DNA of 64,000 bases from assembly GCA_018066245.1 (NCBI GenBank), contig JAGHRT010000041.1:1-64000 (forward strand), written 5' to 3'. The DNA is from Candidatus Equimonas faecalis (GTDB taxonomy: Bacteria > Bacteroidota > Bacteroidia > Bacteroidales > Bacteroidaceae). Under the pieces are notes generated by a model that was given only the letters and a program-made list of their open reading frames with translations, searched no databases and had not been told where the DNA came from. Positions 1-64,000 of the stretch are shown here, one piece after another (the first letter of the stretch is position 1; the number at the start of each line of letters is the position of its first letter). Position numbers and translations under genes: made by a program.

Positions 1-117
1 CATCAACCATATTATTTTACACACGCGCGTAAATGTCAGCCTACCTACGGCAGGCGTATGAACGCACGTCCGTAAACAGGCATTGCGGGCTACGCCCTTA
101 TGCCTGCCTACCTTTGT

Positions 118-400
118 GTTATCCCTACGGGATATGTACTCCCTACGGTCGCTTTGCCGTAGGGTCGCAGGTGCGACAACCGTGTACCGCCGTAGGCGCG
201 GCAATGGGTGCGTCATAGCGCGTCATCCTACTATGTGGGTGCCCCGTACCTACGGCGGCGCTCCCTACGGTCGCTCTGCCGCAGGCTATACAACATAGGG
301 CTTTCAGCCCATTGCCCTGCCATAACGCCCTCCTATATCCCGTAGGGATATACACTCCCTACGGTAGCTTTGCCGTGGGGTCGCAGGTGCGGCAACCAAT
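118..400. repeat. Cluster of REP-like hairpins (three related copies)
   Basis: This non-coding stretch holds three related copies of a hairpin: CCCTACGG, an 8-nt loop, CCGTAGGG at 141-164, and degenerate copies near 263-285 and 357-380. Two copies are preceded by a small palindrome of the form TATCCC-NNN-GGGATA (120-134 and 337-351) and followed by TCGCAGGTGCGRCAACC. A separate palindrome GGGCTTTCAGCCCA lies at 298-311 and recurs exactly at 37203-37216. No convincing gene lies in positions 1-560; the short open frames here are read through these repeats. Confidence 0.7.
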
Positions 401-438
401 ACTGTTCACTCTCCGAAACAGTATAAAGGTAGGAAGAA

Positions 439-499
439 CTACCGTATAGGATAGGAGGAACTGGCCCGCCGACAGTTGTTACGCCCCTATAGGATAGAT
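439..499. repeat. Mixed A/B periodic repeat block
   Basis: Short block with B-type cores (GTATAGGATAGG, CCTATAGGATAG) on either side of one A-type core (CCCGCCGACAG), spaced by about 22 bp. It belongs to the family that recurs through the window. Confidence 0.65.
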
Positions 500-579
500 A
501 CGGGGGACATAAAGCGGCTGTCAAGCGCTGTCTATGGTAACACTCCTACCCGAAGGCTAAAGTACGGAGCCTTCGGGGG

Positions 580-628
580 AAAGGACAAAAACAAGCGTGC
601 CGGTTTCCTATAAAGGAACCGGCACGCT
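580..628 (-). terminator. Rho-independent terminator after rpsJ
   Basis: Inverted repeat AGCGTGCCGGTT / AACCGGCACGCT at 594-628 with a short loop. Read on the minus strand, the stem is followed by a T-rich tract (TTGTTTTTG). It lies about 65 bp past the rpsJ stop codon. A second hairpin (CCCGAAGGCT / AGCCTTCGGG, 549-577) follows it. Confidence 0.8.
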
Positions 629-694
629 GGGTATCGGGGCACTGCGGAGTGCCTGCTGTCCGAAGCCGTCCGCTTGGGAACGGCGGAGCGGACT

Positions 695-1000
695 CTACAC
701 CTTGATTTCTACTTCTACGCCGCAGGGCAGTTCGAGCTTCATAAGGGCATCGACGGTCTTGGCGGTGGTGCTGTAGATGTCAATCAGGCGCTTGTAGGTG
801 CAAGCCTGGAACTGCTCACGAGCCTTCTTGTTGACGAAGGTGGAACGGTTTACGGTGATAATGCGCTTGTGGGTGGGGAGAGGAATTGGGCCGCTCACGA
901 CGGCACCCGTGGCCTTTACGCTCTTTACGATTTTCTCGGCGGATTTCTCCACGAGGGTGTGGTCGTAACTCTTGAGCTTGATACGAATCTTCTGACTCAT
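695..1000 (-). CDS. rpsJ: 30S ribosomal protein S10
   Basis: Encodes the 101-residue small-subunit protein S10, which also acts as NusE in transcription antitermination in other bacteria. The sequence starts [14 protein letters not shown] and carries the family signature around [10 protein letters not shown] (residues 37-46), and the length is typical. It is the last gene of rpsL-rpsG-fusA-rpsJ on the minus strand. In most Bacteroidota S10 leads directly into rplC and the rest of the S10 operon; here a strong terminator and repeat-rich non-coding DNA follow, so rpsJ is cut off from rplC at least over the visible 694 bp. Confidence 0.97.
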
Positions 1001-1170
1001 GATGATTAATTAGGAGTGAATAGTTAAGAATTTATGGTTTGTTATGGCGCGGGGTAAGAGTCATTCGCTACCCCTGACGCTCTGGGGAGAGGCGAGGCAC
1101 TGCCGTACAGCCTGCCTGCACAATCCCCGACCCGAGCCCTCCCCATTAGGGGAGAGCGGAGGGAGGGTCT

Positions 1171-3300
<2,130 letters not shown>

Positions 3301-3321
3301 AATTTCTTACTGGGGATTAGA

Positions 3322-3798
3322 TTAGAAGCGGAAGTGGGCAAATGCACGGTTAGCCTCGGCCATGCGGTGCATGTCTTCCTTACGCTTGAAGGCACCGCCC
3401 TGCTCGTTGTAGGCATCCATAATTTCGGCAGCGAGTTTGTCGGCCATCGTCTTGCCTCCGCGCTTACGTGCGTAATTTATAAGGTTCTTCATGCTGACGC
3501 TCTCCTTACGGTCGGGGCGGATTTCAGTAGGAACCTGGAACGTAGCACCGCCGATACGACGGCTCTTTACCTCGACCTGAGGCGTAACCTTGTTGAGGGC
3601 ATCCTTCCAGATTTCGAGAGCGCTCTTTTCCTCGCTCTGCATCTTTTCGCCTACGATTTCAAGGGCATGGTAGAAGATTTCGTAGGAAATGTTCTTCTTG
3701 CCGTCGTACATGAGGTGGTTTACAAACTTGGAGACCTTCTGGTCGCCGTACACGGGATCGGGAAGGATCACACGCTTCTTTGGTTTTGCTTTACGCAT
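3322..3798 (-). CDS. rpsG: 30S ribosomal protein S7
   Basis: 158-residue S7, a primary 16S rRNA-binding protein of the small-subunit head. It begins MRKAKPKKR and has the conserved segment [11 protein letters not shown] and the terminal AFAHFRF. It lies between rpsL and fusA in the str operon, about 90 bp after rpsL and 21 bp before fusA, so it is almost certainly cotranscribed with them. Confidence 0.97.
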
Positions 3799-3890
3799 TT
3801 TCTTTTAAGTTTTGGTTTGATGGCTGCAAGTCTTCAGCGTCCTTACGGGCACTTACTCAACCGTGCTAACCAAATGTTTGAGTGTTTCTT

Positions 3891-4274
3891 TTACTTTTTA
3901 GCTGCCTTGGGACGCTTTGCACCATACTTGGAACGGCGCTGCAGACGGTTAGCTACGCCTGCGGTATCGAGCGTACCGCGAACAATGTGGTAACGTACAC
4001 CGGGAAGGTCCTTCACACGACCGCCACGCACAAGCACGATGCTGTGCTCCTGAAGGTTGTGGCCTTCGCCGGGAATGTAGGAGTTCACTTCCTTACCGTT
4101 GGTGAGGCGCACACGGGCTACCTTACGCATAGCGGAGTTAGGTTTCTTAGGCGTTGTCGTGTAAACACGGACGCACACGCCTCGACGCTGAGGGCATTCT
4201 TCCAGCGCAGGCGACTTGCTTTTGTCAGCTGCTACGCTACGGCCCTTTCTTACAAGCTGTTGGATTGTAGGCAT
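3891..4274 (-). CDS. rpsL: 30S ribosomal protein S12
   Basis: 127-residue S12, the decoding-centre protein. The open frame extends 24 codons upstream, but the family start [12 protein letters not shown] is at 4274, and the extension (rich in Asn and Lys) lies in the leader. The conserved loop [15 protein letters not shown] and the second loop around [10 protein letters not shown] are present. It is the first gene of the str operon, preceded by an A-rich leader typical of Bacteroidota and by a likely -7 element at 4355-4362. Confidence 0.96.
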
Positions 4275-4354
4275 TGTGATTTTGTTTTTTGAGTTATTAT
4301 TGTTGTTTTCGTATGTGCACGTTGAATTTGGGGCGTATTTCCCCATTCGGAGCG

Positions 4355-4362
4355 CAAAATTA
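4355..4362 (-). promoter_or_regulatory. Putative -7 element of the str operon promoter
   Basis: TAATTTTG on the minus strand matches the Bacteroidota -7 consensus TAnnTTTG and lies about 80 bp upstream of the rpsL start. A TTTG occurs further upstream (4375-4378), but the 12-bp spacing is shorter than usual, so only the -7 element is supported. Confidence 0.45.
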
Positions 4363-4592
4363 ACACTTTTTTTCCAAACGGGAGTGCTTCGCCCCGTAAA
4401 TTCCGCTCTTTTTTTTGCTACTTCCCTAAAAATGACAACTTAGAGTTTGCAAAATGGCGCGTAAACGCCTCATACCAGCGCTTCGACAAGTCATGCAAGC
4501 GGCGGCCAAAAGACGGCTTCCGAGGAGGTGATTCGGCAGAAGGGGCCGAGGCCCGATACGACACCTTACTTCATGGCCTTTTCCGGTGCGGA

Positions 4593-5822
4593 CTACTGGC
4601 GATTCAGGGCTATGGTGAGCGTGAGGCCGCCGCCCGGCGTGAGCGCCGCACTGACAGAGCCGCCATATTGCAAGGCGATATTCTTGACAATGGCCAGCCC
4701 CAATCCCGTACCGCCCATGCGGCGAGAACGTCCTGCGTCCACACGGTAGAAGCGCTCAAAAAGGTGGGGCAGGTGTTCAGGAGGCACACCTTGCCCGTTG
4801 TCGGAGAAAGAGAGAACCACGGAGGAACGTCCCCGCTCATTGGCGGCGACGACAAACTTGGTAGCTCCTACGGCGTGGCCCAAAGTGTTGTCCACCACAT
4901 TTCTCACAAGCGAATAGATGAGGGCCGCATCGCCCTGCATCGGTAGAGTGGAAGGCACTTGCAGTTGGAGGCTAATGCCGTGCTCGTCCAACTGCGGACG
5001 CGCCTCCTCTGCCACTTCGCGTATGACGCCGGCCAGGTCGATTGTGGCCTTTGGCCTTTGGATATACGCTTCATCCAGACGGGTGAGCATACTCATATCG
5101 GCCAGCAACCTGCTCATGCGGATGCTCTGCCGGTGGCAACGCCGCAGAAAATCCATACGGGTGTCGGCGGCCATCTCCGGATGGCTGACCAGCGTGTCGA
5201 GATAGCCCTCAATGGTCGTGGCGGGCGTTTTCAGTTCGTGGGCGGCGTTTTCGGTGAGTTGCCGTTTAAGGCGCTGTTTATCCTGCTCGCTGCTCGAAAG
5301 CCTGCGGCGCAGATACAGTACGATGCTTATGAGTACAAGGATACCCGCCGTATAATAATAAAATGTGTAGTCATGCTCCAGACTAGCCGTGAGCGGGGCA
5401 TCGTAGGGTACGGCGGAGCGCACGACAAGTCCTTGGCTGGGGAAATAGGTGGCCGAATAGAAAAAAGTCTCTCTCAAGGTGCTTGAGGTGCGCTTGATGT
5501 CATAGCCGTTTCCATTGCGAAGGGCTTCCTGCACCTCATGCCGCTGGAGGTGGTTGGGCAGATGCGCCACGTCGGGCGTTTCGCTGTCGGAGACGACGTG
5601 GCCCAAGGTGTCAATCAGCGTAACGCGTATGGTGCTGTCGGCCTCTTTGGGCGAAGCGTGCATCACGCGGTAGTTGTTGAGCTGCAGGCGGGCATGGAGT
5701 ATGTCGCAACGGAACAGATGCTCACGTCTGTTCTCATAGATGCCGAAAATCAGCGTAACGAGGACGGACACAAGCGTAAGCGCAAGAAACAGTCTGTCGG
5801 GAAATCTATTGCGATGAATCAT
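4593..5822 (-). CDS. Sensor histidine kinase (PhoR-like)
   Basis: 409-residue inner-membrane sensor kinase. Two membrane segments (about residues 10-28 and 155-171) flank a periplasmic sensor region of roughly 125 residues. The cytoplasmic part has the phosphoacceptor H195 in HELKTP, an N-box (NVVDNT), and ATP-binding boxes DNGQGV and GGTGLGLAIV. It begins 42 bp after its response regulator and is surely its partner. The pair lies next to a Na/Pi-type transporter, which suggests phosphate or envelope sensing. The PhoR-like assignment rests on that context and the overall layout; the true signal cannot be read from sequence. Confidence 0.88.
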   Translation of the reverse strand: MIHRNRFPDRLFLALTLVSVLVTLIFGIYENRREHLFRCDILHARLQLNNYRVMHASPKEADSTIRVTLIDTLGHVVSDSETPDVAHLPNHLQRHEVQEALRNGNGYDIKRTSSTLRETFFYSATYFPSQGLVVRSAVPYDAPLTASLEHDYTFYYYTAGILVLISIVLYLRRRLSSSEQDKQRLKRQLTENAAHELKTPATTIEGYLDTLVSHPEMAADTRMDFLRRCHRQSIRMSRLLADMSMLTRLDEAYIQRPKATIDLAGVIREVAEEARPQLDEHGISLQLQVPSTLPMQGDAALIYSLVRNVVDNTLGHAVGATKFVVAANERGRSSVVLSFSDNGQGVPPEHLPHLFERFYRVDAGRSRRMGGTGLGLAIVKNIALQYGGSVSAALTPGGGLTLTIALNRQ

Positions 5823-5864
5823 AGAAAATACAGAGTAACAGGCAGGGGAAGCCGGCTTGTGGCG

Positions 5865-6566
5865 TTATGGGTTGAACGAATAGCCGTAGCCGAAGCGGGC
5901 ACGCAGGCACGCTCCGTAGGGGTCTATCTTCTTGCGGAGCCGCGCCACGGCCACGTCCACCGTGCGTTCCAATGTCAGCGAATCCTTGGGCCACACGCGC
6001 TGGAGAAGGGCTTCGCGCGTGAACACGTGGCCCGGCTTGACCATGAGCAGAGCCAGCAGCTCCCATTCCGTCTTTGAGAGGAACACGGTCTGGCCGTCCA
6101 CCGTGCAGCCCTTGCTTTGAATGTCCAGCACAAGTCCCTCATGACCGAGGGTCTGTCCGCCCTCACTCTGCGGCGCAGGCCGGCAACGGCGCAGCACAGC
6201 CTTGACACGGGCCAAGACCTCGCTGATGCGAAAAGGTTTCACTATATAGTCATCGGATCCGAGGCCGAAGCCTGTCAGCGTGTCGTGCTCCGTCCCCTTC
6301 GCCGTACAGAACACGACGGGAATGGCCGCTGTCTCGACATGGGCTTTCAGTACGGCTGCCCACTCGAAGCCCGACTTGCCAGGCATCATCACGTCCAAGA
6401 GTATGAGGTCGGGGAGTTGGCCCTGAGCCGTAGCGCACGACAGCTGCCGCTGGGCTTCCTCGGCACTTTCGGCAGTCTGTACGACGTAGCCCTCTGTCTC
6501 CAGGTTGAAACGGAGTATCTGGCAGATGTCTGCCTCATCATCGACTATCAGAATGCGGTACGGCAT
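5865..6566 (-). CDS. OmpR/PhoB-family response regulator
   Basis: 233-residue two-component regulator. The receiver domain has the acidic pair D9-D10, the phosphoacceptor D58 in LLDVMMPG and K110 in DYIVKPF. The C-terminal half is a winged-helix DNA-binding domain with the typical LSKTEWELLALL and RTVDVAVARLRKKI segments. It is the first gene of an operon with the histidine kinase downstream and has its own promoter-like element in the gap after the transporter gene. Targets are not evident from the sequence. Confidence 0.92.
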   Translation of the reverse strand: MPYRILIVDDEADICQILRFNLETEGYVVQTAESAEEAQRQLSCATAQGQLPDLILLDVMMPGKSGFEWAAVLKAHVETAAIPVVFCTAKGTEHDTLTGFGLGSDDYIVKPFRISEVLARVKAVLRRCRPAPQSEGGQTLGHEGLVLDIQSKGCTVDGQTVFLSKTEWELLALLMVKPGHVFTREALLQRVWPKDSLTLERTVDVAVARLRKKIDPYGACLRARFGYGYSFNP

Positions 6567-6588
6567 GGCAGGAGAGCGTTTTATTCGG

Positions 6589-6619
6589 CAAAGTTACAAA
6601 CTCTGGCCGACACGGCCAA
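6589..6619 (-). promoter_or_regulatory. Promoter of the two-component operon
   Basis: On the minus strand TTGG (6616-6619), 19 bp, then TAACTTTG (6589-6596), a good match to the Bacteroidota sigma-ABfr promoter. It lies 22 bp upstream of the response regulator start and past the stop of the transporter gene. Confidence 0.6.
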
Positions 6620-6640
6620 GCTTGCAAGGCGAAATTCCCG

Positions 6641-8341
6641 TTATTCGGCCTTGCGGGGGCCGTTCTCTTCTTTGGAAGCCTCTTCCTGCACCGTATTGAT
6701 CACATAGTCGCCCACCTTTTCGCACTCGGCTATGAAGTCGTTGAAGAACACGCCCAGCCTGTAGCCGTACTCGCCGGAATTGACGGCCTCGATGTTGGCG
6801 GCGCGGCAACTGGTACGCAGGTCGTTGATGGCCTGCTCCGTGGCATAGTGAGATGTCAGGTCAGGCGCTGACTGGGAAGGCTCATCCAGCACATCACGCA
6901 TCTGCGACAATGCGGTGTCCACCAGCCCCAGCATCTCTGTCATCCGCTGCACCTGCCAAAGGGTGAAGGGCTGCGGTTCGTTGCGCCGCTTATGCAGAAG
7001 GGTGCGTCCGAGGTGGAACATGGAGTCGCCCACCGACTCCAGTTCGTCAATCTGCCGGAGCATACAGGCAATGTGGTGCTTCGACTTGGCTGACAGACGG
7101 CCCTCGGCCACCTGCCGGAGGTAGTCGCCAATCTCACTCTCCATATTGTCGGTAATCTGTTCGTAGTGCTCCAGGCGCTCATAGGCATCGTTGAACTCGG
7201 CATCGCGCTCAGCAGCCAAGGCATCGCGCAGCATCTCCACCATGCGGTGGCAGCGGCGAGCCATTACGCCCACCTCGCTGCGAGCCTGGAAGAGGGACAG
7301 CTCTGCCGTGGAGAGCAGGCCGCCGCTAATGAAGTGAAGGCGCTTCTCGGATGCCGAGTGGTCGGGCATGAGGCGGCACACGAGACGCTCTATCTGCGGC
7401 ACGAACCAAATAAGTATGAGCGTGTTCACCACATTGAAGGCCGTATGGAAGGCCGACAGTTCAAAGAGCTTGTTGCCCGACGCATTCATCACCTCGGCCA
7501 CAAACCATTCCACGCCGTGGCAGAAGGGGTAGAACACCACGAGTACGACACACACGCCGAACACGTTGAAGAACATGTGGGCCAAGGCTGCGCGACGGGC
7601 CTGCGTGTTGGCCGTGAGCGAAGCTATGACAGCCGTAACGGTAGTGCCGATGTTCTGGCCCATCGCCAAGGCTGCGGCCTGAGCCAGCCCGAATCCGGGA
7701 ATGTTCATATCGAACAGCATGAGCGTGATGGCCATAGCTGCCGAGGAGGACTGCACCAGAACCGTTACCAGCGCACCGACCACGACAAACAGCAGGATGG
7801 TCAGATAGCCGCCGCCCGACACGCTGGCCAGCAGGTGGGCCACCATCGTGCCCACGTCAAGGCTTTGGGCGGACTGTTGCAGGAGGTTGAGACCCATAAA
7901 CAGGAAGGCGAAGCCGTAGAGGAACTCGCCTATCGACTTGCGCCGCGAGCTGTCGCTGAACACAAGCGGAATACCAACGGCCAGCAGAGGCAGGGCCAAT
8001 GCTGCTATATCTACCTTGAAGCCGACAAAGGAGATAATCCAAGCCGTAACGGTGGTACCGATGTTGGCACCCATAATCACGCCGATGGCCTGTGCCAACG
8101 ACATCAGGCCTGCATTGACAAACGACACGACCATTACGGTAGTGGCCGACGACGACTGGATGAGGGCCGTTACGCTGAGGCCTGTCAGCACGCCCATCAC
8201 GCGATTGCGCGTCATGGCGGCCAGGATGTTGCGCAGGCGGTCGCCTGCAAACTTTTCAAGTCCCTCGCTCATGGTCTTCATGCCGAAAAGGAAGAGACCC
8301 AGCGAGCCCAAGAGTGAAAGGAGGTTTAGAAATACTGTCAT
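6641..8341 (-). CDS. Na/Pi cotransporter family protein with PhoU-like domain
   Basis: 566-residue inner-membrane protein (start chosen at MTVFLNLLSLLG; the open frame runs 28 codons further into the promoter region). The first ~330 residues are hydrophobic and contain the duplicated QSSSA motif of the Na/Pi cotransporter (PF02690) family, each followed by a GANIGTTVTA or GQNIGTTVTA segment. The last ~200 residues are a charged helical region like PhoU. Members carry out sodium-dependent phosphate transport; direction and affinity cannot be inferred here. The downstream two-component system may regulate it, although that operon has its own promoter. Confidence 0.9.
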   Translation of the reverse strand: MTVFLNLLSLLGSLGLFLFGMKTMSEGLEKFAGDRLRNILAAMTRNRVMGVLTGLSVTALIQSSSATTVMVVSFVNAGLMSLAQAIGVIMGANIGTTVTAWIISFVGFKVDIAALALPLLAVGIPLVFSDSSRRKSIGEFLYGFAFLFMGLNLLQQSAQSLDVGTMVAHLLASVSGGGYLTILLFVVVGALVTVLVQSSSAAMAITLMLFDMNIPGFGLAQAAALAMGQNIGTTVTAVIASLTANTQARRAALAHMFFNVFGVCVVLVVFYPFCHGVEWFVAEVMNASGNKLFELSAFHTAFNVVNTLILIWFVPQIERLVCRLMPDHSASEKRLHFISGGLLSTAELSLFQARSEVGVMARRCHRMVEMLRDALAAERDAEFNDAYERLEHYEQITDNMESEIGDYLRQVAEGRLSAKSKHHIACMLRQIDELESVGDSMFHLGRTLLHKRRNEPQPFTLWQVQRMTEMLGLVDTALSQMRDVLDEPSQSAPDLTSHYATEQAINDLRTSCRAANIEAVNSGEYGYRLGVFFNDFIAECEKVGDYVINTVQEEASKEENGPRKAE

Positions 8342-8369
8342 ATTAGTACGGAAAACTTGTTCACGTCTG

Positions 8370-8377
8370 CAAAAATA
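8370..8377 (-). promoter_or_regulatory. Putative -7 element of the Na/Pi transporter gene
   Basis: TATTTTTG on the minus strand, matching TAnnTTTG, 29 bp upstream of the chosen start. No clear -33 TTTG at the usual distance. Its place inside the longer open frame supports the shorter start. Confidence 0.4.
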
Positions 8378-8506
8378 GTACGGAGTTATTACAGAAATGT
8401 TACAACCTCCCGTTTTTTTGCGCACAGCCCTGTCTGTCGGGCATTTCCGCTAACCGCAGATGGAAATTTTCCGCCGAAAGGACAGGCACCCGTAGGGCAT
8501 AGTCAT

Positions 8507-8590
8507 GAAAAAGCCTGCGTTAGGAGAAAAAAAGCCTGCATCAGTAGAAAAAAGCCTGCGTTAGGAGAAAAAAAGCCTGCGTCAGTAAAA
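8507..8590. repeat. Type C tandem array (four units, 20-21 bp)
   Basis: Four tandem copies of AAAGCCTGCGTTAGGAG or AAAGCCTGCRTCAGTAG separated by runs of A, with two alternating versions of the 3' half. The period is 20-21 bp, close to the A family, but the core is unrelated. It lies between the Na/Pi transporter promoter and the terminator of the next gene, in a non-coding stretch of about 380 bp. Confidence 0.8.
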
Positions 8591-8654
8591 ACTAAGCCAA
8601 CGTTTTTTACGACAAACCGTTAGCCTCGGAGAGACGGCCTCCTATCATTGGCCA

Positions 8655-8691
8655 CAAAAAAAAGCCGCACCTGCCTTTTGGGCGGGTGCGA
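8655..8691 (-). terminator. Rho-independent terminator
   Basis: Stem GTCGCACCCGCC / GGCAGGTGCGGC with an A-rich loop on the minus strand, followed by a run of eight T. It lies about 35 bp past the stop of the 1170-residue surface protein. Confidence 0.85.
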
Positions 8692-8724
8692 CTTTGAGAG
8701 AGTCCCTATTGGGAGAGGAGATGC

Positions 8725-11700
8725 TTACTTCACAATGTACTTCTTGCCATTGATGATGTAGAGGCCGCTGTTGAGCTTGCCCTGCATCTTCTGACCCTGG
8801 AGGTTGTAGATACCACGGCTGATGTTGTTCTTCACAGCCACGTTGCTGATACCGGTAAGGGTACCTACGCCTTCTTCATAGGGGATAGAGAGTTCGCCAA
8901 CGCGACCGCAGTCGTCGCTCACGAGCAGATAACCGGAGTTGGGGTACAGGCCTTCGCCTTCCTCGGAAGCTACTACCATAGCCTTCCAGAAGATACCGCT
9001 ACCTACGGGGAGTTCATCGATGCCTACGATGGTACCGATAAGGCCGTTCTGGGTCTTGGCTTCGTTGGTGTAGGTCAGTTCGGCGAGGTCGGAAGCAACG
9101 GTGCTGAAGATATCGTTCTCATACTCCTCGCTCTCGGAATAGTAAACCACGGGAGTGCCTGCGGGGATTACCTCGTCAGTTGCGTAGTAGTCGAACTGGA
9201 AGGCGTTGTTGAAGGTACCCACGAGCTTGTAGAGAGGCTCAACGCAGTCGTTCACGATGTCGAAGGGCAGGGTGATGATGCGGGGAGTGCCGGGTTCGTA
9301 GTAGAAGCCATACTCGGCCTTCCACTCTTCGCTGGCTTCAACGAACTGGAAGGAGCTGTTGTCGGCGCCCTTAGCGCTGCCCCAAGTAACGATGCCGCCA
9401 GTGTTGGGATCGGCGTTCATGAAGTTGTTTTCGCCGAACACGATGTTGAAGCTGCCGCCGAGGCGTGCGCTACGCATGGTGAAGCTGCTCTTGGCAGCAC
9501 CGGCGAGTACGGGAGAGGTTTCCTCGGGCTGAGCCTGGAGGTAGTTGCCGGTACCATAGTTGAAGAGGCTCCAAGTGCCGTCTTCGTTCTTGGTGAGCTT
9601 CCAGAAGTAGCCGGGGTGGCTGGAGGGTTCTACGCTTTCTTCAGCGCCGCCCCATGAGAGCTGGGTGTCGCCGCTGTACCAGTTGCGTACATAGTTGTTG
9701 GCTGCAGCGCCTTCGGTGGTGCTCTGAATCATGTAGATGCCTTCTTCAGGATAGATGAGCTTGCTCTGGAGGTTGGCGATAGCATCGTTGATGGCTTTCT
9801 TGCCAGCGTTGATTTCGTCCATCGTCATTACGTCCTTCACGGTAGCGCTTACCTGCTCAACTACGCTCTCAAGTTCTGCGGTAGCACCTTCGGGGAAGTA
9901 GCCTACCTCGTTGCCAATGGGCGTTTCGACAATCCAGCCCTGAGCATCTTCGAGGAGGTCGCGGAGAACCTGGGGTTCGGGGAAGTTTTCGAGGAAGTCG
10001 TCGTAAGCCTTCTGGAGTTCAGCGATGGTGGCATCGGTAGCGGCCTGAGAAGCGAGTTCGGTCTGAGCCTTCTCCATTGCGGTTTCGAGAGCCTGACGGA
10101 TTTCAGCGGGAACGGCGTTGATGAGGCTGGTGTTTGGATCAACGTCAATGCTGCGCATAACAAGTTCGCCTATGCACATATAGATGTTATCGGCGGGCTT
10201 GTCGCCGTAGGTGATAGTTTCCACCACCTCAAGAGGATCGGTGGATACGGTGTCGGCTACAACGGTGTCGGCCATGCGGACGAGAGCCATAACACGGATG
10301 TACTGACAAGGCTGGCTGAGGTTTACGGTGAAGGTAGCCTTGGCGTTGTTGTAGGAAGCGCCATTGTAGGTTACGCTCTGGTCGTAGTTGGCTTCCACAA
10401 TCTGCCAGGCATCCCAAGTGCTCTTGTAATTGTCGAGGGTAGCGGCAAGGTCGCCTGGTGTGTAGTCGTCGGCCTCGGCAAGGGAAGCATCGTTGGTACC
10501 GGCGATGAACCAGCGGGTAACGGCACCCCTTACGTTTACATTGATCTGACGGCGAACCACGTCGAGAGCAAAATCCTTAATGGGCTCTTCGGTAGCCACC
10601 TGGAACCAGTGGGGCTGGCCGAGGTCGCCCTGCTGACTCCAGAAGGAGTGATAGAAGGTGTTGTAGTTGCCATCAATGAGGGCGAGTTCCTTAGGATCGC
10701 CATCCTTGCCAGTACCGCCTTCGGAGGTTTCGGTACGGTTGGCAGTAATCTGGCTGACATCGGTGAGATACTGCGTGTAGGAGAAGCCCTTGTTGTAGGT
10801 ATCGGAGGCTTCGTTGAGGAGTTCGGTGAGCTTTTGGTTCTTGTGGGTCTGCTCCATCTTCTCTTCAAGAGCCTGGATGATTTCGGCGTCGATGGCCTCC
10901 AACTTCCAGAGGGAGCCCTGGTTGTTTTCGGAGCTACCGGCGTTCCAGTAAACGACAACGTTGCCGCTAGTCTGTGAGTGCATACCCCAGTTGGTGGCAC
11001 GCTCATCACCACGGATGTTGAAGGAACCTGCCAGGTCGGAAGCTGTAATGGCGAAGGAGGTGGTGGGCTCTACGGTTACGGGGAAAGCGTTGGAGAAGCT
11101 GGCTGCATCGCTCATGTAGTGGCCGGTGTAGTAGTTCTTGAAGTAGTTCTTGCCGTCGATGACTTCGAGTTTCCAGATGTACTTGGTGTCTTCCACGTCG
11201 ATTTCATCGGGAGATACGTAGTTGGGGGTCCACTTCACCTGGCTGTCGGCTTCATAGACGCAACCCGTCCAGTCGTTGCGCCAGTTCCAGAAGCGATAGT
11301 ACTGGCCGTCCTGAAGCGTGCCCATGCTGGCCATCAGAGCGTCGAAGGCAGCCTGAAGCTGTGCGATGGCGGCGTTGCAATCCTCGTCGGAACCTTCGCC
11401 GTTGTTGAGGAGGTCGGCAAAGACTTCCCATGCTGCGGTCATGTTGTCGATGGCTTCCTGAGAGTACTCGCCGAGGCCGCTGCCTGCTACATAGTCATCG
11501 GGGTTGAACTCAACGCCACCGAGGATGTCGTTGAAAGCGGGAATCATAGCGGCATTGCCGGTCAGCTTGGCGGGCTTGTAGATGCCCCAGCAGTTGGTGT
11601 CGCGGTATTCCATGAAATTGGCACCGCCATAGGTGCTGAGATAGGTGGCGCTGGTCAGGCCATCCTCGCCGGTCTCTTTACTGTCGGCAATGCAGAACAC

Positions 11701-12237
11701 CCAGCAGGTGCGCGTGCCGCCGAAGAGGGGGTTGAAGTCGTCGGCAAGGATGAAGTTGCCGTTGGTGTCGTAGTCGGAAGTGGCGTTGCGGGCATCGTAG
11801 TCCACATTGGCCCAATCCACGGTGTAGGGGGCAGCGCCGCTTTCGGGATTAGGGGTAGCGTTGAACACTTTGCCAGGCATGATGGTGAACTGCGTGGCGC
11901 GGGTGCGGCTGCTGGTGTAGGTGGAGGGATCCTCGCCCATATACTGGCCGGTCTCCACATTCTTAATGAAGTAGGTGGTGGTGCCTTCCTTGTCCTTACC
12001 TGCTTCTTCAAACTGATAGAGGCAAGCGCTGCTCAGGGAGCCGGTGCCACCGGTAGTGCAGAGATAGGATTCGGCATTGGTACGTGCGTTACCAATGAAA
12101 TAATCCACTCCCGTCTGGATTTCGGCGACTGAAGGATAGGCAGACTCATTGAGCCCGTCAAGGGTGTAGTAATCCTTAGCCGTCATTGACATGATGCCTG
12201 CGAGGCACAATGCCAGAAGTGTGTAGAACTTCTTCAT
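8725..12237 (-). CDS. Large secreted surface protein with discoidin-like region and C-terminal LQGQK tail
   Basis: 1170 residues with a signal peptide (MKKFYTLLALCLAGIMSMTA). I do not recognise a catalytic domain. Visible parts are several repeats of a Trp/Gly-rich module (WKLE...YFKNYYTGHYM type, possibly beta-trefoil carbohydrate-binding), a helical FIVAR-like segment after residue ~240, a discoidin (F5/8 C)-like region around LIDGNYNTFYHSFW, and a second helical segment near residue 750. The end, IYNLQGQKMQGK followed by LYIINGKKYIVK, is the sorting tail common in Prevotella-like secreted proteins. It is a paralogue of the 1229-residue gene at 16958-20647, with the same order of modules. 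Likely a glycan-binding surface protein; the role is inferred. Confidence 0.8.
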   Translation of the reverse strand: MKKFYTLLALCLAGIMSMTAKDYYTLDGLNESAYPSVAEIQTGVDYFIGNARTNAESYLCTTGGTGSLSSACLYQFEEAGKDKEGTTTYFIKNVETGQYMGEDPSTYTSSRTRATQFTIMPGKVFNATPNPESGAAPYTVDWANVDYDARNATSDYDTNGNFILADDFNPLFGGTRTCWVFCIADSKETGEDGLTSATYLSTYGGANFMEYRDTNCWGIYKPAKLTGNAAMIPAFNDILGGVEFNPDDYVAGSGLGEYSQEAIDNMTAAWEVFADLLNNGEGSDEDCNAAIAQLQAAFDALMASMGTLQDGQYYRFWNWRNDWTGCVYEADSQVKWTPNYVSPDEIDVEDTKYIWKLEVIDGKNYFKNYYTGHYMSDAASFSNAFPVTVEPTTSFAITASDLAGSFNIRGDERATNWGMHSQTSGNVVVYWNAGSSENNQGSLWKLEAIDAEIIQALEEKMEQTHKNQKLTELLNEASDTYNKGFSYTQYLTDVSQITANRTETSEGGTGKDGDPKELALIDGNYNTFYHSFWSQQGDLGQPHWFQVATEEPIKDFALDVVRRQINVNVRGAVTRWFIAGTNDASLAEADDYTPGDLAATLDNYKSTWDAWQIVEANYDQSVTYNGASYNNAKATFTVNLSQPCQYIRVMALVRMADTVVADTVSTDPLEVVETITYGDKPADNIYMCIGELVMRSIDVDPNTSLINAVPAEIRQALETAMEKAQTELASQAATDATIAELQKAYDDFLENFPEPQVLRDLLEDAQGWIVETPIGNEVGYFPEGATAELESVVEQVSATVKDVMTMDEINAGKKAINDAIANLQSKLIYPEEGIYMIQSTTEGAAANNYVRNWYSGDTQLSWGGAEESVEPSSHPGYFWKLTKNEDGTWSLFNYGTGNYLQAQPEETSPVLAGAAKSSFTMRSARLGGSFNIVFGENNFMNADPNTGGIVTWGSAKGADNSSFQFVEASEEWKAEYGFYYEPGTPRIITLPFDIVNDCVEPLYKLVGTFNNAFQFDYYATDEVIPAGTPVVYYSESEEYENDIFSTVASDLAELTYTNEAKTQNGLIGTIVGIDELPVGSGIFWKAMVVASEEGEGLYPNSGYLLVSDDCGRVGELSIPYEEGVGTLTGISNVAVKNNISRGIYNLQGQKMQGKLNSGLYIINGKKYIVK

Positions 12238-12345
12238 GGTTTGGTTTTGGGTTTGTTGATAAATTGAGTTAATAAAAGGGTGATTTGTGTGCTGTTTCGT
12301 GTCGCAGAAAGAAGCGTGTAGCGCCCCTACTCCACTTTCACGGTG

Positions 12346-12353
12346 CGAATATA
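12346..12353 (-). promoter_or_regulatory. Possible -7 element of the large surface protein gene
   Basis: TATATTCG on the minus strand differs by one base from TAnnTTTG. It would give an A-rich leader of about 100 nt before the start at 12237. Confidence 0.3.
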
Positions 12354-12540
12354 CGATTTTCCTTTAGAAAGGCGCAAGGTTTTTGGAAAATTTTCGCAGA
12401 AAAAAGTTTTGCCTGTATGGAATTGCAAGTTACGAAATTGCAATAGCCTATCTCGGAGTTAGTTTTCAGAGGGCGAGGGAGAGCGACGACTGCCTCACCG
12501 GAGCGACAGAAGCAGACGGCATTCCGCACGTCCGTGCCCC

Positions 12541-12638
12541 ATACGGCAGGGGATTCTATCCTATAGGGTAGTCGTTCCTAATCCATAGAGTAGTCATCCC
12601 TACCCTATACGGGAGTTTTTACCGCCCCATACGGGAGT
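12541..12638. repeat. Type B periodic repeat block (22 bp)
   Basis: Four to five consecutive units with cores TATCCTATAGGGTAG, AATCCATAGAGTAG, ACCCTATACGGGAG and GCCCCATACGGGAG at 22-bp spacing. They lie in the 850-bp non-coding stretch between the surface protein gene and the fasciclin gene. Confidence 0.75.
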
Positions 12639-12767
12639 GAAGCGCTGCGCAGGAGCCGCAGTTTGAAACGGCAAGACAGAGGGCTGGAGGGGAAGGCGGC
12701 ACTCCATATTTATATATATTAGTGCCAGGGAAAGCTTGAAAGTCCTGAAAAGACGGCATAACGGAGG

Positions 12768-12938
12768 GGTAGGGCGGAGCCCTACCTCACTCCAGCATCC
12801 TTTTCTTTGGGAGCACTGCAAGTGCGACATATTTCAAGTAAAGTGGTAATTATATCACACTTACAGTGCTCCCGTAAAGAATCAAACACAAAAGATAGGG
12901 CTCGCGCCCTACCCTCCAATCTGACGCACCTTCGGTGC
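12768..12938. repeat. Cluster of unrelated hairpins in non-coding DNA
   Basis: Four palindromes in 170 bp: GGTAGGGC-GGA-GCCCTACC (12768-12786), GGGAGCACTG paired with CAGTGCTCCC across a 45-nt loop (12809-12873), TAGGGC-TCGC-GCCCTA (12896-12911) and GCACC-TTC-GGTGC (12926-12938). No gene is supported here. Confidence 0.65.
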
Positions 12939-12997
12939 TTTGCCATTGCAAGTCAAAAGGCAAGCCCCTCCTAATGGCAGCCTACAAAACAGCCTAC

Positions 12998-13040
12998 AAA
13001 AAAAACGCATCGGTGCAGAAGGGGATTCTGTACCGATGCG
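12998..13040 (-). terminator. Rho-independent terminator after the fasciclin gene
   Basis: Long stem CGCATCGGT / ACCGATGCG extended by CAGAA / TTCTG around a G-rich loop (13006-13040). The minus strand continues with eight T. It is about 50 bp past the fasciclin gene stop. Confidence 0.85.
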
Positions 13041-13089
13041 GGGTGCGGGGCTCTCCGTAGCGGAGGGAAGGTTGGCGGGCGGATGGTGC

Positions 13090-15120
13090 CTACCAAATGT
13101 CCTCTGCTTCGGTGCCGTTGTAAACGATGGTGGGCACTATCTCAAAATAGTCGAGGAAGAACTGCGAGTCGGTGTTTTCGAGGGCCGTCTTGAAACGCAG
13201 ATAGTAGGTCTTGTTGCTCGCCATGTTGGCCGTGGTGATGATACGCCTCATGCAGGGCCAGTCGCCGCCGAAGCTGCGGGCAGGGGTCTTGCCTGTGCCG
13301 TCGTTGGAGCAGAAGTATTTGGGAGCCTTCATGTAGCCCTGAATACGGAGGGCCTGGTCGTTTTCACGGTCCACGTTCTCATCGCCCGTGTCCTCGCGCC
13401 AGGGCATGGCGGGATTGTTAGAGGCGCTCTGACGCAGGTCGTAGGGCAGGCCGGCGGGCTGGAGGTTCTCGGGATTGTCGCCGAAATAAATCTGGGCCAT
13501 GGAACGCGAGGGGTTCATGGCTACACCCATGCGCAGCTCGTAGGTGCCGTCAACGGGCACAGGCGGGAGCTTGACGCAGAAGTCGTAGGTGCCGCTGAAC
13601 AGGAACTCGTCGCCCTGATAGTCGCGCCAGTTTGCGCCCTTGGGAGCGGTGAGGTAGAAGATGTTGGTGCTCTCCGTCTCGTTGAAGATGTTTTCAAAGT
13701 AGCCGCGTTCAAAGCCCTTGTAGCCCTGGGTGCGGGCGGCGTTGGACGTAAGCTCGGGCAGCATGTCGCAAAGGTCGAAGCGGATGCGCTCACTTCCCAG
13801 CAAATTGCGCACATTGTCGTCGTACACCAGAATGTCGTCAAGGATGTGGTAGAAGCCGTTGAGGGCGTTATTGTCGTTATCGCCGTTGGTCTTGAGAACC
13901 TGCACGCCAGGATTGCGCACCTGACTGACTTGATAGTTTCCCGTATTGTAGGTGCTCACGCGGTTGATGTAGATTTCGTGCTCACCCGTGGGTACTTGCA
14001 CCAACTTCAGCAATGAGGGATACTTGTCGCCAAGCGTGGGGTAGTAGTCCCACACATCGACGGTGTAGAGGTCTTCCTGCGGATTGGTTACGTAGGAGCC
14101 ATACTGGTAGCCGTACTCGCTGAAATGGTGAAGGAGCTTGTTGTAGGCATAGCGGCCTTTCATGAGGTGGTAGGCCACAAAGCGGTTGACGGCATTGTCG
14201 GGAGATTTCAGGCTGTCGGCATCGGCCGTGCCATAAATGGCCTCGCAATGGGGCTTCAGGGCAGCCACGATGTCGCTGAAATTGGTTACGTTGCCGTCGG
14301 CGTCAAGCTGGGGTGCGGGAATGCCCCACTTGCACTGGAAAATGCTGTCGGGCTCCACAAAGGCGGTATAGCCGAGATAGCGATGCTGCTCCACCTTGAA
14401 ATTGCCCACGTTGGTGAACAGGCGGGTCTCAGGATGCTCCGCAGCATTGAACTCGGCATCTTGGAAAGCCTGCATGGAGTCGGCCCAAGCGGTGTGGATG
14501 AGCAGAGTGCCCATGATTTTGAGGTTGCTGGCCTGAAGGATAATGTCGGGCACCATAAGCATGGAGGGAGCAATCGGCGCATCCACTATGTTTACGAAGC
14601 CGTTGGTACTCTCGATGTCGGCCTTCGTGATGTTTGACGAACTGTTGAGCGTGTAGCCGCCCTCCTTGTTCAGCTTGCAATTAAGCAGTCGGTCGCTGAG
14701 GCAGGGCAGTCCGAATGCACCGTTTTCGGGGAAGTCGGGGCTTTCGTAGCCCTGTGCATCGCCGTTGTCAATCACGCTGTTGTAAACCAGGAGCTGGACG
14801 GTCTCGTTGTCAAGCTGGGTAACGTCTTCGGTGCCGATGCGTTCCTTGCAGAAGGCCCTGACAGCCTTGTTGTCGGGGAAGAAGCAGGTGTAGTTGCCTC
14901 GCGCGGAAAGCACATTGTAAACGGATGAAGCCTCGGCCTTGCTGCCGAGCGATACGCGGCGGAGGAGATACTCGAAGTCGGACAGTTCCGGATTCTCAGA
15001 AACGTACTCTGCAATGGTCAGGCCCGTGGCAATGGCGAAGTCGCCGTCGTCGATGTCTTCTTTGCAGCCTGCCACTATCAGAAGCAGGGCCGAAAGGATA
15101 TAAAGGGGGTATTTTTTCAT
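13090..15120 (-). CDS. Fasciclin-domain surface lipoprotein
   Basis: 676 residues. The N-terminus is a lipoprotein signal (LSALLLIVAGC, lipidated Cys at 19). The next ~150 residues look like a fasciclin (FAS1) adhesion domain: LSDFEYLLRRVSL, then NYTCFFPDNKAVRAF, then VQLLVYNSVID. A second FAS1-like region follows in the middle. The C-terminal third (from about residue 430) resembles the extra domain seen in Bacteroidales fasciclin lipoproteins. FAS1 proteins of this order are often near polysaccharide-use genes; here the neighbour upstream is a GH125 mannosidase. Role in adhesion or glycan binding is inferred. Confidence 0.82.
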   Translation of the reverse strand: MKKYPLYILSALLLIVAGCKEDIDDGDFAIATGLTIAEYVSENPELSDFEYLLRRVSLGSKAEASSVYNVLSARGNYTCFFPDNKAVRAFCKERIGTEDVTQLDNETVQLLVYNSVIDNGDAQGYESPDFPENGAFGLPCLSDRLLNCKLNKEGGYTLNSSSNITKADIESTNGFVNIVDAPIAPSMLMVPDIILQASNLKIMGTLLIHTAWADSMQAFQDAEFNAAEHPETRLFTNVGNFKVEQHRYLGYTAFVEPDSIFQCKWGIPAPQLDADGNVTNFSDIVAALKPHCEAIYGTADADSLKSPDNAVNRFVAYHLMKGRYAYNKLLHHFSEYGYQYGSYVTNPQEDLYTVDVWDYYPTLGDKYPSLLKLVQVPTGEHEIYINRVSTYNTGNYQVSQVRNPGVQVLKTNGDNDNNALNGFYHILDDILVYDDNVRNLLGSERIRFDLCDMLPELTSNAARTQGYKGFERGYFENIFNETESTNIFYLTAPKGANWRDYQGDEFLFSGTYDFCVKLPPVPVDGTYELRMGVAMNPSRSMAQIYFGDNPENLQPAGLPYDLRQSASNNPAMPWREDTGDENVDRENDQALRIQGYMKAPKYFCSNDGTGKTPARSFGGDWPCMRRIITTANMASNKTYYLRFKTALENTDSQFFLDYFEIVPTIVYNGTEAEDIW

Positions 15121-15173
15121 GGAGGGCTTGAGACGTTTGAATTTAAAGGTTGTGTGTTAATGGCTTTTGACTG

Positions 15174-15205
15174 CAAATTTAGATTTTTTTACCCAGCAGG
15201 ACAAA
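15174..15205 (-). promoter_or_regulatory. Promoter of the fasciclin gene
   Basis: TTTG (15202-15205), 20 bp, TAAATTTG (15174-15181) on the minus strand, a textbook Bacteroidota promoter 54 bp upstream of the start codon. Confidence 0.65.
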
Positions 15206-15311
15206 CTTTTCGGGGAAAACTTGCACGTTCCCCTTCGTTTTTGCACGTTTAGCCGCCCGCAGAAGAGTGTTTCGTTGCAAAAACGCGTAGCGCCGCGCCG
15301 TGGGCATGAAG

Positions 15312-16802
15312 TTATTGCAGGTCATTCAGGAGGTTCAAGCGGCCCGTATCGACCAAATGGAGAATAAGTTCGCCAAAAAGCGTGTTGGCCCATGCAAACC
15401 AGCTGCGGGTGAAGTGTTCAGGGTTGTCCACATCGAAGCTCTCGTGGATAAAGCCCTTTCCCGCATCGGTGGCCAGCAGCATCCGGAGACAAGCCTTCAC
15501 TTCCGCATCGCCCTGCGCATCGCGCGAAGCCGTGAAAGCACGCATCAGCAGGCTCATGGGCCATGCCATGCCAAAGCCCACATGGGGGCCGCCGATGCCC
15601 TCGCCTGCCTTGCCGCTAAAGAAATAGGGGTTGTCGGCGCTCCACACAAATCGGCGCGTGTTTTGATAGACAGGGTCGCTGGCGGGCACCAAGCCGAGAT
15701 AGGTCATGCCGAGCAGGCTGGGCACATTGGCGTCGTCCATGATAAGTTGGTTGCCGAAGCCGTCCACTTCAAAAGCATAGATGGGGCCGTACTTCGGGTG
15801 CTGATAGACGGCATACTTCTTCAGGGCCTCGGCCACCTCATCGGCAAGGGCTACACAGTCTGCCGCAAGAGCCTCGGAACCGGTGAAGGGCACGGCACCC
15901 ATAATTTCAGCAGCCTTGCGCAGAATGCTGACAGCAAAAAAATTGGAAGGGACGAGGAAAGAAAAGGTGGTGGCATCGTCGGACGGACGGAAGGCACTGG
16001 CTATCAAACCCACGGGGCGTGCCGGCGCACCCCAGCCCCTGTTGCAACGGGTGTCGAGCTGCCGGTCGGTAACGCGGAGGAAAGAATAGCTGCCCAGCCC
16101 GTCCTTGAGTTGCTGCTCATGGAAGGTGGCCAGAATGCGCCCGACAGCCTGCTGCCACTCGGGAGTAGTGAAAAGGCTGTCATCGCCTGTGGCTTTCCAA
16201 TAGGCGTAAGCCAGACGTACCACGTAGCAAGGCGAATCTATCTCCCACTTGCGTTCATGCAGTTCGGGTTTCATATCGGTGCCGTCGGTCTGCCATTTGC
16301 TTCCCGTAGGGCCAAAATTGAAGGCATTGGCGTAGGGGTCGATGTTGATGCACTTCAGTTGGCGCAGCACAACGCCGCGTATCATGCGCCCCAGCCGAGC
16401 ATCGTCCTTGCACAGGGCCACATAGGGATAGACCTGCGCACCGCTGTCGCGCAGCCACATGGCGTTGATGTCGCCCGTAACTACGAAGGTGTCCTCGTCG
16501 CCATCGAAATGCACGGTCGTGTCGAGGGTGTTTGGGAAGCAGTTCTCAAACATCCAAACCAACTTGGGATTCTTCAACTTCTTCGTTACGGCTTTGATTT
16601 TGGCTTCTACGGCATCCGACACGAAGAGTCGGTCTTCCGCAGCCGGCCGCTGGCTGACGTAGCGGGACACGGGATGGTCGGACACCATGGTAGAGGTGGT
16701 ACTTTCAAAGGCCTGGGAACGGGCCTCTTCGGAGACGGTTGCACCCCAGGAAGGGCTGGTCATCAGAGCCACAGCTATGGTGGCACACACGGTTGCTTTC
16801 AT
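15312..16802 (-). CDS. GH125 exo-alpha-1,6-mannosidase
   Basis: 496 residues with a signal peptide (cleavage near SWG-A). The body matches the GH125 family (formerly DUF1237): FENCFPNTLDTTV, the segment TGDINAMWLRDSGAQVYPY, then DPYANAFNF and DGTDMKPELHERKWEID. Family enzymes remove terminal alpha-1,6-linked mannose from N-glycans and yeast mannan with inversion, in the periplasm or at the surface. It has its own promoter-like element. The gene downstream is the fasciclin lipoprotein; together with the GH20 and M60 enzymes it suggests breakdown of host glycoproteins. Confidence 0.9.
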   Translation of the reverse strand: MKATVCATIAVALMTSPSWGATVSEEARSQAFESTTSTMVSDHPVSRYVSQRPAAEDRLFVSDAVEAKIKAVTKKLKNPKLVWMFENCFPNTLDTTVHFDGDEDTFVVTGDINAMWLRDSGAQVYPYVALCKDDARLGRMIRGVVLRQLKCINIDPYANAFNFGPTGSKWQTDGTDMKPELHERKWEIDSPCYVVRLAYAYWKATGDDSLFTTPEWQQAVGRILATFHEQQLKDGLGSYSFLRVTDRQLDTRCNRGWGAPARPVGLIASAFRPSDDATTFSFLVPSNFFAVSILRKAAEIMGAVPFTGSEALAADCVALADEVAEALKKYAVYQHPKYGPIYAFEVDGFGNQLIMDDANVPSLLGMTYLGLVPASDPVYQNTRRFVWSADNPYFFSGKAGEGIGGPHVGFGMAWPMSLLMRAFTASRDAQGDAEVKACLRMLLATDAGKGFIHESFDVDNPEHFTRSWFAWANTLFGELILHLVDTGRLNLLNDLQ

Positions 16803-16827
16803 TGCTCTTAGTGAAGGTTATACGCCG

Positions 16828-16835
16828 CAAAGTTA
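16828..16835 (-). promoter_or_regulatory. Putative -7 element of the GH125 gene
   Basis: TAACTTTG on the minus strand, 26 bp upstream of the start codon; no clear -33 element. Confidence 0.5.
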
Positions 16836-16901
16836 CACAAAAAATCCGGCATAAAGGCAGTTAGGGAGGAAAAATCCGACTTTCCCTCCACCTTACACCA
16901 T

Positions 16902-16937
16902 AAAAAAGGAGCCGCACCCCTATGGATGCGGCTCCTT
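16902..16937 (-). terminator. Rho-independent terminator
   Basis: Minus-strand stem AGGAGCCGCATCC / GGGTGCGGCTCC followed by six T, 20 bp past the stop of the 1229-residue surface protein. Confidence 0.85.
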
Positions 16938-16957
16938 AATAGAATATGGAGGGATGA

Positions 16958-19900
16958 TTACTTCACGATGTACTTCTGGCCATCCTTAACGTAGATGCCC
17001 TTATGTGCATTGGAAACGCGACGGCCCTGGAGGTCGAAGCTACCCTTCGTAGCAATGCGAACAATAGCAGCCTGGATGCCTTCTGCCTTGGCAGCGGGAG
17101 CGCCATCGGGGCAAGCGATGCTGATGTCGCCCTTCTCGGTGGTGGCAGTCATTTCGGCGGTGAAGCAGCCACGGCCTGCAGAGATGTAAGCGCCCTTATC
17201 AGCGAGAACGGCATTGGTGATTACTTCCGTAACTTCACCTTCGCTGTCGCGCTTGATTTGGTTCTGGATTACGAGGAAGCCGTCCTGGTTGAGCTCGGTA
17301 TCAACAAGCACGCCCATCAGACCATTAGCAACCTTGCCTTCGGCAACGGCACCAATCTTGGCATTCTCGAAGTAAGCCTCAGCATAACCGTCGGGATCGA
17401 AGATGAAGGGCTTGCCGGCCTCAATAGCACCGGTGATGGCCTTCAGTTCGATGGTGGCGTTCTCGCCTTCACCCTTCACACCAAGTACTTCGTAGGCTGC
17501 GCAGCCCTTAGCGGGAACGGAAACAGCTACGGGCAGGGTCATAACGCGGAGACCATTAGCGGAGCTCAGGTCAATCACGTATTCGGCACCGTCCTTAATG
17601 GCCTCAGCCTCCTCGAAAGTGAAGGCGCTGTTGTCATTGCCGGAAGCGGAGTTCCACGTTACCATGTTATTGGTGCCGGGCTGTGCGTTGAGGTAAACAT
17701 TCTCAGCAAATACGATATTGACTACACCGGCCACCTTGGCGCTCTGGTAGTCGAACTTGCCCTTCTGGTCGGCAGGCACGAGTTCTACGTTTTCGTCGTT
17801 CTCGTAGCCGCCACCCATATAGTAGCCAGTCAGGATGTGCTTGAGGCTGAAGGTGCCGTCAGCATTCGTTTCGCTCTGCCATACATAGCCGAGGTAGTCC
17901 TCGATTTCGTCGGTCATAGCCTCTGCGCCCCAGCCTACATTGAAGCCTTCAGCGTTGCGGGTACCTACGAAGTCGTTGTCGGCATAGTGAGTGATAGCCT
18001 GATCTTGCTGTTCCTCTGTGGGCTCTTCTATGCTGGCCAGCCACTTAGCACCTGCCTCAGTGGCGCTCTTAATGTAGTAGTACTTGCCATTTACGGGCTT
18101 GTTGAGCTTGCCGTTGAAGGCAGCGATGGCAGCCTTAATCTTGGCAAGAGCTTCCTGGATTTCGGCAACGGAACTTGTACCGGTAACCTGAATGCCTTCA
18201 GCTACGGCACGGAGTTCGGCAGCTGCGCCTACGGCGAAGTAGCCTACGCCTTCACCTTCCTGAGCTGCGTCAGCCTGTGCGAGGGCTTCCTTAACGAGGT
18301 TCTGCACAGTGGTGGGATCGGGCAGGTTGTTCTTGAAGTTGTCGAAAGCAGCCTGGAGAGCATCGATAGTGCCCTGAGTAGCGAGTTCGTCTTCAAGTTC
18401 GGTGTTGGCAATATCAAGAACCTCGTTCAGAGTCTGCTTGATGCCGGCGGCAACGCCTTCGTAGGGAGAGTTGGCCTCATCGTACTTGTATTCGTACTTC
18501 ACGCCAGGATATACGCGTACTTCAGCACCGTTGAAGAACTTACCATAGTTGCCGCTGTTGCCGCCAGTAGTGATGACGTCAATGCGAACGTAGCGATACT
18601 GGGCACCCAGCTTAGCGGACAGAACACCTACATAGTTGTTGGAAGTTTCGCCGCCAAGAACAATCTTGTTATTGAGGTCGAAGTGGAATTCGTTCTCGCC
18701 GATTTCGGTCCATTCCTTGTAGGTACCGTCAATCTCGCTCTCTTCGGTCTCGTCGTTGGAGGCGTAAACCTTAACGCCTACGGGGCGGTCGGCGGGCTTA
18801 CCGTTACGGGTGTACCACATTACGGTAATAGCCTCCTGAGGCTGGTCAAGCAGGTCGAAGCAGATGTTGTGGGCGGGATAAGCCAGCACTTCTTCGCCAG
18901 TTTCGGGGTCAATCATGGGTTCGCCGGTCTCGGGATCGATAACAGCAACCTGCTGGGGAGCACCGTCGGAATTCCAAGCGGAGTGGAAGAAGGTGGTGAG
19001 GTCGCCATCCAGAAGGTTCGCAATGGGGCCTTCACTCTGTTCTTGAGCGTTGGTATAGAGCTGTGAGGCATCGTTTACGAGGCCGTCAGCCACGCCTTCC
19101 TCGTTGAGGAGGCTCTCTACAACGTTGAGGTTCTCGGCGGGCTTGCCGGTAGCAGAATCAAAGATGGCGTAGATCTTGGAGTTCTCGATAGCCTGATTAA
19201 CTTCATCAACGAGAACTTTCAGGTTGTAGTTGAGGGTAGCCTGCTTGTTGCCTTCCTCAATCTGCTGGAGCATTGCTTCGTCAATCTTGCGGGGTACCCA
19301 GCAGGAACCTTCGGTAGAAGAATCCCAGGTTACCATGTTCAGAACATCGCCGGGAGCGTGCAGACCACCCATGTCCCAGCCGCCACCCCAAGCGCCCTTC
19401 TTGGTGAGCTCGTCGGAGTAGAAGGTCCAGCAGGTTTCGCCGGCATCATTCTTGTAGGCAGAGGGAGCCATGTTGAAGGCTGCGTTGGGTTCTGCAACGG
19501 TGGGGATAGGCGTGTTGGAGGCCTTGTCGGCACCGGGGGTACCGATGTAGCGCTTGGTCTTCCAGTTCTGGATATAGAACATGCCTTCCTTGTCGCTCTT
19601 TATAACCTCCCAGATGAAGTAGGGAGCTGCGGCTGAAGTCATCCAAGCGTCGTCGTTCTCGGGGTCATAGACATCCCATCCGCCGATGGAGAACTCGTTG
19701 CCACCCGTCTGAGTATGGGTGATGGCGATAGCGGGATCGGTGGTGGTGTACATGTTGTTCTTAGCGCCGGAAACGTTGTTCGTGTTGTCGAACATGGCAC
19801 CGATGGAAGAACGGTAGGTGGTGAAGATGTAGTAGCCTGGGCCAAAGTTCACGAAGCTGGCCTTGAGGGCCTCGTAAGCCTTGATGAGTCCTTCGGCCAG

Positions 19901-20647
19901 CTGGATGCACTCTGCATCGTCGCCACTGCCTTCCGATGCGTTCTCATAAGCCTCAACGAGAGCGTTGAGAGCATCTTCGCTGTAGTCGCCGGGGTTGATA
20001 CCTACGCTGTAGGATTCGGGATCAAAGCCTTCGGGGAAGAGTTCGTTGATGATGGCGTTCAGATAGTTGTTGCCCGTCATCTGCATGGCGGGGATGAGGC
20101 GCCAAGTGGTGTTGGCCGACACGCCGCCATAGGAAGCGGTGGAGCCGTTGGTGCTGAGGTAGGAGCTACCATTAGCATCAATGAGGAACACCTGAGTACC
20201 GTCGAGATTGTCCTTGGTTGTCCAGTAGGGATACTCGTTGATTTCAGCCTCATCGGCATCGGCGGCATAAACGGCTGCAGTTACCTGAATCTCGTTGATG
20301 CGGCTGTGGGTCGTGGTAACGAAGCCGGAGCCTACGTTAGCGGACTTTGCCAGATAGTGCTTCTCGCCGTTTACGAGGCAATAGACCTTCCAGGAGTTCT
20401 CGCCTGCGGATTCGAAGTACCATACGTCGCGCTCAGCGATGGCGTTGGTTGTAGTGATTTTGCCTTCGGTGTTGAGGTAGGCCATCTGTGTGTAGTCGGC
20501 CGCGCCACCGTTGGCAATGAAGTAGGCTACGCCGGCCTCGGGCACCAGCACGGGTTCGTCGCCCGTCTGTTCCCAGTAAATGGCGTTGGCACTACCTGCG
20601 CAGGCGAATAGGATCGCCAGCACAAAAAGATTGTAAATCTTCTTCAT
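16958..20647 (-). CDS. Large secreted surface protein, paralogue of the 8725-12237 gene
   Basis: 1229 residues with a signal peptide (LFVLAILFACAGSANA). Same order of parts as its paralogue: N-terminal Trp/Tyr-rich modules, a helical segment after a TGNN motif near residue 190, further beta-rich modules, a discoidin-like region (LLDGDLTTFFHSAW), helical linkers with AALQAAFDNFKNNLPDP, another beta module and the tail FDLQGRRVSNAHKG / IYVKDGQKYIVK. An EPMIDPETGEEVLAYP stretch interrupts the discoidin-like part. No catalytic motif is recognised. Probably a cell-surface carbohydrate-binding protein. The pair brackets the fasciclin and GH125 genes. Confidence 0.8.
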   Translation of the reverse strand: MKKIYNLFVLAILFACAGSANAIYWEQTGDEPVLVPEAGVAYFIANGGAADYTQMAYLNTEGKITTTNAIAERDVWYFESAGENSWKVYCLVNGEKHYLAKSANVGSGFVTTTHSRINEIQVTAAVYAADADEAEINEYPYWTTKDNLDGTQVFLIDANGSSYLSTNGSTASYGGVSANTTWRLIPAMQMTGNNYLNAIINELFPEGFDPESYSVGINPGDYSEDALNALVEAYENASEGSGDDAECIQLAEGLIKAYEALKASFVNFGPGYYIFTTYRSSIGAMFDNTNNVSGAKNNMYTTTDPAIAITHTQTGGNEFSIGGWDVYDPENDDAWMTSAAAPYFIWEVIKSDKEGMFYIQNWKTKRYIGTPGADKASNTPIPTVAEPNAAFNMAPSAYKNDAGETCWTFYSDELTKKGAWGGGWDMGGLHAPGDVLNMVTWDSSTEGSCWVPRKIDEAMLQQIEEGNKQATLNYNLKVLVDEVNQAIENSKIYAIFDSATGKPAENLNVVESLLNEEGVADGLVNDASQLYTNAQEQSEGPIANLLDGDLTTFFHSAWNSDGAPQQVAVIDPETGEPMIDPETGEEVLAYPAHNICFDLLDQPQEAITVMWYTRNGKPADRPVGVKVYASNDETEESEIDGTYKEWTEIGENEFHFDLNNKIVLGGETSNNYVGVLSAKLGAQYRYVRIDVITTGGNSGNYGKFFNGAEVRVYPGVKYEYKYDEANSPYEGVAAGIKQTLNEVLDIANTELEDELATQGTIDALQAAFDNFKNNLPDPTTVQNLVKEALAQADAAQEGEGVGYFAVGAAAELRAVAEGIQVTGTSSVAEIQEALAKIKAAIAAFNGKLNKPVNGKYYYIKSATEAGAKWLASIEEPTEEQQDQAITHYADNDFVGTRNAEGFNVGWGAEAMTDEIEDYLGYVWQSETNADGTFSLKHILTGYYMGGGYENDENVELVPADQKGKFDYQSAKVAGVVNIVFAENVYLNAQPGTNNMVTWNSASGNDNSAFTFEEAEAIKDGAEYVIDLSSANGLRVMTLPVAVSVPAKGCAAYEVLGVKGEGENATIELKAITGAIEAGKPFIFDPDGYAEAYFENAKIGAVAEGKVANGLMGVLVDTELNQDGFLVIQNQIKRDSEGEVTEVITNAVLADKGAYISAGRGCFTAEMTATTEKGDISIACPDGAPAAKAEGIQAAIVRIATKGSFDLQGRRVSNAHKGIYVKDGQKYIVK

Positions 20648-20734
20648 TGTTGAGTAGTTTTAATGTGGGTTAATAAATGTGTTATTTAGGCAATATGCTT
20701 TTCCGATAAGAGGGCAAAATTGCTTTTTCGGAAG

Positions 20735-20742
20735 CAAAGTTA
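20735..20742 (-). promoter_or_regulatory. Putative -7 element of the 1229-residue surface protein gene
   Basis: TAACTTTG on the minus strand about 90 bp upstream of the start codon, with an A/T-rich leader. Confidence 0.5.
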
Positions 20743-20960
20743 CAATTTTTCCTCCAACAGAGAAACTTTATCGGCAAAAAAATTATCTTTTTTCCTGCCT
20801 TACGTGCGATTTTTGCAGTATTCGGGGGCGTTTGGGGCATAAAGTTGCAGACGGCGGCGAAGGATAATATTGCAAGGGTCGTGCGTTTCTCGCACGCAGG
20901 CGCGAACGCGCGTTATTTAATATGGAGTGGGCGCAATGTTCCTCCACAGGGCAGGCTACC

Positions 20961-21137
20961 CCACCCTATGCGGCGGGAAACACCGTAGAATACGACAGGG
21001 AAAACTACTCTATATGACAGGAAGAACCACTCTATATGGCAGGGGAAACTATCCTATATGACAGGAAAAACTATCCTATATGACAGGAAAAACCACCCTA
21101 TAGAGTAGGCGATCCTCTCGTATAGGATGGTTTTTCC
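20961..21137. repeat. Type B periodic repeat block (22 bp, at least six units)
   Basis: At least six tandem units with cores ACTCTATATGACAGG, ACTCTATATGGCAGG, ATCCTATATGACAGG (twice) and ACCCTATAGAGTAGG, joined by GAAAAAC-type linkers, at 22-bp spacing. They fill part of the 546-bp gap between the M60 peptidase stop and the surface protein promoter. Confidence 0.85.
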
Positions 21138-21193
21138 TTGTGTATGGGAAGCATTACTGCCCTTTAGGGCACGGATGCTCCGCGGAGGGGGGC

Positions 21194-23791
21194 TCAGTTG
21201 GCCTGATAGCACTTCACGCGGGTGCCGTCGTAGCCTACGGCCATGATGTAGCTGGAGCCTGCGGGGAAGAGGCAGACGGTCTTGGCGGACTTCTTCTGTC
21301 CGTCGCCCAATCCGTACATGGAGATGGCCGTCATCTCGCCCTTGCTGTCGTAGGTCTCGAAGCCCACCACGCCAGGCCACTTGCTGTGCGTAACGGTTAC
21401 CTTCGTGCCGCTGCGGGAGCAGCCCGTGTTCACCTTCACGCTGGTGTCGAGCTTCACCTCGTCCTTGAAGTTCTTGAGATTGTAGGCATTGATGTAGTTG
21501 AGGGCTTCGGGAGCCTCGGCATAGCCCTTTCCGGCCACATAATCCTTGAGCTGCTTAATCTGAGCCTCGGTGATGGTGAGCCAACCCGGGGTATAGTCCT
21601 CAATGTAGGCGTTGATGGGGCGCAACATGCCGGCTTTCTCGAAGAAAGGCAGGAAGTTGATGCGCGTGGAATCGCAGAAGTTGCGCATGAAGTTGAGCTG
21701 CTGCTGACCGCAGGAGAGGCTGGTGGAAGTGCCGCTCTGATTGCGGTAGCCCTGAATGACCTTGCCGTAGGCATTGGGGGACTTCTCGCAATCCTGCGTC
21801 CAGAGGTTGATCTGATAGAGGGGGACAACCTTCACGAAGTGGTCGTAGTTGCGGCTTTCATTAGGGCCGTCCTTGGCATGGCCGTGGTAGTCGGGGCCGT
21901 CCTGGAGCTGCCAGCACACACCCTTGCGCACGCCTTCCTCAAGGTAGGTCTCGAAACGTCCGCCGCGCGTGCCGCTATAGGCATCCACGCCCGTGATTTC
22001 ATCTTCCAGGCGGTGGTAGCCCGTGCCCACCTTGTGCTCTACCCAGGAGGCGTAGATGTTGTTGGTGGTCTCACCGCAGCCGCTCCACTTGAAGCCGTTG
22101 TTGATTTGGTTGTTGTGGCCAAGTTCGTGGGCAATGCCCCAGAAACCGAAGTTGTCGGGGTTGCACCACTCTCCCAGTGAGCCGAATGCGGCGTAGGCTC
22201 CCTCGGTGGAAGCGAACATACCGCTGCTGGCGGGTCGGGCAAACTGGCGGTTCTTGGGTTCTTCGGTGAAGCCGGGCAGACCTTGTACAAGGCCCATTAC
22301 CTCGCGCTCACGATAGATTACATCATTGTATATCGTGGCCAACTCAACGCCTTTTTTGGGGCAGTTCTTACGGAGGGTTTCCGTAGGCATGGCCACCTGC
22401 AGACGGGGGGAGCGCACGTCAATCACGTCGCTCACGGCGTTGGCCAGAAGCTGCTGCCAGTCCTCGTTGGTGTCGCCGCGCTGGAGGTCGAAGTAGCCGT
22501 TCTCCGTAGCCATGGCGAAGTGGACGCGAATGTTGGGCAGCGTCTTGTAATCATCGCTGTAGTAAGAGATATAGCCGTTGCCGCGCGACGTGGTAGTGAT
22601 GACGTTCACGCCATTCTTCAGGGGATAGGACGAAGAGGTCTGGAAATCGTCGCCCTCGCCGAAGCAGTAGATTTTCAGGGAGGCGCCTGCGGAGGTCATG
22701 CCTTCGACAAAGAGTGCCAAAGTCTGCCCCTTCTCAAAATAGATGCCCGTGGGGTTTTCATAGGCGCAGTAGGGGTTTGAATTCTTCAGGCGCTGCTGGA
22801 GCGTGCCGATGGTCTCGTAGGGTTCGAAGGTGCCCACGCGATACTTGGTGCTGTAGTCGCCGGCCAGCATGTAGTGAACCAGCTGCTTAATGTAGGGATG
22901 CTCGATGGCAGCGGCCTGCTGGGCGGTTACCTCGGGGCGCAGCTGCGTGCAGAGGCCGTCGGCGAAATACTTGGCGATGAGCTCCTGCAAAGTGTTGTCG
23001 CGCTTGAAGAAACCCATCTCGGCGCAGGACGCAAAATCGTTCTGACCGGATTTCACGGTGATGCGCACGGCCGTAACGCCGTCGGTACCGTTTTCACCGA
23101 AGGCGATTTGCGTGCTGGAGGAGGTGCCTCCGAGGGAATAGTTGCCGAGGTCGATGAACTTGGTGCCGGATTCCGTGGTGGTGTAGCTGACGGTGATGTC
23201 CCTGAAGTTGCCGTTGTTGTTGCCATCCTGCCGGGGAGTGTAGTTCATGTAGTCGATGTGGCTGGCGGCGGCGAAGTTGTAGGTCAGGGTTACGGGGAAG
23301 TTGGTGGTGCTTCCGCCCCAGGGCGTATGCCAGTAGGTATTGGTCTTCTCATCGTAGGTGTTGGTGATGGGATAGCCGTCTTGCGACTGGCTGGCCTTGG
23401 CCGACTTGATTTTAATCCGCTGGTCGCCTTGCAGCGAGGCGGCGGCGTTGTTGGGGGCCTGCCTTACGACGATGGTGCGGGAGCACTGGCCGTCGGCGGT
23501 GCTGACGGTGAGGTTGGCATAGCGGGCGGAGGGCAGATACTGGTAGGACCCGCTGACGCTGAAGCCCCATTTGTTGGGCGTGGCGGTAACCCAGTCGGCA
23601 TCGGCGGTGGCCGTGTAGGTGGTGTTGGTGAACACGCCGAGCTGGCTGGGCTGATTGTCGCTGCCCACGGTAAGGGTGTCGTGGGTGAGCAGGAGGGTGG
23701 AGCCCTTCAGGGGGTCGGCAGGCATTGCAATTTGAGCCCTCAGCATGACGGGAAGGCTCAGAAGTATGAGTATTAGGCTTTTTGCTTTCAT
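21194..23791 (-). CDS. M60-family metallopeptidase with BACON and discoidin-like domains
   Basis: 865 residues with a signal peptide (LILLLSLPVMLRAQ). An N-terminal BACON-like beta domain (about residues 35-130) is followed by a discoidin-like carbohydrate-binding region (DEKTNTYWHTPWGG) and then the M60 catalytic region. The zinc motif HELGH in GIAHELGHNNQ is near residue 553, with a downstream Glu in NIYASWVEHK completing the HExxH...E set. M60 (enhancin-like) enzymes of gut bacteria cut mucin-type O-glycoproteins. It starts 9 bp after the LRR gene and is cotranscribed with it. No C-terminal sorting tail is seen. The substrate is inferred from family knowledge. Confidence 0.88.
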   Translation of the reverse strand: MKAKSLILILLSLPVMLRAQIAMPADPLKGSTLLLTHDTLTVGSDNQPSQLGVFTNTTYTATADADWVTATPNKWGFSVSGSYQYLPSARYANLTVSTADGQCSRTIVVRQAPNNAAASLQGDQRIKIKSAKASQSQDGYPITNTYDEKTNTYWHTPWGGSTTNFPVTLTYNFAAASHIDYMNYTPRQDGNNNGNFRDITVSYTTTESGTKFIDLGNYSLGGTSSSTQIAFGENGTDGVTAVRITVKSGQNDFASCAEMGFFKRDNTLQELIAKYFADGLCTQLRPEVTAQQAAAIEHPYIKQLVHYMLAGDYSTKYRVGTFEPYETIGTLQQRLKNSNPYCAYENPTGIYFEKGQTLALFVEGMTSAGASLKIYCFGEGDDFQTSSSYPLKNGVNVITTTSRGNGYISYYSDDYKTLPNIRVHFAMATENGYFDLQRGDTNEDWQQLLANAVSDVIDVRSPRLQVAMPTETLRKNCPKKGVELATIYNDVIYREREVMGLVQGLPGFTEEPKNRQFARPASSGMFASTEGAYAAFGSLGEWCNPDNFGFWGIAHELGHNNQINNGFKWSGCGETTNNIYASWVEHKVGTGYHRLEDEITGVDAYSGTRGGRFETYLEEGVRKGVCWQLQDGPDYHGHAKDGPNESRNYDHFVKVVPLYQINLWTQDCEKSPNAYGKVIQGYRNQSGTSTSLSCGQQQLNFMRNFCDSTRINFLPFFEKAGMLRPINAYIEDYTPGWLTITEAQIKQLKDYVAGKGYAEAPEALNYINAYNLKNFKDEVKLDTSVKVNTGCSRSGTKVTVTHSKWPGVVGFETYDSKGEMTAISMYGLGDGQKKSAKTVCLFPAGSSYIMAVGYDGTRVKCYQAN

Positions 23792-23800
23792 GGCTGGGGC

Positions 23801-24913
23801 TTATCTGATGATTTTCTTACCGTTTTGAATGTACAGTCCGTGGTTCAGGCTACGGCCCGAGAGGCCTGACTGCAAGAGGGTGCGCCCAGAGAGGTCGTAG
23901 GCGGGGGCAGCAGTGGACTGTCCTGCCGGAGCGGCGAGGTCGGGGGCGGCTATGCCGGTGAGGTCGGCAAGGAGCGCGAAGGGCTGGGTGGTGAGCACGA
24001 CGTCGGGGTAGAGTCGGCTGGTGCCGGTTATAACCACGGACTTGTGCTCGGTGAGGAAGGTGTAGTTATAGCCCGACTTGGTGAAGTCGGTGCCGCTGAC
24101 GAGTTCCCCGCCCTGGGTATCGGCAAACGTAAGCTCCTCGCTGACGGCCACATTCCAGGCATTGTAGCGGAAGATGTCGCCGGAGTCGTACTTCTGGTTC
24201 AACTCTTTGCCATAGAAGGCGAAGAAGGGGCGCTGGGGAGCGAGCACGTTGCGCAGGGTGTACTTGTTGGTGGTCGTGTTATAGACCGTGGGGAAAGAAT
24301 TGTACCACAAGGCATTGTTGTGGGCGTAGAAGTCGGTCAGGGCCTTCTTGGCGGTGGCGCTGCCGTTGAGCTTGATGAGCGCATAGTCGTTGTTGTCGGC
24401 AGCCACGGTAACGAGGGCGGGGAGTTCCGACAGGTCGAGGGTTCCGCTGAGCTTGTTGGCATCCACCCAGAGGTGGCTGAGCTGGTTGCTGCCCAGGGTG
24501 AGTTTCTCCAACTCGTTTCCGCTGACCACGAGGTTGCGGAGCTGCTTCTGCCGCGAGAGGTCGAGGGCGGCGAGACGGTTGTCGGGGAGCCACAGCACCT
24601 GCAAATCGGTGCAGCTGCTCAGGGCCACGGCAGTGATGCCGCTGCTTGGGGCCACAATCTCGGTGATTTTGCCCGCAGCCACCTTGACGGTGATTTTGTC
24701 GGCGGGGGCGGTGGTGGTGTAAACGGAGCCTGCGGGGAGCTTGGCGGTGGTGCCGTCGCTCCAACTGAGGTCGGCCTCGACGTCGGCGTTGAGCCAGAGC
24801 GTGAAGGCGGAGCCCTGCGTGGTGGTCAGCGTGAACGACGTGGCCGCAGAGCTACGCTGGGCCGCACCTATGAGTACGGCAGCCAGCGCGACAAGTAGTC
24901 GGATTGTTTTCAT
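23801..24913 (-). CDS. Secreted leucine-rich-repeat protein with sorting tail
   Basis: 370 residues, signal peptide (LLVALAAVLIGAAQRSSA). Residues ~90-190 hold about five leucine-rich repeats of the LQVLWLPDNRLAALDLS type. The C-terminus YDLSGRTLLQSG followed by LYIQNGKKIIR is the secretion tail of this group. It is first in a two-gene unit with the M60 peptidase 9 bp downstream, so it may act as a surface partner or binder for the same substrate. No enzymatic motif is seen. Confidence 0.82.
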   Translation of the reverse strand: MKTIRLLVALAAVLIGAAQRSSAATSFTLTTTQGSAFTLWLNADVEADLSWSDGTTAKLPAGSVYTTTAPADKITVKVAAGKITEIVAPSSGITAVALSSCTDLQVLWLPDNRLAALDLSRQKQLRNLVVSGNELEKLTLGSNQLSHLWVDANKLSGTLDLSELPALVTVAADNNDYALIKLNGSATAKKALTDFYAHNNALWYNSFPTVYNTTTNKYTLRNVLAPQRPFFAFYGKELNQKYDSGDIFRYNAWNVAVSEELTFADTQGGELVSGTDFTKSGYNYTFLTEHKSVVITGTSRLYPDVVLTTQPFALLADLTGIAAPDLAAPAGQSTAAPAYDLSGRTLLQSGLSGRSLNHGLYIQNGKKIIR

Positions 24914-24953
24914 TGTTAAAAGAGGTTGTTAGTGTGTTTGGGTTTAGTCGTTT

Positions 24954-25023
24954 CTATCGGCGGACTAGGAAAAACTGTCGGCGGACTTGTGCAAACTGTC
25001 CCGCCGACAGTTTTCCGTAGTCC
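24954..25023. repeat. Type A periodic repeat block
   Basis: Three A cores: two direct (TATCGGCGGACTA, CTGTCGGCGGACTT) and one inverted (CCCGCCGACAG), at about 21-bp spacing. They lie between the POT transporter stop and the LRR gene start, so they would be in the leader or intercistronic RNA. Confidence 0.85.
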
Positions 25024-25051
25024 TTGGGTTATTGCCGGAGGTGGCGGGAAG

Positions 25052-26572
25052 CTACTTGCTGACCTTCTCCAACTTTTTCAAGATGCTGAAGATGAACAGG
25101 GCCGAAAGCAGGCAGATGCCGGCCAGCGTAGCCCAGATGTAGGTCAGGCTTACGTTGGCGTCCCACAGGTAGCCGGGAATGGCCACAAGCTTATTGCCAA
25201 TGGCGGTTGCGGCAAACCAAAGGCCCATCATCAGGCCGGCATATTTGGGAGGAGCCACCTTGCTGACGAAGCTAATGCCGATAGGGCTCAGCAGGAGTTC
25301 GGCAAAGGTCAGTACCAGATAGGTGTTCACAAGCCAGTTGGGGCTGACGCGTGCGGCATCGGCACCGGCGGCCACCTGAGCCTCGGGAGCGAGCAGGGAG
25401 GCGGAGCCGGCTATCATCAGGCAGTAGGCTGCGGCGGCCACAAGCATACCGAGGCCAATCTTGCAGGGACTTGAGGGCTCCTTGCCCTTCTTTCCGAGCC
25501 AGCCGAACAGGGCTACGCTGACGGGAGTGAGCATCACGACGAAGCAGGGGTTGAACTGCTGGAAGATGGGGGCTTCCACACCCACTTCAACGGCATTGGC
25601 GTACTGCCAGCCCACGTAGGCCACGGCGGCGGCTATGACTGCTGCGCTGATGCCCTTCCCCTTGGAGGTCTTGCTCTGGAACAGGCCGAACAGGCCATAG
25701 ACGGCGAAGATGGCGGCCACGAGCACCGTTACGTCAAACATAAGGGACTGCGCACCGGCGGCGCTGGTCTCAGTATAGTCGCGGGCGAAGAATGTCAGGG
25801 TCAAGCCGTTCTGATGGAAAGCCATCCAGAAGAAAATCACTACTGCGAATACCAGGCAGAGGCACACTATGCGCTCCTTGGTCTGGGCGGGGGTGAGCTC
25901 CTCCACAGCCTGCTGGTCGGTGGCGGCAGCGGCCTTTTTGGAATCCATCACGTGGCGGAACGTGCCTTGGAAAGCATAGTAGATGGCAATGCTGACTATA
26001 AGGGAGAGGCAAGCCACGGCGAAGGCGAAGTGATAGCTCTCGGCCTTCGACACGCCCAAGGCGGTCTGCGCCCAATTCATTATGGCTATCGCAGCCGTGG
26101 GGGCGAACATCGCGCCCACATTGATAGCCATGTAAAAAAGGGAAAAGCCGGAGTCGCGCTTGTCGGCGTACTTGGGGTCATCGTAAAGGCGGCCCACCAT
26201 CACTTGCAGGTTACCCTTGAAAAGTCCAGTGCCGAGGCTGACGAGGATAAGGGCGGCACCCATGGCTACAATGGCGAGCCAGTCGCCCCCGAGGGGGACT
26301 GACAGCAACAGGTAGCCGAGGAACATGATGACAATGCCCGTAGTTACCATCCGTCCGAAGCCGAAGCGGTCGGCAGCTATACCGCCGATGACAGGAAGGA
26401 AATAGACGAGCATCAGGAAGTCGGAGTAGATTTCAGAGCTCACGCCCGGCGTGAAGCCGAAGTTCTCTCCGAGGAACAGAGCGAAGACGGCGAGCATGGT
26501 GTAGTAGCCGAAACGTTCGCCGGTGTTGGCGAGGGCGAGTGCCCACAGCCCTTTTGGTTGTCCTTCAAACAT
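25052..26572 (-). CDS. POT-family proton-dependent oligopeptide transporter
   Basis: 506 residues, a polytopic inner-membrane protein of the major facilitator superfamily. The family motif ExxERFGYY appears at residues ~18-25 (NTGERFGYYTM), followed by alternating hydrophobic segments. It imports di- and tripeptides with protons. Its place just upstream of the LRR/M60 protease pair fits uptake of peptides released outside the cell, though a repeat block separates them and cotranscription is uncertain. Confidence 0.92.
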   Translation of the reverse strand: MFEGQPKGLWALALANTGERFGYYTMLAVFALFLGENFGFTPGVSSEIYSDFLMLVYFLPVIGGIAADRFGFGRMVTTGIVIMFLGYLLLSVPLGGDWLAIVAMGAALILVSLGTGLFKGNLQVMVGRLYDDPKYADKRDSGFSLFYMAINVGAMFAPTAAIAIMNWAQTALGVSKAESYHFAFAVACLSLIVSIAIYYAFQGTFRHVMDSKKAAAATDQQAVEELTPAQTKERIVCLCLVFAVVIFFWMAFHQNGLTLTFFARDYTETSAAGAQSLMFDVTVLVAAIFAVYGLFGLFQSKTSKGKGISAAVIAAAVAYVGWQYANAVEVGVEAPIFQQFNPCFVVMLTPVSVALFGWLGKKGKEPSSPCKIGLGMLVAAAAYCLMIAGSASLLAPEAQVAAGADAARVSPNWLVNTYLVLTFAELLLSPIGISFVSKVAPPKYAGLMMGLWFAATAIGNKLVAIPGYLWDANVSLTYIWATLAGICLLSALFIFSILKKLEKVSK

Positions 26573-26644
26573 AGTTGGATTGTTTTTTGTTAAGGGTTAA
26601 TAATAGTTTGTTTATGGATTACAGTTGATTATCGTGGGTTGGGA

Positions 26645-29600
26645 TTATTGCGGCGGCAGGACATCGCGCAGGAAGCGGGCGGTATGGCTGACAGGCGTAG
26701 GAGTAGGCGAAACTGTCGGCGGACTAGTTTCTCCTATCGGCGGACTAGTTTCTCCTGTCGGCGGACCAGTTTCTCCTGCAAGCGGAGTAGTTTCGCGGAG
26801 CGTGGCGACAATTTGCTCCGGCGTGCCGGTGGCCACCACCTGGCCGCCTGCGGCGCCTCCTTCCGGCCCCATGTCGATGACGAAGTCGGCCATCTTTATC
26901 ACGTCCAGGTTGTGCTCGATGACCAGCACTGTGTTGCCTTTTTCCACCAGCCGGTCGAGTACGCCCATCAGTACGCGGATGTCCTCGAAGTGCAGGCCGG
27001 TGGTGGGTTCGTCAAGGATATAGAGCGTGCGTCCCGTGTCGCGCTTGCTGAGTTCGGTGGCAAGCTTCACGCGCTGGCTTTCTCCGCCGCTGAGCGTAGT
27101 GCTGGCCTGCCCCAGTTTGATGTAGCCGAGGCCGACGTCCTGGAGCACTTTTATTTTCTGGAGGATGTGCGGCACGGCCTCGAAGAACTCGCACGCCTGG
27201 TTGATGGTCATGTCGAGCACGTCGCTGATGCTTTTTCCCTTGAAGCGGACTTCCAGCGTTTCGTGGTTGTAGCGGTGGCCGTGGCAGGCTTCGCAGGGCA
27301 CGTAAACGTCGGGCAGGAAGTTCATCTCAATGGTTTTGTAGCCGTTGCCGCGGCAGGCTTCGCAGCGTCCGCCCCTCACGTTGAAGGAGAAGCGGCCCGG
27401 CTTGTAGCCTCGGGCGCGGGCTTCGGGCAGTCCTACGAAGAGGGTGCGTATGTCGGCAAACACGCCGGTGTAGGTGGCGGGATTGCTGCGCGGACTTCGC
27501 CCGATGGGGCTCTGGTCCACGGCGACGACTTTGTCGATGTGCCCGATGCCTTCGATTCGTTCAAAGGGAAGGGGCTCCCGCAGGCTGCGGAAGAAATGTT
27601 GCGAGAGGATGGGCTGGAGCGTGTCGTTGATGAGTGTGCTCTTGCCGCTTCCGCTCACGCCTGTAACGCAGATAAGGGTGCCCAGGGGCAGGCTGATGCT
27701 GACGTTCTTGAGGTTGTTGCCGCGTGCGCCGTAGAGTGAGAGGAAGTGTCCGTTGCCTGCGCGGCGCTTGGGGGGGAGGGCTATTTCGCGGTGGCCGTTG
27801 AGGTAGTCGGCGGTGAGCGTGCCGCTCTCCAGCATCTGGGCGGGCGTGCCCTGGAACACCACTTCGCCGCCCTTGCGGCCTGCTCGTGGCCCGATGTCCA
27901 CCACATAGTCGGCCGAGAGCATCATGTCGCGGTCGTGTTCCACTACGATGACGGTGTTTCCCCCGTCGCGGAGGCGCTTCAGCGACTGGATAAGGCGCAC
28001 GTTGTCGCGTTGGTGCAGTCCTATGCTTGGTTCGTCGAGGATGTAAAGCACGTTGACGAGTTGTGAACCTATTTGCGTGGCCAGCCTGATGCGTTGGCTT
28101 TCGCCTCCGCTTAGGGTGGTCATGCCGCGCGACAGGGAGAGGTAGCCCAGACCCACGTCGAGGAGGAAGCGCAGGCGGGTGCCTATTTCCTTGAGTATCT
28201 CGGCGGCCACGGCGGCCTGCTTGCCCCGGCACTGGCCCGGGGCCTGCTGCACCCACTGGTAGAGTTCGGTGAGGCCCATGCTGGCCAGTTGGTGGATGTT
28301 GTGGCCTGCGAAGCGGTAGCTCAGGGCTTCGCGGTTGAGGCGTGCGCCGTGGCAGCAGGGGCATTGCTGCACGGTGTTGAACTGTTCGGCCCATTTGCGG
28401 GCGGCGGCGGTCTGTTCCACGTCGGCCAGCTGCTGTATGTACGCGCTCAGGCCCTGATAGCCTATGTAGGGGTCGGCTGAGCCGTTCACAAGCTCGTCGA
28501 GGGCTTCCTGGGGGAGTTGGCTGACGGGGGTGTCGAGTGTGCTGTCGTACTGGGCGAGTACGGCTTCGAGGGCGTGGAATATGCCCGTGTCGCGGTAGGA
28601 GCCGAGGGGCTCCAGTGCGCCTTCGCGGAGGCTGCGCTCCGGTCGCGGACACACCTTGTCAAAGTCGATGACGGTGATGTAGCCCAGGCCCTTGCACTTG
28701 GGGCACGCGCCCTGCACGGAGTTGAAGGAGAAGTTGTGGGGGGCGGGCTCGCGGTAGGAGATGCCGCTCAGGGGGTCCATCAGGCTCTTTGAGAAGTAGC
28801 GCACGGCGGCCTTCGGGCGGGGAGCGGCGGGGGGCTCGGAACTGTCGGCGGAGTAGGAAAAACTGTCGGCGGACTTGTCCGCACTGCCGTATAGGGTAGT
28901 TTTTCCTGTCGGCGGGGTAGTTTCCGCGCCCGTATGGGGCGGCGGCGCCTGTCCCGCTTTGGCGTCGGCCCGGAGCACCATCATGAGGCCCTCGCCCACC
29001 TCCAGGCATTTTCCTATGCTGCGGCGTATGCGCTCGCCGTCCTTCTCGCTCACGGCGAGGCGGTCCACCACCACCTCTATGTCATGATTCTTGTAACGGT
29101 CCACGCGCATCCCCGGAATTATCTCGCGGATGTCGCCATCGACCCTTACGTGGAGGTAGCCCTTGCGGCGGGTGGTCTCGAAGAGTTCGCGGTAGTGGCC
29201 TTTGCGGGAGCGGACCAGCGGCGCGAGGAGGTAGATGCGCTCGCCCTTGTAGTCGGAGAGTATCATTTCGGCCACCTGCTCTTCGGTGAACTTCACCATG
29301 CGCTCGCCGGTCTCGTAGCTGTAGGCATCGGCGGCGCGGGCGAAGAGCAGGCGGAGGAAGTCGTAGATTTCCGTAACGGTGCCCACGGTGGAACGGGGGT
29401 TACGGTTGGTGGTTTTCTGTTCGATGGAGATGACCGGACTCAAGCCCGTGATTTTATCCACGTCGGGCCGCTCCAGATGGTCGAGGAAGTTGCGGGCATA
29501 GGCGGAGAACGTCTCGATATAGCGCCTTTGCCCCTCGGCATAGATGGTGTCGAAGGCCAAAGAACTCTTACCGGAGCCGCTCAGGCCGGTGATGACGTTC

Positions 29601-29686
29601 AGGGCATAGCGCGGCAAGCTGACGTCCACGTCCTTCAAGTTGTGGACGCGGGCGCCATAGACTTCTATTGTGGGCTTTTTCTGCAC
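26645..29686 (-). CDS. uvrA: Excinuclease ABC subunit A with two repeat-derived insertions
   Basis: 1013 residues, about 70 longer than a usual UvrA. It recognises DNA lesions for nucleotide excision repair and loads UvrB. Two ATPase modules are present, with Walker A GLSGSGKSS (34-42) and GVSGSGKST (~675), signature segments LSGGESQR in both, and zinc-binding pairs CPKC and CEAC. The first zinc pair is degenerate (MDPLSG), as I recall for other Bacteroidota. Residues ~246-290 and ~960-999 are low-complexity segments translated from A/B repeats; the second (heptads GETGPPT, GETSPPI, GETSPPT) interrupts the conserved end just before SHTARFLRDVL. Both keep frame and lie in probable surface loops, so the protein is probably functional. 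Confidence 0.95.
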   Translation of the reverse strand: MQKKPTIEVYGARVHNLKDVDVSLPRYALNVITGLSGSGKSSLAFDTIYAEGQRRYIETFSAYARNFLDHLERPDVDKITGLSPVISIEQKTTNRNPRSTVGTVTEIYDFLRLLFARAADAYSYETGERMVKFTEEQVAEMILSDYKGERIYLLAPLVRSRKGHYRELFETTRRKGYLHVRVDGDIREIIPGMRVDRYKNHDIEVVVDRLAVSEKDGERIRRSIGKCLEVGEGLMMVLRADAKAGQAPPPHTGAETTPPTGKTTLYGSADKSADSFSYSADSSEPPAAPRPKAAVRYFSKSLMDPLSGISYREPAPHNFSFNSVQGACPKCKGLGYITVIDFDKVCPRPERSLREGALEPLGSYRDTGIFHALEAVLAQYDSTLDTPVSQLPQEALDELVNGSADPYIGYQGLSAYIQQLADVEQTAAARKWAEQFNTVQQCPCCHGARLNREALSYRFAGHNIHQLASMGLTELYQWVQQAPGQCRGKQAAVAAEILKEIGTRLRFLLDVGLGYLSLSRGMTTLSGGESQRIRLATQIGSQLVNVLYILDEPSIGLHQRDNVRLIQSLKRLRDGGNTVIVVEHDRDMMLSADYVVDIGPRAGRKGGEVVFQGTPAQMLESGTLTADYLNGHREIALPPKRRAGNGHFLSLYGARGNNLKNVSISLPLGTLICVTGVSGSGKSTLINDTLQPILSQHFFRSLREPLPFERIEGIGHIDKVVAVDQSPIGRSPRSNPATYTGVFADIRTLFVGLPEARARGYKPGRFSFNVRGGRCEACRGNGYKTIEMNFLPDVYVPCEACHGHRYNHETLEVRFKGKSISDVLDMTINQACEFFEAVPHILQKIKVLQDVGLGYIKLGQASTTLSGGESQRVKLATELSKRDTGRTLYILDEPTTGLHFEDIRVLMGVLDRLVEKGNTVLVIEHNLDVIKMADFVIDMGPEGGAAGGQVVATGTPEQIVATLRETTPLAGETGPPTGETSPPIGETSPPTVSPTPTPVSHTARFLRDVLPPQ
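26709..26794 (-). repeat. Type A repeat block inside uvrA (3' end)
   Basis: Three clear A units and one degenerate one at exactly 21-bp spacing, core GTCGGCGGACTAGTTTCTCC on the plus strand. Read on the coding strand they give GETSPPT-like heptads. Multiples of 21 bp preserve frame. Confidence 0.92.
28838..28940 (-). repeat. Mixed A/B repeat block inside uvrA (middle)
   Basis: Three A cores (two CTGTCGGCGGASTW and one CTGTCGGCGGGGTA) and one B-like core (GCCGTATAGGGTAG). The coding strand reads GKTTLYGSADKSADSFSYSA, a low-complexity linker between the UvrB-binding region and the zinc module. Confidence 0.9.
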
Positions 29687-29705
29687 GCTGGTGTCGGGGG
29701 ATTTG

Positions 29706-30485
29706 TCAGGGGTTTGCGGATTCGCCGTCCTCTCGGAAGCCTGTGAGCACGGATATGACTTTGCGTATGTTGTACTTGTGGCCGTCGGCTCCCTTGGCCT
29801 TCACCACGAGATAGTAGGCCCCGTCGGGCACGCGGCGGCCGTGGTCGGTGCCGTCCCATCCGGCTTCGAGGGGTTTGGGCTGGCTCCAGGAGTAGATTTT
29901 GCGGCCTGAGCGGGTGAACACGCTGGCCTCGAACTCCACGATACCCCGCACGTTGGCTTGCTTGGCGTTGAGGTAGTCGTTGATGTGGTCGCCGTTGGGC
30001 GAAAAGGCGTTGGGGAACTCCAGCTGACTGTCGGAGATGCTGAGCGTGAAGGGGGAGTCGAGGAGAGCGCCCATACGCGTGATGTGCGAGGTGTCGGACG
30101 GCTTTTCAGGCTCGCGGTCATAGACGATGGTGTCGCCGTCCTGCACGAAACTGACGTAGAAGTCGATTTCCCACTGGGCGTGCTCCAGAAAAGTATATTC
30201 AAGGTCGGCATCATTCCTGACCAGAAAGGGCTGCGTATCGCCCACGCGGGTGATACGCCACTCGTAGTAGGGTGTCCAGCCGTTGGCCTGGGTGTTCGAC
30301 TCGAAGCGCACGGTGAGCGGGGCCTCGTAGTCGTCGTTGCCCAGCTCCCCCGCCTTGTCGTCGGGGTAGGTGATGGTGGCCGTGGGCGCAGCGGTGGGCT
30401 TCACGTCGTCGGCCTGAGCGGGCAGCGCGGCTGCGAGAAGCAGGCCGAGCGTACCGAGGAGTTTGGTGAGTTTAAGCATTGGCAA
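29706..30485 (-). CDS. Secreted protein with type-B gliding/T9SS C-terminal domain
   Basis: 259 residues with a signal peptide (LLAAALPAQA). The N-terminal half (residues 30-150) is beta-rich, likely one or two Ig/PKD-like folds. The C-terminal ~90 residues match the gliding-motility-associated (CHU, type B) sorting domain: FPNAFSPNGDHINDYL, then VFTRSGRKIYSW, WDGTDHGRRVPDGAYYLVV and a final beta strand. This supports a type IX secretion system in the organism. It ends 19 bp before uvrA starts on the same strand, so the two may share a transcript despite unrelated roles. Confidence 0.85.
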   Translation of the reverse strand: MPMLKLTKLLGTLGLLLAAALPAQADDVKPTAAPTATITYPDDKAGELGNDDYEAPLTVRFESNTQANGWTPYYEWRITRVGDTQPFLVRNDADLEYTFLEHAQWEIDFYVSFVQDGDTIVYDREPEKPSDTSHITRMGALLDSPFTLSISDSQLEFPNAFSPNGDHINDYLNAKQANVRGIVEFEASVFTRSGRKIYSWSQPKPLEAGWDGTDHGRRVPDGAYYLVVKAKGADGHKYNIRKVISVLTGFREDGESANP

Positions 30486-30491
30486 TTCGCG

Positions 30492-30581
30492 GTCTATAGG
30501 ATAGGGGAAATTAGTCTATAGGATAGTTTTTACGGTTGTATAGGATAGTTTTTCTTAGTCCGCCGACAGTTTTTCCTGTTC
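30492..30581. repeat. Mixed B/A repeat block
   Basis: Three B units with core TCTATAGGATAG or TGTATAGGATAG at 22-bp spacing, then one inverted A unit (TAGTCCGCCGACAG). It fills most of the 142-bp gap between the GH20 stop and the type-B CTD gene. Confidence 0.85.
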
Positions 30582-30627
30582 TACGGGCCGTGTTCCCGCC
30601 CTCGCGGGGAGAGCAGGCACAAGTCCT

Positions 30628-33546
30628 TCAGTACAGCTTCTTCTCCCTTCCCTCGATGTACAGGCCCTTACGGGGCCGGGCGGAAGCGGCGGAGGGGATG
30701 CGGCGGCCCTGTAGGTCGTAGAGCACGGCGGGCAGGGCGGCGGCGGGCAGCGGCAGGGCGGTTATGCCCGTGGCAGGGTCGGTATAGACGTCCGCCTTGA
30801 TGCGCGTGATGTTCCACACCGAGGCTCCCCAGTCGCGGGGCTGGAGCACCACCGACGGGGTATTGTTGGGATTGGCATACCAGCTGAACTTTCCCGTCTT
30901 ATCGAGGATAGCGATGGCTGTGTTGCCTTGGTCGGTCGTTACTTCTTGGAGCGTCCATCCGTACTTACCGTTGGCGGTGTTGAAGAGCGTGGTCGTCTTC
31001 AGCGCCGTACCGCCCGTGCTGTTCATGGCATAGGGAGCTCGGTTCTTCTCCTTATTGCGGATGAGCATAGTCCCGTCGGGCTGACGTTCAAACCTCCACC
31101 GCGCGTTGTCGGCGGCATAGGACGGGAGCGTGGTTACGCCGCTGGAGGTGGCTGCGGCATAGGTGCCTGTGAAGTAGCCGTTTTCTATGTAGAAGTAGTG
31201 CTCCTCGTCGATGCTCTCCAACAGGCCCACGAGGGGGTATTCCATATAGCGCTGCACCATGTCGGCATAGTGCTGATACTCCTCCCTGCTGACGGTGCCG
31301 CCCTGGCCGAGGCGCGTCTCCACGGCCTCTATGACGGTGGCGAGGTAGTCGTAGCCCTCGCGCGAGGAGTAGCCGTAGGTGCCTTCCTGCCAGCCGTCGC
31401 GCTCGGCCTGAGCCAGCCGCAGCAGGCCCTGGAGCTGGGCGGTGAAGTCCTGCACTTCCTTGAGCCGCCACGTGCCCGGATACATGAGGCGGGCGTCGGT
31501 ATCGTCCTCGGCACGGCCCGTACTGCGGGCGTAGAGCAGTTTACCGCCGCCCCCGATGAGCATAGCGCCAGGGACGTAGTCGTACTTGGTAGCCTCGACG
31601 GGTCGGCTGAGGCTGAGGGCCTCCGTGCCGCCCACGACGAGGGGCTTGCCGTCCAGCAGGCTTATCAGGCTGAGGGTGCCGTCGGCATTATGGCGGCAGC
31701 GCCACAGTTCGCGCGGCTCCTGCTGCGGCGTGTAGTGGAAGCTCAGACGGTCGCGGTCGCGGTAGAGCGTACTCCCCTCGTAGCGGGCCTTATAGTAGGT
31801 GGAGGCACTCGTAATCTGGTAGGTGTGGCCGTCCTCGGGCATCTGGAGCGGGGCGGCCTTGAACCGGCTCACGGCCTCGGCCAGAGCCTCGGCCTCCGCC
31901 CCCGGCTGCCGCGAAGCGGCGAGGGCACCGTCCAGCGCAGCGTAGGCTTCCTGCTCGGCATACCCCGCCTGGCCGGCCCTGCCCCTGCTCTGCAACAGGC
32001 GCTCGGCCTCAGCCTGCGCCGCGCCCATGGGAGTGGGCTCCACGGGGTCTATGAAATGCTTGCCGTAGGCTACGCCAAACCGGTCGAGTATGGCGGCGTG
32101 CGACTGCAGGCGCTGGCGGAAGTCCGCCCAATGGCGGCTGTCGTAGTGCAGCCAGCCGACCTCGGCCAGCGCAAGCATACGGGGGAAGTACTGATACTGC
32201 ATTTCCGTCTCGCTGGTCAGGCTTTCCGCCCAAAGGTTCGCTTGGGGGCCCCAGCACATCCCTTCCTTACCTTGCAGCGTCGCTACGGGATTGATGGCGT
32301 AAACCTTGTCTATGGAATTTACCTCGTTGTCGCCGTAGCCTCCCTGGTAGGGTTCGTCCACTTCAGCCTGCTCCACGGTGCACTGCATCAGGTCGAAGTA
32401 GCACGGGCGGCTGGGCACGTAGATGCAGCGCAGGCCCTTGGCTGCGGCGTTTGCGGCATACTGCGTCCCGCGCCATACCATCATGATGGGCTTCACTGTG
32501 TATTCGGGTTTCCAGCGGTCAATGAGTTCGTCCCAGGCTATGACCTCTTTGCCGTACTCATCGCGCAGCCATGAGCCGAGCTTTTCGAGGAGCCACGGCT
32601 GGAGGTCTTTCACGTCCTTCAGCCCCTCCTCTTGGATGCGGCGCTGGCAGTCGGCGTTGTTCTCCCACGCCACGGTGGGGCACTCGTCGCCGCCGAGATG
32701 CATGTACTTCGAGGGGAAGGTCTCGGCCAGGTGTCCGAGCACGCACTTGAGGAAGTCGATGACCTTGTCGCTGCCCACGTTGAGCACGTCGGTACTGATG
32801 CCCTGCATGACGCGCACCTCGTAAGTACGGGTGGTGTCGCAGCTCAACTCGGGGTAGGCGGCGATGGCAGCCACGTTATGGCCGGGCAGGTCGTATTCGG
32901 GGATAACCTCAATCTGCCGTGCGGCGGCGTAGTCCACCACCTCGCGGAGGTCGTCCAGCGTGTAGTAGAGGCCGCGCCCGTACTCCGTGTCGTCGTAGAA
33001 GTAGGTGGCTCCGCCCTTGTTGGTCAGCGAGGCTTTGCGGATGCTGCCCACTTCGGTCAAGCGGGGGTACTCGGGTATTTCCACGCGCCAGCCCTGGTCG
33101 TCGCAGAGGTGCCAGTGGAATTTGTTAATCTTGTAGAAGGACATCACGTCCAGCACCTTCTTGATGGCCTCCTTGGAGAAGAAATGACGGGAAACGTCCA
33201 AGTGGAAACCGCGGTACTTGAACTGCGGTTCATCCTCTATGCTGACGCAGGGCAGCGTGCCGTCGGGATTGAGCATCTGCAGCTGGAGCAGGGTCTGTTC
33301 GCCGTAGTAGCGGCCTGCGGGAGCACTGCTGGCCAGCACGGCCCCCTCGGCCGTAACCGTCAGGCGGTAGGCATCTGCCGGCAGGGAAGCGTCGGTTTCG
33401 TAGGCAGGCGTGAGGGCGCCTTCCACACGGAGCGTACCGGCCAGGCGTGTGAGACGTTGCGGCTTCGGTATGAGGTCGCAGTTCTGGGCTACGCTGCCGG
33501 CACATGCCAGCACGGAAAGCAAAAGGAGGGCAAGGGGCTTTTTCAT
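30628..33546 (-). CDS. GH20 beta-N-acetylhexosaminidase with sorting tail
   Basis: 972 residues, secreted (signal peptide LALLLLSVLACAGSVAQ). An N-terminal GH20b-like domain precedes the catalytic barrel: YRGFHLDVSRHFF, WHLCDDQGWRVEIPEYP, EYDLPGHNVAA and the catalytic Asp-Glu pair in HLGGDECPT near residue 287. Family enzymes release terminal beta-GlcNAc or GalNAc from glycoproteins and glycolipids through substrate-assisted catalysis. The C-terminal ~450 residues add helical and beta modules like those of the two large surface proteins and end in LYDLQGRRIPSA followed by GLYIEGREKKLY. With GH125 and M60 it suits host-glycan foraging. Confidence 0.93.
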   Translation of the reverse strand: MKKPLALLLLSVLACAGSVAQNCDLIPKPQRLTRLAGTLRVEGALTPAYETDASLPADAYRLTVTAEGAVLASSAPAGRYYGEQTLLQLQMLNPDGTLPCVSIEDEPQFKYRGFHLDVSRHFFSKEAIKKVLDVMSFYKINKFHWHLCDDQGWRVEIPEYPRLTEVGSIRKASLTNKGGATYFYDDTEYGRGLYYTLDDLREVVDYAAARQIEVIPEYDLPGHNVAAIAAYPELSCDTTRTYEVRVMQGISTDVLNVGSDKVIDFLKCVLGHLAETFPSKYMHLGGDECPTVAWENNADCQRRIQEEGLKDVKDLQPWLLEKLGSWLRDEYGKEVIAWDELIDRWKPEYTVKPIMMVWRGTQYAANAAAKGLRCIYVPSRPCYFDLMQCTVEQAEVDEPYQGGYGDNEVNSIDKVYAINPVATLQGKEGMCWGPQANLWAESLTSETEMQYQYFPRMLALAEVGWLHYDSRHWADFRQRLQSHAAILDRFGVAYGKHFIDPVEPTPMGAAQAEAERLLQSRGRAGQAGYAEQEAYAALDGALAASRQPGAEAEALAEAVSRFKAAPLQMPEDGHTYQITSASTYYKARYEGSTLYRDRDRLSFHYTPQQEPRELWRCRHNADGTLSLISLLDGKPLVVGGTEALSLSRPVEATKYDYVPGAMLIGGGGKLLYARSTGRAEDDTDARLMYPGTWRLKEVQDFTAQLQGLLRLAQAERDGWQEGTYGYSSREGYDYLATVIEAVETRLGQGGTVSREEYQHYADMVQRYMEYPLVGLLESIDEEHYFYIENGYFTGTYAAATSSGVTTLPSYAADNARWRFERQPDGTMLIRNKEKNRAPYAMNSTGGTALKTTTLFNTANGKYGWTLQEVTTDQGNTAIAILDKTGKFSWYANPNNTPSVVLQPRDWGASVWNITRIKADVYTDPATGITALPLPAAALPAVLYDLQGRRIPSAASARPRKGLYIEGREKKLY

Positions 33547-33609
33547 TGCAGCGGGAGTTTTACATTCTATCTATGCACGCGCGAGTAGGCGTATGCCGAT
33601 AATTCTGCG

Positions 33610-33640
33610 CAAAGTTACGACAATTTTCCGAAAGAGCAAA
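33610..33640 (-). promoter_or_regulatory. Promoter of the GH20 gene
   Basis: TTTG (33637-33640), 19 bp, TAACTTTG (33610-33617) on the minus strand, 64 bp upstream of the start codon. Confidence 0.6.
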
Positions 33641-33730
33641 GCGTTTCGCCCTTATTCCCCGGCAAACTCCCGCCCCATAGGAGTATTTTGTCCTCAGCGA
33701 GGACTTGTTTGCGCCCTTCCGCCGATGCGC

Positions 33731-33821
33731 AAAACTACTCTATACACCAGGGAAAACTACTCTATACACTAAGGAAAACTACTCTATACACTAAGAAAAA
33801 CTACTCTATACACCAGGAAAC
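33731..33821. repeat. Type B repeat block between divergent promoters
   Basis: Four units at exactly 22-bp spacing, core ACTACTCTATACACTAAG or ACTACTCTATACACCAGG with AAA linkers. They lie between the divergent GH20 and WYL regulator promoters, about 50 bp upstream of the latter. Confidence 0.88.
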
Positions 33822-33872
33822 GCCACCCTGCACTTGAGAGGCATTTCCCCCGTAAATCCCAAAATTTATTCG

Positions 33873-33880
33873 TACCTTTG
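33873..33880 (+). promoter_or_regulatory. -7 element of the WYL regulator gene
   Basis: TACCTTTG, 21 bp upstream of the ATG at 33902. It overlaps the more upstream in-frame ATG at 33878, which therefore cannot be the start. Confidence 0.55.
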
Positions 33881-33901
33881 CACCCCACAAACCTTACGAC
33901 C

Positions 33902-34828
33902 ATGTCTCTCCGCATATTCGACCGCCAGCTCCAGCTCCTCGCCCTGCTCACCGACAACCGCACCCGCAACGTCAATCAGGTGGCCCGCGAAATGGGAATG
34001 AGCCGCCGCCAAATCTACCGCTACCTCGGCGAATTTCAAAACGCAGGCTTCCTCTTCGATCAGCACGGCAGCATCTACCGCCTCCTGCCCTCATCGCCCT
34101 TCTTCCGCCGCCTCACCGACGGCACCTACCTCTCGCGCGAAGAAGCCCAGACGCTCCACCAACTCGTGTGCGCCGTGTCCCACCCAAGCCCCCCGTTGCG
34201 CCACCTGCGCGACAAGCTCCAGCGACTGTCCGAGGACGAGCCGCTCGCCGCCCAGTTCCTCGACGAGAGGGCCCAGCACAACCTCATGCAAATCCTCCAA
34301 GCCATACGCACACACCGCTGCGTCCTGCTGCGAGGCTACGCCAGCCAGCACTCCACCCGCACCGACGACCGCCTCGTGGAGCCCTTCGCCCTCATGAACG
34401 GCAACGCCGACGTGCGATGCTACGAACCCGAAAGCCAAGCCAACAAGACCTTCCGACTCACCCGCATGGACGACGTGCAACTCCTCCCGCAGGAATGGCA
34501 GTACGCCCACCTCCACAGCGAATGCTTCACCGACTTTTTCGGCTACAGCAGCGAAACGCCACAACCCGTACACCTCTCCATGACACGCCGCGCCTGGCAA
34601 ACCCTCTGCGAGGAATACCCCGCAGCAGGCAGGCAGGAATGGCACACCGAAGCCGGACGCTACACCCTGTCCACCCTCTACAGCCACCCCGACGGCATCG
34701 GGCGCTTCATACTCAGCCTCCTCGGCGAAGTACAAACCAGCGGCGCACCCGAAATACAACACTACATCGAACAACGCATACAGGCCTACCGCCAAACCGC
34801 CCACCAGCCCTCACAAACCACTATATAA
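33902..34828 (+). CDS. HTH/WYL-domain transcriptional regulator
   Basis: 308 residues (start MSLRIFDRQ chosen because the earlier ATG lies in the promoter). Residues ~1-60 form a winged helix-turn-helix (NVNQVAREMGMSRRQIYRYL). The rest resembles the WYL ligand-binding domain, with the FALMNGNADVRCYEPESQANKTFRLTRMDDV-type core and a following C-terminal WCX-like part. Such proteins often sense nucleotides or nucleic acids and regulate stress or DNA-repair genes; no target is evident. It is followed after 128 bp by the rlpA-like gene, which has its own promoter. Confidence 0.85.
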   Translation: MSLRIFDRQLQLLALLTDNRTRNVNQVAREMGMSRRQIYRYLGEFQNAGFLFDQHGSIYRLLPSSPFFRRLTDGTYLSREEAQTLHQLVCAVSHPSPPLRHLRDKLQRLSEDEPLAAQFLDERAQHNLMQILQAIRTHRCVLLRGYASQHSTRTDDRLVEPFALMNGNADVRCYEPESQANKTFRLTRMDDVQLLPQEWQYAHLHSECFTDFFGYSSETPQPVHLSMTRRAWQTLCEEYPAAGRQEWHTEAGRYTLSTLYSHPDGIGRFILSLLGEVQTSGAPEIQHYIEQRIQAYRQTAHQPSQTTI

Positions 34829-34871
34829 TAAAGGAGCAAACCCACGCAAAAAGCAAATAGTCCTGCAAAAA

Positions 34872-34903
34872 TTTGGCCAACTCGCAGATTTATTGTAATT
34901 TTG
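34872..34903 (+). promoter_or_regulatory. Promoter of the rlpA-like gene
   Basis: TTTG (34872-34875), 20 bp, TAATTTTG (34896-34903), 53 bp upstream of the chosen ATG at 34957. Confidence 0.65.
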
Positions 34904-34956
34904 CAGCGCAAACTGGAAAACCGGCCCTACGCCGCCTTCCACAAAACGCCCCCCTA

Positions 34957-35532
34957 ATGAAACAACTAACCCTCATCATTGCCACCCTCCTCCTGAGCCT
35001 TGCAAGCCCCCTGCAAACCCTCGCCCAGAAGCTCACCGGCAATGCCACCTACTACGGCAACCGCTGGCACGGACGGCGCACCAGCAGCGGCGAGCCCTAC
35101 AATAAAGACAGCATGACCTGCGCCCACCGCACCCTCCCCTTCGGTACGCTCCTCCGCGTTACCAACCCCCGCAACGGAAAAGCCGTCGTCGTGCGCGTAA
35201 CCGACCGGGGGCCCTTCCGCAAAGGCGCCATCGTCGACCTGTCCATGGCCGCCGCCAAAGAACTCGACATCATCCGCCAAGGAGTCGCACCCGTCGAAGC
35301 CGTAGCCGTAGTCAATCAGCCCGTTGGCCCCCAGTACAAGACACGGGAGTTCCCCGAACTCCAACTCTTCGACTTCCACAACGGCGCACTCCGCTCAGCC
35401 GCCGAACTCGCCGCCCAACAGCGCGAAGAACGGGCCAGCCAGTTGCGGGCAGCCGCCATCAAAACCAAAGAAAAGCCCAGCTTCCGCATCCTCAACCAAC
35501 ACTTCCAGACAGCGAAAGCCAACAAAAAATAA
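34957..35532 (+). CDS. rlpA: RlpA-like septal ring lytic transglycosylase
   Basis: 191 residues, secreted (signal peptide LIIATLLLSLASPLQTLAQ). The double-psi beta-barrel domain follows at once: NATYYGNRWHGRRTSSGEPY, MTCAHRTLPFGTLLRV and VRVTDRGPFRKGAIVDLS, which contain the catalytic Asp and the conserved His of RlpA. RlpA cleaves naked glycan strands in septal peptidoglycan. There is no SPOR domain, only a charged C-terminal tail of about 50 residues. The longer open frame upstream is excluded by the promoter. gpmI starts 51 bp downstream. Confidence 0.88.
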   Translation: MKQLTLIIATLLLSLASPLQTLAQKLTGNATYYGNRWHGRRTSSGEPYNKDSMTCAHRTLPFGTLLRVTNPRNGKAVVVRVTDRGPFRKGAIVDLSMAAAKELDIIRQGVAPVEAVAVVNQPVGPQYKTREFPELQLFDFHNGALRSAAELAAQQREERASQLRAAAIKTKEKPSFRILNQHFQTAKANKK

Positions 35533-35552
35533 CAAGCAAACCCTTACCAAAT

Positions 35553-35572
35553 CCCCGCCCCCTTCGGCGGGG
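35553..35572 (+). terminator. Possible weak terminator/attenuator between rlpA and gpmI
   Basis: CCCCGCC-CCCTTC-GGCGGGG hairpin followed by TACTTATTA; no run of T longer than two, so read-through into gpmI is likely. Confidence 0.35.
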
Positions 35573-35583
35573 TACTTATTACT

Positions 35584-37119
35584 ATGGCAAAAAAAGCAAT
35601 CCTTATGATTCTTGACGGCTGGGGCATCGGTGCCCACGGCCAGGGCGACGTTATTTTCCAGACGCCCACCCCCTACATGGACTATCTCAACGCCAATTAC
35701 CCCCACTCCCAACTCCAGGCCAGCGGAGAAAACGTCGGCTTGCCCGAAGGCCAGATGGGCAACTCAGAAGTCGGCCACCTCAACATCGGGGCAGGCCGCA
35801 TCGTCTATCAGGACCTCGTGAAAATCAACCGGGCCTGCGCCGACGGCTCCATACTCCAGAACCCCGAAATCGTCAAAGCCTACTCCTATGCACGGGACAA
35901 TGGCAAGGGCGTACACCTCATGGGCCTCTGCTCCACGGGCGGCGTTCACTCCTCACTCGACCACCTTTTCAAACTCGTGGAAATAGCCGGAACCTACGGA
36001 GTGGCCGACCGCACCTTCGTACACTGCTTCATGGACGGACGCGACACCGACCCGAAGAGCGGCAAAGGCTTCGTGGCCGACCTGCAGGAGCAATGCGACA
36101 AGCACGGCGCCCACATCGCCAGCATAATAGGCCGCTTCTACGCCATGGACCGCGACAAGCGCTGGGACAGGGTGCGCGTGGCTTACGAACAGCTTGTACA
36201 CGGTAAAGGACGGGAGGTGTGCGACATGGTGGAAGCCGTTCAGGGCTGCTACGACCGCCACACCGAAGAACAGAAGGACACCGACGAGTTCATGGAGCCC
36301 CTCGTGAACTGCCAGGTGGACGGACGCATCAAAGAGGGCGACGTAGTGATTTTCTTCAACTACCGCAACGACCGGGCCAAGGAGCTCACGCAAGTGCTCA
36401 CCCAGCAGGACATGCCCGAACAGGGGATGCACACCATCCCAGGCCTGCACTACTGCTGCATGACCCCCTACGACGCTTCCTTCACGGGCGTCCACATACT
36501 CTTCCCCAAGGAGAACGTTACAAACACGCTGGGCGAGTACATCGCCTCCAAGGGACTGCGGCAGCTTCATACGGCAGAGACGGAGAAGTACGCCCACGTT
36601 ACCTTCTTCTTCAACGGCGGGCGCGAACAGCCCTACGAAGGCGAGGAGCGCATACTGGTGGCCTCGCCCAAAGTACCCACCTACGACTTGAAACCGGAGA
36701 TGTCCGCCTACGAAGTGAAGGATAAACTCGTGGCCGCTATCAAGGAGAACAAGTACGACTGGATAGTCGTAAATTTTGCCAACGGCGACATGGTGGGCCA
36801 CACCGGCGTGTACAGCGCCATCGAACAGGCCGTGAAGGCTGTGGACCAGTGCGTGAATGAAGTGGTAGAGGCAGCTAAGGCCACCGACTACGAGGTCATT
36901 ATCATCGCCGACCACGGCAATGCCGACAACGCCCTCAACACTGACGGCTCGGCCAACACGGCGCACTCGCTGAACCCCGTGCCTTTCATCTACGTTACCG
37001 CCAACAAGCAGGCCCGCGTGGCCGATGGCATCCTGGCCGACGTTGCGCCCTCCATCCTGCACATCATGGGCTTGGAGCAGCCTGCCGAGATGACGGGCCG
37101 CTGCCTCATCACCGACTAA
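35584..37119 (+). CDS. gpmI: 2,3-bisphosphoglycerate-independent phosphoglycerate mutase
   Basis: 511 residues, the usual length. This manganese enzyme interconverts 3- and 2-phosphoglycerate in glycolysis. Metal ligand D11 lies in MILDGWGIG, the phospho-acceptor S61 in GNSEVGH, and the C-terminal metal site in [10 protein letters not shown]. It follows rlpA with no obvious promoter of its own and ends at a strong terminator. Confidence 0.96.
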
Positions 37120-37140
37120 TCCGCTGCAAGCGACCGGCAA

Positions 37141-37180
37141 AGCAGGCTTCCTCCGCACAGAGGGAGGCCTGCTTTTCTTT
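37141..37180 (+). terminator. Rho-independent terminator after gpmI
   Basis: Stem AGCAGG...CCTCC / GGGAGG..CCTGCT with a small bulge, followed by TTTTCTTTG. The stop of gpmI is 22 bp upstream. Confidence 0.8.
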
Positions 37181-37202
37181 GTCCCGTAGGCCACACACCG
37201 AT

Positions 37203-37288
37203 GGGCTTTCAGCCCAAGAGTGTATAATCCCTACAGGATGTTGGAGTTAGAGAACAATGAATAGTGAAAAGCAACGGGCTGAGAGCCC
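37203..37288. repeat. REP-like palindromes
   Basis: GGGCTTTCAGCCCA at 37203-37216, identical to 298-311, followed by an ATCCCTACAGGAT-like palindrome and a related hairpin GGGCT-GAG-AGCCC at 37276-37288. The same elements occur near the start of the window, 37 kb away. Confidence 0.65.
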
Positions 37289-37348
37289 AGCCGGATTGGC
37301 GTGGAATGTTGTTTTCGTGCGTCGAATGCGTCGAGTGCGTCTCATCAA

Positions 37349-37485
37349 TACCGGCGGCTTACGCGAAAAAAACGGCGACTTACGCGAAACTGTCGGCGGA
37401 CTATTTTTTCCTATCGGCGGACTAAATTTTCCTATCGGCGGACTAAATTCATCTGTCGGCGGACTACGAAAAACTGTCCTGCCGG
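37349..37485 (+). repeat. Type A repeat block upstream of the dcw cluster
   Basis: Four clear A units at 21-bp spacing (core TRTCGGCGGACTA), preceded by two diverged units (CCGGCGGCTTACG, ACGGCGACTTACG). It lies within the 488-bp gap between gpmI and rsmH, upstream of the rsmH promoter. Confidence 0.92.
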
Positions 37486-37576
37486 CCCGACACGCGTTTC
37501 AAGGCGGAAAAAAGTCTGCAAGGTTAATAAAAAGAATTTTCCATAAGGAAAATGCCACGGATTGGTAAAAAAGCCT

Positions 37577-37584
37577 TAACTTTG
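37577..37584 (+). promoter_or_regulatory. Putative -7 element of the dcw cluster promoter
   Basis: TAACTTTG, 23 bp upstream of the GTG start of rsmH. No TTTG at the expected -33 distance. Confidence 0.5.
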
Positions 37585-37607
37585 CAGCGTAGAAAGAAAT
37601 ACCACCC

Positions 37608-38564
37608 GTGGAAAAGTGCCCCACATACCATATTCCCGTGCTTCTGGACGCCTCAGTAAGCTCACTTCTCACCAAGCCCGACGGCCTCTACGCCGACATG
37701 ACGTTTGGCGGAGGCGGCCACAGCCGTGAAATCCTAAGCCGCCTCAGCGGCAGCGGCCACCTCTACAGTTTCGATCAGGATGCCGATGCCGAGCAAGTCG
37801 CCGCCCAAGACTTCCAGGGGCAGGACAGGTTCACCTTCGTGCGCTCCAACTTCCGCTACCTGCGCAACTGGATGCGCTACTACGGCGTGGTGGACAGCGA
37901 GGGGCGCGGCGGACTGGACGGCGTGCTGGCCGACCTCGGCGTGAGCTCCCACCATTTCGACACCGAGGAGCGCGGCTTCAGCTACCGCTTCGACGCGCCT
38001 CTCGACATGCGCATGAACGGACGAGCAGGCCGCACCGCCGCCGACATAGTGAACCAAGCCGGCGAAGACGACCTGGCCCGCATCCTCCTGCTCTACGGCG
38101 AAGTGAAACAGGCCCGCGCCCTGGCCCGGCAAATCGTGCGCCAGCGGCAGCAAGCCCCCATCCTGACCACAGCCCAGCTCCGCGACATCGTAGAGCCCCA
38201 AGGCTCCACGTCCGCAGGCCGCCCCGGGCGCAGCCGGGGCCTCCTGCCGCAAGTATTCCAAGCCCTCCGCATGGAAGTGAACCACGAGATGGAAGCCCTC
38301 GAAGCCATGCTTGAGGCCAGCATCGCCTGCCTCAAGCCCGGAGGCCGCCTTGCAGTCATCACCTACCACTCGCTGGAAGACCGCATGGTAAAGAACATCA
38401 TGCGCAGCGGCAACGTCGAAGGCCGCATCCAGCAGGACTTCTACGGCAACCGCCTCAGTCCCATCCGCCCCCTCAGCAACAAAGTCATCACGCCCGGCCC
38501 CGAGGAGCAACAGCAAAACCCCCGCTCACGCTCAGCCAAGCTCCGCATAGCCGAAATCCTCTGA
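37608..38564 (+). CDS. rsmH: 16S rRNA (cytosine-1402-N4)-methyltransferase
   Basis: 318 residues starting at GTG. The SAM-binding motif MTFGGGGHSR (residues 31-40) and the C-terminal ITYHSLEDRMVKN and RSRSAKLR segments are typical of RsmH (MraW). It methylates N4 of C1402 in 16S rRNA. It is the first gene of the dcw cluster here; mraZ, normally just before it, is absent. The ftsL-like gene starts 17 bp downstream. Confidence 0.95.
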   Translation: MEKCPTYHIPVLLDASVSSLLTKPDGLYADMTFGGGGHSREILSRLSGSGHLYSFDQDADAEQVAAQDFQGQDRFTFVRSNFRYLRNWMRYYGVVDSEGRGGLDGVLADLGVSSHHFDTEERGFSYRFDAPLDMRMNGRAGRTAADIVNQAGEDDLARILLLYGEVKQARALARQIVRQRQQAPILTTAQLRDIVEPQGSTSAGRPGRSRGLLPQVFQALRMEVNHEMEALEAMLEASIACLKPGGRLAVITYHSLEDRMVKNIMRSGNVEGRIQQDFYGNRLSPIRPLSNKVITPGPEEQQQNPRSRSAKLRIAEIL

Positions 38565-38581
38565 CACACACCGCAAAGCCT

Positions 38582-38929
38582 ATGGCCAACAACAGCAAAG
38601 CCCCGAAAACCCGCAGCGCCAGCCCCCTGAAATACTGGCGCGAAGTGATGGGCGGAAAATACCTTATCGGCAACGGCATCCGCCGCAACATAAAGTATCT
38701 GCTCCTCATCATCCTGCTCGTCATCCTGTACATCAGCAACCGCTACATGTGCCAGCAGGCCATGTTGGAGGGGAAGGCTCTTTCCGACACCCTGACCGAC
38801 CGCCGCTACAAGGCACTCACGGCGCAGGGACAGCTGAAACGAGCCACCCTCCGCTCCCAAGTGGAAGAAAACCTCGCCGACAGCACCATCCGCACACCTG
38901 AAAAACCCGCCTTCGTCCTGCCCCGATGA
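38582..38929 (+). CDS. FtsL-like cell-division protein
   Basis: 115 residues with one membrane segment (about residues 38-56, YLLLIILLVILYISNRYM) followed by a short periplasmic helical stretch. Small bitopic proteins in this place between rsmH and ftsI are FtsL-type divisome subunits; the sequence itself is weakly conserved and the call rests on position, topology and size. Its stop overlaps the start of ftsI by 4 nt (ATGA), showing translational coupling. Confidence 0.75.
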   Translation: MANNSKAPKTRSASPLKYWREVMGGKYLIGNGIRRNIKYLLLIILLVILYISNRYMCQQAMLEGKALSDTLTDRRYKALTAQGQLKRATLRSQVEENLADSTIRTPEKPAFVLPR

Positions 38930-41316
38930 AAACCCAGCCAAAGAAAAGCCGCACTTCCGTAATGAACCGCTACTTTTTCGTAGTAGCGGGAGCATTCCTC
39001 ATAGGCCTCGTCATCCTTTTCAGGCTCTTCCACCTCTCTTTCGTAGAAGGAGACTACTGGAAGCGCGTAAGCCAGAAATTCATCCGCCAGAACCTCGAAA
39101 TACCCGCCCAGCGCGGCAACATCCTCGCCGCCGACGGCCAAGTACTGGCCACCTCCCTGCCCGAATACCGCCTTTACATGGATTTCATGGCCCACGACAA
39201 GGACAGCCTCGTGCAGCACCGGGCCCAAGTCTGGCGCGACTCCATTATCTGCGCCGACACGCTGCGCGTCATTCCCGGCCTGCTCAACCGAGCCAAGAAG
39301 CCGATACCCGAAAGCACCCAGCGGCAGCACATCGACAGCTGCCGGCGCACGCTCACTGCCCTGTGCCAGGGGATGCACCGCATCTTCCCCGAGATTGACC
39401 CCGCCGCCTTCCGTCAGCACCTCATCGAAGGCAGGGCCAAGCGGAGCCAGCACTGGCCGCTCTATCGGCGGAAGGTGTCGTACATCCAGTACCAGCAGGT
39501 GCGCAAGCTCCCCTTCTTTTCGCAAAGCACCCTACGCACGGGCTTCCACACCCAGGAGTACCGCACGCGGCAAAACCCCTACGGCAAACTGGCCGCACGC
39601 ACCGTGGGCGACCTCTACGGCGAGAAGGACTCCGCACGCTGCGGCCTGGAACTGTCCTTCGACTCCCTGCTCCGGGGCCGCCCCGGCTCATGCCACAGGC
39701 AGAAGGTGCTGAACCGCTACGTCAGCATCTTCGACCGAATGCCTGAGGACGGCTACGACATCCGCACCACGCTCGACATAGGCCTGCAGGACATCGTGGA
39801 GAAAGCCCTCGGCGAACAACTCGCCAGCATCGGGGCCGACTTCGGCATCTGCGCCGTGATGGAAGTCAGCACGGGCGACATCAAGGCCATCAGTTCGCTG
39901 GACCGCCTCAGCGACGGAAGCTACCGCGAGATAGGCAACCGAGCCATCAGCCTGCTGATGGAGCCAGGCTCCGTATTCAAGACGGTGAGCTTCATGGTAG
40001 GACTGGACGAAGGGGCCTTCACCCTCGACACACGAATCGACACCTACGGCGGCGTGTACGAGATGTACCGCCGCAAGATGAAGGACTCCAACTGGCGCAA
40101 GGGCGGCCACGGCAACATATCGGCCTCGGAGGTGCTCGAACACTCCAGCAACATCGGCACAAGCCGCCTTATCGACCAATTCTACCACGACCAGCCGGAA
40201 CGCTACGTCAAAGCCGTCTATCGCACCGGCATACACGACGACCTCCAGCTGCCGCTCGTGGGCTACGCCAAGCCGCGCATACGAATGCCCCGCAAGGACA
40301 AGACGGGCCGCTACTGGGAGAACTGGAGCAACACCGCCCTGCCGTGGATGAGCATCGGCTATGAGACGCAGGTGCCGCCCATCTCCACGCTGACGTTCTA
40401 CAACGGCATAGCCAACGGAGGCACCATGCTCTACCCGCGCTTCGTGAAGTCGGTGGAGCGGGGCGGCGAGGTCATCCGCGAGTACCCCGTGCGCGTGGCT
40501 CGGCAGCACATGTGCAAGCCGTCCACCATCCGCGACCTCCACAAAGCCTTGCGCAACACCGTGGTCAGGGGCACGGGCAAGCCCTGCGGCTCCAAGCGCT
40601 TCGCCGTGAGCGGCAAGACGGGCACGGCGCAGATTTGGACAAACCAGGGCAACACCAACCGCTACCTCGTCAGCTTCGTGGGCTACTTCCCCTCCGAGCG
40701 TCCGAAGTACTCAATGATCGTGTGCATCAAAAAGGCCAGTCCTGCCTACGGCGGTATGCACTGCGGCCCCGTGTTCAAGCGGGTGGCCGAGAGCATCATG
40801 GCGCAGCAGCGCGAGAAGAGCTACAAGACGGCTGCCGACACCCTACACGCCCGCCACGCCGTCATAAGGCCCGGCAACCTCCGCGCCACGCGGCAAGTGA
40901 TGAGCAACCTTAACATGAACGCCAGCGCAGGGAGCGCAGACGGCGAAACCGAAGGAAGCCAGTGGGGCTCAGCCGCGCACAGCGGCAACTCCTACGACCT
41001 GACCGCCGAGAAGGAGCAGAAGGGCCTCATGCCCGACCTGACGGGCTACGGCCTCCGCGATGCCGTCTATCGCCTGGAGCGGATGGGCCTGCGTGTCCAC
41101 ACGCGGGGCGTGGGCCGCGTAGTGAAGCAAAACGTCAAGCCGGGCAGCCCCGTGCGCCCGGGGGCAGCCGTCAGCCTTGAACTGTCTGCCGACGGAAAGG
41201 ACCTGCCCGATGAGCCGAAGCAGCCGGAGCAGCCGTCCGCCCCTCCCCAAAAGGAGGAGGCCCCGGCCCCTAAAGAAGCCGACACTGCCGGAGCGTCCGG
41301 AACTGCCGCCCAATAG
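38926..41316 (+). CDS. ftsI: Penicillin-binding protein with PASTA domain (FtsI/PBP3-type)
   Basis: 796-residue bitopic transpeptidase for septal peptidoglycan. A membrane anchor (FVVAGAFLIGLVILF) is followed by the pedestal domain and a transpeptidase domain with S349-V-F-K352, the S407-S-N motif and K564-T-G-T. Near residues 705-765 there is one PASTA domain (MPDLTGYGLRDAVYRLERMG), and the C-terminus is a Pro/Lys/Glu-rich tail. It overlaps the ftsL-like gene by 4 nt. After it a repeat block opens the first wide gap in the dcw cluster. Confidence 0.94.
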   Translation: MKTQPKKSRTSVMNRYFFVVAGAFLIGLVILFRLFHLSFVEGDYWKRVSQKFIRQNLEIPAQRGNILAADGQVLATSLPEYRLYMDFMAHDKDSLVQHRAQVWRDSIICADTLRVIPGLLNRAKKPIPESTQRQHIDSCRRTLTALCQGMHRIFPEIDPAAFRQHLIEGRAKRSQHWPLYRRKVSYIQYQQVRKLPFFSQSTLRTGFHTQEYRTRQNPYGKLAARTVGDLYGEKDSARCGLELSFDSLLRGRPGSCHRQKVLNRYVSIFDRMPEDGYDIRTTLDIGLQDIVEKALGEQLASIGADFGICAVMEVSTGDIKAISSLDRLSDGSYREIGNRAISLLMEPGSVFKTVSFMVGLDEGAFTLDTRIDTYGGVYEMYRRKMKDSNWRKGGHGNISASEVLEHSSNIGTSRLIDQFYHDQPERYVKAVYRTGIHDDLQLPLVGYAKPRIRMPRKDKTGRYWENWSNTALPWMSIGYETQVPPISTLTFYNGIANGGTMLYPRFVKSVERGGEVIREYPVRVARQHMCKPSTIRDLHKALRNTVVRGTGKPCGSKRFAVSGKTGTAQIWTNQGNTNRYLVSFVGYFPSERPKYSMIVCIKKASPAYGGMHCGPVFKRVAESIMAQQREKSYKTAADTLHARHAVIRPGNLRATRQVMSNLNMNASAGSADGETEGSQWGSAAHSGNSYDLTAEKEQKGLMPDLTGYGLRDAVYRLERMGLRVHTRGVGRVVKQNVKPGSPVRPGAAVSLELSADGKDLPDEPKQPEQPSAPPQKEEAPAPKEADTAGASGTAAQ

Positions 41317-41323
41317 ACCGCGC

Positions 41324-41412
41324 GAAACTGCCGGCGGGCTGCGGAAAACCGTCCTATAGACTAATTTTCACCGCCCTATAGACTAATTTTCACTATCCTA
41401 TAAACAAATTCC
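41324..41412 (+). repeat. Mixed A/B repeat block between ftsI and murE
   Basis: One diverged A unit (CTGCCGGCGGGCTG) and three B units (GTCCTATAGACTAA, GCCCTATAGACTAA, ATCCTATAAACAAA) at 21-22 bp spacing. The murE start is 64 bp past the block. Confidence 0.88.
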
Positions 41413-41476
41413 AACGCCCCCGCACACCACTTTCCCCTTACGCAGGAACAGGAAGGGGGCTCCCATAGACTACGCC

Positions 41477-42964
41477 ATGCTACTCCACCAACTCCTCCAC
41501 ACAGCCCAGGTGGACATCATCGCCGCCAGCCGTCCCACCGACGTAGAAATAAGCGACCTCAGCCTCGACTCCCGTCAGGTCCGCCCAGGCCACCTCTTCT
41601 TCGCCGTCAGGGGCACGCAGACCGACGGCCACGCCTACATCCCCACCGCGCTCAACCAGGGAGCCGCAGCCGTGGTGGGCACCGACACCGCCGAAAGCCT
41701 CACCCGGCGCGGCCTCCTGCCCGCCGATGCCGCCGCGCCCTACATACAAGTGGCCGACTGCCAGTCCATCGCAGGCACGGTGGCCACAGCCTTCTTCGGA
41801 CGGCCCAGCGAAAAACTGCGCCTCGTCGGCGTAACGGGAACCAACGGCAAGACCACCATAGCCACCGTGCTCTACCAGCTCCTGCGCGGCCTCGGCCACA
41901 AAGCCGGCCTGCTCAGCACCGTGTGCAACTACATCGACAGCCGCCCCGTGCCCGCCTCCCACACCACCCCCGACCCCGTAACGCTCAACCGCCTCCTGGC
42001 CGAAATGGTGGAGGAGGGCTGCACCTTCGCCGTGATGGAGTGCTCCAGCCACGCCATACACCAGCGCCGCATCGGCGGCCTCCAGTTCGCTGGCGGCCTG
42101 TTCACCAACCTTACCCGCGACCACCTCGACTACCACGGCACGCTGGAAGCCTACCGCGATGCGAAAAAAATGTTTTTCGACGGCCTGGCACCCACAGCCT
42201 TTGCCCTGACAAACGCCGACGACCGGAACGGAGCGTTTATGCTTCAGAACTGCGCAGCCCGCCGCCTGAGCTACAGCACCCGCGCAGCCGCCGACTACCG
42301 TGGCCGCATCATAGAGGAAAGCATCGAAGGGATGCTCCTCAGCATCGACGGCACCGAGGTGAGCGTCAGCTTCGTGGGCCGCTTCAACGTAAGCAACCTG
42401 CTGGCCGTCTATGGCGCCGCGCTGCAGCTGGGCTTCGACCGTCAGGACGTGCTGCGCGTCATGTCCACCCTGCGCCCCGTCAACGGGCGCTTCGAGGCCA
42501 TCACGTCGCCGCAGGGCTTGAGCGCCGTCATCGACTATGCCCACACGCCCGACGCACTGGCCAACGTCCTCACCGCCATCCGCGAGATAAGCCGGCTCGG
42601 CGGCAAAGTCATCACCGTATGCGGCGCGGGAGGCAACCGCGACAAAGGCAAACGCCCCCTCATGGCGCAGGAAGCCGTGCGGCAGAGCGACCGCGTCATC
42701 CTCACCTCCGACAACCCGCGCAACGAACAGCCCGAAGCCATCATCAGCGATATGCTGGCAGGCCTCAGCCCCGAACAGCGGCAGACCGTCCTTACCATCA
42801 CCGACCGCCGCCAAGCCATACGCACCGCCGTCATGCTGGCCGCGCCCGGCGACGTAATACTCGTGGCCGGAAAAGGGCACGAGCCGTATCAGGAAATCAA
42901 CGGCGTGAAGCACCACTTCGACGACCACGAAGAAGTACGCGCCGCCTTCCAAAGCCTATCCTGA
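41477..42964 (+). CDS. murE: UDP-MurNAc-L-Ala-D-Glu:meso-diaminopimelate ligase
   Basis: 495 residues, cytoplasmic Mur ligase. ATP site TGTNGKTT at 120-127; the DNPR motif (in [11 protein letters not shown]) that selects meso-diaminopimelate is present in the C-terminal domain. It adds the third residue of the peptidoglycan stem peptide. It lies between ftsI and mraY as in other dcw clusters, but with repeat-filled gaps of 160 and 99 bp on either side. Confidence 0.96.
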
Positions 42965-42970
42965 CAATCA

Positions 42971-43059
42971 GAAAAAACTATCCCGCCGATAGGAAAAACT
43001 ATCCCGCCGACAGGAAAAACCGTCGGCGGACTAAGAAAAACCGTCGGCGGACTAAGAAC
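42971..43059 (+). repeat. Type A repeat block between murE and mraY
   Basis: Four units at 21-bp spacing: two palindromic variants CTATCCCGCCGATAG and CTATCCCGCCGACAG, then two CGTCGGCGGACTAAG, all linked by GAAAAA. It fills nearly the whole 99-bp gap and ends 4 bp before the mraY start codon. Confidence 0.93.
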
Positions 43060-43063
43060 AGCC

Positions 43064-44335
43064 ATGCTATACTACCTTTTCCGCCTTCTTGAGAGCCTGG
43101 GCATCCCGGGCTCCGCCATGTGGAGCTACATCTCCTTCCGTGCCATCCTGGCCTTAATCTGTGCCCTCGCCATCAGCCTCTGGTTCGGCGAGCACTACAT
43201 CCGTTGGATGAAGCGGCGCAACATCAGCGAGGTGCAGCGCGACAAGAGCATCGACCCCTACGGCGTGCAGAAGAAAGGCGTACCCACGATGGGAGGAGTC
43301 GTCATCCTCGTGGCCGTCCTGGTGCCCTGCATCCTCCTGGGCCGCCTGCGCAACATCTACATGCTCCTCATGCTGGCCGCCACCCTCTGGTTCGCCGCGC
43401 TGGGCCTGCTCGACGACTACATAAAGGTGTTCCGCCACAACAAGGACGGCCTGGCCGGACGCTGGAAGCTGGCCGGACAGTTCCTCGCCGGCCTCGCCGT
43501 AGGCCTGACGCTCTACCTCTCGCCCGACGCGGTCATCCGCGAAAACATAGAGGTGGGCCAGCGGGGAGGCACCACACTGGTGGCCCACAGCCGCACCGAA
43601 GTAAAAAGCACCAAGACTACGATACCCTTCGTCAAGGCTAACAACCTCGACTATGCCGAAGCCGTAGGATTTCTCGGCGCTCACAAGCAAGCCGGCGGCT
43701 GGGTGCTGTTTGTGCTTATGACGGCGTTCGTCATCGCCGCCGTATCGAACGGCGCAAATCTCAACGACGGAATGGACGGCATGTGCGCCGGAAATTCAGC
43801 CATCATATACGTGGCTCTGGGCGTGCTGGCCTATGTGAGCTCGCACTTCGGCCTGGCGAACTACCTCAATACGATGTACGTGCCGGGCTCGCAGGAGCTG
43901 GTCATCTTCTGCTGTGCCATGCTCGGTGCGCTCATAGGGTTCCTGTGGTACAACACCTACCCCGCTCGTGTCTTCATGGGCGACACAGGCTCCCTGATGA
44001 TAGGCGGCACCATCGGCGTGCTGGCCGTCATCATCCACAAGGAGCTCCTCCTGCCCCTGCTCTGCGGCGTGTTCCTCCTGGAAAGCGTCAGCGTAATCTT
44101 CCAGACGGAGTACGCCAAGATGGGCAACCGCCGCGGCCAGAAATGGCGCGTGTTCAAACGCGCACCCCTCCACGACACATTCCGCGTCAAGCCCGAGGAC
44201 ATGATTCCCGGAGCCAAGTACATCTTCCGCAACTGGCCGCGCACGCCGGCCCTGGAGTCGATGGTAACAGTCCGCTTCTGGATTATCACCGTCCTGCTGG
44301 CAGCCCTCACCATCATAACGCTGAAAATCCGCTGA
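43064..44335 (+). CDS. mraY: Phospho-MurNAc-pentapeptide transferase
   Basis: 423-residue polytopic inner-membrane enzyme that makes lipid I from UDP-MurNAc-pentapeptide and undecaprenyl phosphate. The Asp-Asp pair in LGLLDDYIKVFRHNKDGL, the NLNDGMDGM segment and FMGDTGSL are all present. The length fits Bacteroidota MraY, which is longer than that of E. coli. The start codon directly follows a repeat block. Confidence 0.96.
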   Translation: MLYYLFRLLESLGIPGSAMWSYISFRAILALICALAISLWFGEHYIRWMKRRNISEVQRDKSIDPYGVQKKGVPTMGGVVILVAVLVPCILLGRLRNIYMLLMLAATLWFAALGLLDDYIKVFRHNKDGLAGRWKLAGQFLAGLAVGLTLYLSPDAVIRENIEVGQRGGTTLVAHSRTEVKSTKTTIPFVKANNLDYAEAVGFLGAHKQAGGWVLFVLMTAFVIAAVSNGANLNDGMDGMCAGNSAIIYVALGVLAYVSSHFGLANYLNTMYVPGSQELVIFCCAMLGALIGFLWYNTYPARVFMGDTGSLMIGGTIGVLAVIIHKELLLPLLCGVFLLESVSVIFQTEYAKMGNRRGQKWRVFKRAPLHDTFRVKPEDMIPGAKYIFRNWPRTPALESMVTVRFWIITVLLAALTIITLKIR

Positions 44336-44387
44336 CTACAGGCAAGGCGGACCGTCCGGAGCATCCGGACGTCCCAGCCCATAGGCC

Positions 44388-44460
44388 GCGAAAAACTATC
44401 GGCGGACTAAGAAAAACCATCGGCGGACTAATTCCCCCTATCCTATAGACAAGAAAACAC
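44388..44460 (+). repeat. Mixed A/B repeat block between mraY and murD
   Basis: Two A units (CTATCGGCGGACTAAG, CCATCGGCGGACTAAT) and one B unit (TATCCTATAGACAAG) at about 21-bp spacing, in a 138-bp gap; murD starts 13 bp past the block. Confidence 0.9.
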
Positions 44461-44473
44461 CCTCCCTACGCCC

Positions 44474-45802
44474 ATGAAAAAAATCGTAGTACTCGGTGCC
44501 GGCGAAAGCGGCGTAGGCACCGCCATCCTCGCCGCACAAAAAGGTTACGAAGTGCTCGTCAGCGACAGCGGCCAGATACCCGACCGCTACGTACAGATGC
44601 TCGAAGCCCACCAGATAACCTGGGAAGAGTGCGGGCACACTGCGTCGCGCATCCTCGACGCCGACGAAGTCGTGAAAAGCCCCGGCATACCCGACACCGC
44701 CCCCATCATTCAGGCCATCATAGACAACAGCATACCCGTCCTAAGCGAGATAGAGTTTGCCGCACGCTACACCAACGGACACTGCGTCTGCATCACAGGC
44801 TCAAACGGAAAGACCACCACAACCACCCTCATCCACTACATATTCCAGCGTGCCGGCCTGCGCGTCGGCCTGGCCGGCAACATAGGTCGCAGCTTCGCCC
44901 GACAGGTGGCCGAGGACGACAAGGACTGGTACGTCCTCGAACTCTCATCCTTCCAACTCGACAACATGTACGGCTTCCGCGCAGCCATAGCCGTGCTCAT
45001 GAACATCACGCCCGACCACCTCGACCGCTACGGCTACGACTTCCAGCGCTACACCGATGCGAAAATGCGCATCATCCAGAACCAGGACAAAAGAAACTGC
45101 CTGATATACTGGGCCGGCGACCCGACAGTGTGCCGCGAACTAAAGAAACGCGAGGGAGATTACCGCGCACCCGCCACCACCCCTACGGGCCACACCGCCG
45201 CCCCAGGCCACCCCAACCTCATCGGCTTCACCGACGACGCCTTCCAGCAACTCCAGCTCAGCTTCTCACAGATGGGACGCCACAACCAAAGGAACGCCAC
45301 CGCCGCCTACCTGGCCTGCCGAGCCGCCGGCATAGCCGACGACATCATACGCCAGTGCCTCGACGACTTCCCCGGCGTGGAGCACAGGCTGGAAAAGGTG
45401 TGCGAACAGGAAGGCGTGCTCTGGATAAACGACTCAAAGGCCACCAACGTAGATGCCTGCCTCGTCGCCCTCCAGGCCATGGACCGCCCCACCGTGCTCA
45501 TCGTCGGCGGCAAAGACAAGGGCAACGACTACACCGTGCTCCACGACATCATACGCCAGAAGTGCCGGGCCCTCGTCTATCTCGGCGCCGACAACGACAC
45601 CCTCCACCGCAACTTCGACGCCCTCGGCCTCCCCGTGGCCGACACCCACTGCATGGCCGACTGCGTAGCCGCCTGCCGAGGCTTCGCCGAGGAAGGCGAT
45701 GCCGTGCTCCTCAGCCCCTGCTGCGCCTCCTTCGACCTCTTCCGCAACATGGAGGACCGGGGCGAACAGTTCCGCGCCTGCGTGCGCCAGACAGCCGGAT
45801 AG
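44474..45802 (+). CDS. murD: UDP-MurNAc-L-Ala:D-Glu ligase
   Basis: 442 residues, cytoplasmic. The Rossmann-like start MKKIVVLGAGESGVG is followed by the ATP site TGSNGKTT at 108-115 and the conserved INDSKATN and LSPCCASFD segments of MurD. It adds D-glutamate to UDP-MurNAc-L-Ala. It precedes ftsW after a 97-bp gap filled by repeats. Confidence 0.96.
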   Translation: MKKIVVLGAGESGVGTAILAAQKGYEVLVSDSGQIPDRYVQMLEAHQITWEECGHTASRILDADEVVKSPGIPDTAPIIQAIIDNSIPVLSEIEFAARYTNGHCVCITGSNGKTTTTTLIHYIFQRAGLRVGLAGNIGRSFARQVAEDDKDWYVLELSSFQLDNMYGFRAAIAVLMNITPDHLDRYGYDFQRYTDAKMRIIQNQDKRNCLIYWAGDPTVCRELKKREGDYRAPATTPTGHTAAPGHPNLIGFTDDAFQQLQLSFSQMGRHNQRNATAAYLACRAAGIADDIIRQCLDDFPGVEHRLEKVCEQEGVLWINDSKATNVDACLVALQAMDRPTVLIVGGKDKGNDYTVLHDIIRQKCRALVYLGADNDTLHRNFDALGLPVADTHCMADCVAACRGFAEEGDAVLLSPCCASFDLFRNMEDRGEQFRACVRQTAG

Positions 45803-45805
45803 CCC

Positions 45806-45893
45806 GAACTGTCCCGCCGATAGGAAAAACTGTCGGCGGACTAATTTCCCCTGTCGGCGGACTAAGAAACACTCCCCTATAGACCACGAAACA
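45806..45893 (+). repeat. Mixed A/B repeat block between murD and ftsW
   Basis: Three A units (CTGTCCCGCCGATAG, CTGTCGGCGGACTAA twice) and one B unit (TCCCCTATAGACCACG) at 21-22 bp spacing. It begins 3 bp after the murD stop and ends 6 bp before the ftsW start. Confidence 0.93.
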
Positions 45894-45899
45894 CAACCC

Positions 45900-47138
45900 A
45901 TGACACTCCCCTCCTTCTTCCGCCTCAAAGGCGACACCGTCGTGTGGAGCATATTCTTCGCCCTCTGCTTCATCTCACTGGTCGAGGTATTCAGCGCCAC
46001 AAGTATGCTGGTATATCGCAGCGGCTCCTTTTGGGCTCCCTTCATCCGCCAAGGCGTATTCCTCGCCATAGGCACAGTCATCTGCATCGGCACACACTTC
46101 GTGCAGTGCCGCCGGCTCACGTTCATTTCCGCCCTGTGGCCCATCATCGTCGGCCTGCTGCTGCTCACCATCCTGATGGGCGACGAAACCAACGGAGCCA
46201 GCCGCTGGCTCTTCGGCTTCCAGCCCAGCGAGTTCGCCAAGGGCATTCTCGTCGCCACCATAGCCCTGATACTCTCGCGCTGCCGCGAGGGCAACGGAGT
46301 AAGCCGCATGGCCCTGCGCTACGTACTCGCCTTCACACTGCCCGTAGTCGCGCTCATCGGCAAGGAGAACGTCAGCACAGCCGTCCTCATCAGCGGCGTC
46401 GTGTACCTCATGATGTTCGTAGCCGGCATACCGCGCGGACAAATGATCAAGCTCACGCTCATCTGCGCCGTGCTGGGAGGCCTGGGCCTCCTGGGCGCAA
46501 AAGCCCTTCCCACCGACAGCGAAGCACCCTTCTACCAGAGTGCTCCGGGCTCCTTCCTAAAGCACCGCGGCCCAACCATACACAACCGCGTGTTCGGCAA
46601 GAGCCTCGTCATCACGCCCAACCCCGACAGCCTCGTAGTCAGCGACAAGAACATGCAGGTCGTACACGCCCGCATAGCCGTGGCCAACAACAACCACGGC
46701 CTCGGGCTGATGCCCGGCAACAGCGTAGAGCGCGACTACCTTCCCCAAGCCTACAGCGACTTCATCTATGCCATCATTGCCGAGGAAACCGGCATCTGGG
46801 GCGCCTCCATCGTACTCCTGCTCTACCTCATCCTGCTCTACCGCTGCGGAATCATAGCCAACCGCTGCGGACAGGACTTCCCCGCGTTCTTCGTCATGGG
46901 CCTCGGCGTACTGCTCACCGGCCAGGCCCTCCTCAACATGATAGTAGCCGTAGGCCTCGGCCCCGTAACGGGCCAGACCCTGCCGCTCATCTCGCGCGGC
47001 GGCACGAGCACGCTCATTACCTGCGCCTACATCGGAATGATTCAAAGCGTGGCGTGGAGCGGACTGCCCAAGAAAAAAGACAACCCCGCCGCTGCCGACG
47101 ATCAGCCCCAAGGAGAGGAAAAACCATCGGCGGACTAA
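45900..47138 (+). CDS. ftsW: FtsW/RodA-type lipid II polymerase
   Basis: 412 residues with about ten membrane segments (start MTLPSFFRLKG chosen; the longer frame reads backward through repeats and murD). SEDS-family hallmarks include ASRWLFGFQPSEFAKG, the NNHGLGLMPGNSVERDYLPQAYSDFIYAI loop region and a final SRGGTSTLITCAYIG helix. It polymerises septal glycan together with FtsI. The last codons and the TAA stop (47136-47138) lie inside a type A repeat, so the C-terminal KPSAD is repeat-derived. Confidence 0.94.
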   Translation: MTLPSFFRLKGDTVVWSIFFALCFISLVEVFSATSMLVYRSGSFWAPFIRQGVFLAIGTVICIGTHFVQCRRLTFISALWPIIVGLLLLTILMGDETNGASRWLFGFQPSEFAKGILVATIALILSRCREGNGVSRMALRYVLAFTLPVVALIGKENVSTAVLISGVVYLMMFVAGIPRGQMIKLTLICAVLGGLGLLGAKALPTDSEAPFYQSAPGSFLKHRGPTIHNRVFGKSLVITPNPDSLVVSDKNMQVVHARIAVANNNHGLGLMPGNSVERDYLPQAYSDFIYAIIAEETGIWGASIVLLLYLILLYRCGIIANRCGQDFPAFFVMGLGVLLTGQALLNMIVAVGLGPVTGQTLPLISRGGTSTLITCAYIGMIQSVAWSGLPKKKDNPAAADDQPQGEEKPSAD

Positions 47139-47220
47139 ATTTCCCTGTCGGCGGACTAATTTTTCCTGTCGGCGGACTAAATTCCCCTGTCGGCGGCCCA
47201 GTGCCCGCCACCCTACAGAC
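47116..47220 (+). repeat. Type A repeat block across the end of ftsW
   Basis: Four A units at 21-bp spacing (CCATCGGCGGACTAA, then CTGTCGGCGGACTAA twice and CTGTCGGCGGCCCA), then a diverged B-like unit. The first unit supplies the ftsW stop codon. Confidence 0.93.
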
Positions 47221-47261
47221 TGCCCGCATTCCCCCCTTAACCTCTAACAGCCAATCCCCCC

Positions 47262-47930
47262 TTGCCCACCTCCCCCGCCCTGATTCTCCACACAGGCAAG
47301 TACGCCGACGACCGCCTCGTAGTGGAAGCCTACACCCTCGAAGCAGGAGCCGTCAGCTTCATAACCCGCGTCAGCCACGGACGGGCGAAGGCACGCATCC
47401 CCCACACACTCTTCCAGCCCCTCGCCCTACTCGAAATCACCTGGCCTGAACAAGCACGCACCACCCTGCACAAGCCCCAGGCCGCACGCCCCCTCATCGT
47501 GGGCCACTCCATAGCCGCCCAGCCCGTCAAAGCCGCCCTCGCCCTCTTCCTCGCCGAATTTCTCCGAGCCGTACTGCGCCACGAACCGCCCGCCCCGCCC
47601 GTGTTCCACTTCTGTGCCCACGCCGTGCGCTGGCTCAACCTCGTCGAAGGCCGCCCCCTGGGCAACGTCCACCTCGCCATACTCGTGCGCCTCGCCACCC
47701 TCCTCGGCTTCCGGCCCACCCCCGAAGAACTCAGCCTCACCTGCCCCCAGCAATATCAGGCCGTACTCCCCCAACTCCTGCGCATCAACCTCGCCAACCA
47801 ACACCTATATCTATTTACGCGCGCGCAACGCGCGGAATTTCTACGCCAAATCCAGCTCTACTACAGCCGCCACTATCCCGCCTTCCCAGAGCTCAAAAGT
47901 GCCGAAGTGCTCACTCAGATTTTCGGATAA
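47262..47930 (+). CDS. recO: DNA repair protein RecO
   Basis: 222 residues, starting at TTG. The N-terminal OB-fold pattern (LILHTGKYADDRLVVEAYTLEAGAVSFITRV) and the helical C-terminal region typical of RecO are present; the family zinc site is absent, as in many RecO proteins. RecO loads RecA on single-stranded DNA together with RecR. It follows ftsW in place of murG and the other distal dcw genes. The start codon choice is tentative because no ATG lies near. Confidence 0.85.
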   Translation: MPTSPALILHTGKYADDRLVVEAYTLEAGAVSFITRVSHGRAKARIPHTLFQPLALLEITWPEQARTTLHKPQAARPLIVGHSIAAQPVKAALALFLAEFLRAVLRHEPPAPPVFHFCAHAVRWLNLVEGRPLGNVHLAILVRLATLLGFRPTPEELSLTCPQQYQAVLPQLLRINLANQHLYLFTRAQRAEFLRQIQLYYSRHYPAFPELKSAEVLTQIFG

Positions 47931-47973
47931 GCACCTAAAAACACAAAAAACAGCAAAAAAAACGCCCTAACGC

Positions 47974-48004
47974 TTGGCCAATTCAAAATAAAGCCGTACT
48001 TTTG
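47974..48004 (+). promoter_or_regulatory. Promoter of the tRNA-Glu / rpsT unit
   Basis: TTGG (47974-47977), 19 bp, TACTTTTG (47997-48004). It lies about 200 bp upstream of tRNA-Glu, so the repeat block in between would be transcribed. Confidence 0.6.
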
Positions 48005-48037
48005 CACCCGCAACTAAGCGAAAGAGCCACGCGCCCA

Positions 48038-48175
48038 CCGACAGTTGCCCCCATCCCAAGGGTAGTTTCCCCTACCCCTACGACAGGAAAAACCATCCTA
48101 TACGATAGTGGAAACTATCGGCGGACTAAAATTTCCTATCGGCGGACTACGAAAAACCATCGGCGGGATAGGAAA
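48038..48175 (+). repeat. Mixed A/B repeat block in the tRNA-Glu leader
   Basis: Diverged units (ACCGACAGTTG, CCTACCCCTACGACAGG), one B unit (CATCCTATACGATAG) and three A units (CTATCGGCGGACTAA, CTATCGGCGGACTAC, CCATCGGCGGGATAG). The last unit ends about 30 bp before the tRNA. Confidence 0.88.
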
Positions 48176-48204
48176 CAGGAGCGGCGCGGCAAGCAAAACC
48201 ATCA

Positions 48205-48279
48205 GGTCCCTTCGTCTATCGGTTAGGACGAGAGATTTTCATTCTCTAAAGAGGAGTTCGACTCTCCTAGGGACTACCA
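48205..48279 (+). tRNA. tRNA-Glu (anticodon TTC)
   Basis: 75 nt including encoded CCA. Acceptor GGTCCCT/AGGGACT, D arm GTCT/GGAC, anticodon stem AGAGA/TCTCT with loop TTTTCAT (anticodon TTC), T arm AGGAG-TTCGACT-CTCCT. It lies 39 bp upstream of rpsT, probably on the same transcript. Confidence 0.95.
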
Positions 48280-48318
48280 CTGACCATCAAGCGAACAATA
48301 AAAACAGTAATAACGATA

Positions 48319-48573
48319 ATGGCAAATCACAAGTCATCCCTAAAAAGAATCCGCCAGACCGCATCGCGCCGCCTGCACAACCGCTACTACGCAAAGACCA
48401 TGCGTAACGCCGTGCGCAAGCTCCGTGCAACCTCCGAAAAGGCCGCCGCTCAGGAGCTCCTCCCCAAGGTGCAGAAGATGCTGGATAAGCTCGCCAAGAC
48501 CAACGTTATCCATCAGAACAAGGCCGCAAACATCAAGAGCGGCTTGATGGCGCACGTCAATAAGTTGAGCTAA
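48319..48573 (+). CDS. rpsT: 30S ribosomal protein S20
   Basis: 84 residues, the usual length; starts [21 protein letters not shown], rich in Lys and Arg with the helical pattern of S20, and ends [17 protein letters not shown]. It binds 16S rRNA early in small-subunit assembly. It follows tRNA-Glu and ends at a perfect hairpin terminator. Confidence 0.96.
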
Positions 48574-48603
48574 ATCCACCCGCCCTGCGGAAAGAAAAAC
48601 AGA

Positions 48604-48645
48604 AGCTGAGCGACTCGAAAGTTTCGCTCAGCTCTTTCTTTTTTC
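48604..48645 (+). terminator. Rho-independent terminator after rpsT
   Basis: Perfect 10-bp stem AGCTGAGCGA / TCGCTCAGCT with a 10-nt loop, followed by CTTTCTTTTTT. Confidence 0.92.
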
Positions 48646-48673
48646 CCCTGCACAAGCCGCGTTTATCCCCGCG

Positions 48674-48757
48674 CCTGTCGCAACGCCCCTTATTCCAGTC
48701 GCAACGCCCCCCGCACCCGCTGCAGCGCCCCCTGCCCCAGCAGAGACTTTCCCCGTT
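48674..48757. repeat. Type D tandem array (21 bp)
   Basis: Three units CCTGTCGCAACGCCCC, CCAGTCGCAACGCCCC and CCCGCTGCAGCGCCCC plus a fourth diverged unit, spaced by exactly 21 bp. They lie just upstream of the DUF4923 gene. The period matches the A family but the core does not. Confidence 0.75.
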
Positions 48758-48778
48758 CCAATCCCAAATTTCCCACCC

Positions 48779-49381
48779 ATGCGCACACTCAAAGCCCTGA
48801 TGGTCGCCAGCCTCCTGCTGCTGGCCCTGCCTGTCAAAGCCCAAGGACAGACCACGCCGCCGAAAAGCGCCAACGCCGCTACCCTAAGCCGCACCATAGG
48901 GCAGGAAGACATCACGCCCATAGACCTCGCGGGAACCTGGGCCTACCGCTGTCCGTGCCTCGTCTTTGAAAGCGACCACGCGGCCAGCACTCTCGACCAC
49001 AACCTTGCCGTCAGGAAAATGGCGGACTATCTGGGACGCACGCTTACCCAAGCGGGCCTCACTGCCGGCGCACTGACACTGACCTTCGACGCTGAAGGAA
49101 ACTGCACCGTCGGAGCGGGCGGCAAAACCCTCGAAGCTTCCTACACGCTTAGCGGCAGCACGCTCACCCTTACTTTCCCTCTGCTGAAAAAGAGCGCAGG
49201 GATGAACGTCAGCCAGGGCGGCAACGGCCTGCAAGTCGGCATGAGGGCCGACAGCCTTCTGGCCTTCCTGCAAGCCATCGGCGGGGAAAGCGCCGCCACC
49301 GAAAGGTCGCTGGGCAGCATGGGGCGGATGATGAACAACTACGGCGGGGTGCTCCTGGGCCTCGTACTGACAAAACAATAG
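48779..49381 (+). CDS. DUF4923-like secreted protein
   Basis: 200 residues with a signal peptide (LMVASLLLLALPVKAQG). The body, with DLAGTWAYRCPCLVFES, a LTFDAEGNCTVGAGGKTLEASYTLSG-type beta pattern and a C-terminal MGRMMNNYGGVLLGL segment, resembles the lipocalin-like DUF4923 proteins of Bacteroidales. Function unknown; probably periplasmic or lipid-facing. The gene has no recognisable promoter element; a 21-bp repeat array sits directly upstream. Confidence 0.75.
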   Translation: MRTLKALMVASLLLLALPVKAQGQTTPPKSANAATLSRTIGQEDITPIDLAGTWAYRCPCLVFESDHAASTLDHNLAVRKMADYLGRTLTQAGLTAGALTLTFDAEGNCTVGAGGKTLEASYTLSGSTLTLTFPLLKKSAGMNVSQGGNGLQVGMRADSLLAFLQAIGGESAATERSLGSMGRMMNNYGGVLLGLVLTKQ

Positions 49382-49470
49382 CCGCCCACAGGCGGCTTTT
49401 TGGAACAGGCGGCGGGGACTCCGCCTGTTCCCCGATCCTGCAAACCCTCCGTGGGCTTGCAGGATTTTTC
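49380..49470. terminator. Three consecutive hairpins between convergent genes
   Basis: AGCCGCC-CACA-GGCGGCT followed by TTTT (49380-49401), then GAACAGGCGG / CCGCCTGTTC (49403-49430), then ATCCTGCAA / TTGCAGGAT followed by TTTTC (49435-49470). The first is a clear plus-strand terminator for the DUF4923 gene; the third could also serve. The helicase gene ends at 49485 on the other strand. Confidence 0.75.
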
Positions 49471-49484
49471 GTATAGTGCGGCAC

Positions 49485-52400
49485 TCAGCCCTCAGCGGGC
49501 AGGAGCTCGTCGAGGAGCTGACGGAACACAGGGGCCTGGCGGAGCAGGGGCGCGTGTCCTACGAGAATGAGCCGTTCCATGGCTCGGGTCATGGCTACAT
49601 TGAGTTTGCGGTCGATGAGGTGGCCGTCCTCGCTGAAGGTGTGGGAGGTGAGGAAGCGCAACTGGTAGCGGCGCTGCACGGTGAAGCCGTAGATGATGAC
49701 GCGGCGCTGCGAGCCTTGGAAGCGCTCCACGGTGTCGATGGCCACACGGGCGGCCACGTCGTCGGGCAGGCGGGAGCGTATGGCGGCTATCTGGTTGCGG
49801 TAGGGCACGATGACCCCCACTTCGTCCTTCCAGCCGTTGTCGGTGATGAGGCGGGCGATGATGTCGGCCTCCACGGCGTTCACCTTGTCGGACAGGGGGT
49901 GAAGGGGCAATTCGGCGGGGATGAACTCCACGCGGGGGCCGTCGGCTGCGGCCTGCTGGTGGGGCAGGGGCACGGGGCGCAGGAGGCCGTCGTAGAAGGC
50001 GCGGTTGGGGAAATCGGCCACGTCGGGGTGCATACGCCCCTGGCTGGTGAGCATGTAGCAGACGGCGGGGTCGTGGCGATAGGCGTGGAGCAAGCGCTCA
50101 AAGAGGGACTGGCGGCAATCGCTCAGGCCGATTTGCTGCAAACCGGCGTCGGCCACGGCAGCCTGATCGGGCGACTGCTGCACCACGGCGGGCAACTGCT
50201 TGTGGTCGCCGATAAGGACAAATTTGCGTATGGCAAGGCCGCTTTCTCCCCCCGTAGGGCTGGCATTTCCTAGTCCGCCGACAGTTTTCCCTAGTCCGCC
50301 GACAGTTTCTCCTAGTCCGCCGACAGTTTCTCCTAGTCCGCCGACAGTTTCGGCTGCGGCTACGGCAGGCGGAGCCGTGGCTGCGAGAAGGGGAAGAAGC
50401 TGCGGCTCAAGAATTTGCGAAGCTTCATCGACAATGGCCAGACTGAACGAGCGGAGGCGGAAAAGCTCCTGATGGTTGCACAGGGCCGCCGTGGTGCCTG
50501 CGAACACGCGGATGCGGGCCACCAGGTCCCTGACCTCGGCGGCACTCTCAAGCGTGGCCACGCGGTTCTCCAGCAAGTAGGGGCGGCAAGCCTCGGAGCA
50601 GGACAGACTGCCGCCGATGCGGATGAAGTCAATCCCCGCCTCGATGAGCTTGGAGCAGGCTTCATCGACGGCGCGGTTGGTGTAGGACACCACAAGCACG
50701 GCGGCCTCGGGGCTCTCCAGCTCCTCGCACAGCGTGGTCATAAGGCCGAAGGACGTTTTCCCCGTGCCGGGAGGCCCTATTATGAGGAAAAGCTCACGAG
50801 CCTGGCGGACGCGCAGGGCGAGGTCGTTGAATGCGCCGTAGTCGCCGCGCAGCCGCAGCGACGCGTCCACCTCGGGCTTGCGCTGGAGCAGCACGAGGTC
50901 GCGCCGGCGCCGGGGTGCCGACAAGAAGGCGTGGAGTCCGCGGAAGAGGGTGGCCGACGATGATTCGTAGAAGTCGTGCTCCACGGCCCAGCGTATGGGG
51001 CGGCCGTCCGTGCGGGGCGGGTAGAAGAATCGCGCCGTGCTCTGCGGAGCCCGCAGGCGCAGGGTGATGCGCCCTCCCCGCAGTTCGGCCAGCGTGCCGC
51101 GCAGGCAGGGTGTACGCCGCAGGTCGGGTTCGTCGCCCTCGGCGTAGGGATAGACCACCACAATGTCGCCCTGGCGGAAATTGGCCGCCTGCCCCTCCAC
51201 GCAGGTCAGCAGGCCGGCATCGTCAGCCGCAGGGTCCGTGCCGGCCAGTCCGTGCGAAGCCTCTGGCCAGGCCAGCGTTACCTCCGCCACGTCGGTAGCC
51301 TCCGCGCCACTCGGGCTGACAAGGGTCAGGCCGGCGTATATATTGCCTGCAAGAAGCTTATCGGCAAGCGTGTCGTGCCACGACGCGGCAAAGCCCGACC
51401 CCTCCTTTTGCGTGTTGCCCACCTTGCCCAGTATGTGCTCCGTGCTGACAAAGCGCAGGAAGCGGAGGTAGTAGGACCGCTCAAGGGGCGAGGCGGCGTG
51501 TACGGGGCTGAGCAGGGCCTCCAACTCGGGCCTCTTGTATTGCTGCCAGAGCTTCTCGCTGCCCTGCTTCTGGCGGAGTTTGTCGGGCGTGAGCGTCAGG
51601 AGCACGTCGTAGCCCTTCTCGGCATAGAGTTGCTCACAGCGTGCCATCTGGTTGCGGAGCTGCAGCGCGAGGTGGAGGAGGCGCGGCGCGGGAGCCACGT
51701 TGAGCAGCCCCTTTCGGTACTTGCTGTAGAGCAGGAAGGGCATCACTTGCTCGTTGGGCAGGTCCAGGCCATAGTGGAGCACCGCCATGTAGAGCAGGGC
51801 CTGCGCGTAGTGCTTCTCCTGCGCCACCGGCACCTCGGGGTCGGCGTTGGGAGGCCAGCCGCCCTTCCCGCCTTTCTGCTCAAGCAGGACGCGGAAGTCG
51901 AGTTGCAGCATGTCCATACGCCCCTGCAAGCCCAGGGTTTCACAGAAAAAGGTCGGCTCCAGCACCACGGCGGAGGAGCGGAAACCCTTCACGTGGGCGT
52001 TCAGCCCGGCCCGCACCGCCTCGCGAATGTTGGCGGCCTGGCGCTGCGCATCCTTATGGAACGTGTCGGGCAGCGGCGTGGTGGCCAGCAGGAGCGGGTA
52101 CTGGCGGAAGAAGTCGCGGGCACTCTCGGCGTAGGGGCGGTCAAGGCCGCGCAACGACTCGTCAAGCATCTGGCTCGCAAACTGCCCCAGGAGAATAGGG
52201 GCGGTGGCCTGGTCGGCACGGAGCCTGCTCAGGAGATGCACGGCGGGGGAGTCGGCATAGCTCTCCATACAGGAGACCACGGCCGTTATATCCATCAGCA
52301 AATCGGGCTCCAGGATGAGGAGCTCGGGATGAAGCACCCCGTCGGGGGCTCGGTGGGGGCGCACGACGTTGAGCTGGGCCCCTTCGTGCAGGAGCTTGGC

Positions 52401-52946
52401 CAGATAGCTCCAGTCCCGCCCGTAGAAATAAGGATTGGAGGGGCCGTAGTCCACGGTCAGGGTCTGGCCGTCGGCCTCGTTGCACTGGCCCGTAACAGTG
52501 GTGGGCGTGAACGCGCTCACCACCAGCCTGAGGCACGGCGCCAGCCCTTCGTCGGTCGTCTCGGCCGGGTCGCGCACGGCAGCGGGGAGCCGGCCAAGAA
52601 GATCGGCGGGCACGGGCACGGCATACAGCCACGCCACCCAATCGGCCACGGCCCGCACGTCGGCAGCGGCGTGGAAGGCCTGTCCGTCGGCAGAGGCATG
52701 GCGCATACGGCTACGAGCCGCATTGACACGCCTGCGGAGCCGGGCAGGCACGCCCTGCTGGTTCATCAGATAGTTGAGCTTGGCAAAAAGGGAGGGGTGC
52801 TGGAGGTGCGTGAAGCGGGTGAACGGCTCCACGCTGCGCCGCAGGACGGCACGGAGCAGGCGGTAGGTCTGGGGCGCGGCGGCCTGGAGGGCTTCTTCAA
52901 GGTCGCGGTAGAGCTCCTCGGCGGAGCTGTCGTAATTGTCGGGCAT
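49485..52946 (-). CDS. Dna2-like nuclease/SF1 helicase with heptapeptide insertion
   Basis: 1153 residues (start MPDNYDSSAEE; the longer frame overlaps the opposite gene and its promoter). The N-terminal half holds a PD-(D/E)XK nuclease core, GLQGRMDML (~339) and LLEQKGGK (~358). The C-terminal half is a UPF1/Dna2-type superfamily 1B helicase: GPPGTGKTS (~722), VDEASQ, IGDHKQLP, TSQGRMHP, VERFQGSQ, NVAMTRA. The combination suggests DNA end or flap processing, possibly defence-related. Between motifs II and III (residues ~864-893) lies GETVGGL repeated about four times, read from type A repeats. Apart from this insertion all helicase motifs look intact. Confidence 0.88.
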   Translation of the reverse strand: MPDNYDSSAEELYRDLEEALQAAAPQTYRLLRAVLRRSVEPFTRFTHLQHPSLFAKLNYLMNQQGVPARLRRRVNAARSRMRHASADGQAFHAAADVRAVADWVAWLYAVPVPADLLGRLPAAVRDPAETTDEGLAPCLRLVVSAFTPTTVTGQCNEADGQTLTVDYGPSNPYFYGRDWSYLAKLLHEGAQLNVVRPHRAPDGVLHPELLILEPDLLMDITAVVSCMESYADSPAVHLLSRLRADQATAPILLGQFASQMLDESLRGLDRPYAESARDFFRQYPLLLATTPLPDTFHKDAQRQAANIREAVRAGLNAHVKGFRSSAVVLEPTFFCETLGLQGRMDMLQLDFRVLLEQKGGKGGWPPNADPEVPVAQEKHYAQALLYMAVLHYGLDLPNEQVMPFLLYSKYRKGLLNVAPAPRLLHLALQLRNQMARCEQLYAEKGYDVLLTLTPDKLRQKQGSEKLWQQYKRPELEALLSPVHAASPLERSYYLRFLRFVSTEHILGKVGNTQKEGSGFAASWHDTLADKLLAGNIYAGLTLVSPSGAEATDVAEVTLAWPEASHGLAGTDPAADDAGLLTCVEGQAANFRQGDIVVVYPYAEGDEPDLRRTPCLRGTLAELRGGRITLRLRAPQSTARFFYPPRTDGRPIRWAVEHDFYESSSATLFRGLHAFLSAPRRRRDLVLLQRKPEVDASLRLRGDYGAFNDLALRVRQARELFLIIGPPGTGKTSFGLMTTLCEELESPEAAVLVVSYTNRAVDEACSKLIEAGIDFIRIGGSLSCSEACRPYLLENRVATLESAAEVRDLVARIRVFAGTTAALCNHQELFRLRSFSLAIVDEASQILEPQLLPLLAATAPPAVAAAETVGGLGETVGGLGETVGGLGKTVGGLGNASPTGGESGLAIRKFVLIGDHKQLPAVVQQSPDQAAVADAGLQQIGLSDCRQSLFERLLHAYRHDPAVCYMLTSQGRMHPDVADFPNRAFYDGLLRPVPLPHQQAAADGPRVEFIPAELPLHPLSDKVNAVEADIIARLITDNGWKDEVGVIVPYRNQIAAIRSRLPDDVAARVAIDTVERFQGSQRRVIIYGFTVQRRYQLRFLTSHTFSEDGHLIDRKLNVAMTRAMERLILVGHAPLLRQAPVFRQLLDELLPAEG
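50270..50350 (-). repeat. Type A repeat block inside the Dna2-like helicase gene
   Basis: Four A units at exactly 21-bp spacing, nearly identical (CTGTCGGCGGACTAGG on the coding strand). They encode tandem GETVGGL heptads. Orientation relative to the gene is opposite to that in uvrA. Confidence 0.95.
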
Positions 52947-53016
52947 GTAGTTTGGTCTGTTCGGGGGGGGCGACGGCCGTAGAAAAGGCGCGATATAGCC
53001 GAAAGTATGGGAAAGT

Positions 53017-53048
53017 TTTGGCCACCTCGGGGGAAAAGCGTAACTTTG
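53017..53048 (+). promoter_or_regulatory. Promoter of the acyltransferase gene
   Basis: TTTG (53017-53020), 20 bp, TAACTTTG (53041-53048). The predicted transcript would begin at about 53055, close to the first in-frame ATG (53058). Confidence 0.65.
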
Positions 53049-53072
53049 CAGGTGTAAATGTGCCCATTGAGT

Positions 53073-53996
53073 ATGACACTTCGTTCCCTGCCTTCCCGAG
53101 TGGCGGCCAGCCTGCTGACACTTTTGTCGCATCTGCCGCTGGCTGTTCATTATGTGCTGAGCGACATTTTTATCTACCCCCTGGTTTATTATATCCTGCG
53201 GTACCGCCGGCGTGTGGTGCGGCGCAACATGCGTGCCTCCTTTCCAGATTGGACGGACGGGCAGTTGCGCCAGACTGAACGGCGGTTCTATCATTGGTTC
53301 AGCGACATGCTGGTGGAAACCCTTAAAGCGCACACCATCAGCCTCAGGACGCTGCGCAGCCGGGTGGAGTACCGAGGCACTGAACTGCTGGAGAAGGCTG
53401 CGGCGGAGGGGCACGATTTCATTTGCTGCTACCTTTCGCACTACGCCACCTGGGAATGGTGCGTGGGGTTCCCCTATGAGCGTCCCGAACTGACGCTCTG
53501 TCAGATCTATCACCCGCTGGAGAACGCGGTGTTCAACGATTGGAGCACGCAGAGCCGCGAGCGTTTCCGCGCCGTGTGCATTCCGATGCGCCAGACGCTG
53601 CGCCGTCTGCTCCAACTGAGGAAGGCGATGCAGGAGGGGAGCCTCAAGGGGCACGACGGGCAGACGGCTGTGAAGGGGATGGTATTCGGCTGCATAGCCG
53701 ACCAGGTTCCGACGCGCGAGAGCATACATCTGCGTCTGCCTTTCCTGCACCAGGACACGGCTGTCTTTACGGGTTGCGAAAAGCTGGGGCGGCAGCTTGG
53801 CATGTCCTTCTGCTATGCGCAAATCGAGCGCCCCCGCCGTGGCCACTACACCGTAAGTTTCCAGCCCCTCACGCCCACGGCGGAAGAAGCTGCCGGCGAC
53901 TTCGCCTACACGCGTGCCTACTTCCGCCGTCTGGAGGCGGACATACAGGCGCACCCCCACCTCTGGCTCTGGACGCACAACCGCTGGAAGCGCTGA
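53073..53996 (+). CDS. LpxL/HtrB-type lipid A acyltransferase
   Basis: 307 residues, inner-membrane associated, with an N-terminal hydrophobic segment. The catalytic H123-x4-E128 pair lies in LSHYATWEW, preceded by RRVVRRNMRASFPD and followed by a conserved CIADQVP segment, as in the late acyltransferases that add secondary acyl chains to lipid A. The second ATG (MTLRSLPSR) was chosen because the first lies only a few bases past the predicted transcription start. It is convergent with the topoisomerase gene and divergent from the helicase gene. A phospholipid-type acyltransferase role is a less likely alternative. Confidence 0.88.
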   Translation: MTLRSLPSRVAASLLTLLSHLPLAVHYVLSDIFIYPLVYYILRYRRRVVRRNMRASFPDWTDGQLRQTERRFYHWFSDMLVETLKAHTISLRTLRSRVEYRGTELLEKAAAEGHDFICCYLSHYATWEWCVGFPYERPELTLCQIYHPLENAVFNDWSTQSRERFRAVCIPMRQTLRRLLQLRKAMQEGSLKGHDGQTAVKGMVFGCIADQVPTRESIHLRLPFLHQDTAVFTGCEKLGRQLGMSFCYAQIERPRRGHYTVSFQPLTPTAEEAAGDFAYTRAYFRRLEADIQAHPHLWLWTHNRWKR

Positions 53997-54016
53997 GCGG
54001 AGGAGGCGTTTTCACT

Positions 54017-54092
54017 CCTCTATACGATGGCTATTCTTAGTCCGCCGATAGTTTTTTCTATCGGCGGACTTGTTTTCACTTGTCTATAGGCC
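54017..54092. repeat. Inverted A pair with flanking B units at a convergent gene end
   Basis: AGTCCGCCGATAG (54039-54051), TTTTTT, CTATCGGCGGACT (54058-54070): a perfect 13-bp inverted repeat made of two head-to-head A units with an all-T loop. B-like cores (CTCTATACGATGG, GTCTATAGGCCC) flank it. It lies between the acyltransferase and topoisomerase ends. Confidence 0.9.
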
Positions 54093-54149
54093 CGTCATGC
54101 CGGACGCTCCGGACGGGCCGGCTTCTCTATGGGCCAGGCACTTTCCTCC

Positions 54150-56843
54150 TTAGAACAGCGACAGCTGGCGGGGGCCTGCGGCCTCGTCGTCGGTAGGCTC
54201 ATCGGGCGCAGGAGCAGGCTCATCGGCAGGGGCGGCGGGGGCAGGGGCCTCATCGCCGGCAGGCTCTTCATCTGTCGCAGGCTCGGGGAAGCGCGTAGGC
54301 TCCAACTCCACGACATCGGCCACCTTGAGCGTCGTTACGCGGGTGCCGCGCAGCGCATCGTAGGGCTTGACCGTGGTTTCGGCCTCGGCATCGAACTCCA
54401 GGGGGGCTCGGTCGCCGCCGGGGAAGGTGAACTGGAGGCGCGGATAGGGTGTGTCGGTGAGCAGCAGGAGCTGCGAGTGCTCCAGGTCGCCGCCCATGAA
54501 ATGCTTGCCACGGGTGGCGGCAGCCACCTCCAGGGTGAAGCGCTTGCAGTAGGGGTTGAGGTCGTAGCGTGCGTCGAGTAGGACGGCCGTCCACACCTTG
54601 TGCGGGTCGAACTTCTCCACCCGCAGCAGCTCCTGTGCCGTCTCGTAGTGATTGTTGGGGTCGAAGTTGGTGGTATAGAAGCGTCCGTTCTTCAAGATTA
54701 CCAGCACGAGGTCATCGGCGTGGAACTCGCCGAGAGGCTGCCCGTGCTCGTCGTAATTGAGCCTTTGGATGTCCCAGTCGAACCATACCTTGCGCCCGCC
54801 CAGCGTACTGCCGCCGTGGCTTTTCAGCTGGATGCGCAGCACGTCGTCCTTGCAGAGCAGGTTGCCCTTGGAGGCACGGCCCTTCACGGCCAGTTCGGCG
54901 AAGTCCTTGTCGAACACCAGGCGCATCTTGCGCTTAGAGGGATTGGGCTTCAGTTGCACCTTGATGGTTTCCGCCTCCCCGTTGGGATTCGCCGAGAAGT
55001 AGCAGACGCGGCTTCCCGCCGTGCCGCTCGTCAGGTCGTACTCGCGGTCGTGCGTAATGGAGGTTACGTTGAAGCGCTTGTAGTAGTAGGCTCCATGCCG
55101 CCCGTCGCGGTACACCGCATTATATATCGTGCGCGTGTCGTTCTTCTTGAACACGGCGATGTGGAGTATGTCGGCCTTCTTTTTCTCGGCCTTGGAGCGT
55201 TCCGTCTCGCCTATGAACACCTTTTCCTGAATACGGGTAACCTTGTATGTCCCGTCGCGATAGAAAATGATTACGTCGTCTATGTTGGAGCAGTTCTCCA
55301 CAAATTCGTCCTTCTTCAGCCCGAAGCCCATGAAGCCCTCCTCGCGGTTGATGTAGAGCTTTTCGTTGGCTTCGATAACCTTAGTGGCCTCAATCGTGTC
55401 GAAGGAGCGGATTTCCGTGCGGCGGGGGTACTGCGCGGCATACTTGGCGTAGATGCTCTGGAACCAGCGCACGGTTACGTCGGTCATACGCTTCAGGTCG
55501 CGGTCGATGAGGGCTATGTCGTCCTTGAGCCTGACTATTTGCTCCTCGGCCTTGTCGGAGTTGAACTTCAATATACGCGCCATCTTAATCTCCATGAGCC
55601 GCAGAATATCGTCCTTGGTTACCTCGCGCACCATCTGCGGATACCACGGCGTGAGGCGGAGGTCGATGTGGGCGCAGGCGGCATCCATCGTCGGAGCCTG
55701 CTCAAACTCTTTATCCTTGTAGATGCGCTCTTCAATAAAGATGCGCTCCAACGAACAGAAGTGCAGTTGCTCCGTCAGCTCGCCGCGACGGATGAGCAGT
55801 TCCTGCCGAAGGAGTTCCTTGGTGTGCTCGGCAGAGTGGCGGAGCACGTCGCTGACGGTTACGAACCTTGGGGTGCGGTCGTCTATCACGCAGCAATTCG
55901 GCGACAGGCTTACTTCGCAGTCGGTGAAGGCATAGAGGGCATCGATGGTCTTGTCCGACGATGTGCCGGGGCGGAGGTGTACGAGTATTTCGGCCTCGGC
56001 GGCTGTGTTGTCGTCCACCTTGAGGATTTTTATCTTGCCCTTCTCGTTGGCCTTGAGTATGGAGTCGATGACATCGGTGGTATCTTTGCTGAACGGTATT
56101 TCGGTGATGGCGAGAGTCTTGGGGTCGCGCTTTTCAATCTTGGCGCGGACTTTCACCACGCCGCCGCGCATTCCGTCGTTGTACTTGCTGATGTCGATGA
56201 GGCCGCCGGTAGGGAAGTCGGGGTAGAGGGCGAAGGGCTCGCCACGGAGGTAGCTCACGGCGGCCTGACACAGCTCTCCGAAATTGTGGGGCAGTATTTT
56301 GGCGCTCAATCCCACGGCGATGCCCTCGGCTCCCTGCGCGAGGAGGAGGGGGAACTTCACGGGCAGGCTGATGGGCTCCTTGTTGCGTCCGTCGTAGGAC
56401 ATCTTCCAGTCGGTCGTCTTGGGGTTGAACACGATGTCGAGGGCGAGTTTGGTGAGCCTGGCCTCGATGTAGCGGGCGGCGGCGGCGCGGTCGCCCGTCA
56501 GGATGTTACCCCAGTTTCCCTGACAGTCGATGAGCAGATTCTTCTGGCCGAGCTGCACGAGAGCATCCTTGATGGAGGCGTCGCCGTGGGGGTGGAACTT
56601 CATCGTTTCGCCCACGATGTTGGCCACCTTGTTATAGCGCCCGTCATCCATGCGCTTCATGGTGTGGAGGATGCGGCGCTGCACGGGTTTCAGGCCGTCG
56701 CCCAAGTGAGGCACGGCGCGTTCCAGTATGACGTAGGAGGCGTAGTCGAGAAACCAGTCCTGATACATATTCGGCAGCAGCGGGGCTTCTCCCTGCTGGG
56801 GCTTTGCTGCCCGGGACGGCTGTAAGGGTTCTTCGTTCTGCAT
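54150..56843 (-). CDS. parC: DNA topoisomerase IV subunit A (ParC/GyrA family)
   Basis: 897 residues (start MQNEEPLQPS; the promoter excludes the longer frame). The breakage-reunion domain shows YASYVILERAVPHLGDGLKP, KFHPHGD and the catalytic Y125 in AARYIEARL. A coiled-coil and beta-pinwheel-like C-terminal domain follow, and the last ~45 residues are Ala/Pro/Glu/Asp-rich. There is no GyrA-box of canonical form that I can see, so a ParC-type decatenase is more likely than GyrA, in line with other Bacteroidota. The ParE partner is not in the window. Confidence 0.9.
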   Translation of the reverse strand: MQNEEPLQPSRAAKPQQGEAPLLPNMYQDWFLDYASYVILERAVPHLGDGLKPVQRRILHTMKRMDDGRYNKVANIVGETMKFHPHGDASIKDALVQLGQKNLLIDCQGNWGNILTGDRAAAARYIEARLTKLALDIVFNPKTTDWKMSYDGRNKEPISLPVKFPLLLAQGAEGIAVGLSAKILPHNFGELCQAAVSYLRGEPFALYPDFPTGGLIDISKYNDGMRGGVVKVRAKIEKRDPKTLAITEIPFSKDTTDVIDSILKANEKGKIKILKVDDNTAAEAEILVHLRPGTSSDKTIDALYAFTDCEVSLSPNCCVIDDRTPRFVTVSDVLRHSAEHTKELLRQELLIRRGELTEQLHFCSLERIFIEERIYKDKEFEQAPTMDAACAHIDLRLTPWYPQMVREVTKDDILRLMEIKMARILKFNSDKAEEQIVRLKDDIALIDRDLKRMTDVTVRWFQSIYAKYAAQYPRRTEIRSFDTIEATKVIEANEKLYINREEGFMGFGLKKDEFVENCSNIDDVIIFYRDGTYKVTRIQEKVFIGETERSKAEKKKADILHIAVFKKNDTRTIYNAVYRDGRHGAYYYKRFNVTSITHDREYDLTSGTAGSRVCYFSANPNGEAETIKVQLKPNPSKRKMRLVFDKDFAELAVKGRASKGNLLCKDDVLRIQLKSHGGSTLGGRKVWFDWDIQRLNYDEHGQPLGEFHADDLVLVILKNGRFYTTNFDPNNHYETAQELLRVEKFDPHKVWTAVLLDARYDLNPYCKRFTLEVAAATRGKHFMGGDLEHSQLLLLTDTPYPRLQFTFPGGDRAPLEFDAEAETTVKPYDALRGTRVTTLKVADVVELEPTRFPEPATDEEPAGDEAPAPAAPADEPAPAPDEPTDDEAAGPRQLSLF

Positions 56844-56860
56844 GATAGGGGGATTTTCTG

Positions 56861-56892
56861 CAAAATTACGAAATAGAAAGCGAAAAGCCAAA
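56861..56892 (-). promoter_or_regulatory. Promoter of the parC gene
   Basis: TTTG (56889-56892), 20 bp, TAATTTTG (56861-56868) on the minus strand, 18 bp upstream of the start at 56843. The more upstream ATG at 56903 lies outside the transcript. Confidence 0.7.
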
Positions 56893-56986
56893 CAAAACGC
56901 CATTTTTCAGCCCTGAAGCGCCTGCCAAGCCCCGATTGGCCGCCGCAGAGCAGGGAAAGCCTCCCCCACCCCACCGATGCTTCGCA

Positions 56987-57064
56987 CTACTCCATACCAT
57001 AGGGCGAACTACTCTATACAGTAGGGCGAACTACTCTATACAGTAGGACGAACTGTCGTACAGG
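56987..57064. repeat. Type B repeat block
   Basis: Three units at 22-bp spacing (ACTACTCCATACCATAGG, ACTACTCTATACAGTAGG twice) with GCGA or ACGA linkers, then a diverged unit CTGTCGTACAGG. It lies between the divergent parC and secreted-protein promoters. Confidence 0.85.
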
Positions 57065-57205
57065 CCCGTGCAGAGCCCCTTGCAGGACGCTCAAAACCTC
57101 TTGGTATTCTGCGGTTTCACAATCCGCAGTATGGCAGCCACGACTTGCAAAGCCACCTGCCGCCGCCCTAAAAACACGGCCAAGCATCCGTATTTCCCCT
57201 GAAAA

Positions 57206-57237
57206 TTTGCCCACGTGGGAAACTTGCCCTACCTTTG
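57206..57237 (+). promoter_or_regulatory. Promoter of the secreted protein gene
   Basis: TTTG (57206-57209), 20 bp, TACCTTTG (57230-57237), 43 bp upstream of the ATG at 57281. Confidence 0.68.
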
Positions 57238-57280
57238 TATCACAGTATTTACCTTTAATCTGATTTTCATTCCTAAAGCC

Positions 57281-58852
57281 ATGAAAACACTCACCCTTAC
57301 CCTCTGCGGCCTTCTCGCCGCCGGCACCCTTTCCGTCCCGTGCCAGGCCGCTCCCCATCCGTCCGCCACCACAGCCTGGTCCGCCCCCAGCCCCACCTTC
57401 ACCGACGAAGAGCCGGCGGGTGAGCGACGCATCTATTTGCGCTCAGGCCAAGCTTGCGCCTACGACGAGATGGCAGGCTACGTGTTTGAATACGCACAAT
57501 ACGGAGCCTACAACCTCGTGCTTGGCGAAGGGCAGAGCGTGTGGATTCAGAATATACTCTGCGGTGTCAATTCCGACAAATGGGTGGAAGGCACCCTAAG
57601 TCCCGACGGCACCACCGTTACCGTAGCCGCCGGCACCATTATCGAAAGGAACGACAAAGTCCGCGTGCCAGACAGCGAACAGTTCTACGAGGGCAACCTC
57701 CGCCTCTACATGCTCAAGGGCCGCGCCCACGACGGCGGCATACAGTTCACGCCCGACGCCGAAGCCCCCATCACCTTCACCCTCAGCGGCGACCGGTTCA
57801 TACTGAACGGCACCAAGGACGAAGAAGCCATACTCGGAGCCATCTATACCGACTTCGAGGGAAAGGCCGCCACGCTGAACGGCACATGGACCAAGATGGG
57901 CGAATGGGACTCCCAAGCCACCCTGTTCGGCGAGTCCGCCGCCACGCTGCCCGACGGCCTTACTGCCCGCGACTACCTCCTCACCGCCGGCACTTCATCC
58001 GACAACGCACAGCAACGCCTCGTACAACTGGCCACGTCAGGCACCGATGCCTATCTCGGCTCCCTGACCAGCCAGCTCCCCCACGCTTGGGTGAAAGGCA
58101 CCGTCCACGACGGAAAAATCACTTTCCCAAGACAATTCATCGGCACCGTCAATAGTTTTCTCACCTACTTCAGCGGAGGCACCGCCAACCGTGAGGGCCT
58201 GGGCGAATACACCGAGGACTTCACCTTCCTCTACGATGCAGAAAGCGGCACCCTCACTCCCGAGAACACACACGAATCCCTGTTCATCACCACCTTCGAC
58301 TACGGCAATTTCAACATCTTTGCCAGCCCCGTCCTCACGCCCTATGAAGAAGTGGCCGCCACGCCTGTGGCACCGGAAATCTACGACGTATCCCCGTCTG
58401 CCAACCTACCAGGCACGCTGGAGATTTTCTACGACGTAACCAACTGCGACAGCGAAGGCCACTACCTCAATCCCGACAAATTCAGCTACGTGCTCTATGT
58501 GAACGGCCAGCCCTACACCTTCACCGCCGGCCCCTATCGACTGCAAGCCGACCGTCAGGAACTCAGCCTCGGATTCCTAAACAAATACTTCACCGTGCAC
58601 TTTGAATGCCTCGGGCTCTTCCTTCAGGAAAAAGGCGTGCGCACCATCGGCCTGCAAAGCATCTACCGAGGCGGCGGCGAGGAGCGCCGCTCCGCCCTTG
58701 TCAGCTTCAGCGTACCCGAGGAAGTGGGCATACTCGCACCCACAGCCACGGCAGCCGTCACTATGCCCCTCTTCAATCTCTACGGCCAGCCTGCCACAGG
58801 CAGCACGCGGGGCATCGTCGTCAGCCAAGGCAAGAAGACACTCACCCGTTAA
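57281..58852 (+). CDS. Secreted protein of unknown function with degenerate sorting tail
   Basis: 523 residues with a signal peptide (LCGLLAAGTLSVPCQA). The body is beta-rich without a motif I recognise. It may hold two related halves: residues ~50-240, and a second half in which TYFSGGTANREGLGEYTEDFTF and NFNIFASPVLTPYE resemble parts of Prevotella-type surface proteins. The end, PLFNLYGQPATGS followed by GIVVSQGKKTLTR, is a variant of the LQGRR...GKK sorting tail, which supports export to the surface. It has a clear promoter and stands alone on its strand. Confidence 0.72.
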   Translation: MKTLTLTLCGLLAAGTLSVPCQAAPHPSATTAWSAPSPTFTDEEPAGERRIYLRSGQACAYDEMAGYVFEYAQYGAYNLVLGEGQSVWIQNILCGVNSDKWVEGTLSPDGTTVTVAAGTIIERNDKVRVPDSEQFYEGNLRLYMLKGRAHDGGIQFTPDAEAPITFTLSGDRFILNGTKDEEAILGAIYTDFEGKAATLNGTWTKMGEWDSQATLFGESAATLPDGLTARDYLLTAGTSSDNAQQRLVQLATSGTDAYLGSLTSQLPHAWVKGTVHDGKITFPRQFIGTVNSFLTYFSGGTANREGLGEYTEDFTFLYDAESGTLTPENTHESLFITTFDYGNFNIFASPVLTPYEEVAATPVAPEIYDVSPSANLPGTLEIFYDVTNCDSEGHYLNPDKFSYVLYVNGQPYTFTAGPYRLQADRQELSLGFLNKYFTVHFECLGLFLQEKGVRTIGLQSIYRGGGEERRSALVSFSVPEEVGILAPTATAAVTMPLFNLYGQPATGSTRGIVVSQGKKTLTR

Positions 58853-58871
58853 GCCCCACGCCGCACCGGCC

Positions 58872-59010
58872 CATAGGACACTCCCCACTCTCCTATACGA
58901 TGCTCCCCACTCCCCTATACGATGCTCCCCACTCTCCTATACGATGCTCCCCACTGTCCTATACACCCGTAAGAACAAGTCCGCCGACAGTTTTTCCTAT
59001 CGGCGGACTT
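58872..59010. repeat. B units plus an inverted A pair at a convergent gene end
   Basis: Four B units at 22-bp spacing (CTCCCCACTCTCCTATACGA) followed by two head-to-head A units: AAGTCCGCCGACAG (58977-58990), TTTTTC, CTATCGGCGGACTT (58997-59010), a 14-bp inverted repeat with one mismatch. It lies between the plus-strand secreted protein and the minus-strand tRNA-Asn. Confidence 0.92.
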
Positions 59011-59103
59011 CTGCGCACGCTGCGCCGGCCACGGCCTGCCCGACCGTAAGCCACGCGACCCTCAGCCTCCCCCACGCCCCACTCGCGGCGGCCTGCCGCA
59101 CAC

Positions 59104-59137
59104 AAAAAGCGAGAGGAGAGAACTTGTCTCTCCTCTC
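59104..59137 (-). terminator. Rho-independent terminator after tRNA-Asn
   Basis: Perfect 10-bp stem GAGAGGAGAG / CTCTCCTCTC with a 7-nt loop, then GCTTTTTG on the minus strand, starting 4 bp past the tRNA. Confidence 0.9.
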
Positions 59138-59141
59138 GGTG

Positions 59142-59215
59142 CGCTTCAGGATGGGCTTGAACCAACGACCCCCTGATTAACAGTCAGGTGCTCTAACCAA
59201 CTGAGCTACTGAAGC
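59142..59215 (-). tRNA. tRNA-Asn (anticodon GTT)
   Basis: 74 nt without encoded CCA. Acceptor GCTTCAG/CTGAAGC, D arm GCTC/GAGC, anticodon stem CCTGA/TCAGG with loop CTGTTAA (anticodon GTT). The T stem GTTGG/CCATC has one T-T mismatch at the second pair. The gene lies alone on the minus strand between a terminator and a -7-like element. Confidence 0.9.
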
Positions 59216-59258
59216 GGGTTTTTTGCTTTTTTTTCGCTTTCTCTTGCGATTTGCAGTG

Positions 59259-59266
59259 CAAAAGTA
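59259..59266 (-). promoter_or_regulatory. Putative -7 element of tRNA-Asn
   Basis: TACTTTTG on the minus strand, 43 bp upstream of the tRNA 5' end; divergent from the PfkB promoter. Confidence 0.5.
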
Positions 59267-59289
59267 GTGATTAATTCGGAAATAAACAA

Positions 59290-59297
59290 TAACTTTG
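59290..59297 (+). promoter_or_regulatory. Putative -7 element of the PfkB/S41 operon
   Basis: TAACTTTG, 38 bp upstream of the ATG at 59336. It excludes the more upstream in-frame ATG at 59267. Confidence 0.55.
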
Positions 59298-59335
59298 CAG
59301 GAAAATTTCAAAGAAACCGCAAAAAAACGCCAATT

Positions 59336-60340
59336 ATGCCTAAAATTGCTACCTTGGGTAGTGCTTTAACGGATGTTTTGACCAAACTCACGTCCGACGA
59401 CGTCCTTGACCAACTTCAACTTGGCAAGGGCAGCATGACACTCATCACCGCCGACCAATTCGCCCACCTCAGCGACATGCTCGCCAACCTGCCCACCGAA
59501 GTGGCCACGGGCGGAAGCGCAGCCAACACCGCCCTGTGTCTCGCCCACCTCAGCGACACGGCGCAGCCGGCAGCCACGCAAGTGGCCTACATCTGTAAGC
59601 TCAACTCCACCGACCGCTACGGCCAGAACTTCCTCCGGACATTCCGGAGCGCCGGAGTGGACGTAACCGTCATTCCCTCCACCGACAAGGCTTCGGGCGT
59701 GTGTACCTCCTTCGTCTCGCCCGACGGCGAGCGCACCCTCGCCACCTATTTGGGAGCAGCCTGCGACCTCCAGGCCGACGACCTCCACGAAGGAATGTTC
59801 GCCGGAGCCGACATCGTCTATATCGAGGGCTACCTCGTGAGCAGCCACGCCCTGATGCAACGCGCCCTCACCCTTGCCCACCAGGCAGGCGCACAGGTCT
59901 GCCTCGACATGGCCAGCTACAATGTGGTGGAGGCCGACCACGATTTCTTCCACCGCTGCGTGCTGCCGCAGACCGATATAGTCTTCGCCAACGAGGACGA
60001 GGCCGCCGCATGGCTGCCCGGCACCCCCGAAGACGCATTGGCCGACCTTGCCGGACGCTGCGCCATAGCCGTGGTGAAGCTCGGAGCAAAAGGGGCCATG
60101 GCACGCCGGGGAAGCGAAACCGCCCGCGTGGAAGCCATGCCTGTGGCAAAGGTTGTCGATACCACCGCAGCGGGCGACTTCTTCGCCGCCGGCTTCCTCC
60201 ACGCCTATGTGCGGGGCAACGGCCTCACCGCCTGCCTGAAAGCCGGTGCCGCCTGCGCCGGCAACGTCATCCAAGTGATGGGCACCAAGCTCCCCCCGGA
60301 AATGTGGGACAGCCTCAAAGCAAAACTCAGCATCCAATAG
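59336..60340 (+). CDS. PfkB-family sugar or nucleoside kinase
   Basis: 334 residues (start MPKIATLGSAL; earlier ATG lies in the promoter). Ribokinase-fold features: GGSAANTALCLAHL near residue 63, a substrate lid, and the ATP/anion-hole motif D275-TTAAG-D281 with the catalytic Asp last. The substrate cannot be assigned; adenosine, ribose and fructose-type kinases all fit. It leads an operon with two S41 peptidases and starts 13 bp before the first of them. Confidence 0.88.
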   Translation: MPKIATLGSALTDVLTKLTSDDVLDQLQLGKGSMTLITADQFAHLSDMLANLPTEVATGGSAANTALCLAHLSDTAQPAATQVAYICKLNSTDRYGQNFLRTFRSAGVDVTVIPSTDKASGVCTSFVSPDGERTLATYLGAACDLQADDLHEGMFAGADIVYIEGYLVSSHALMQRALTLAHQAGAQVCLDMASYNVVEADHDFFHRCVLPQTDIVFANEDEAAAWLPGTPEDALADLAGRCAIAVVKLGAKGAMARRGSETARVEAMPVAKVVDTTAAGDFFAAGFLHAYVRGNGLTACLKAGAACAGNVIQVMGTKLPPEMWDSLKAKLSIQ

Positions 60341-60353
60341 AACACACAACAGC

Positions 60354-62060
60354 ATGAAACGACTCCTTATATATATTATAGGCGCAGGCTTCCTCGCCTG
60401 CCCTGCCCTCACGTCCACCGCACAGGACAACTACGACTTCGAGGCCGCCCGCCAGTTGGAAGTCTTCAACACGGCGTACCGTCAGCTGCATCTGCACTAC
60501 GTCGATAGCCTCGATGCCAAGAAGCGGCTGGGAGAGGCCCTCGACTATATGCTCGGCCAGATCGACCCCTACACGGAATACTACCGCAAGGAGGACACCG
60601 AAAACCTGAAAGCCCTCTCCACCGGCAAGTACGCCGGCATAGGCTCGCCCATCGTCTATCGCAAGGACTTGGACTGCGCCGTCTTTTCCAATCCCTACCA
60701 CGACAAGCCTGCCTATCGCAGCGGCGTGCGCTCGGGCGACAGGATTAAGCGCATCGACGGCAAGGCCGTGAGCGGCGAACACCCCACCGACACGCAGGAC
60801 TACCTCACCAATATCACCAACATGCTGCGCGGAGAGCCCGGCACCACCGTTACGGTGGATTTAGAGCGCCCCTGTTACCCGATTTCCCCCGATGAAACCG
60901 TGGAAGATACCGTCCGCAAGCTCACGCTTACCATCACGCGCGAACAAATCCACCAGAACAACGTAGAATTGGCCAAAATGCTCGATGAAACCGTGGGATA
61001 CGTCTCCCTGTCGGGTTATACCGAAGGCGCAAGCGACGAGTTGAAGACAGCCGTCCAAGGCTTGAAGAGCAGCGGCATGAAGTCCTTCATCCTGGACCTG
61101 CGCGGCAACGGCGGCGGCCTGCTTGAGGAAGCCGTGAAAATGGTGAGCCTGTTCGTGAAACGCGGGTCAGACGTGGTAACCATGCGCGGGCGCAGCTCAT
61201 CGGAGGGCACGACTTACCGCACGCCCTCCGAGCCTTTAGACCGGAAGCTTCCCATCGTCGTACTCACCGACTACGGCACAGCCTCCGCTGCGGAAATCAC
61301 CTGCGGAGCCCTTCAGGACATGGACCGCGCCGTGATCGTGGGAGCCCGCACATACGGCAAGGGTCTCGTCCAGCAGAGCTGCGCCCTGCCCCTCGACGGC
61401 GCGATGAAATACACCGTGGCCAAATACTACATTCCTTCGGGGCGCTGCATCCAGGCCCTCGACTATGCCCACCGGGGCGACGACGGGCAGCCCCTCCACC
61501 TGCCCGATTCGCTCTGCAAGACGTTCTACACGGCGGGCGGGCGACCCGTGCGCGACGGGGGCGGCATCACGCCCGACCACACCATAGTGCCCGACACCCT
61601 CCCCTCGCTGATAGCCTACCTCCGGCTGAGCACCCAGCTTTTCGATTGGGGCGTGGCCTACCATAACTCCCACGAGCGGATTGCCAACCCCACCGAGTTT
61701 CGGATTTCTCCCGATGAAATGGCGGATTTCAAGGCTTTCCTGAAGCAACGGGGCTTCAAGTACGACAACCAGAGCAAGCAGAAGTTGAAAGAACTCCGCT
61801 CCTGGGCCCATTTGGAGGGCTACGACACGGATTCATCGGAACTTTTCGACCGTCTGGAGGCTGCCCTGTCGCACGACATCGACCACGACTTCATACGCTG
61901 GGAGCAGGAAATCCGCAAGGTGGCAGAGGCGGAAGTCGTGTCCTGCTACTACGACTATCGGGGCGAGACAGAGTATTTCCTGCGCGACGACCCCGTGCTG
62001 CAGGCCGCCCTCGACATCCTTCACTCACCCGACCGCTACGATGCCTTCCTCCGCAAGTAA
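60354..62060 (+). CDS. S41-family C-terminal processing peptidase
   Basis: 568 residues with a signal peptide (LIYIIGAGFLACPALTSTAQ). A PDZ domain (residues ~95-175, GIGSPIV and YRSGVRSGDRIKRIDG) precedes the S41 domain with catalytic S311 (GTASAAE) and K336 (YGKGLVQ), 25 residues apart as in Tsp/CtpA. A helical C-terminal region of ~150 residues follows. Periplasmic CTPs trim or degrade envelope proteins. The gene is followed after 22 bp by the DUF3316-like gene. Confidence 0.92.
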   Translation: MKRLLIYIIGAGFLACPALTSTAQDNYDFEAARQLEVFNTAYRQLHLHYVDSLDAKKRLGEALDYMLGQIDPYTEYYRKEDTENLKALSTGKYAGIGSPIVYRKDLDCAVFSNPYHDKPAYRSGVRSGDRIKRIDGKAVSGEHPTDTQDYLTNITNMLRGEPGTTVTVDLERPCYPISPDETVEDTVRKLTLTITREQIHQNNVELAKMLDETVGYVSLSGYTEGASDELKTAVQGLKSSGMKSFILDLRGNGGGLLEEAVKMVSLFVKRGSDVVTMRGRSSSEGTTYRTPSEPLDRKLPIVVLTDYGTASAAEITCGALQDMDRAVIVGARTYGKGLVQQSCALPLDGAMKYTVAKYYIPSGRCIQALDYAHRGDDGQPLHLPDSLCKTFYTAGGRPVRDGGGITPDHTIVPDTLPSLIAYLRLSTQLFDWGVAYHNSHERIANPTEFRISPDEMADFKAFLKQRGFKYDNQSKQKLKELRSWAHLEGYDTDSSELFDRLEAALSHDIDHDFIRWEQEIRKVAEAEVVSCYYDYRGETEYFLRDDPVLQAALDILHSPDRYDAFLRK

Positions 62061-62082
62061 GCCCGCCACAACAGACTAAATC

Positions 62083-62883
62083 ATGCGTATGCGTAGAATT
62101 TTCCTTTTTCGGCTTTTACTGGCCTTGCTCAGCCTGCCGCTGCCCCTTGCCCTCGGTGCGCAGGTGCAACGCACCACGCTGTTCGGCATAGGCGGGGCCA
62201 GCGTGCTGGACACTTACCTCACGCCATTCAGCTACAGCGGCCCGTCGGGCAGCGTCAGCCTTACGACGGAGCGGCCTGCCCACTGGGGAGGCGGACACGT
62301 CAGCACGATGGGGCATTTCAGCCTGTGCGGAGCCTACACCGAGTCGCCCGTCAGCGGAGCCCATATATGGGACGGCGAACTGAATCTGGCAGGCGGCTGG
62401 CACCGCAACTGGCACTTGTGCGACGGACGGCTACGATTGGCCGCAGGCGGCCTGATGGAGTGCTTCACGGGCGGCTCCTACGGGGCCGTGGGAGGGAACA
62501 ACCCGGGGCAGGCCCGCCTCGGAGCCGACGTGGCGGCCTCAGGCATTGCCGCCTACCGCTTCAACGTGAAAGCAAGTCCGTGGGAAGCCGCCCTGCGGGT
62601 GGACGTGCCGCTCCTCGGCCTGCAATTCGCCCAACAGTACGGCGAGAGCTACTACGAACTCTTCCACCTCGGCCACACCGACCGTAACCTACGCCTGACA
62701 GCCCCTTGGAACGCGCCTTCCCTGCGGCTGCAAGCCACGCTCAGCCTGCCCGTGCGCCACTCCCGCCTTACTTTCGGCTATGGTGCCGAGGTGCGGCAAA
62801 GCGCTCTCAACGGCCTGCGCCAGCATGGCTGGTACAATCAGTTTCTCATCGGCTTCAGCCGCACAATTTCCCTACTCAGATGA
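62083..62883 (+). CDS. DUF3316-like outer-membrane-associated protein
   Basis: 266 residues, signal peptide (LLALLSLPLPLALGAQ). The segment LDTYLTPFSYSGPSGSVSL and the alternating beta pattern with aromatic residues, ending SRTISLLR, match my recollection of DUF3316 proteins of Bacteroidales, likely a small beta-barrel. Function unknown. Its stop overlaps the next start by 4 nt (ATGA), so translation of the two is coupled. Confidence 0.72.
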   Translation: MRMRRIFLFRLLLALLSLPLPLALGAQVQRTTLFGIGGASVLDTYLTPFSYSGPSGSVSLTTERPAHWGGGHVSTMGHFSLCGAYTESPVSGAHIWDGELNLAGGWHRNWHLCDGRLRLAAGGLMECFTGGSYGAVGGNNPGQARLGADVAASGIAAYRFNVKASPWEAALRVDVPLLGLQFAQQYGESYYELFHLGHTDRNLRLTAPWNAPSLRLQATLSLPVRHSRLTFGYGAEVRQSALNGLRQHGWYNQFLIGFSRTISLLR

Positions 62884-63917
62884 AACGTTTCCTCCTGCTT
62901 CTCTCGCTTCCCTGCCTGCTCTGCGCCTGCATCACCGAGGACTACGACGGCGTGAGCACGCCCCGCGCGGCCTTTGAGGCCCTCTGGACCACGCTGGACG
63001 AGCGCTACTGCTTCTTCGACTATAAGCAAGTGGATTGGCAGGCCGTACACGACCGCTTCAGCCGCAGCATTACTGACACGATGCAGCGGGCGGCCCTGTT
63101 CGACACCCTCGCCCGCATGACCTACACGCTGAAAGACGGCCACGTGAACCTCAGTTCGTCGATGAACACAAGCCGCTATGGCGCGTGGTTCGACGACCAT
63201 CCGATGAACTTCTCCGACTCTCTGCTCCACAAGACGCTGGGCCGCGCCGAGGACTTCCGCTCGGCGGGCGGGATGCAGTACAGGGTGCTGGCGGGCGACA
63301 GTATCGGCTACGTGCGCGTGGCAAGTTTCGACACCACCCCTTCTACGGCGGCGATGAGTGAGATGCTGTATTCCTTCAAGGACTGCCCCGCGCTCATCCT
63401 CGACCTGCGCAGCAACGGGGGCGGCCTCCTGACAGCCGCCGAAGCCCTCGCCTCCTCCTTCATCGGGGAGCACACCCTCGTGGGCTATATGCAGCACAAG
63501 ACGGGAAAGGCCCACAACGCCTTTTCCGCTCCCGAAGAAATTTGGCTGGAGCCGTCGAGGGGCAGCCGCTGGCTGAGGCCGGTGGTCATCCTCACCAACA
63601 GGCGCTGCTACTCCGCCGCCAATGCCTTCGTGATGTACATGCGCACGCAGCGGCATGTGCTTCAGGTGGGCGACACCACGGGAGGCGGCAGCGGACTGCC
63701 CTTCTCCTCCGAACTGCCCTACGGCTGGACCATCCGCTTCAGCGCATCGCCCATGCTCAACACCGACATGGAGCACACCGAATGGGGCATAGCGCCGCAC
63801 ATCCATGCCGACATCACCTCGGAAGACTACCGGCGCAGCACCGACACCATACTTGAAACCGCACGCAAGAAGCTCCACGAACTCCTAACCCCTCAATCAA
63901 ATACCATTAACCCTTAA
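62880..63917 (+). CDS. S41-family peptidase lipoprotein
   Basis: 345 residues with a lipoprotein signal (LLLSLPCLLCAC). The tricorn-type S41 core is visible, with the fold-typical LDLRSNGGGLL and catalytic Ser245 in CYSAANAFV. The Lys of the CTP dyad is replaced by GDTTGGGSG, as in several S41 subgroups. No PDZ domain is evident. It is coupled to the upstream DUF3316-like gene and lies 12 bp before the next secreted protein. Confidence 0.88.
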   Translation: MKRFLLLLSLPCLLCACITEDYDGVSTPRAAFEALWTTLDERYCFFDYKQVDWQAVHDRFSRSITDTMQRAALFDTLARMTYTLKDGHVNLSSSMNTSRYGAWFDDHPMNFSDSLLHKTLGRAEDFRSAGGMQYRVLAGDSIGYVRVASFDTTPSTAAMSEMLYSFKDCPALILDLRSNGGGLLTAAEALASSFIGEHTLVGYMQHKTGKAHNAFSAPEEIWLEPSRGSRWLRPVVILTNRRCYSAANAFVMYMRTQRHVLQVGDTTGGGSGLPFSSELPYGWTIRFSASPMLNTDMEHTEWGIAPHIHADITSEDYRRSTDTILETARKKLHELLTPQSNTINP

Positions 63918-63929
63918 CAAACAACAACC

Positions 63930-64000
63930 ATGAGACGCAAAGCATTGCTTCTGACCTTGGCCGTACTGACGGCCTTGCCCCTGACACATGCGCAGAAAGC
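63930..64000 (+). CDS. Start of a secreted protein (partial)
   Basis: The first 23 codons, MRRKALLLTLAVLTALPLTHAQ and one more, form a signal peptide. The rest lies beyond the window. It follows the S41 lipoprotein by 12 bp in the same operon. Confidence 0.75.
   Translation, partial: MRRKALLLTLAVLTALPLTHAQK

Follow-up and report, generated by a model that had tools for sequence, protein, structure and literature searches.

A phased repeat family in the gene junctions of the window

What are the short repeats that recur between the genes of a 64,000-nucleotide stretch of Candidatus Equimonas faecalis (the window)? A sequence-only reading had described about 40 cores of one type (A) and about 35 of another (B), arranged in about 20 blocks. 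The A core CTRTCGGCGGACTA occurs 20 times exactly, 31 times with at most one mismatch and 37 times with at most two; the B core CTRTCCTATAGACTA occurs 8 times with at most two mismatches and 20 times with at most three. A modular unit model recovered 17 blocks with 34 A and 24 B units in the window, and degenerate units at 41328-41407, at 44396-44452 and at some block edges score below this model. The earlier estimates of A cores and of blocks were therefore about right, and that of B cores was somewhat high. An Rfam scan of the window returned no match except two tRNAs.

Within positions 37349-48175, arrays occupy the gpmI-rsmH, ftsI-murE, murE-mraY, mraY-murD, murD-ftsW and ftsW-next-gene junctions and also precede tRNA-Glu (most gene names in the window are our own labels; blocks are unstranded unless a strand is given). 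Upstream of rsmH, four A units (37390-37467) follow degenerate units in a plus-strand block at 37349..37467 (core search, unit model). The core search also delineated a degenerate A unit with three B units at the ftsI-murE junction (41328..41407, plus strand), an A-A-B series at the mraY-murD junction (44396..44452, plus strand), and four A units that cover the 3′ end of ftsW and the next junction (47124..47201, plus strand), the first of which contains the ftsW stop codon. Core search and unit model together placed four A units, two of them with inverted cores, at the murE-mraY junction (42978..43054) and an A-A-A-B series at the murD-ftsW junction (45809..45886). The B-A-A-A series before tRNA-Glu (48093..48171, plus strand) was found with the unit model.

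Comparison with the orthologous junctions of the sister species G009 and of G055, which the sequence-only reading had proposed, covered five array-bearing junctions. The lengths in the genome that carries the window are 160 bp versus 45 bp (G009) and a 4-bp overlap (G055) for ftsI-murE, 99 bp versus 49 and 46 bp for murE-mraY, 138 bp versus 15 and 25 bp for mraY-murD, 97 bp versus 75 and 34 bp for murD-ftsW, and 123 bp versus a 38-bp gene overlap in both relatives for the junction after ftsW.

Elsewhere in the window, the unit model identified blocks of B-A-B (439..497, also read from the sequence), four B units (12534..12615) and B-B-B-A (30489..30569) and, together with the core search, three A units of which the last has an inverted core (24954..25010) and A-A with a degenerate B (54037..54094). 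TRF and the unit model agreed on five B units with CTATAT/CTATAG cores (21005..21108), on four B units of the CTACTCTATACACTA type and three further B units, each set between divergent genes (33735..33816 and 56987..57046), and on B-like units of the CTCTCCTATACGATG type that run on into B-A-A (58881..59011). A third core type, GCCTGCGTTAGGAG, is joined to an A-run with a period of 20-21 bp in the same build at 8508..8591 (TRF, sequence).

A modular unit on a 21/22-bp lattice

Each A/B unit consists of a 5-bp arm, a core of 5 or 6 bp, a second 5-bp arm and a 6-bp linker, which gives 21 or 22 bp; the two types are variants of a single modular design. The unit model was applied to 845 kb (the window and 781 kb more of the genome, whose 2.59-Mb assembly is ~90% complete). 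Neighboring units lie 21 bp (n = 131) or 22 bp (n = 170) apart, the two periods that had been noticed in the window; other spacings are 42-44 bp (n = 25) and 18, 45 and 50 bp (n = 1 each). In the reversed-sequence control, no neighbors were found within 60 bp.

All 301 in-lattice neighbors have a linker of 6 bp, under a filter that would have passed gaps of 4 to 8 bp, and this holds for A-A, A-B, B-A and B-B pairs alike. This bears out the earlier claims that the phase is the key to the family and that blocks mix interchangeable cores on shared linkers. Both orientations occur, as claimed, for linkers and for cores, and the two are nearly independent. Blocks contain 2-7 head-to-tail units, and the linkers are largely A/T-rich. 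Among the 301 linkers there are 458 substitutions and no length change. Other dispersed intergenic repeats of the genome have 400 gap openings per 4,071 mismatches (323 non-independent alignments), a rate at which ~45 linker length changes would be expected if the substitutions are independent.

Symmetry of the arms exists at the level of classes (CTRNY / RNYAG), and identical arms occur in only 22 of 431 units. Because arms within a unit match each other at 2.55 of 5 positions, versus 2.86 of 5 for shuffled arms, A/B sites are poor palindromes.

Abundance, privacy, and genomic distribution

With at most one mismatch, the A core occurs 329 times in the 2.59-Mb genome versus 3 times for the reversed pattern, and the B core, with at most two mismatches, 147 times versus 3. 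Given how far these counts exceed those of the reversed patterns, the abundance is not due to chance. The sequence-only reading had allowed for a local accident, with cores that are rare or otherwise spaced elsewhere; neither was found genome-wide, and its proposal of a family spread through the chromosome is upheld by the 329 A cores and by 130 blocks in the 845 kb. The family, which makes up about 1% of the genome, is private to the species, as 40 relatives have 0-4 A cores each. The tandem A-A pattern was found 0 times in viral contigs and 0 times in the genome contigs searched (a set from which the species' own and very near genomes may be missing), which speaks against phage origin or wide spread.

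The family is mostly extragenic: of the 130 blocks, 106 are intergenic and 22 lie inside genes. Blocks occupy 106 of the 407 intergenic regions of at least 30 bp in the 845 kb, so that the earlier impression of repeats in most gene junctions holds for the cell-division cluster and fails genome-wide. By type, 14 of 36 convergent, 14 of 44 divergent and 78 of 327 co-directional regions are occupied. Between co-directional genes, blocks lie a median of 48.5 bp from the upstream stop codon versus 87.5 bp from the next start. A −7 box lies within 30 bp before none of the 106 dispersed intergenic blocks, versus 140 of 2,431 random intergenic positions, which argues against a promoter-proximal operator role for A/B.

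In co-directional regions, units also favor one strand over the other: 64 A units run with the genes and 32 against them, compared with 29 and 79 for B. Such a bias is not what a purely double-strand role would lead one to expect, and it counts against reading the blocks as binding arrays; it speaks for some role of transcription.

In-frame insertions within genes

Beyond what the sequence-only reading had described, blocks also occur inside genes. The uvrA gene carries two in-frame A/B inserts that have no counterpart in eight relatives: one of ~35 amino acids near the 3′ end, part of which is a block of three A units in the reading frame (26713..26769; unit model, relatives), and one of 50 amino acids, which includes an A-A-B-A block (28842..28920; comparison with relatives). 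In a helicase-like gene (49485-53954, minus strand), four exact A units encode TVGGLGE-like repeats (50270..50347, minus strand; core search, unit model). The family has spread in frame into other conserved genes as well, among them those for MutL, PriA and LptD. Units of 21 bp keep the reading frame; there are 70 A and 6 B units in genes versus 130 A and 234 B units between genes.

The same lattice with other sequences in relatives

Other species have arrays of this design built from different sequences. Among 140 noncoding tandem arrays in 116 loci of relatives, 59 have a period of 21-23 bp. Significant inverted repeats (P ≤ 0.05) are present in 17 of these 59 and absent from the other 42, versus 1 of 75 arrays with periods of 12-20 and 24-35 bp. 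Several of the families are dispersed and private, with sites every 21-23 bp, many of them dyad-symmetric. The G057 family has 91 matches versus 0-2 in 8 genomes, and its spacing is 22 bp in 47 of 48 neighbors counted (5 neighbors entered twice, because two of the places are also contained in locus L078; the exception is an 8-bp overlap). The G007 family has 14 matches versus 0-3 in 14 genomes, and that of G009 has 118 versus 0-10 in 10 genomes (palindromic sites counted on both strands). Arm, core and linker lengths vary between families, and the total of 21-23 bp is constant, so half-site spacing is not the conserved quantity. Curved DNA from phased A-tracts is not a general principle either, because the G007 family lacks A-tracts in its linkers.

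Arrays of the same period upstream of HU-HIG genes

HU-HIG proteins (Pfam PF18291) have an HU domain fused to a winged helix-turn-helix (wHTH), an Ig or a glycine-rich motif, and the family was reportedly the subject of a 2017 paper by Burroughs and others. Of 30 long HU-HIG genes, 23 have an array upstream, versus 38 of 483 control genes (Fisher's exact test, P = 9e−18); the control genes lie at different loci and partly in different genomes from the HU genes, and they include many orthologs of one another. Without the two genes of the genome itself that gave the idea, the count is 21 of 28. Arrays at other lags lie upstream of 1 of 30 versus 10 of 483 genes, and 7 of the 30 long genes have no array by the same score. 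A first test, with a stricter low-complexity filter, lags of 20-24, a 40-bp window and one control set, gave 18 of 30 versus 22 of 308; two arrays that can be seen by eye (C15 of the genome itself and C4 of G251) were masked by that filter, and its relaxation after the data had been seen led to the count of 23. Of 45 order-wide matches outside the genome, 18 were tested (fetched locus, length of at least 172 amino acids); one of 325 amino acids was dropped, and the rest lacked a locus, were short or were interrupted. One tested protein, G211 C4 (172 amino acids), may lack the winged helix and was excluded, with its near-copy G105 C6, from alignment A1. Short HU-HIG genes were read by eye only.

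A profile of 28 proteins matches solved HU/IHF structures over positions 28-119 (E down to 2e−11) and solved winged-helix regulators over 129-188 (E of 8e−4 to 1.4e−3), and all 28 array-associated proteins scanned match PF18291. The palindromes at long HU-HIG genes vary between genes. In G008 and G019, the arrays of near-identical proteins have arms in common (TTATCA/TGATAA) and differ in the core. The arrays often start just after a −7 box, that is, at the 5′ end of the transcript. In G009, one copy of the dispersed family F1 lies at an HU-wHTH gene, as does one of the two places seen for F4; none of the five HU-HIG loci read in G057 carries the dispersed family of that genome. The A/B blocks, with their 2-7 units, share with the arrays at long HU-HIG genes the form of short head-to-tail series of 21-23-bp units; no A/B array was found at the promoter of an HU-wHTH gene in the ~90% complete genome, and the two long HU-HIG genes found there carry other arrays. 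In a thin literature search, no operator array for HU-HIG proteins was recognized among the papers listed.

Interpretation of the A/B blocks

The reading toward which we lean, with confidence slightly above even, is that the A/B blocks are arrays of imperfectly dyad-symmetric putative sites at which a dimeric protein recognizes duplex DNA, and that they belong to the class tied to HU-wHTH genes. In each unit, two 5-bp half-sites would flank a core that contributes little to recognition. With exactly two helical turns from one unit to the next, neighboring dimers would line up along a single face of the DNA. The arrays would form an order-wide class, with its best-documented members just upstream of long HU-HIG genes that encode an HU domain and a C-terminal winged-helix-like domain. 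The winged helices may read the arms, with bending or clamping of the DNA left to the HU dimer; an array at the gene's own promoter may serve autoregulation. Copies probably spread by local tandem duplication and insertion at new sites; A/B would be one such spread array, with a reader of the HU-HIG type. If bound, A/B blocks do something else than the arrays at HU genes or are kept out of promoters. Taken with the gene link, the lattice suggests that the arrays are docking sites of fast-changing DNA-organizing proteins.

More tentatively, and as a possibility that we would not bet on, we conjecture that Bacteroidales have a two-part, fast-evolving chromosome address system of HU-winged-helix proteins and two-turn palindromic arrays. 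One array would lie at each protein's own promoter, some codes would have spread to tens or hundreds of sites and even into coding sequence, and each species would rewrite its nucleoid code, A/B being one such code, much like the co-evolving satellites and binding proteins of eukaryotes. If true, hundreds of helix-locked sites in a sequence-specific array that is private to one species would be an unusual feature of a bacterial chromosome. The HU-wHTH link makes the idea testable, because each protein has its own predicted array, and the many natural protein-array pairs could be used to learn how HU-fused winged helices change specificity. The in-frame entry into conserved genes illustrates the way in which sites of this kind invade genomes.

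The strongest competitor, which we consider rather unlikely, is a selfish mini-repeat without host function that grows in place by slippage or unequal exchange, whose blocks hop or are copied, and whose period reflects exact copying. Where adjacent linkers of a block are unusual, their sequences are the same in 27% of 45 pairs versus 0.9% of random pairs, which points to local tandem duplication, and 17 block pairs share at least 34 bp exactly versus a mean of 1.55 (maximum of 4 in 20 runs) in re-assembled blocks, which points to some block copying. The in-frame inserts in unrelated conserved genes and the common, MITE-like outer ends of G009 F1 fit as well; in the A/B blocks read by eye, no shared leader, tail or common flank was seen. 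Against this reading speak the linkers without a length change where ~45 were expected if the substitutions are independent, the recurrence of 21-23 bp in unrelated sequences with arms, cores and linkers of differing length, and the excess of such arrays at long HU-HIG genes.

We judge it improbable that the blocks are hairpin elements of the REP/BIME kind, active as single strands and mobilized by a Y1 (RAYT) transposase. A/B blocks are intergenic and partly intragenic, dispersed and species-private; insertion in uvrA is also reported for REPs in the excerpted text of PMC3733652; B right arms often end in GTAG (AGTAG in 60 and GGTAG in 22 of 431 units); G057 blocks fold strongly as single strands (n = 15, mean z = −7.6); and three Y1_Tnp genes are present. 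The earlier hint at a REP-associated transposase is not supported, however, because these three genes and four in G009 have no A/B or F1 units within 350 bp on each side, which argues against REP/RAYT membership; several adjoin other palindromes. The GTAG tetranucleotide sits inside the arm, and the A consensus has neither GTAG nor CGTC. A/B arms are less complementary than shuffled ones, and A/B blocks fold only modestly (n = 107, mean z = −2.3, 43% below −2).

We give just as little credence to the idea that the units are operators that multiplied across the large regulon of an ordinary global regulator of transcription with no relation to HU. The arm-spacer-arm layout of 5-6-5 bp resembles many dimeric helix-turn-helix operators and most blocks are intergenic, but 22 of 130 lie in genes, blocks avoid the stretch immediately downstream of promoters, and occupancy of convergent, divergent and co-directional regions is not tied to promoters. 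Least plausible of all, and very improbable, are RNA-level elements (terminators, stabilizers or binding sites on transcripts), which the proximity to upstream stops, the strand bias and the arrays just past −7 boxes at HU genes would suit, but which are disfavored by the 14 blocks each between divergent and convergent genes, the weak folding and poor arm complementarity, the Rfam result and a fixed two-turn period that RNA does not need.

Comparison with known systems

Phased tandem operators such as ARG boxes also consist of palindromic sites about two turns apart, whereas A/B has hundreds of sites, is species-private and extends into genes. Small dispersed repeats of cyanobacteria resemble A/B in having units of 20-odd bp dispersed within a lineage; we know of no description of them as phased arrays. 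CRISPR arrays differ in having unique ~30-bp spacers between identical repeats, in place of 6-bp, largely A/T-rich linkers.

Rickettsia palindromic elements, as described in the excerpts of PMC3733652, likewise insert in frame and leave genes open, whereas A/B inserts are phased arrays. REP and BIME elements, in the excerpts of PMC3733652 and PMC2817692, are palindromic, as A/B units are imperfectly, and are small, intergenic, species-specific and of high copy number like A/B; they sometimes lie in frame in repair genes such as uvrA; the GTAG of many B arms recalls the REP tag, defined as GTAG or CGTC at the stem foot (PMC3733652, excerpts). A/B differs in its strict two-turn head-to-tail lattice, its weak hairpins and the lack of units beside the Y1 genes read.

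A similar family in the same order is the minisatellite/MITE BrickBuilt of Porphyromonas gingivalis. In the excerpted text of PMC4596501, BrickBuilt consists of 23-bp head-to-tail repeats without spacers at 19 intergenic sites, with 1 to 22.8 units, a leader, a tail and IS5-like terminal repeats; it is reported from P. gingivalis and P. gulae alone, and 22- and 41-nt tandem repeats of strain W83 are cited. Both families are dispersed, intergenic and head to tail, with units of 23 versus 21-22 bp. A/B, by comparison, numbers 130 blocks of 2-7 units in 845 kb, its 5- or 6-bp cores can be exchanged, and some of its blocks are inserted in genes; G009 F1 is closer to BrickBuilt than A/B is. Beyond BrickBuilt and REP, nothing on the phased-array class was recognized among the literature matches listed; the class could also explain the scattered 22- and 23-bp minisatellites of the order.

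A single modular unit on a fixed lattice

Arrays with lags of 20 to 23 bp were listed in 845 kb of the genome (the window plus 781 kb fetched from the same assembly) and led to a single modular unit model for the A/B family. A unit consists of a 5-bp arm, a core of 5 bp (type A) or 6 bp (type B), a second 5-bp arm, and a 6-bp linker. The arms are CTATC, CTGTC, CTACT, CTACC, CTAGT and similar; the A core is GGCGG or CCGCC, and the B core is GTATAG, CTATAC, CTATAG and similar. Cores and linkers occur in either orientation, almost independently of each other. The model has 596 matches in the 845 kb versus 85 in the reversed sequence, and 431 matches are in the lattice. The linker measures 6 bp in all 301 pairs of in-lattice neighbours (A-A 104, A-B 27, B-A 30, B-B 140), and off-lattice intervals of up to 60 bp number only three (18, 45, and 50 bp, one each). 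For the plain A pattern at up to two mismatches, same-strand neighbours no more than 110 bp apart number 105, of which 97 have a spacing of exactly 21 bp.

The linkers are GAAAAA in 56 and TTTTTC in 32 of the 301 cases, the remainder being variants. Measured against the nearer of these two commonest linkers, they carry 458 substitutions and no length changes. With A/B blocks masked out, 323 pairwise alignments of other dispersed intergenic repeats of this genome, a set of non-independent comparisons, contain 400 gap openings to 4071 mismatches. About 45 linker length changes would be expected if every substitution were independent, a figure that shared descent within blocks reduces, and the observed zero is far off. 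Adjacent unusual linkers are identical in 27% of 45 pairs versus 0.9%, a likeness that indicates that units multiply in place. At least 34 bp are common to 17 block pairs, versus 1.55 pairs on average under the null (maximum 4), and this excess indicates that some segments are copied between places.

Distribution of A/B blocks

The genome is a Bacteroidales assembly of 2.59 Mb in 62 contigs (completeness 89.84; G+C of the window 59%), and the nearest named relative found, with an 83% identical MraY, is a MAG from horse faeces (JAKSLT010000008.1). A cores (at most one mismatch) number 329 in this genome versus 0 to 4, a control-like count, in any one of 40 other genomes, 24 from the genus and 16 from the order; B (at most two mismatches) has 147 matches versus 0 to 10 in those 40 genomes. 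For the tandem A-A pattern, neither an 84,980-species collection nor viral contigs gave a match; the own or very near genomes are possibly absent from both.

In total, 130 blocks with 445 units occupy 9113 of 844,819 bp (1.08%). By the gene calls of our own codon model, 78 blocks lie in co-directional gaps, 14 in convergent gaps, 14 in divergent gaps, 22 inside genes, and 2 at edges. Within co-directional gaps, A units run with the flanking genes 64 times and against them 32 times, and B units 29 and 79 times, respectively. Blocks avoid the zone up to 30 bp downstream of a TAnnTTTG box (0 of 106, versus 140 of 2431 random placements).

The A:B ratio is 70:6 inside genes versus 130:234 between genes (Fisher p = 8e-21), and an A excess inside genes would be expected if 21-bp steps keep the reading frame. 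Hosts (Pfam scan, 16 of 19 host genes) include TamB, LptD, MutL, PriA, and UvrA proteins, as well as an RlmL-type methyltransferase, a pterin-binding enzyme, a cytidine-deaminase-like protein, an alpha-2-macroglobulin-like protein, and MmeI. In-frame inserts are hosted by uvrA (window 26645-29686) and by mutL and priA on other contigs. Relative to eight same-genus UvrA proteins, UvrA has an insertion of ~35 residues containing the block at 26713-26769 and one of 50 residues containing the block at 28842-28920.

The interval singled out by the sequence-only reading is the cell-division cluster, where RsmH and phosphoglycerate mutase are identified by NCBIfam, along with a penicillin-binding transpeptidase; from their sequences and gene order, we take further genes to be ftsL, murE, mraY, murD, and ftsW. 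The junctions were compared with those of two relatives, G009 and G055, given here in that order after our genome: ftsI-murE, 160 bp, 45 bp, and an overlap of 4; murE-mraY, 99, 49, and 46 bp; mraY-murD, 138, 15, and 25 bp; murD-ftsW, 97, 75, and 34 bp; and ftsW to the next gene, 123 bp and overlaps of 38 in both relatives. The arrays may have been added in this genome or lost in G009 and G055; since the other relatives also lack the arrays, addition is favoured.

The same design with other sequences in relatives

In 80 Prevotella-like loci, lag-matched noncoding DNA peaks at lag 22 (1673 bp, 22 loci), flanked by lag 21 (996 bp, 16 loci) and lag 23 (601 bp, 9 loci); lags 19 and 25 yield 113 and 131 bp (2 loci each), and lag 44 yields 1059 bp (12 loci). 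Lags 10, 14, and 16 are also elevated (867, 966, and 906 bp). The 116 loci examined in relatives span 2.22 Mb and contain 140 noncoding arrays, of which 59 have a period of 21-23; 17 of these carry an inverted repeat (p ≤ 0.05) and 42 carry no significant one. At other periods, inverted repeats occur in 0 of 57 (12-17), 1 of 10 (18-20), 0 of 8 (24-35), and 2 of 6 arrays (40-45; at 43 and 41 bp).

Three families were tracked genome-wide. That of G057, TTCCCA-NNN-TGGGAA with a 7-bp A/T-rich linker, has 91 matches, with cores ACG/CGT and linkers TAAAATG/CATTTTA each in both orientations and a 22-bp spacing in 47 of 48 neighbours (5 counted twice). The G007 family, AGGAAG-TTAAG-CTTCCT, has 14 matches with the core in either orientation. 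Family F1 of G009, GGCCACAG-CTGTGGCC with period 23, has 118 matches (both strands) versus 0 to 10 in 10 other genomes. Lengths of arm, core, arm, and linker vary (5/5-6/5/6, 6/3/6/7, 6/5/6/5) while the total stays at 21 to 23. The unit design, unlike the A/B sequence, is not private to the species.

Copies of F1 (loci L286, L162, L163, L190, and L160) have outer ends in common (near TTAGTCGGCATTTAGTC and GTCGGCGAAAGC), which makes the family look MITE-like, built round a phased array; TTAGTC and GCCGAC within it are reminiscent of the window's A unit. A long 21-bp array in G026, a genome of another taxonomic family (L198:1703-1915), AAGTTATCATTCATTGTG, has no clear palindrome. Our genome also has arrays at C15:64602-64689 (L123:4602-4689; 4 units, period 22, palindrome GGCACACGTGTGCC), a single locus with LRR-protein and DUF3472-protein genes as neighbours and no HU-HIG gene adjoining, and at C39:86609-86777 (L144:6609-6777; nearly 8 units of the 22-bp repeat GGATTAAGTTATGCGCGTATAT), directly 3′ of a Sir2-family gene.

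Arrays at HU-HIG genes

Two single-locus non-A/B arrays of our genome, C15:148703-148794 (GCCACCCGGGTGGC) and C24:73832-73915 (GCGACCCGGGTCGC), each precede an HU-HIG gene. These genes, a related pair with a Pfam HU-HIG match followed by a C-terminal domain, were noticed while non-A/B arrays were being listed and constitute the discovery set. PF18291 matches were found in all 10 genomes searched next, some being ordinary HU, which the model also matches in control genomes. Long HU-HIG genes (~190-220 aa) have upstream arrays in G009 (4 of 4), G008 (1), G019 (2), and G018 (2, one weak); that of G057 has no upstream array. The palindromes differ from each other. An order-wide search with one protein of our genome matched 20 of 247 genomes, its own included, and extended the set to other genera and families, where many genes again have their own palindromes upstream.

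In an automated test that required a score of 28 or more out of 44 at lag 21-23, within 350 bp upstream, arrays precede 23 of 30 long HU-HIG genes versus 38 of 483 control genes, all of which have 120 bp or more of upstream noncoding DNA (p = 9e-18). Leaving out the discovery pair, the count is 21 of 28; it is 11 of 12 in the genus plus G057 and 12 of 18 order-wide. The strictest threshold printed gives 18 of 30 versus 24 of 483, and a first version with another filter 18 of 30 versus 22 of 308; at lags 15-19 and 25-29, arrays are not clearly enriched at these genes (1 of 30 versus 10 of 483). Arrays of at least 55 bp, mostly of about four units, occur at 20 of the 30 genes; in 8 of these 20, a TAnnTTT(G/A) box lies 6 to 22 bp before the array (a count made without a control set), which places the array start near that of the transcript.

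All 28 long proteins profiled have the HU-HIG match, and HTH families are matched by single members. Against solved structures, their profile hits HU/IHF at positions 28-119 and has a weak match (E about 1e-3) to winged-helix regulators at positions 129-188. Near-identical HU-HIG proteins of G008 and G019 have arrays with identical arms and different cores, which would fit an unread core. At L311 (G076 C147), two different 22-bp repeats (~8 units in total) follow each other 38-215 bp upstream of a long HU-HIG gene. At short HU-HIG genes of G007 (~140-148 aa, no winged helix seen; L169:13882-13948 and 15655-15717, L278, L279, L280, L281, L255, L263), 22-bp arrays lie mostly directly downstream of the stop (6 of 7 by eye), as does one at G018 C14:87380.

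Among dispersed families, F1, one of two known places of F4 (also of G009), and two G007-family blocks (around C9:136184) lie at HU-HIG genes; the five HU-HIG loci examined in G057 contain no copy of that genome's dispersed family. No A/B array lies at the promoter of any long HU-HIG gene found in our genome. By eye, three A units lie ~200 bp upstream of the short HU-HIG gene C13:30146 and A/B-like units downstream of another short HU-HIG gene, C6:10668, which says little because about a quarter of intergenic regions hold blocks. The HU-wHTH reading (HU domain plus winged-helix-like C-terminal domain) is well supported for the array class as a whole; to the A/B family, it may extend solely by likeness of build.

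Comparison with known repeat systems

REP/RAYT, i.e., REP repeats with a Y1 transposase, is not supported for A/B: no A/B unit lies in the 350 bp read on either side of the three Y1 transposase genes found, and the lattice does not fit. When the REP tag was examined, GTAG was frequent in B arms. Of the genome's three Y1_Tnp genes (L186, L187, L188), one or more have REP-like palindromes (GTAGCGTCTTCCAGACGC) on their flanks; this is probably a separate REP/RAYT system. Palindromic REP-like repeats of another family, CCGTAGGG...CCCTACGG, occupy window 1-470 and adjoin the block at 439-497.

On a thin literature search, A/B and its class would count as a new class of repeat. Should the HU-wHTH reading hold, the arrays next to the HU-HIG genes would be operators, which are of a known kind, and the novelty would lie in the phased build, the private codes, and the spread. 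One source on REPs suggests that they are biased towards repair genes and describes double insertions into the uvrA genes of Thioalkalivibrio and O. terrae (PMC3733652); the two inserts in uvrA here are a striking likeness. Within the order, the nearest described relative is BrickBuilt (PMC4596501).
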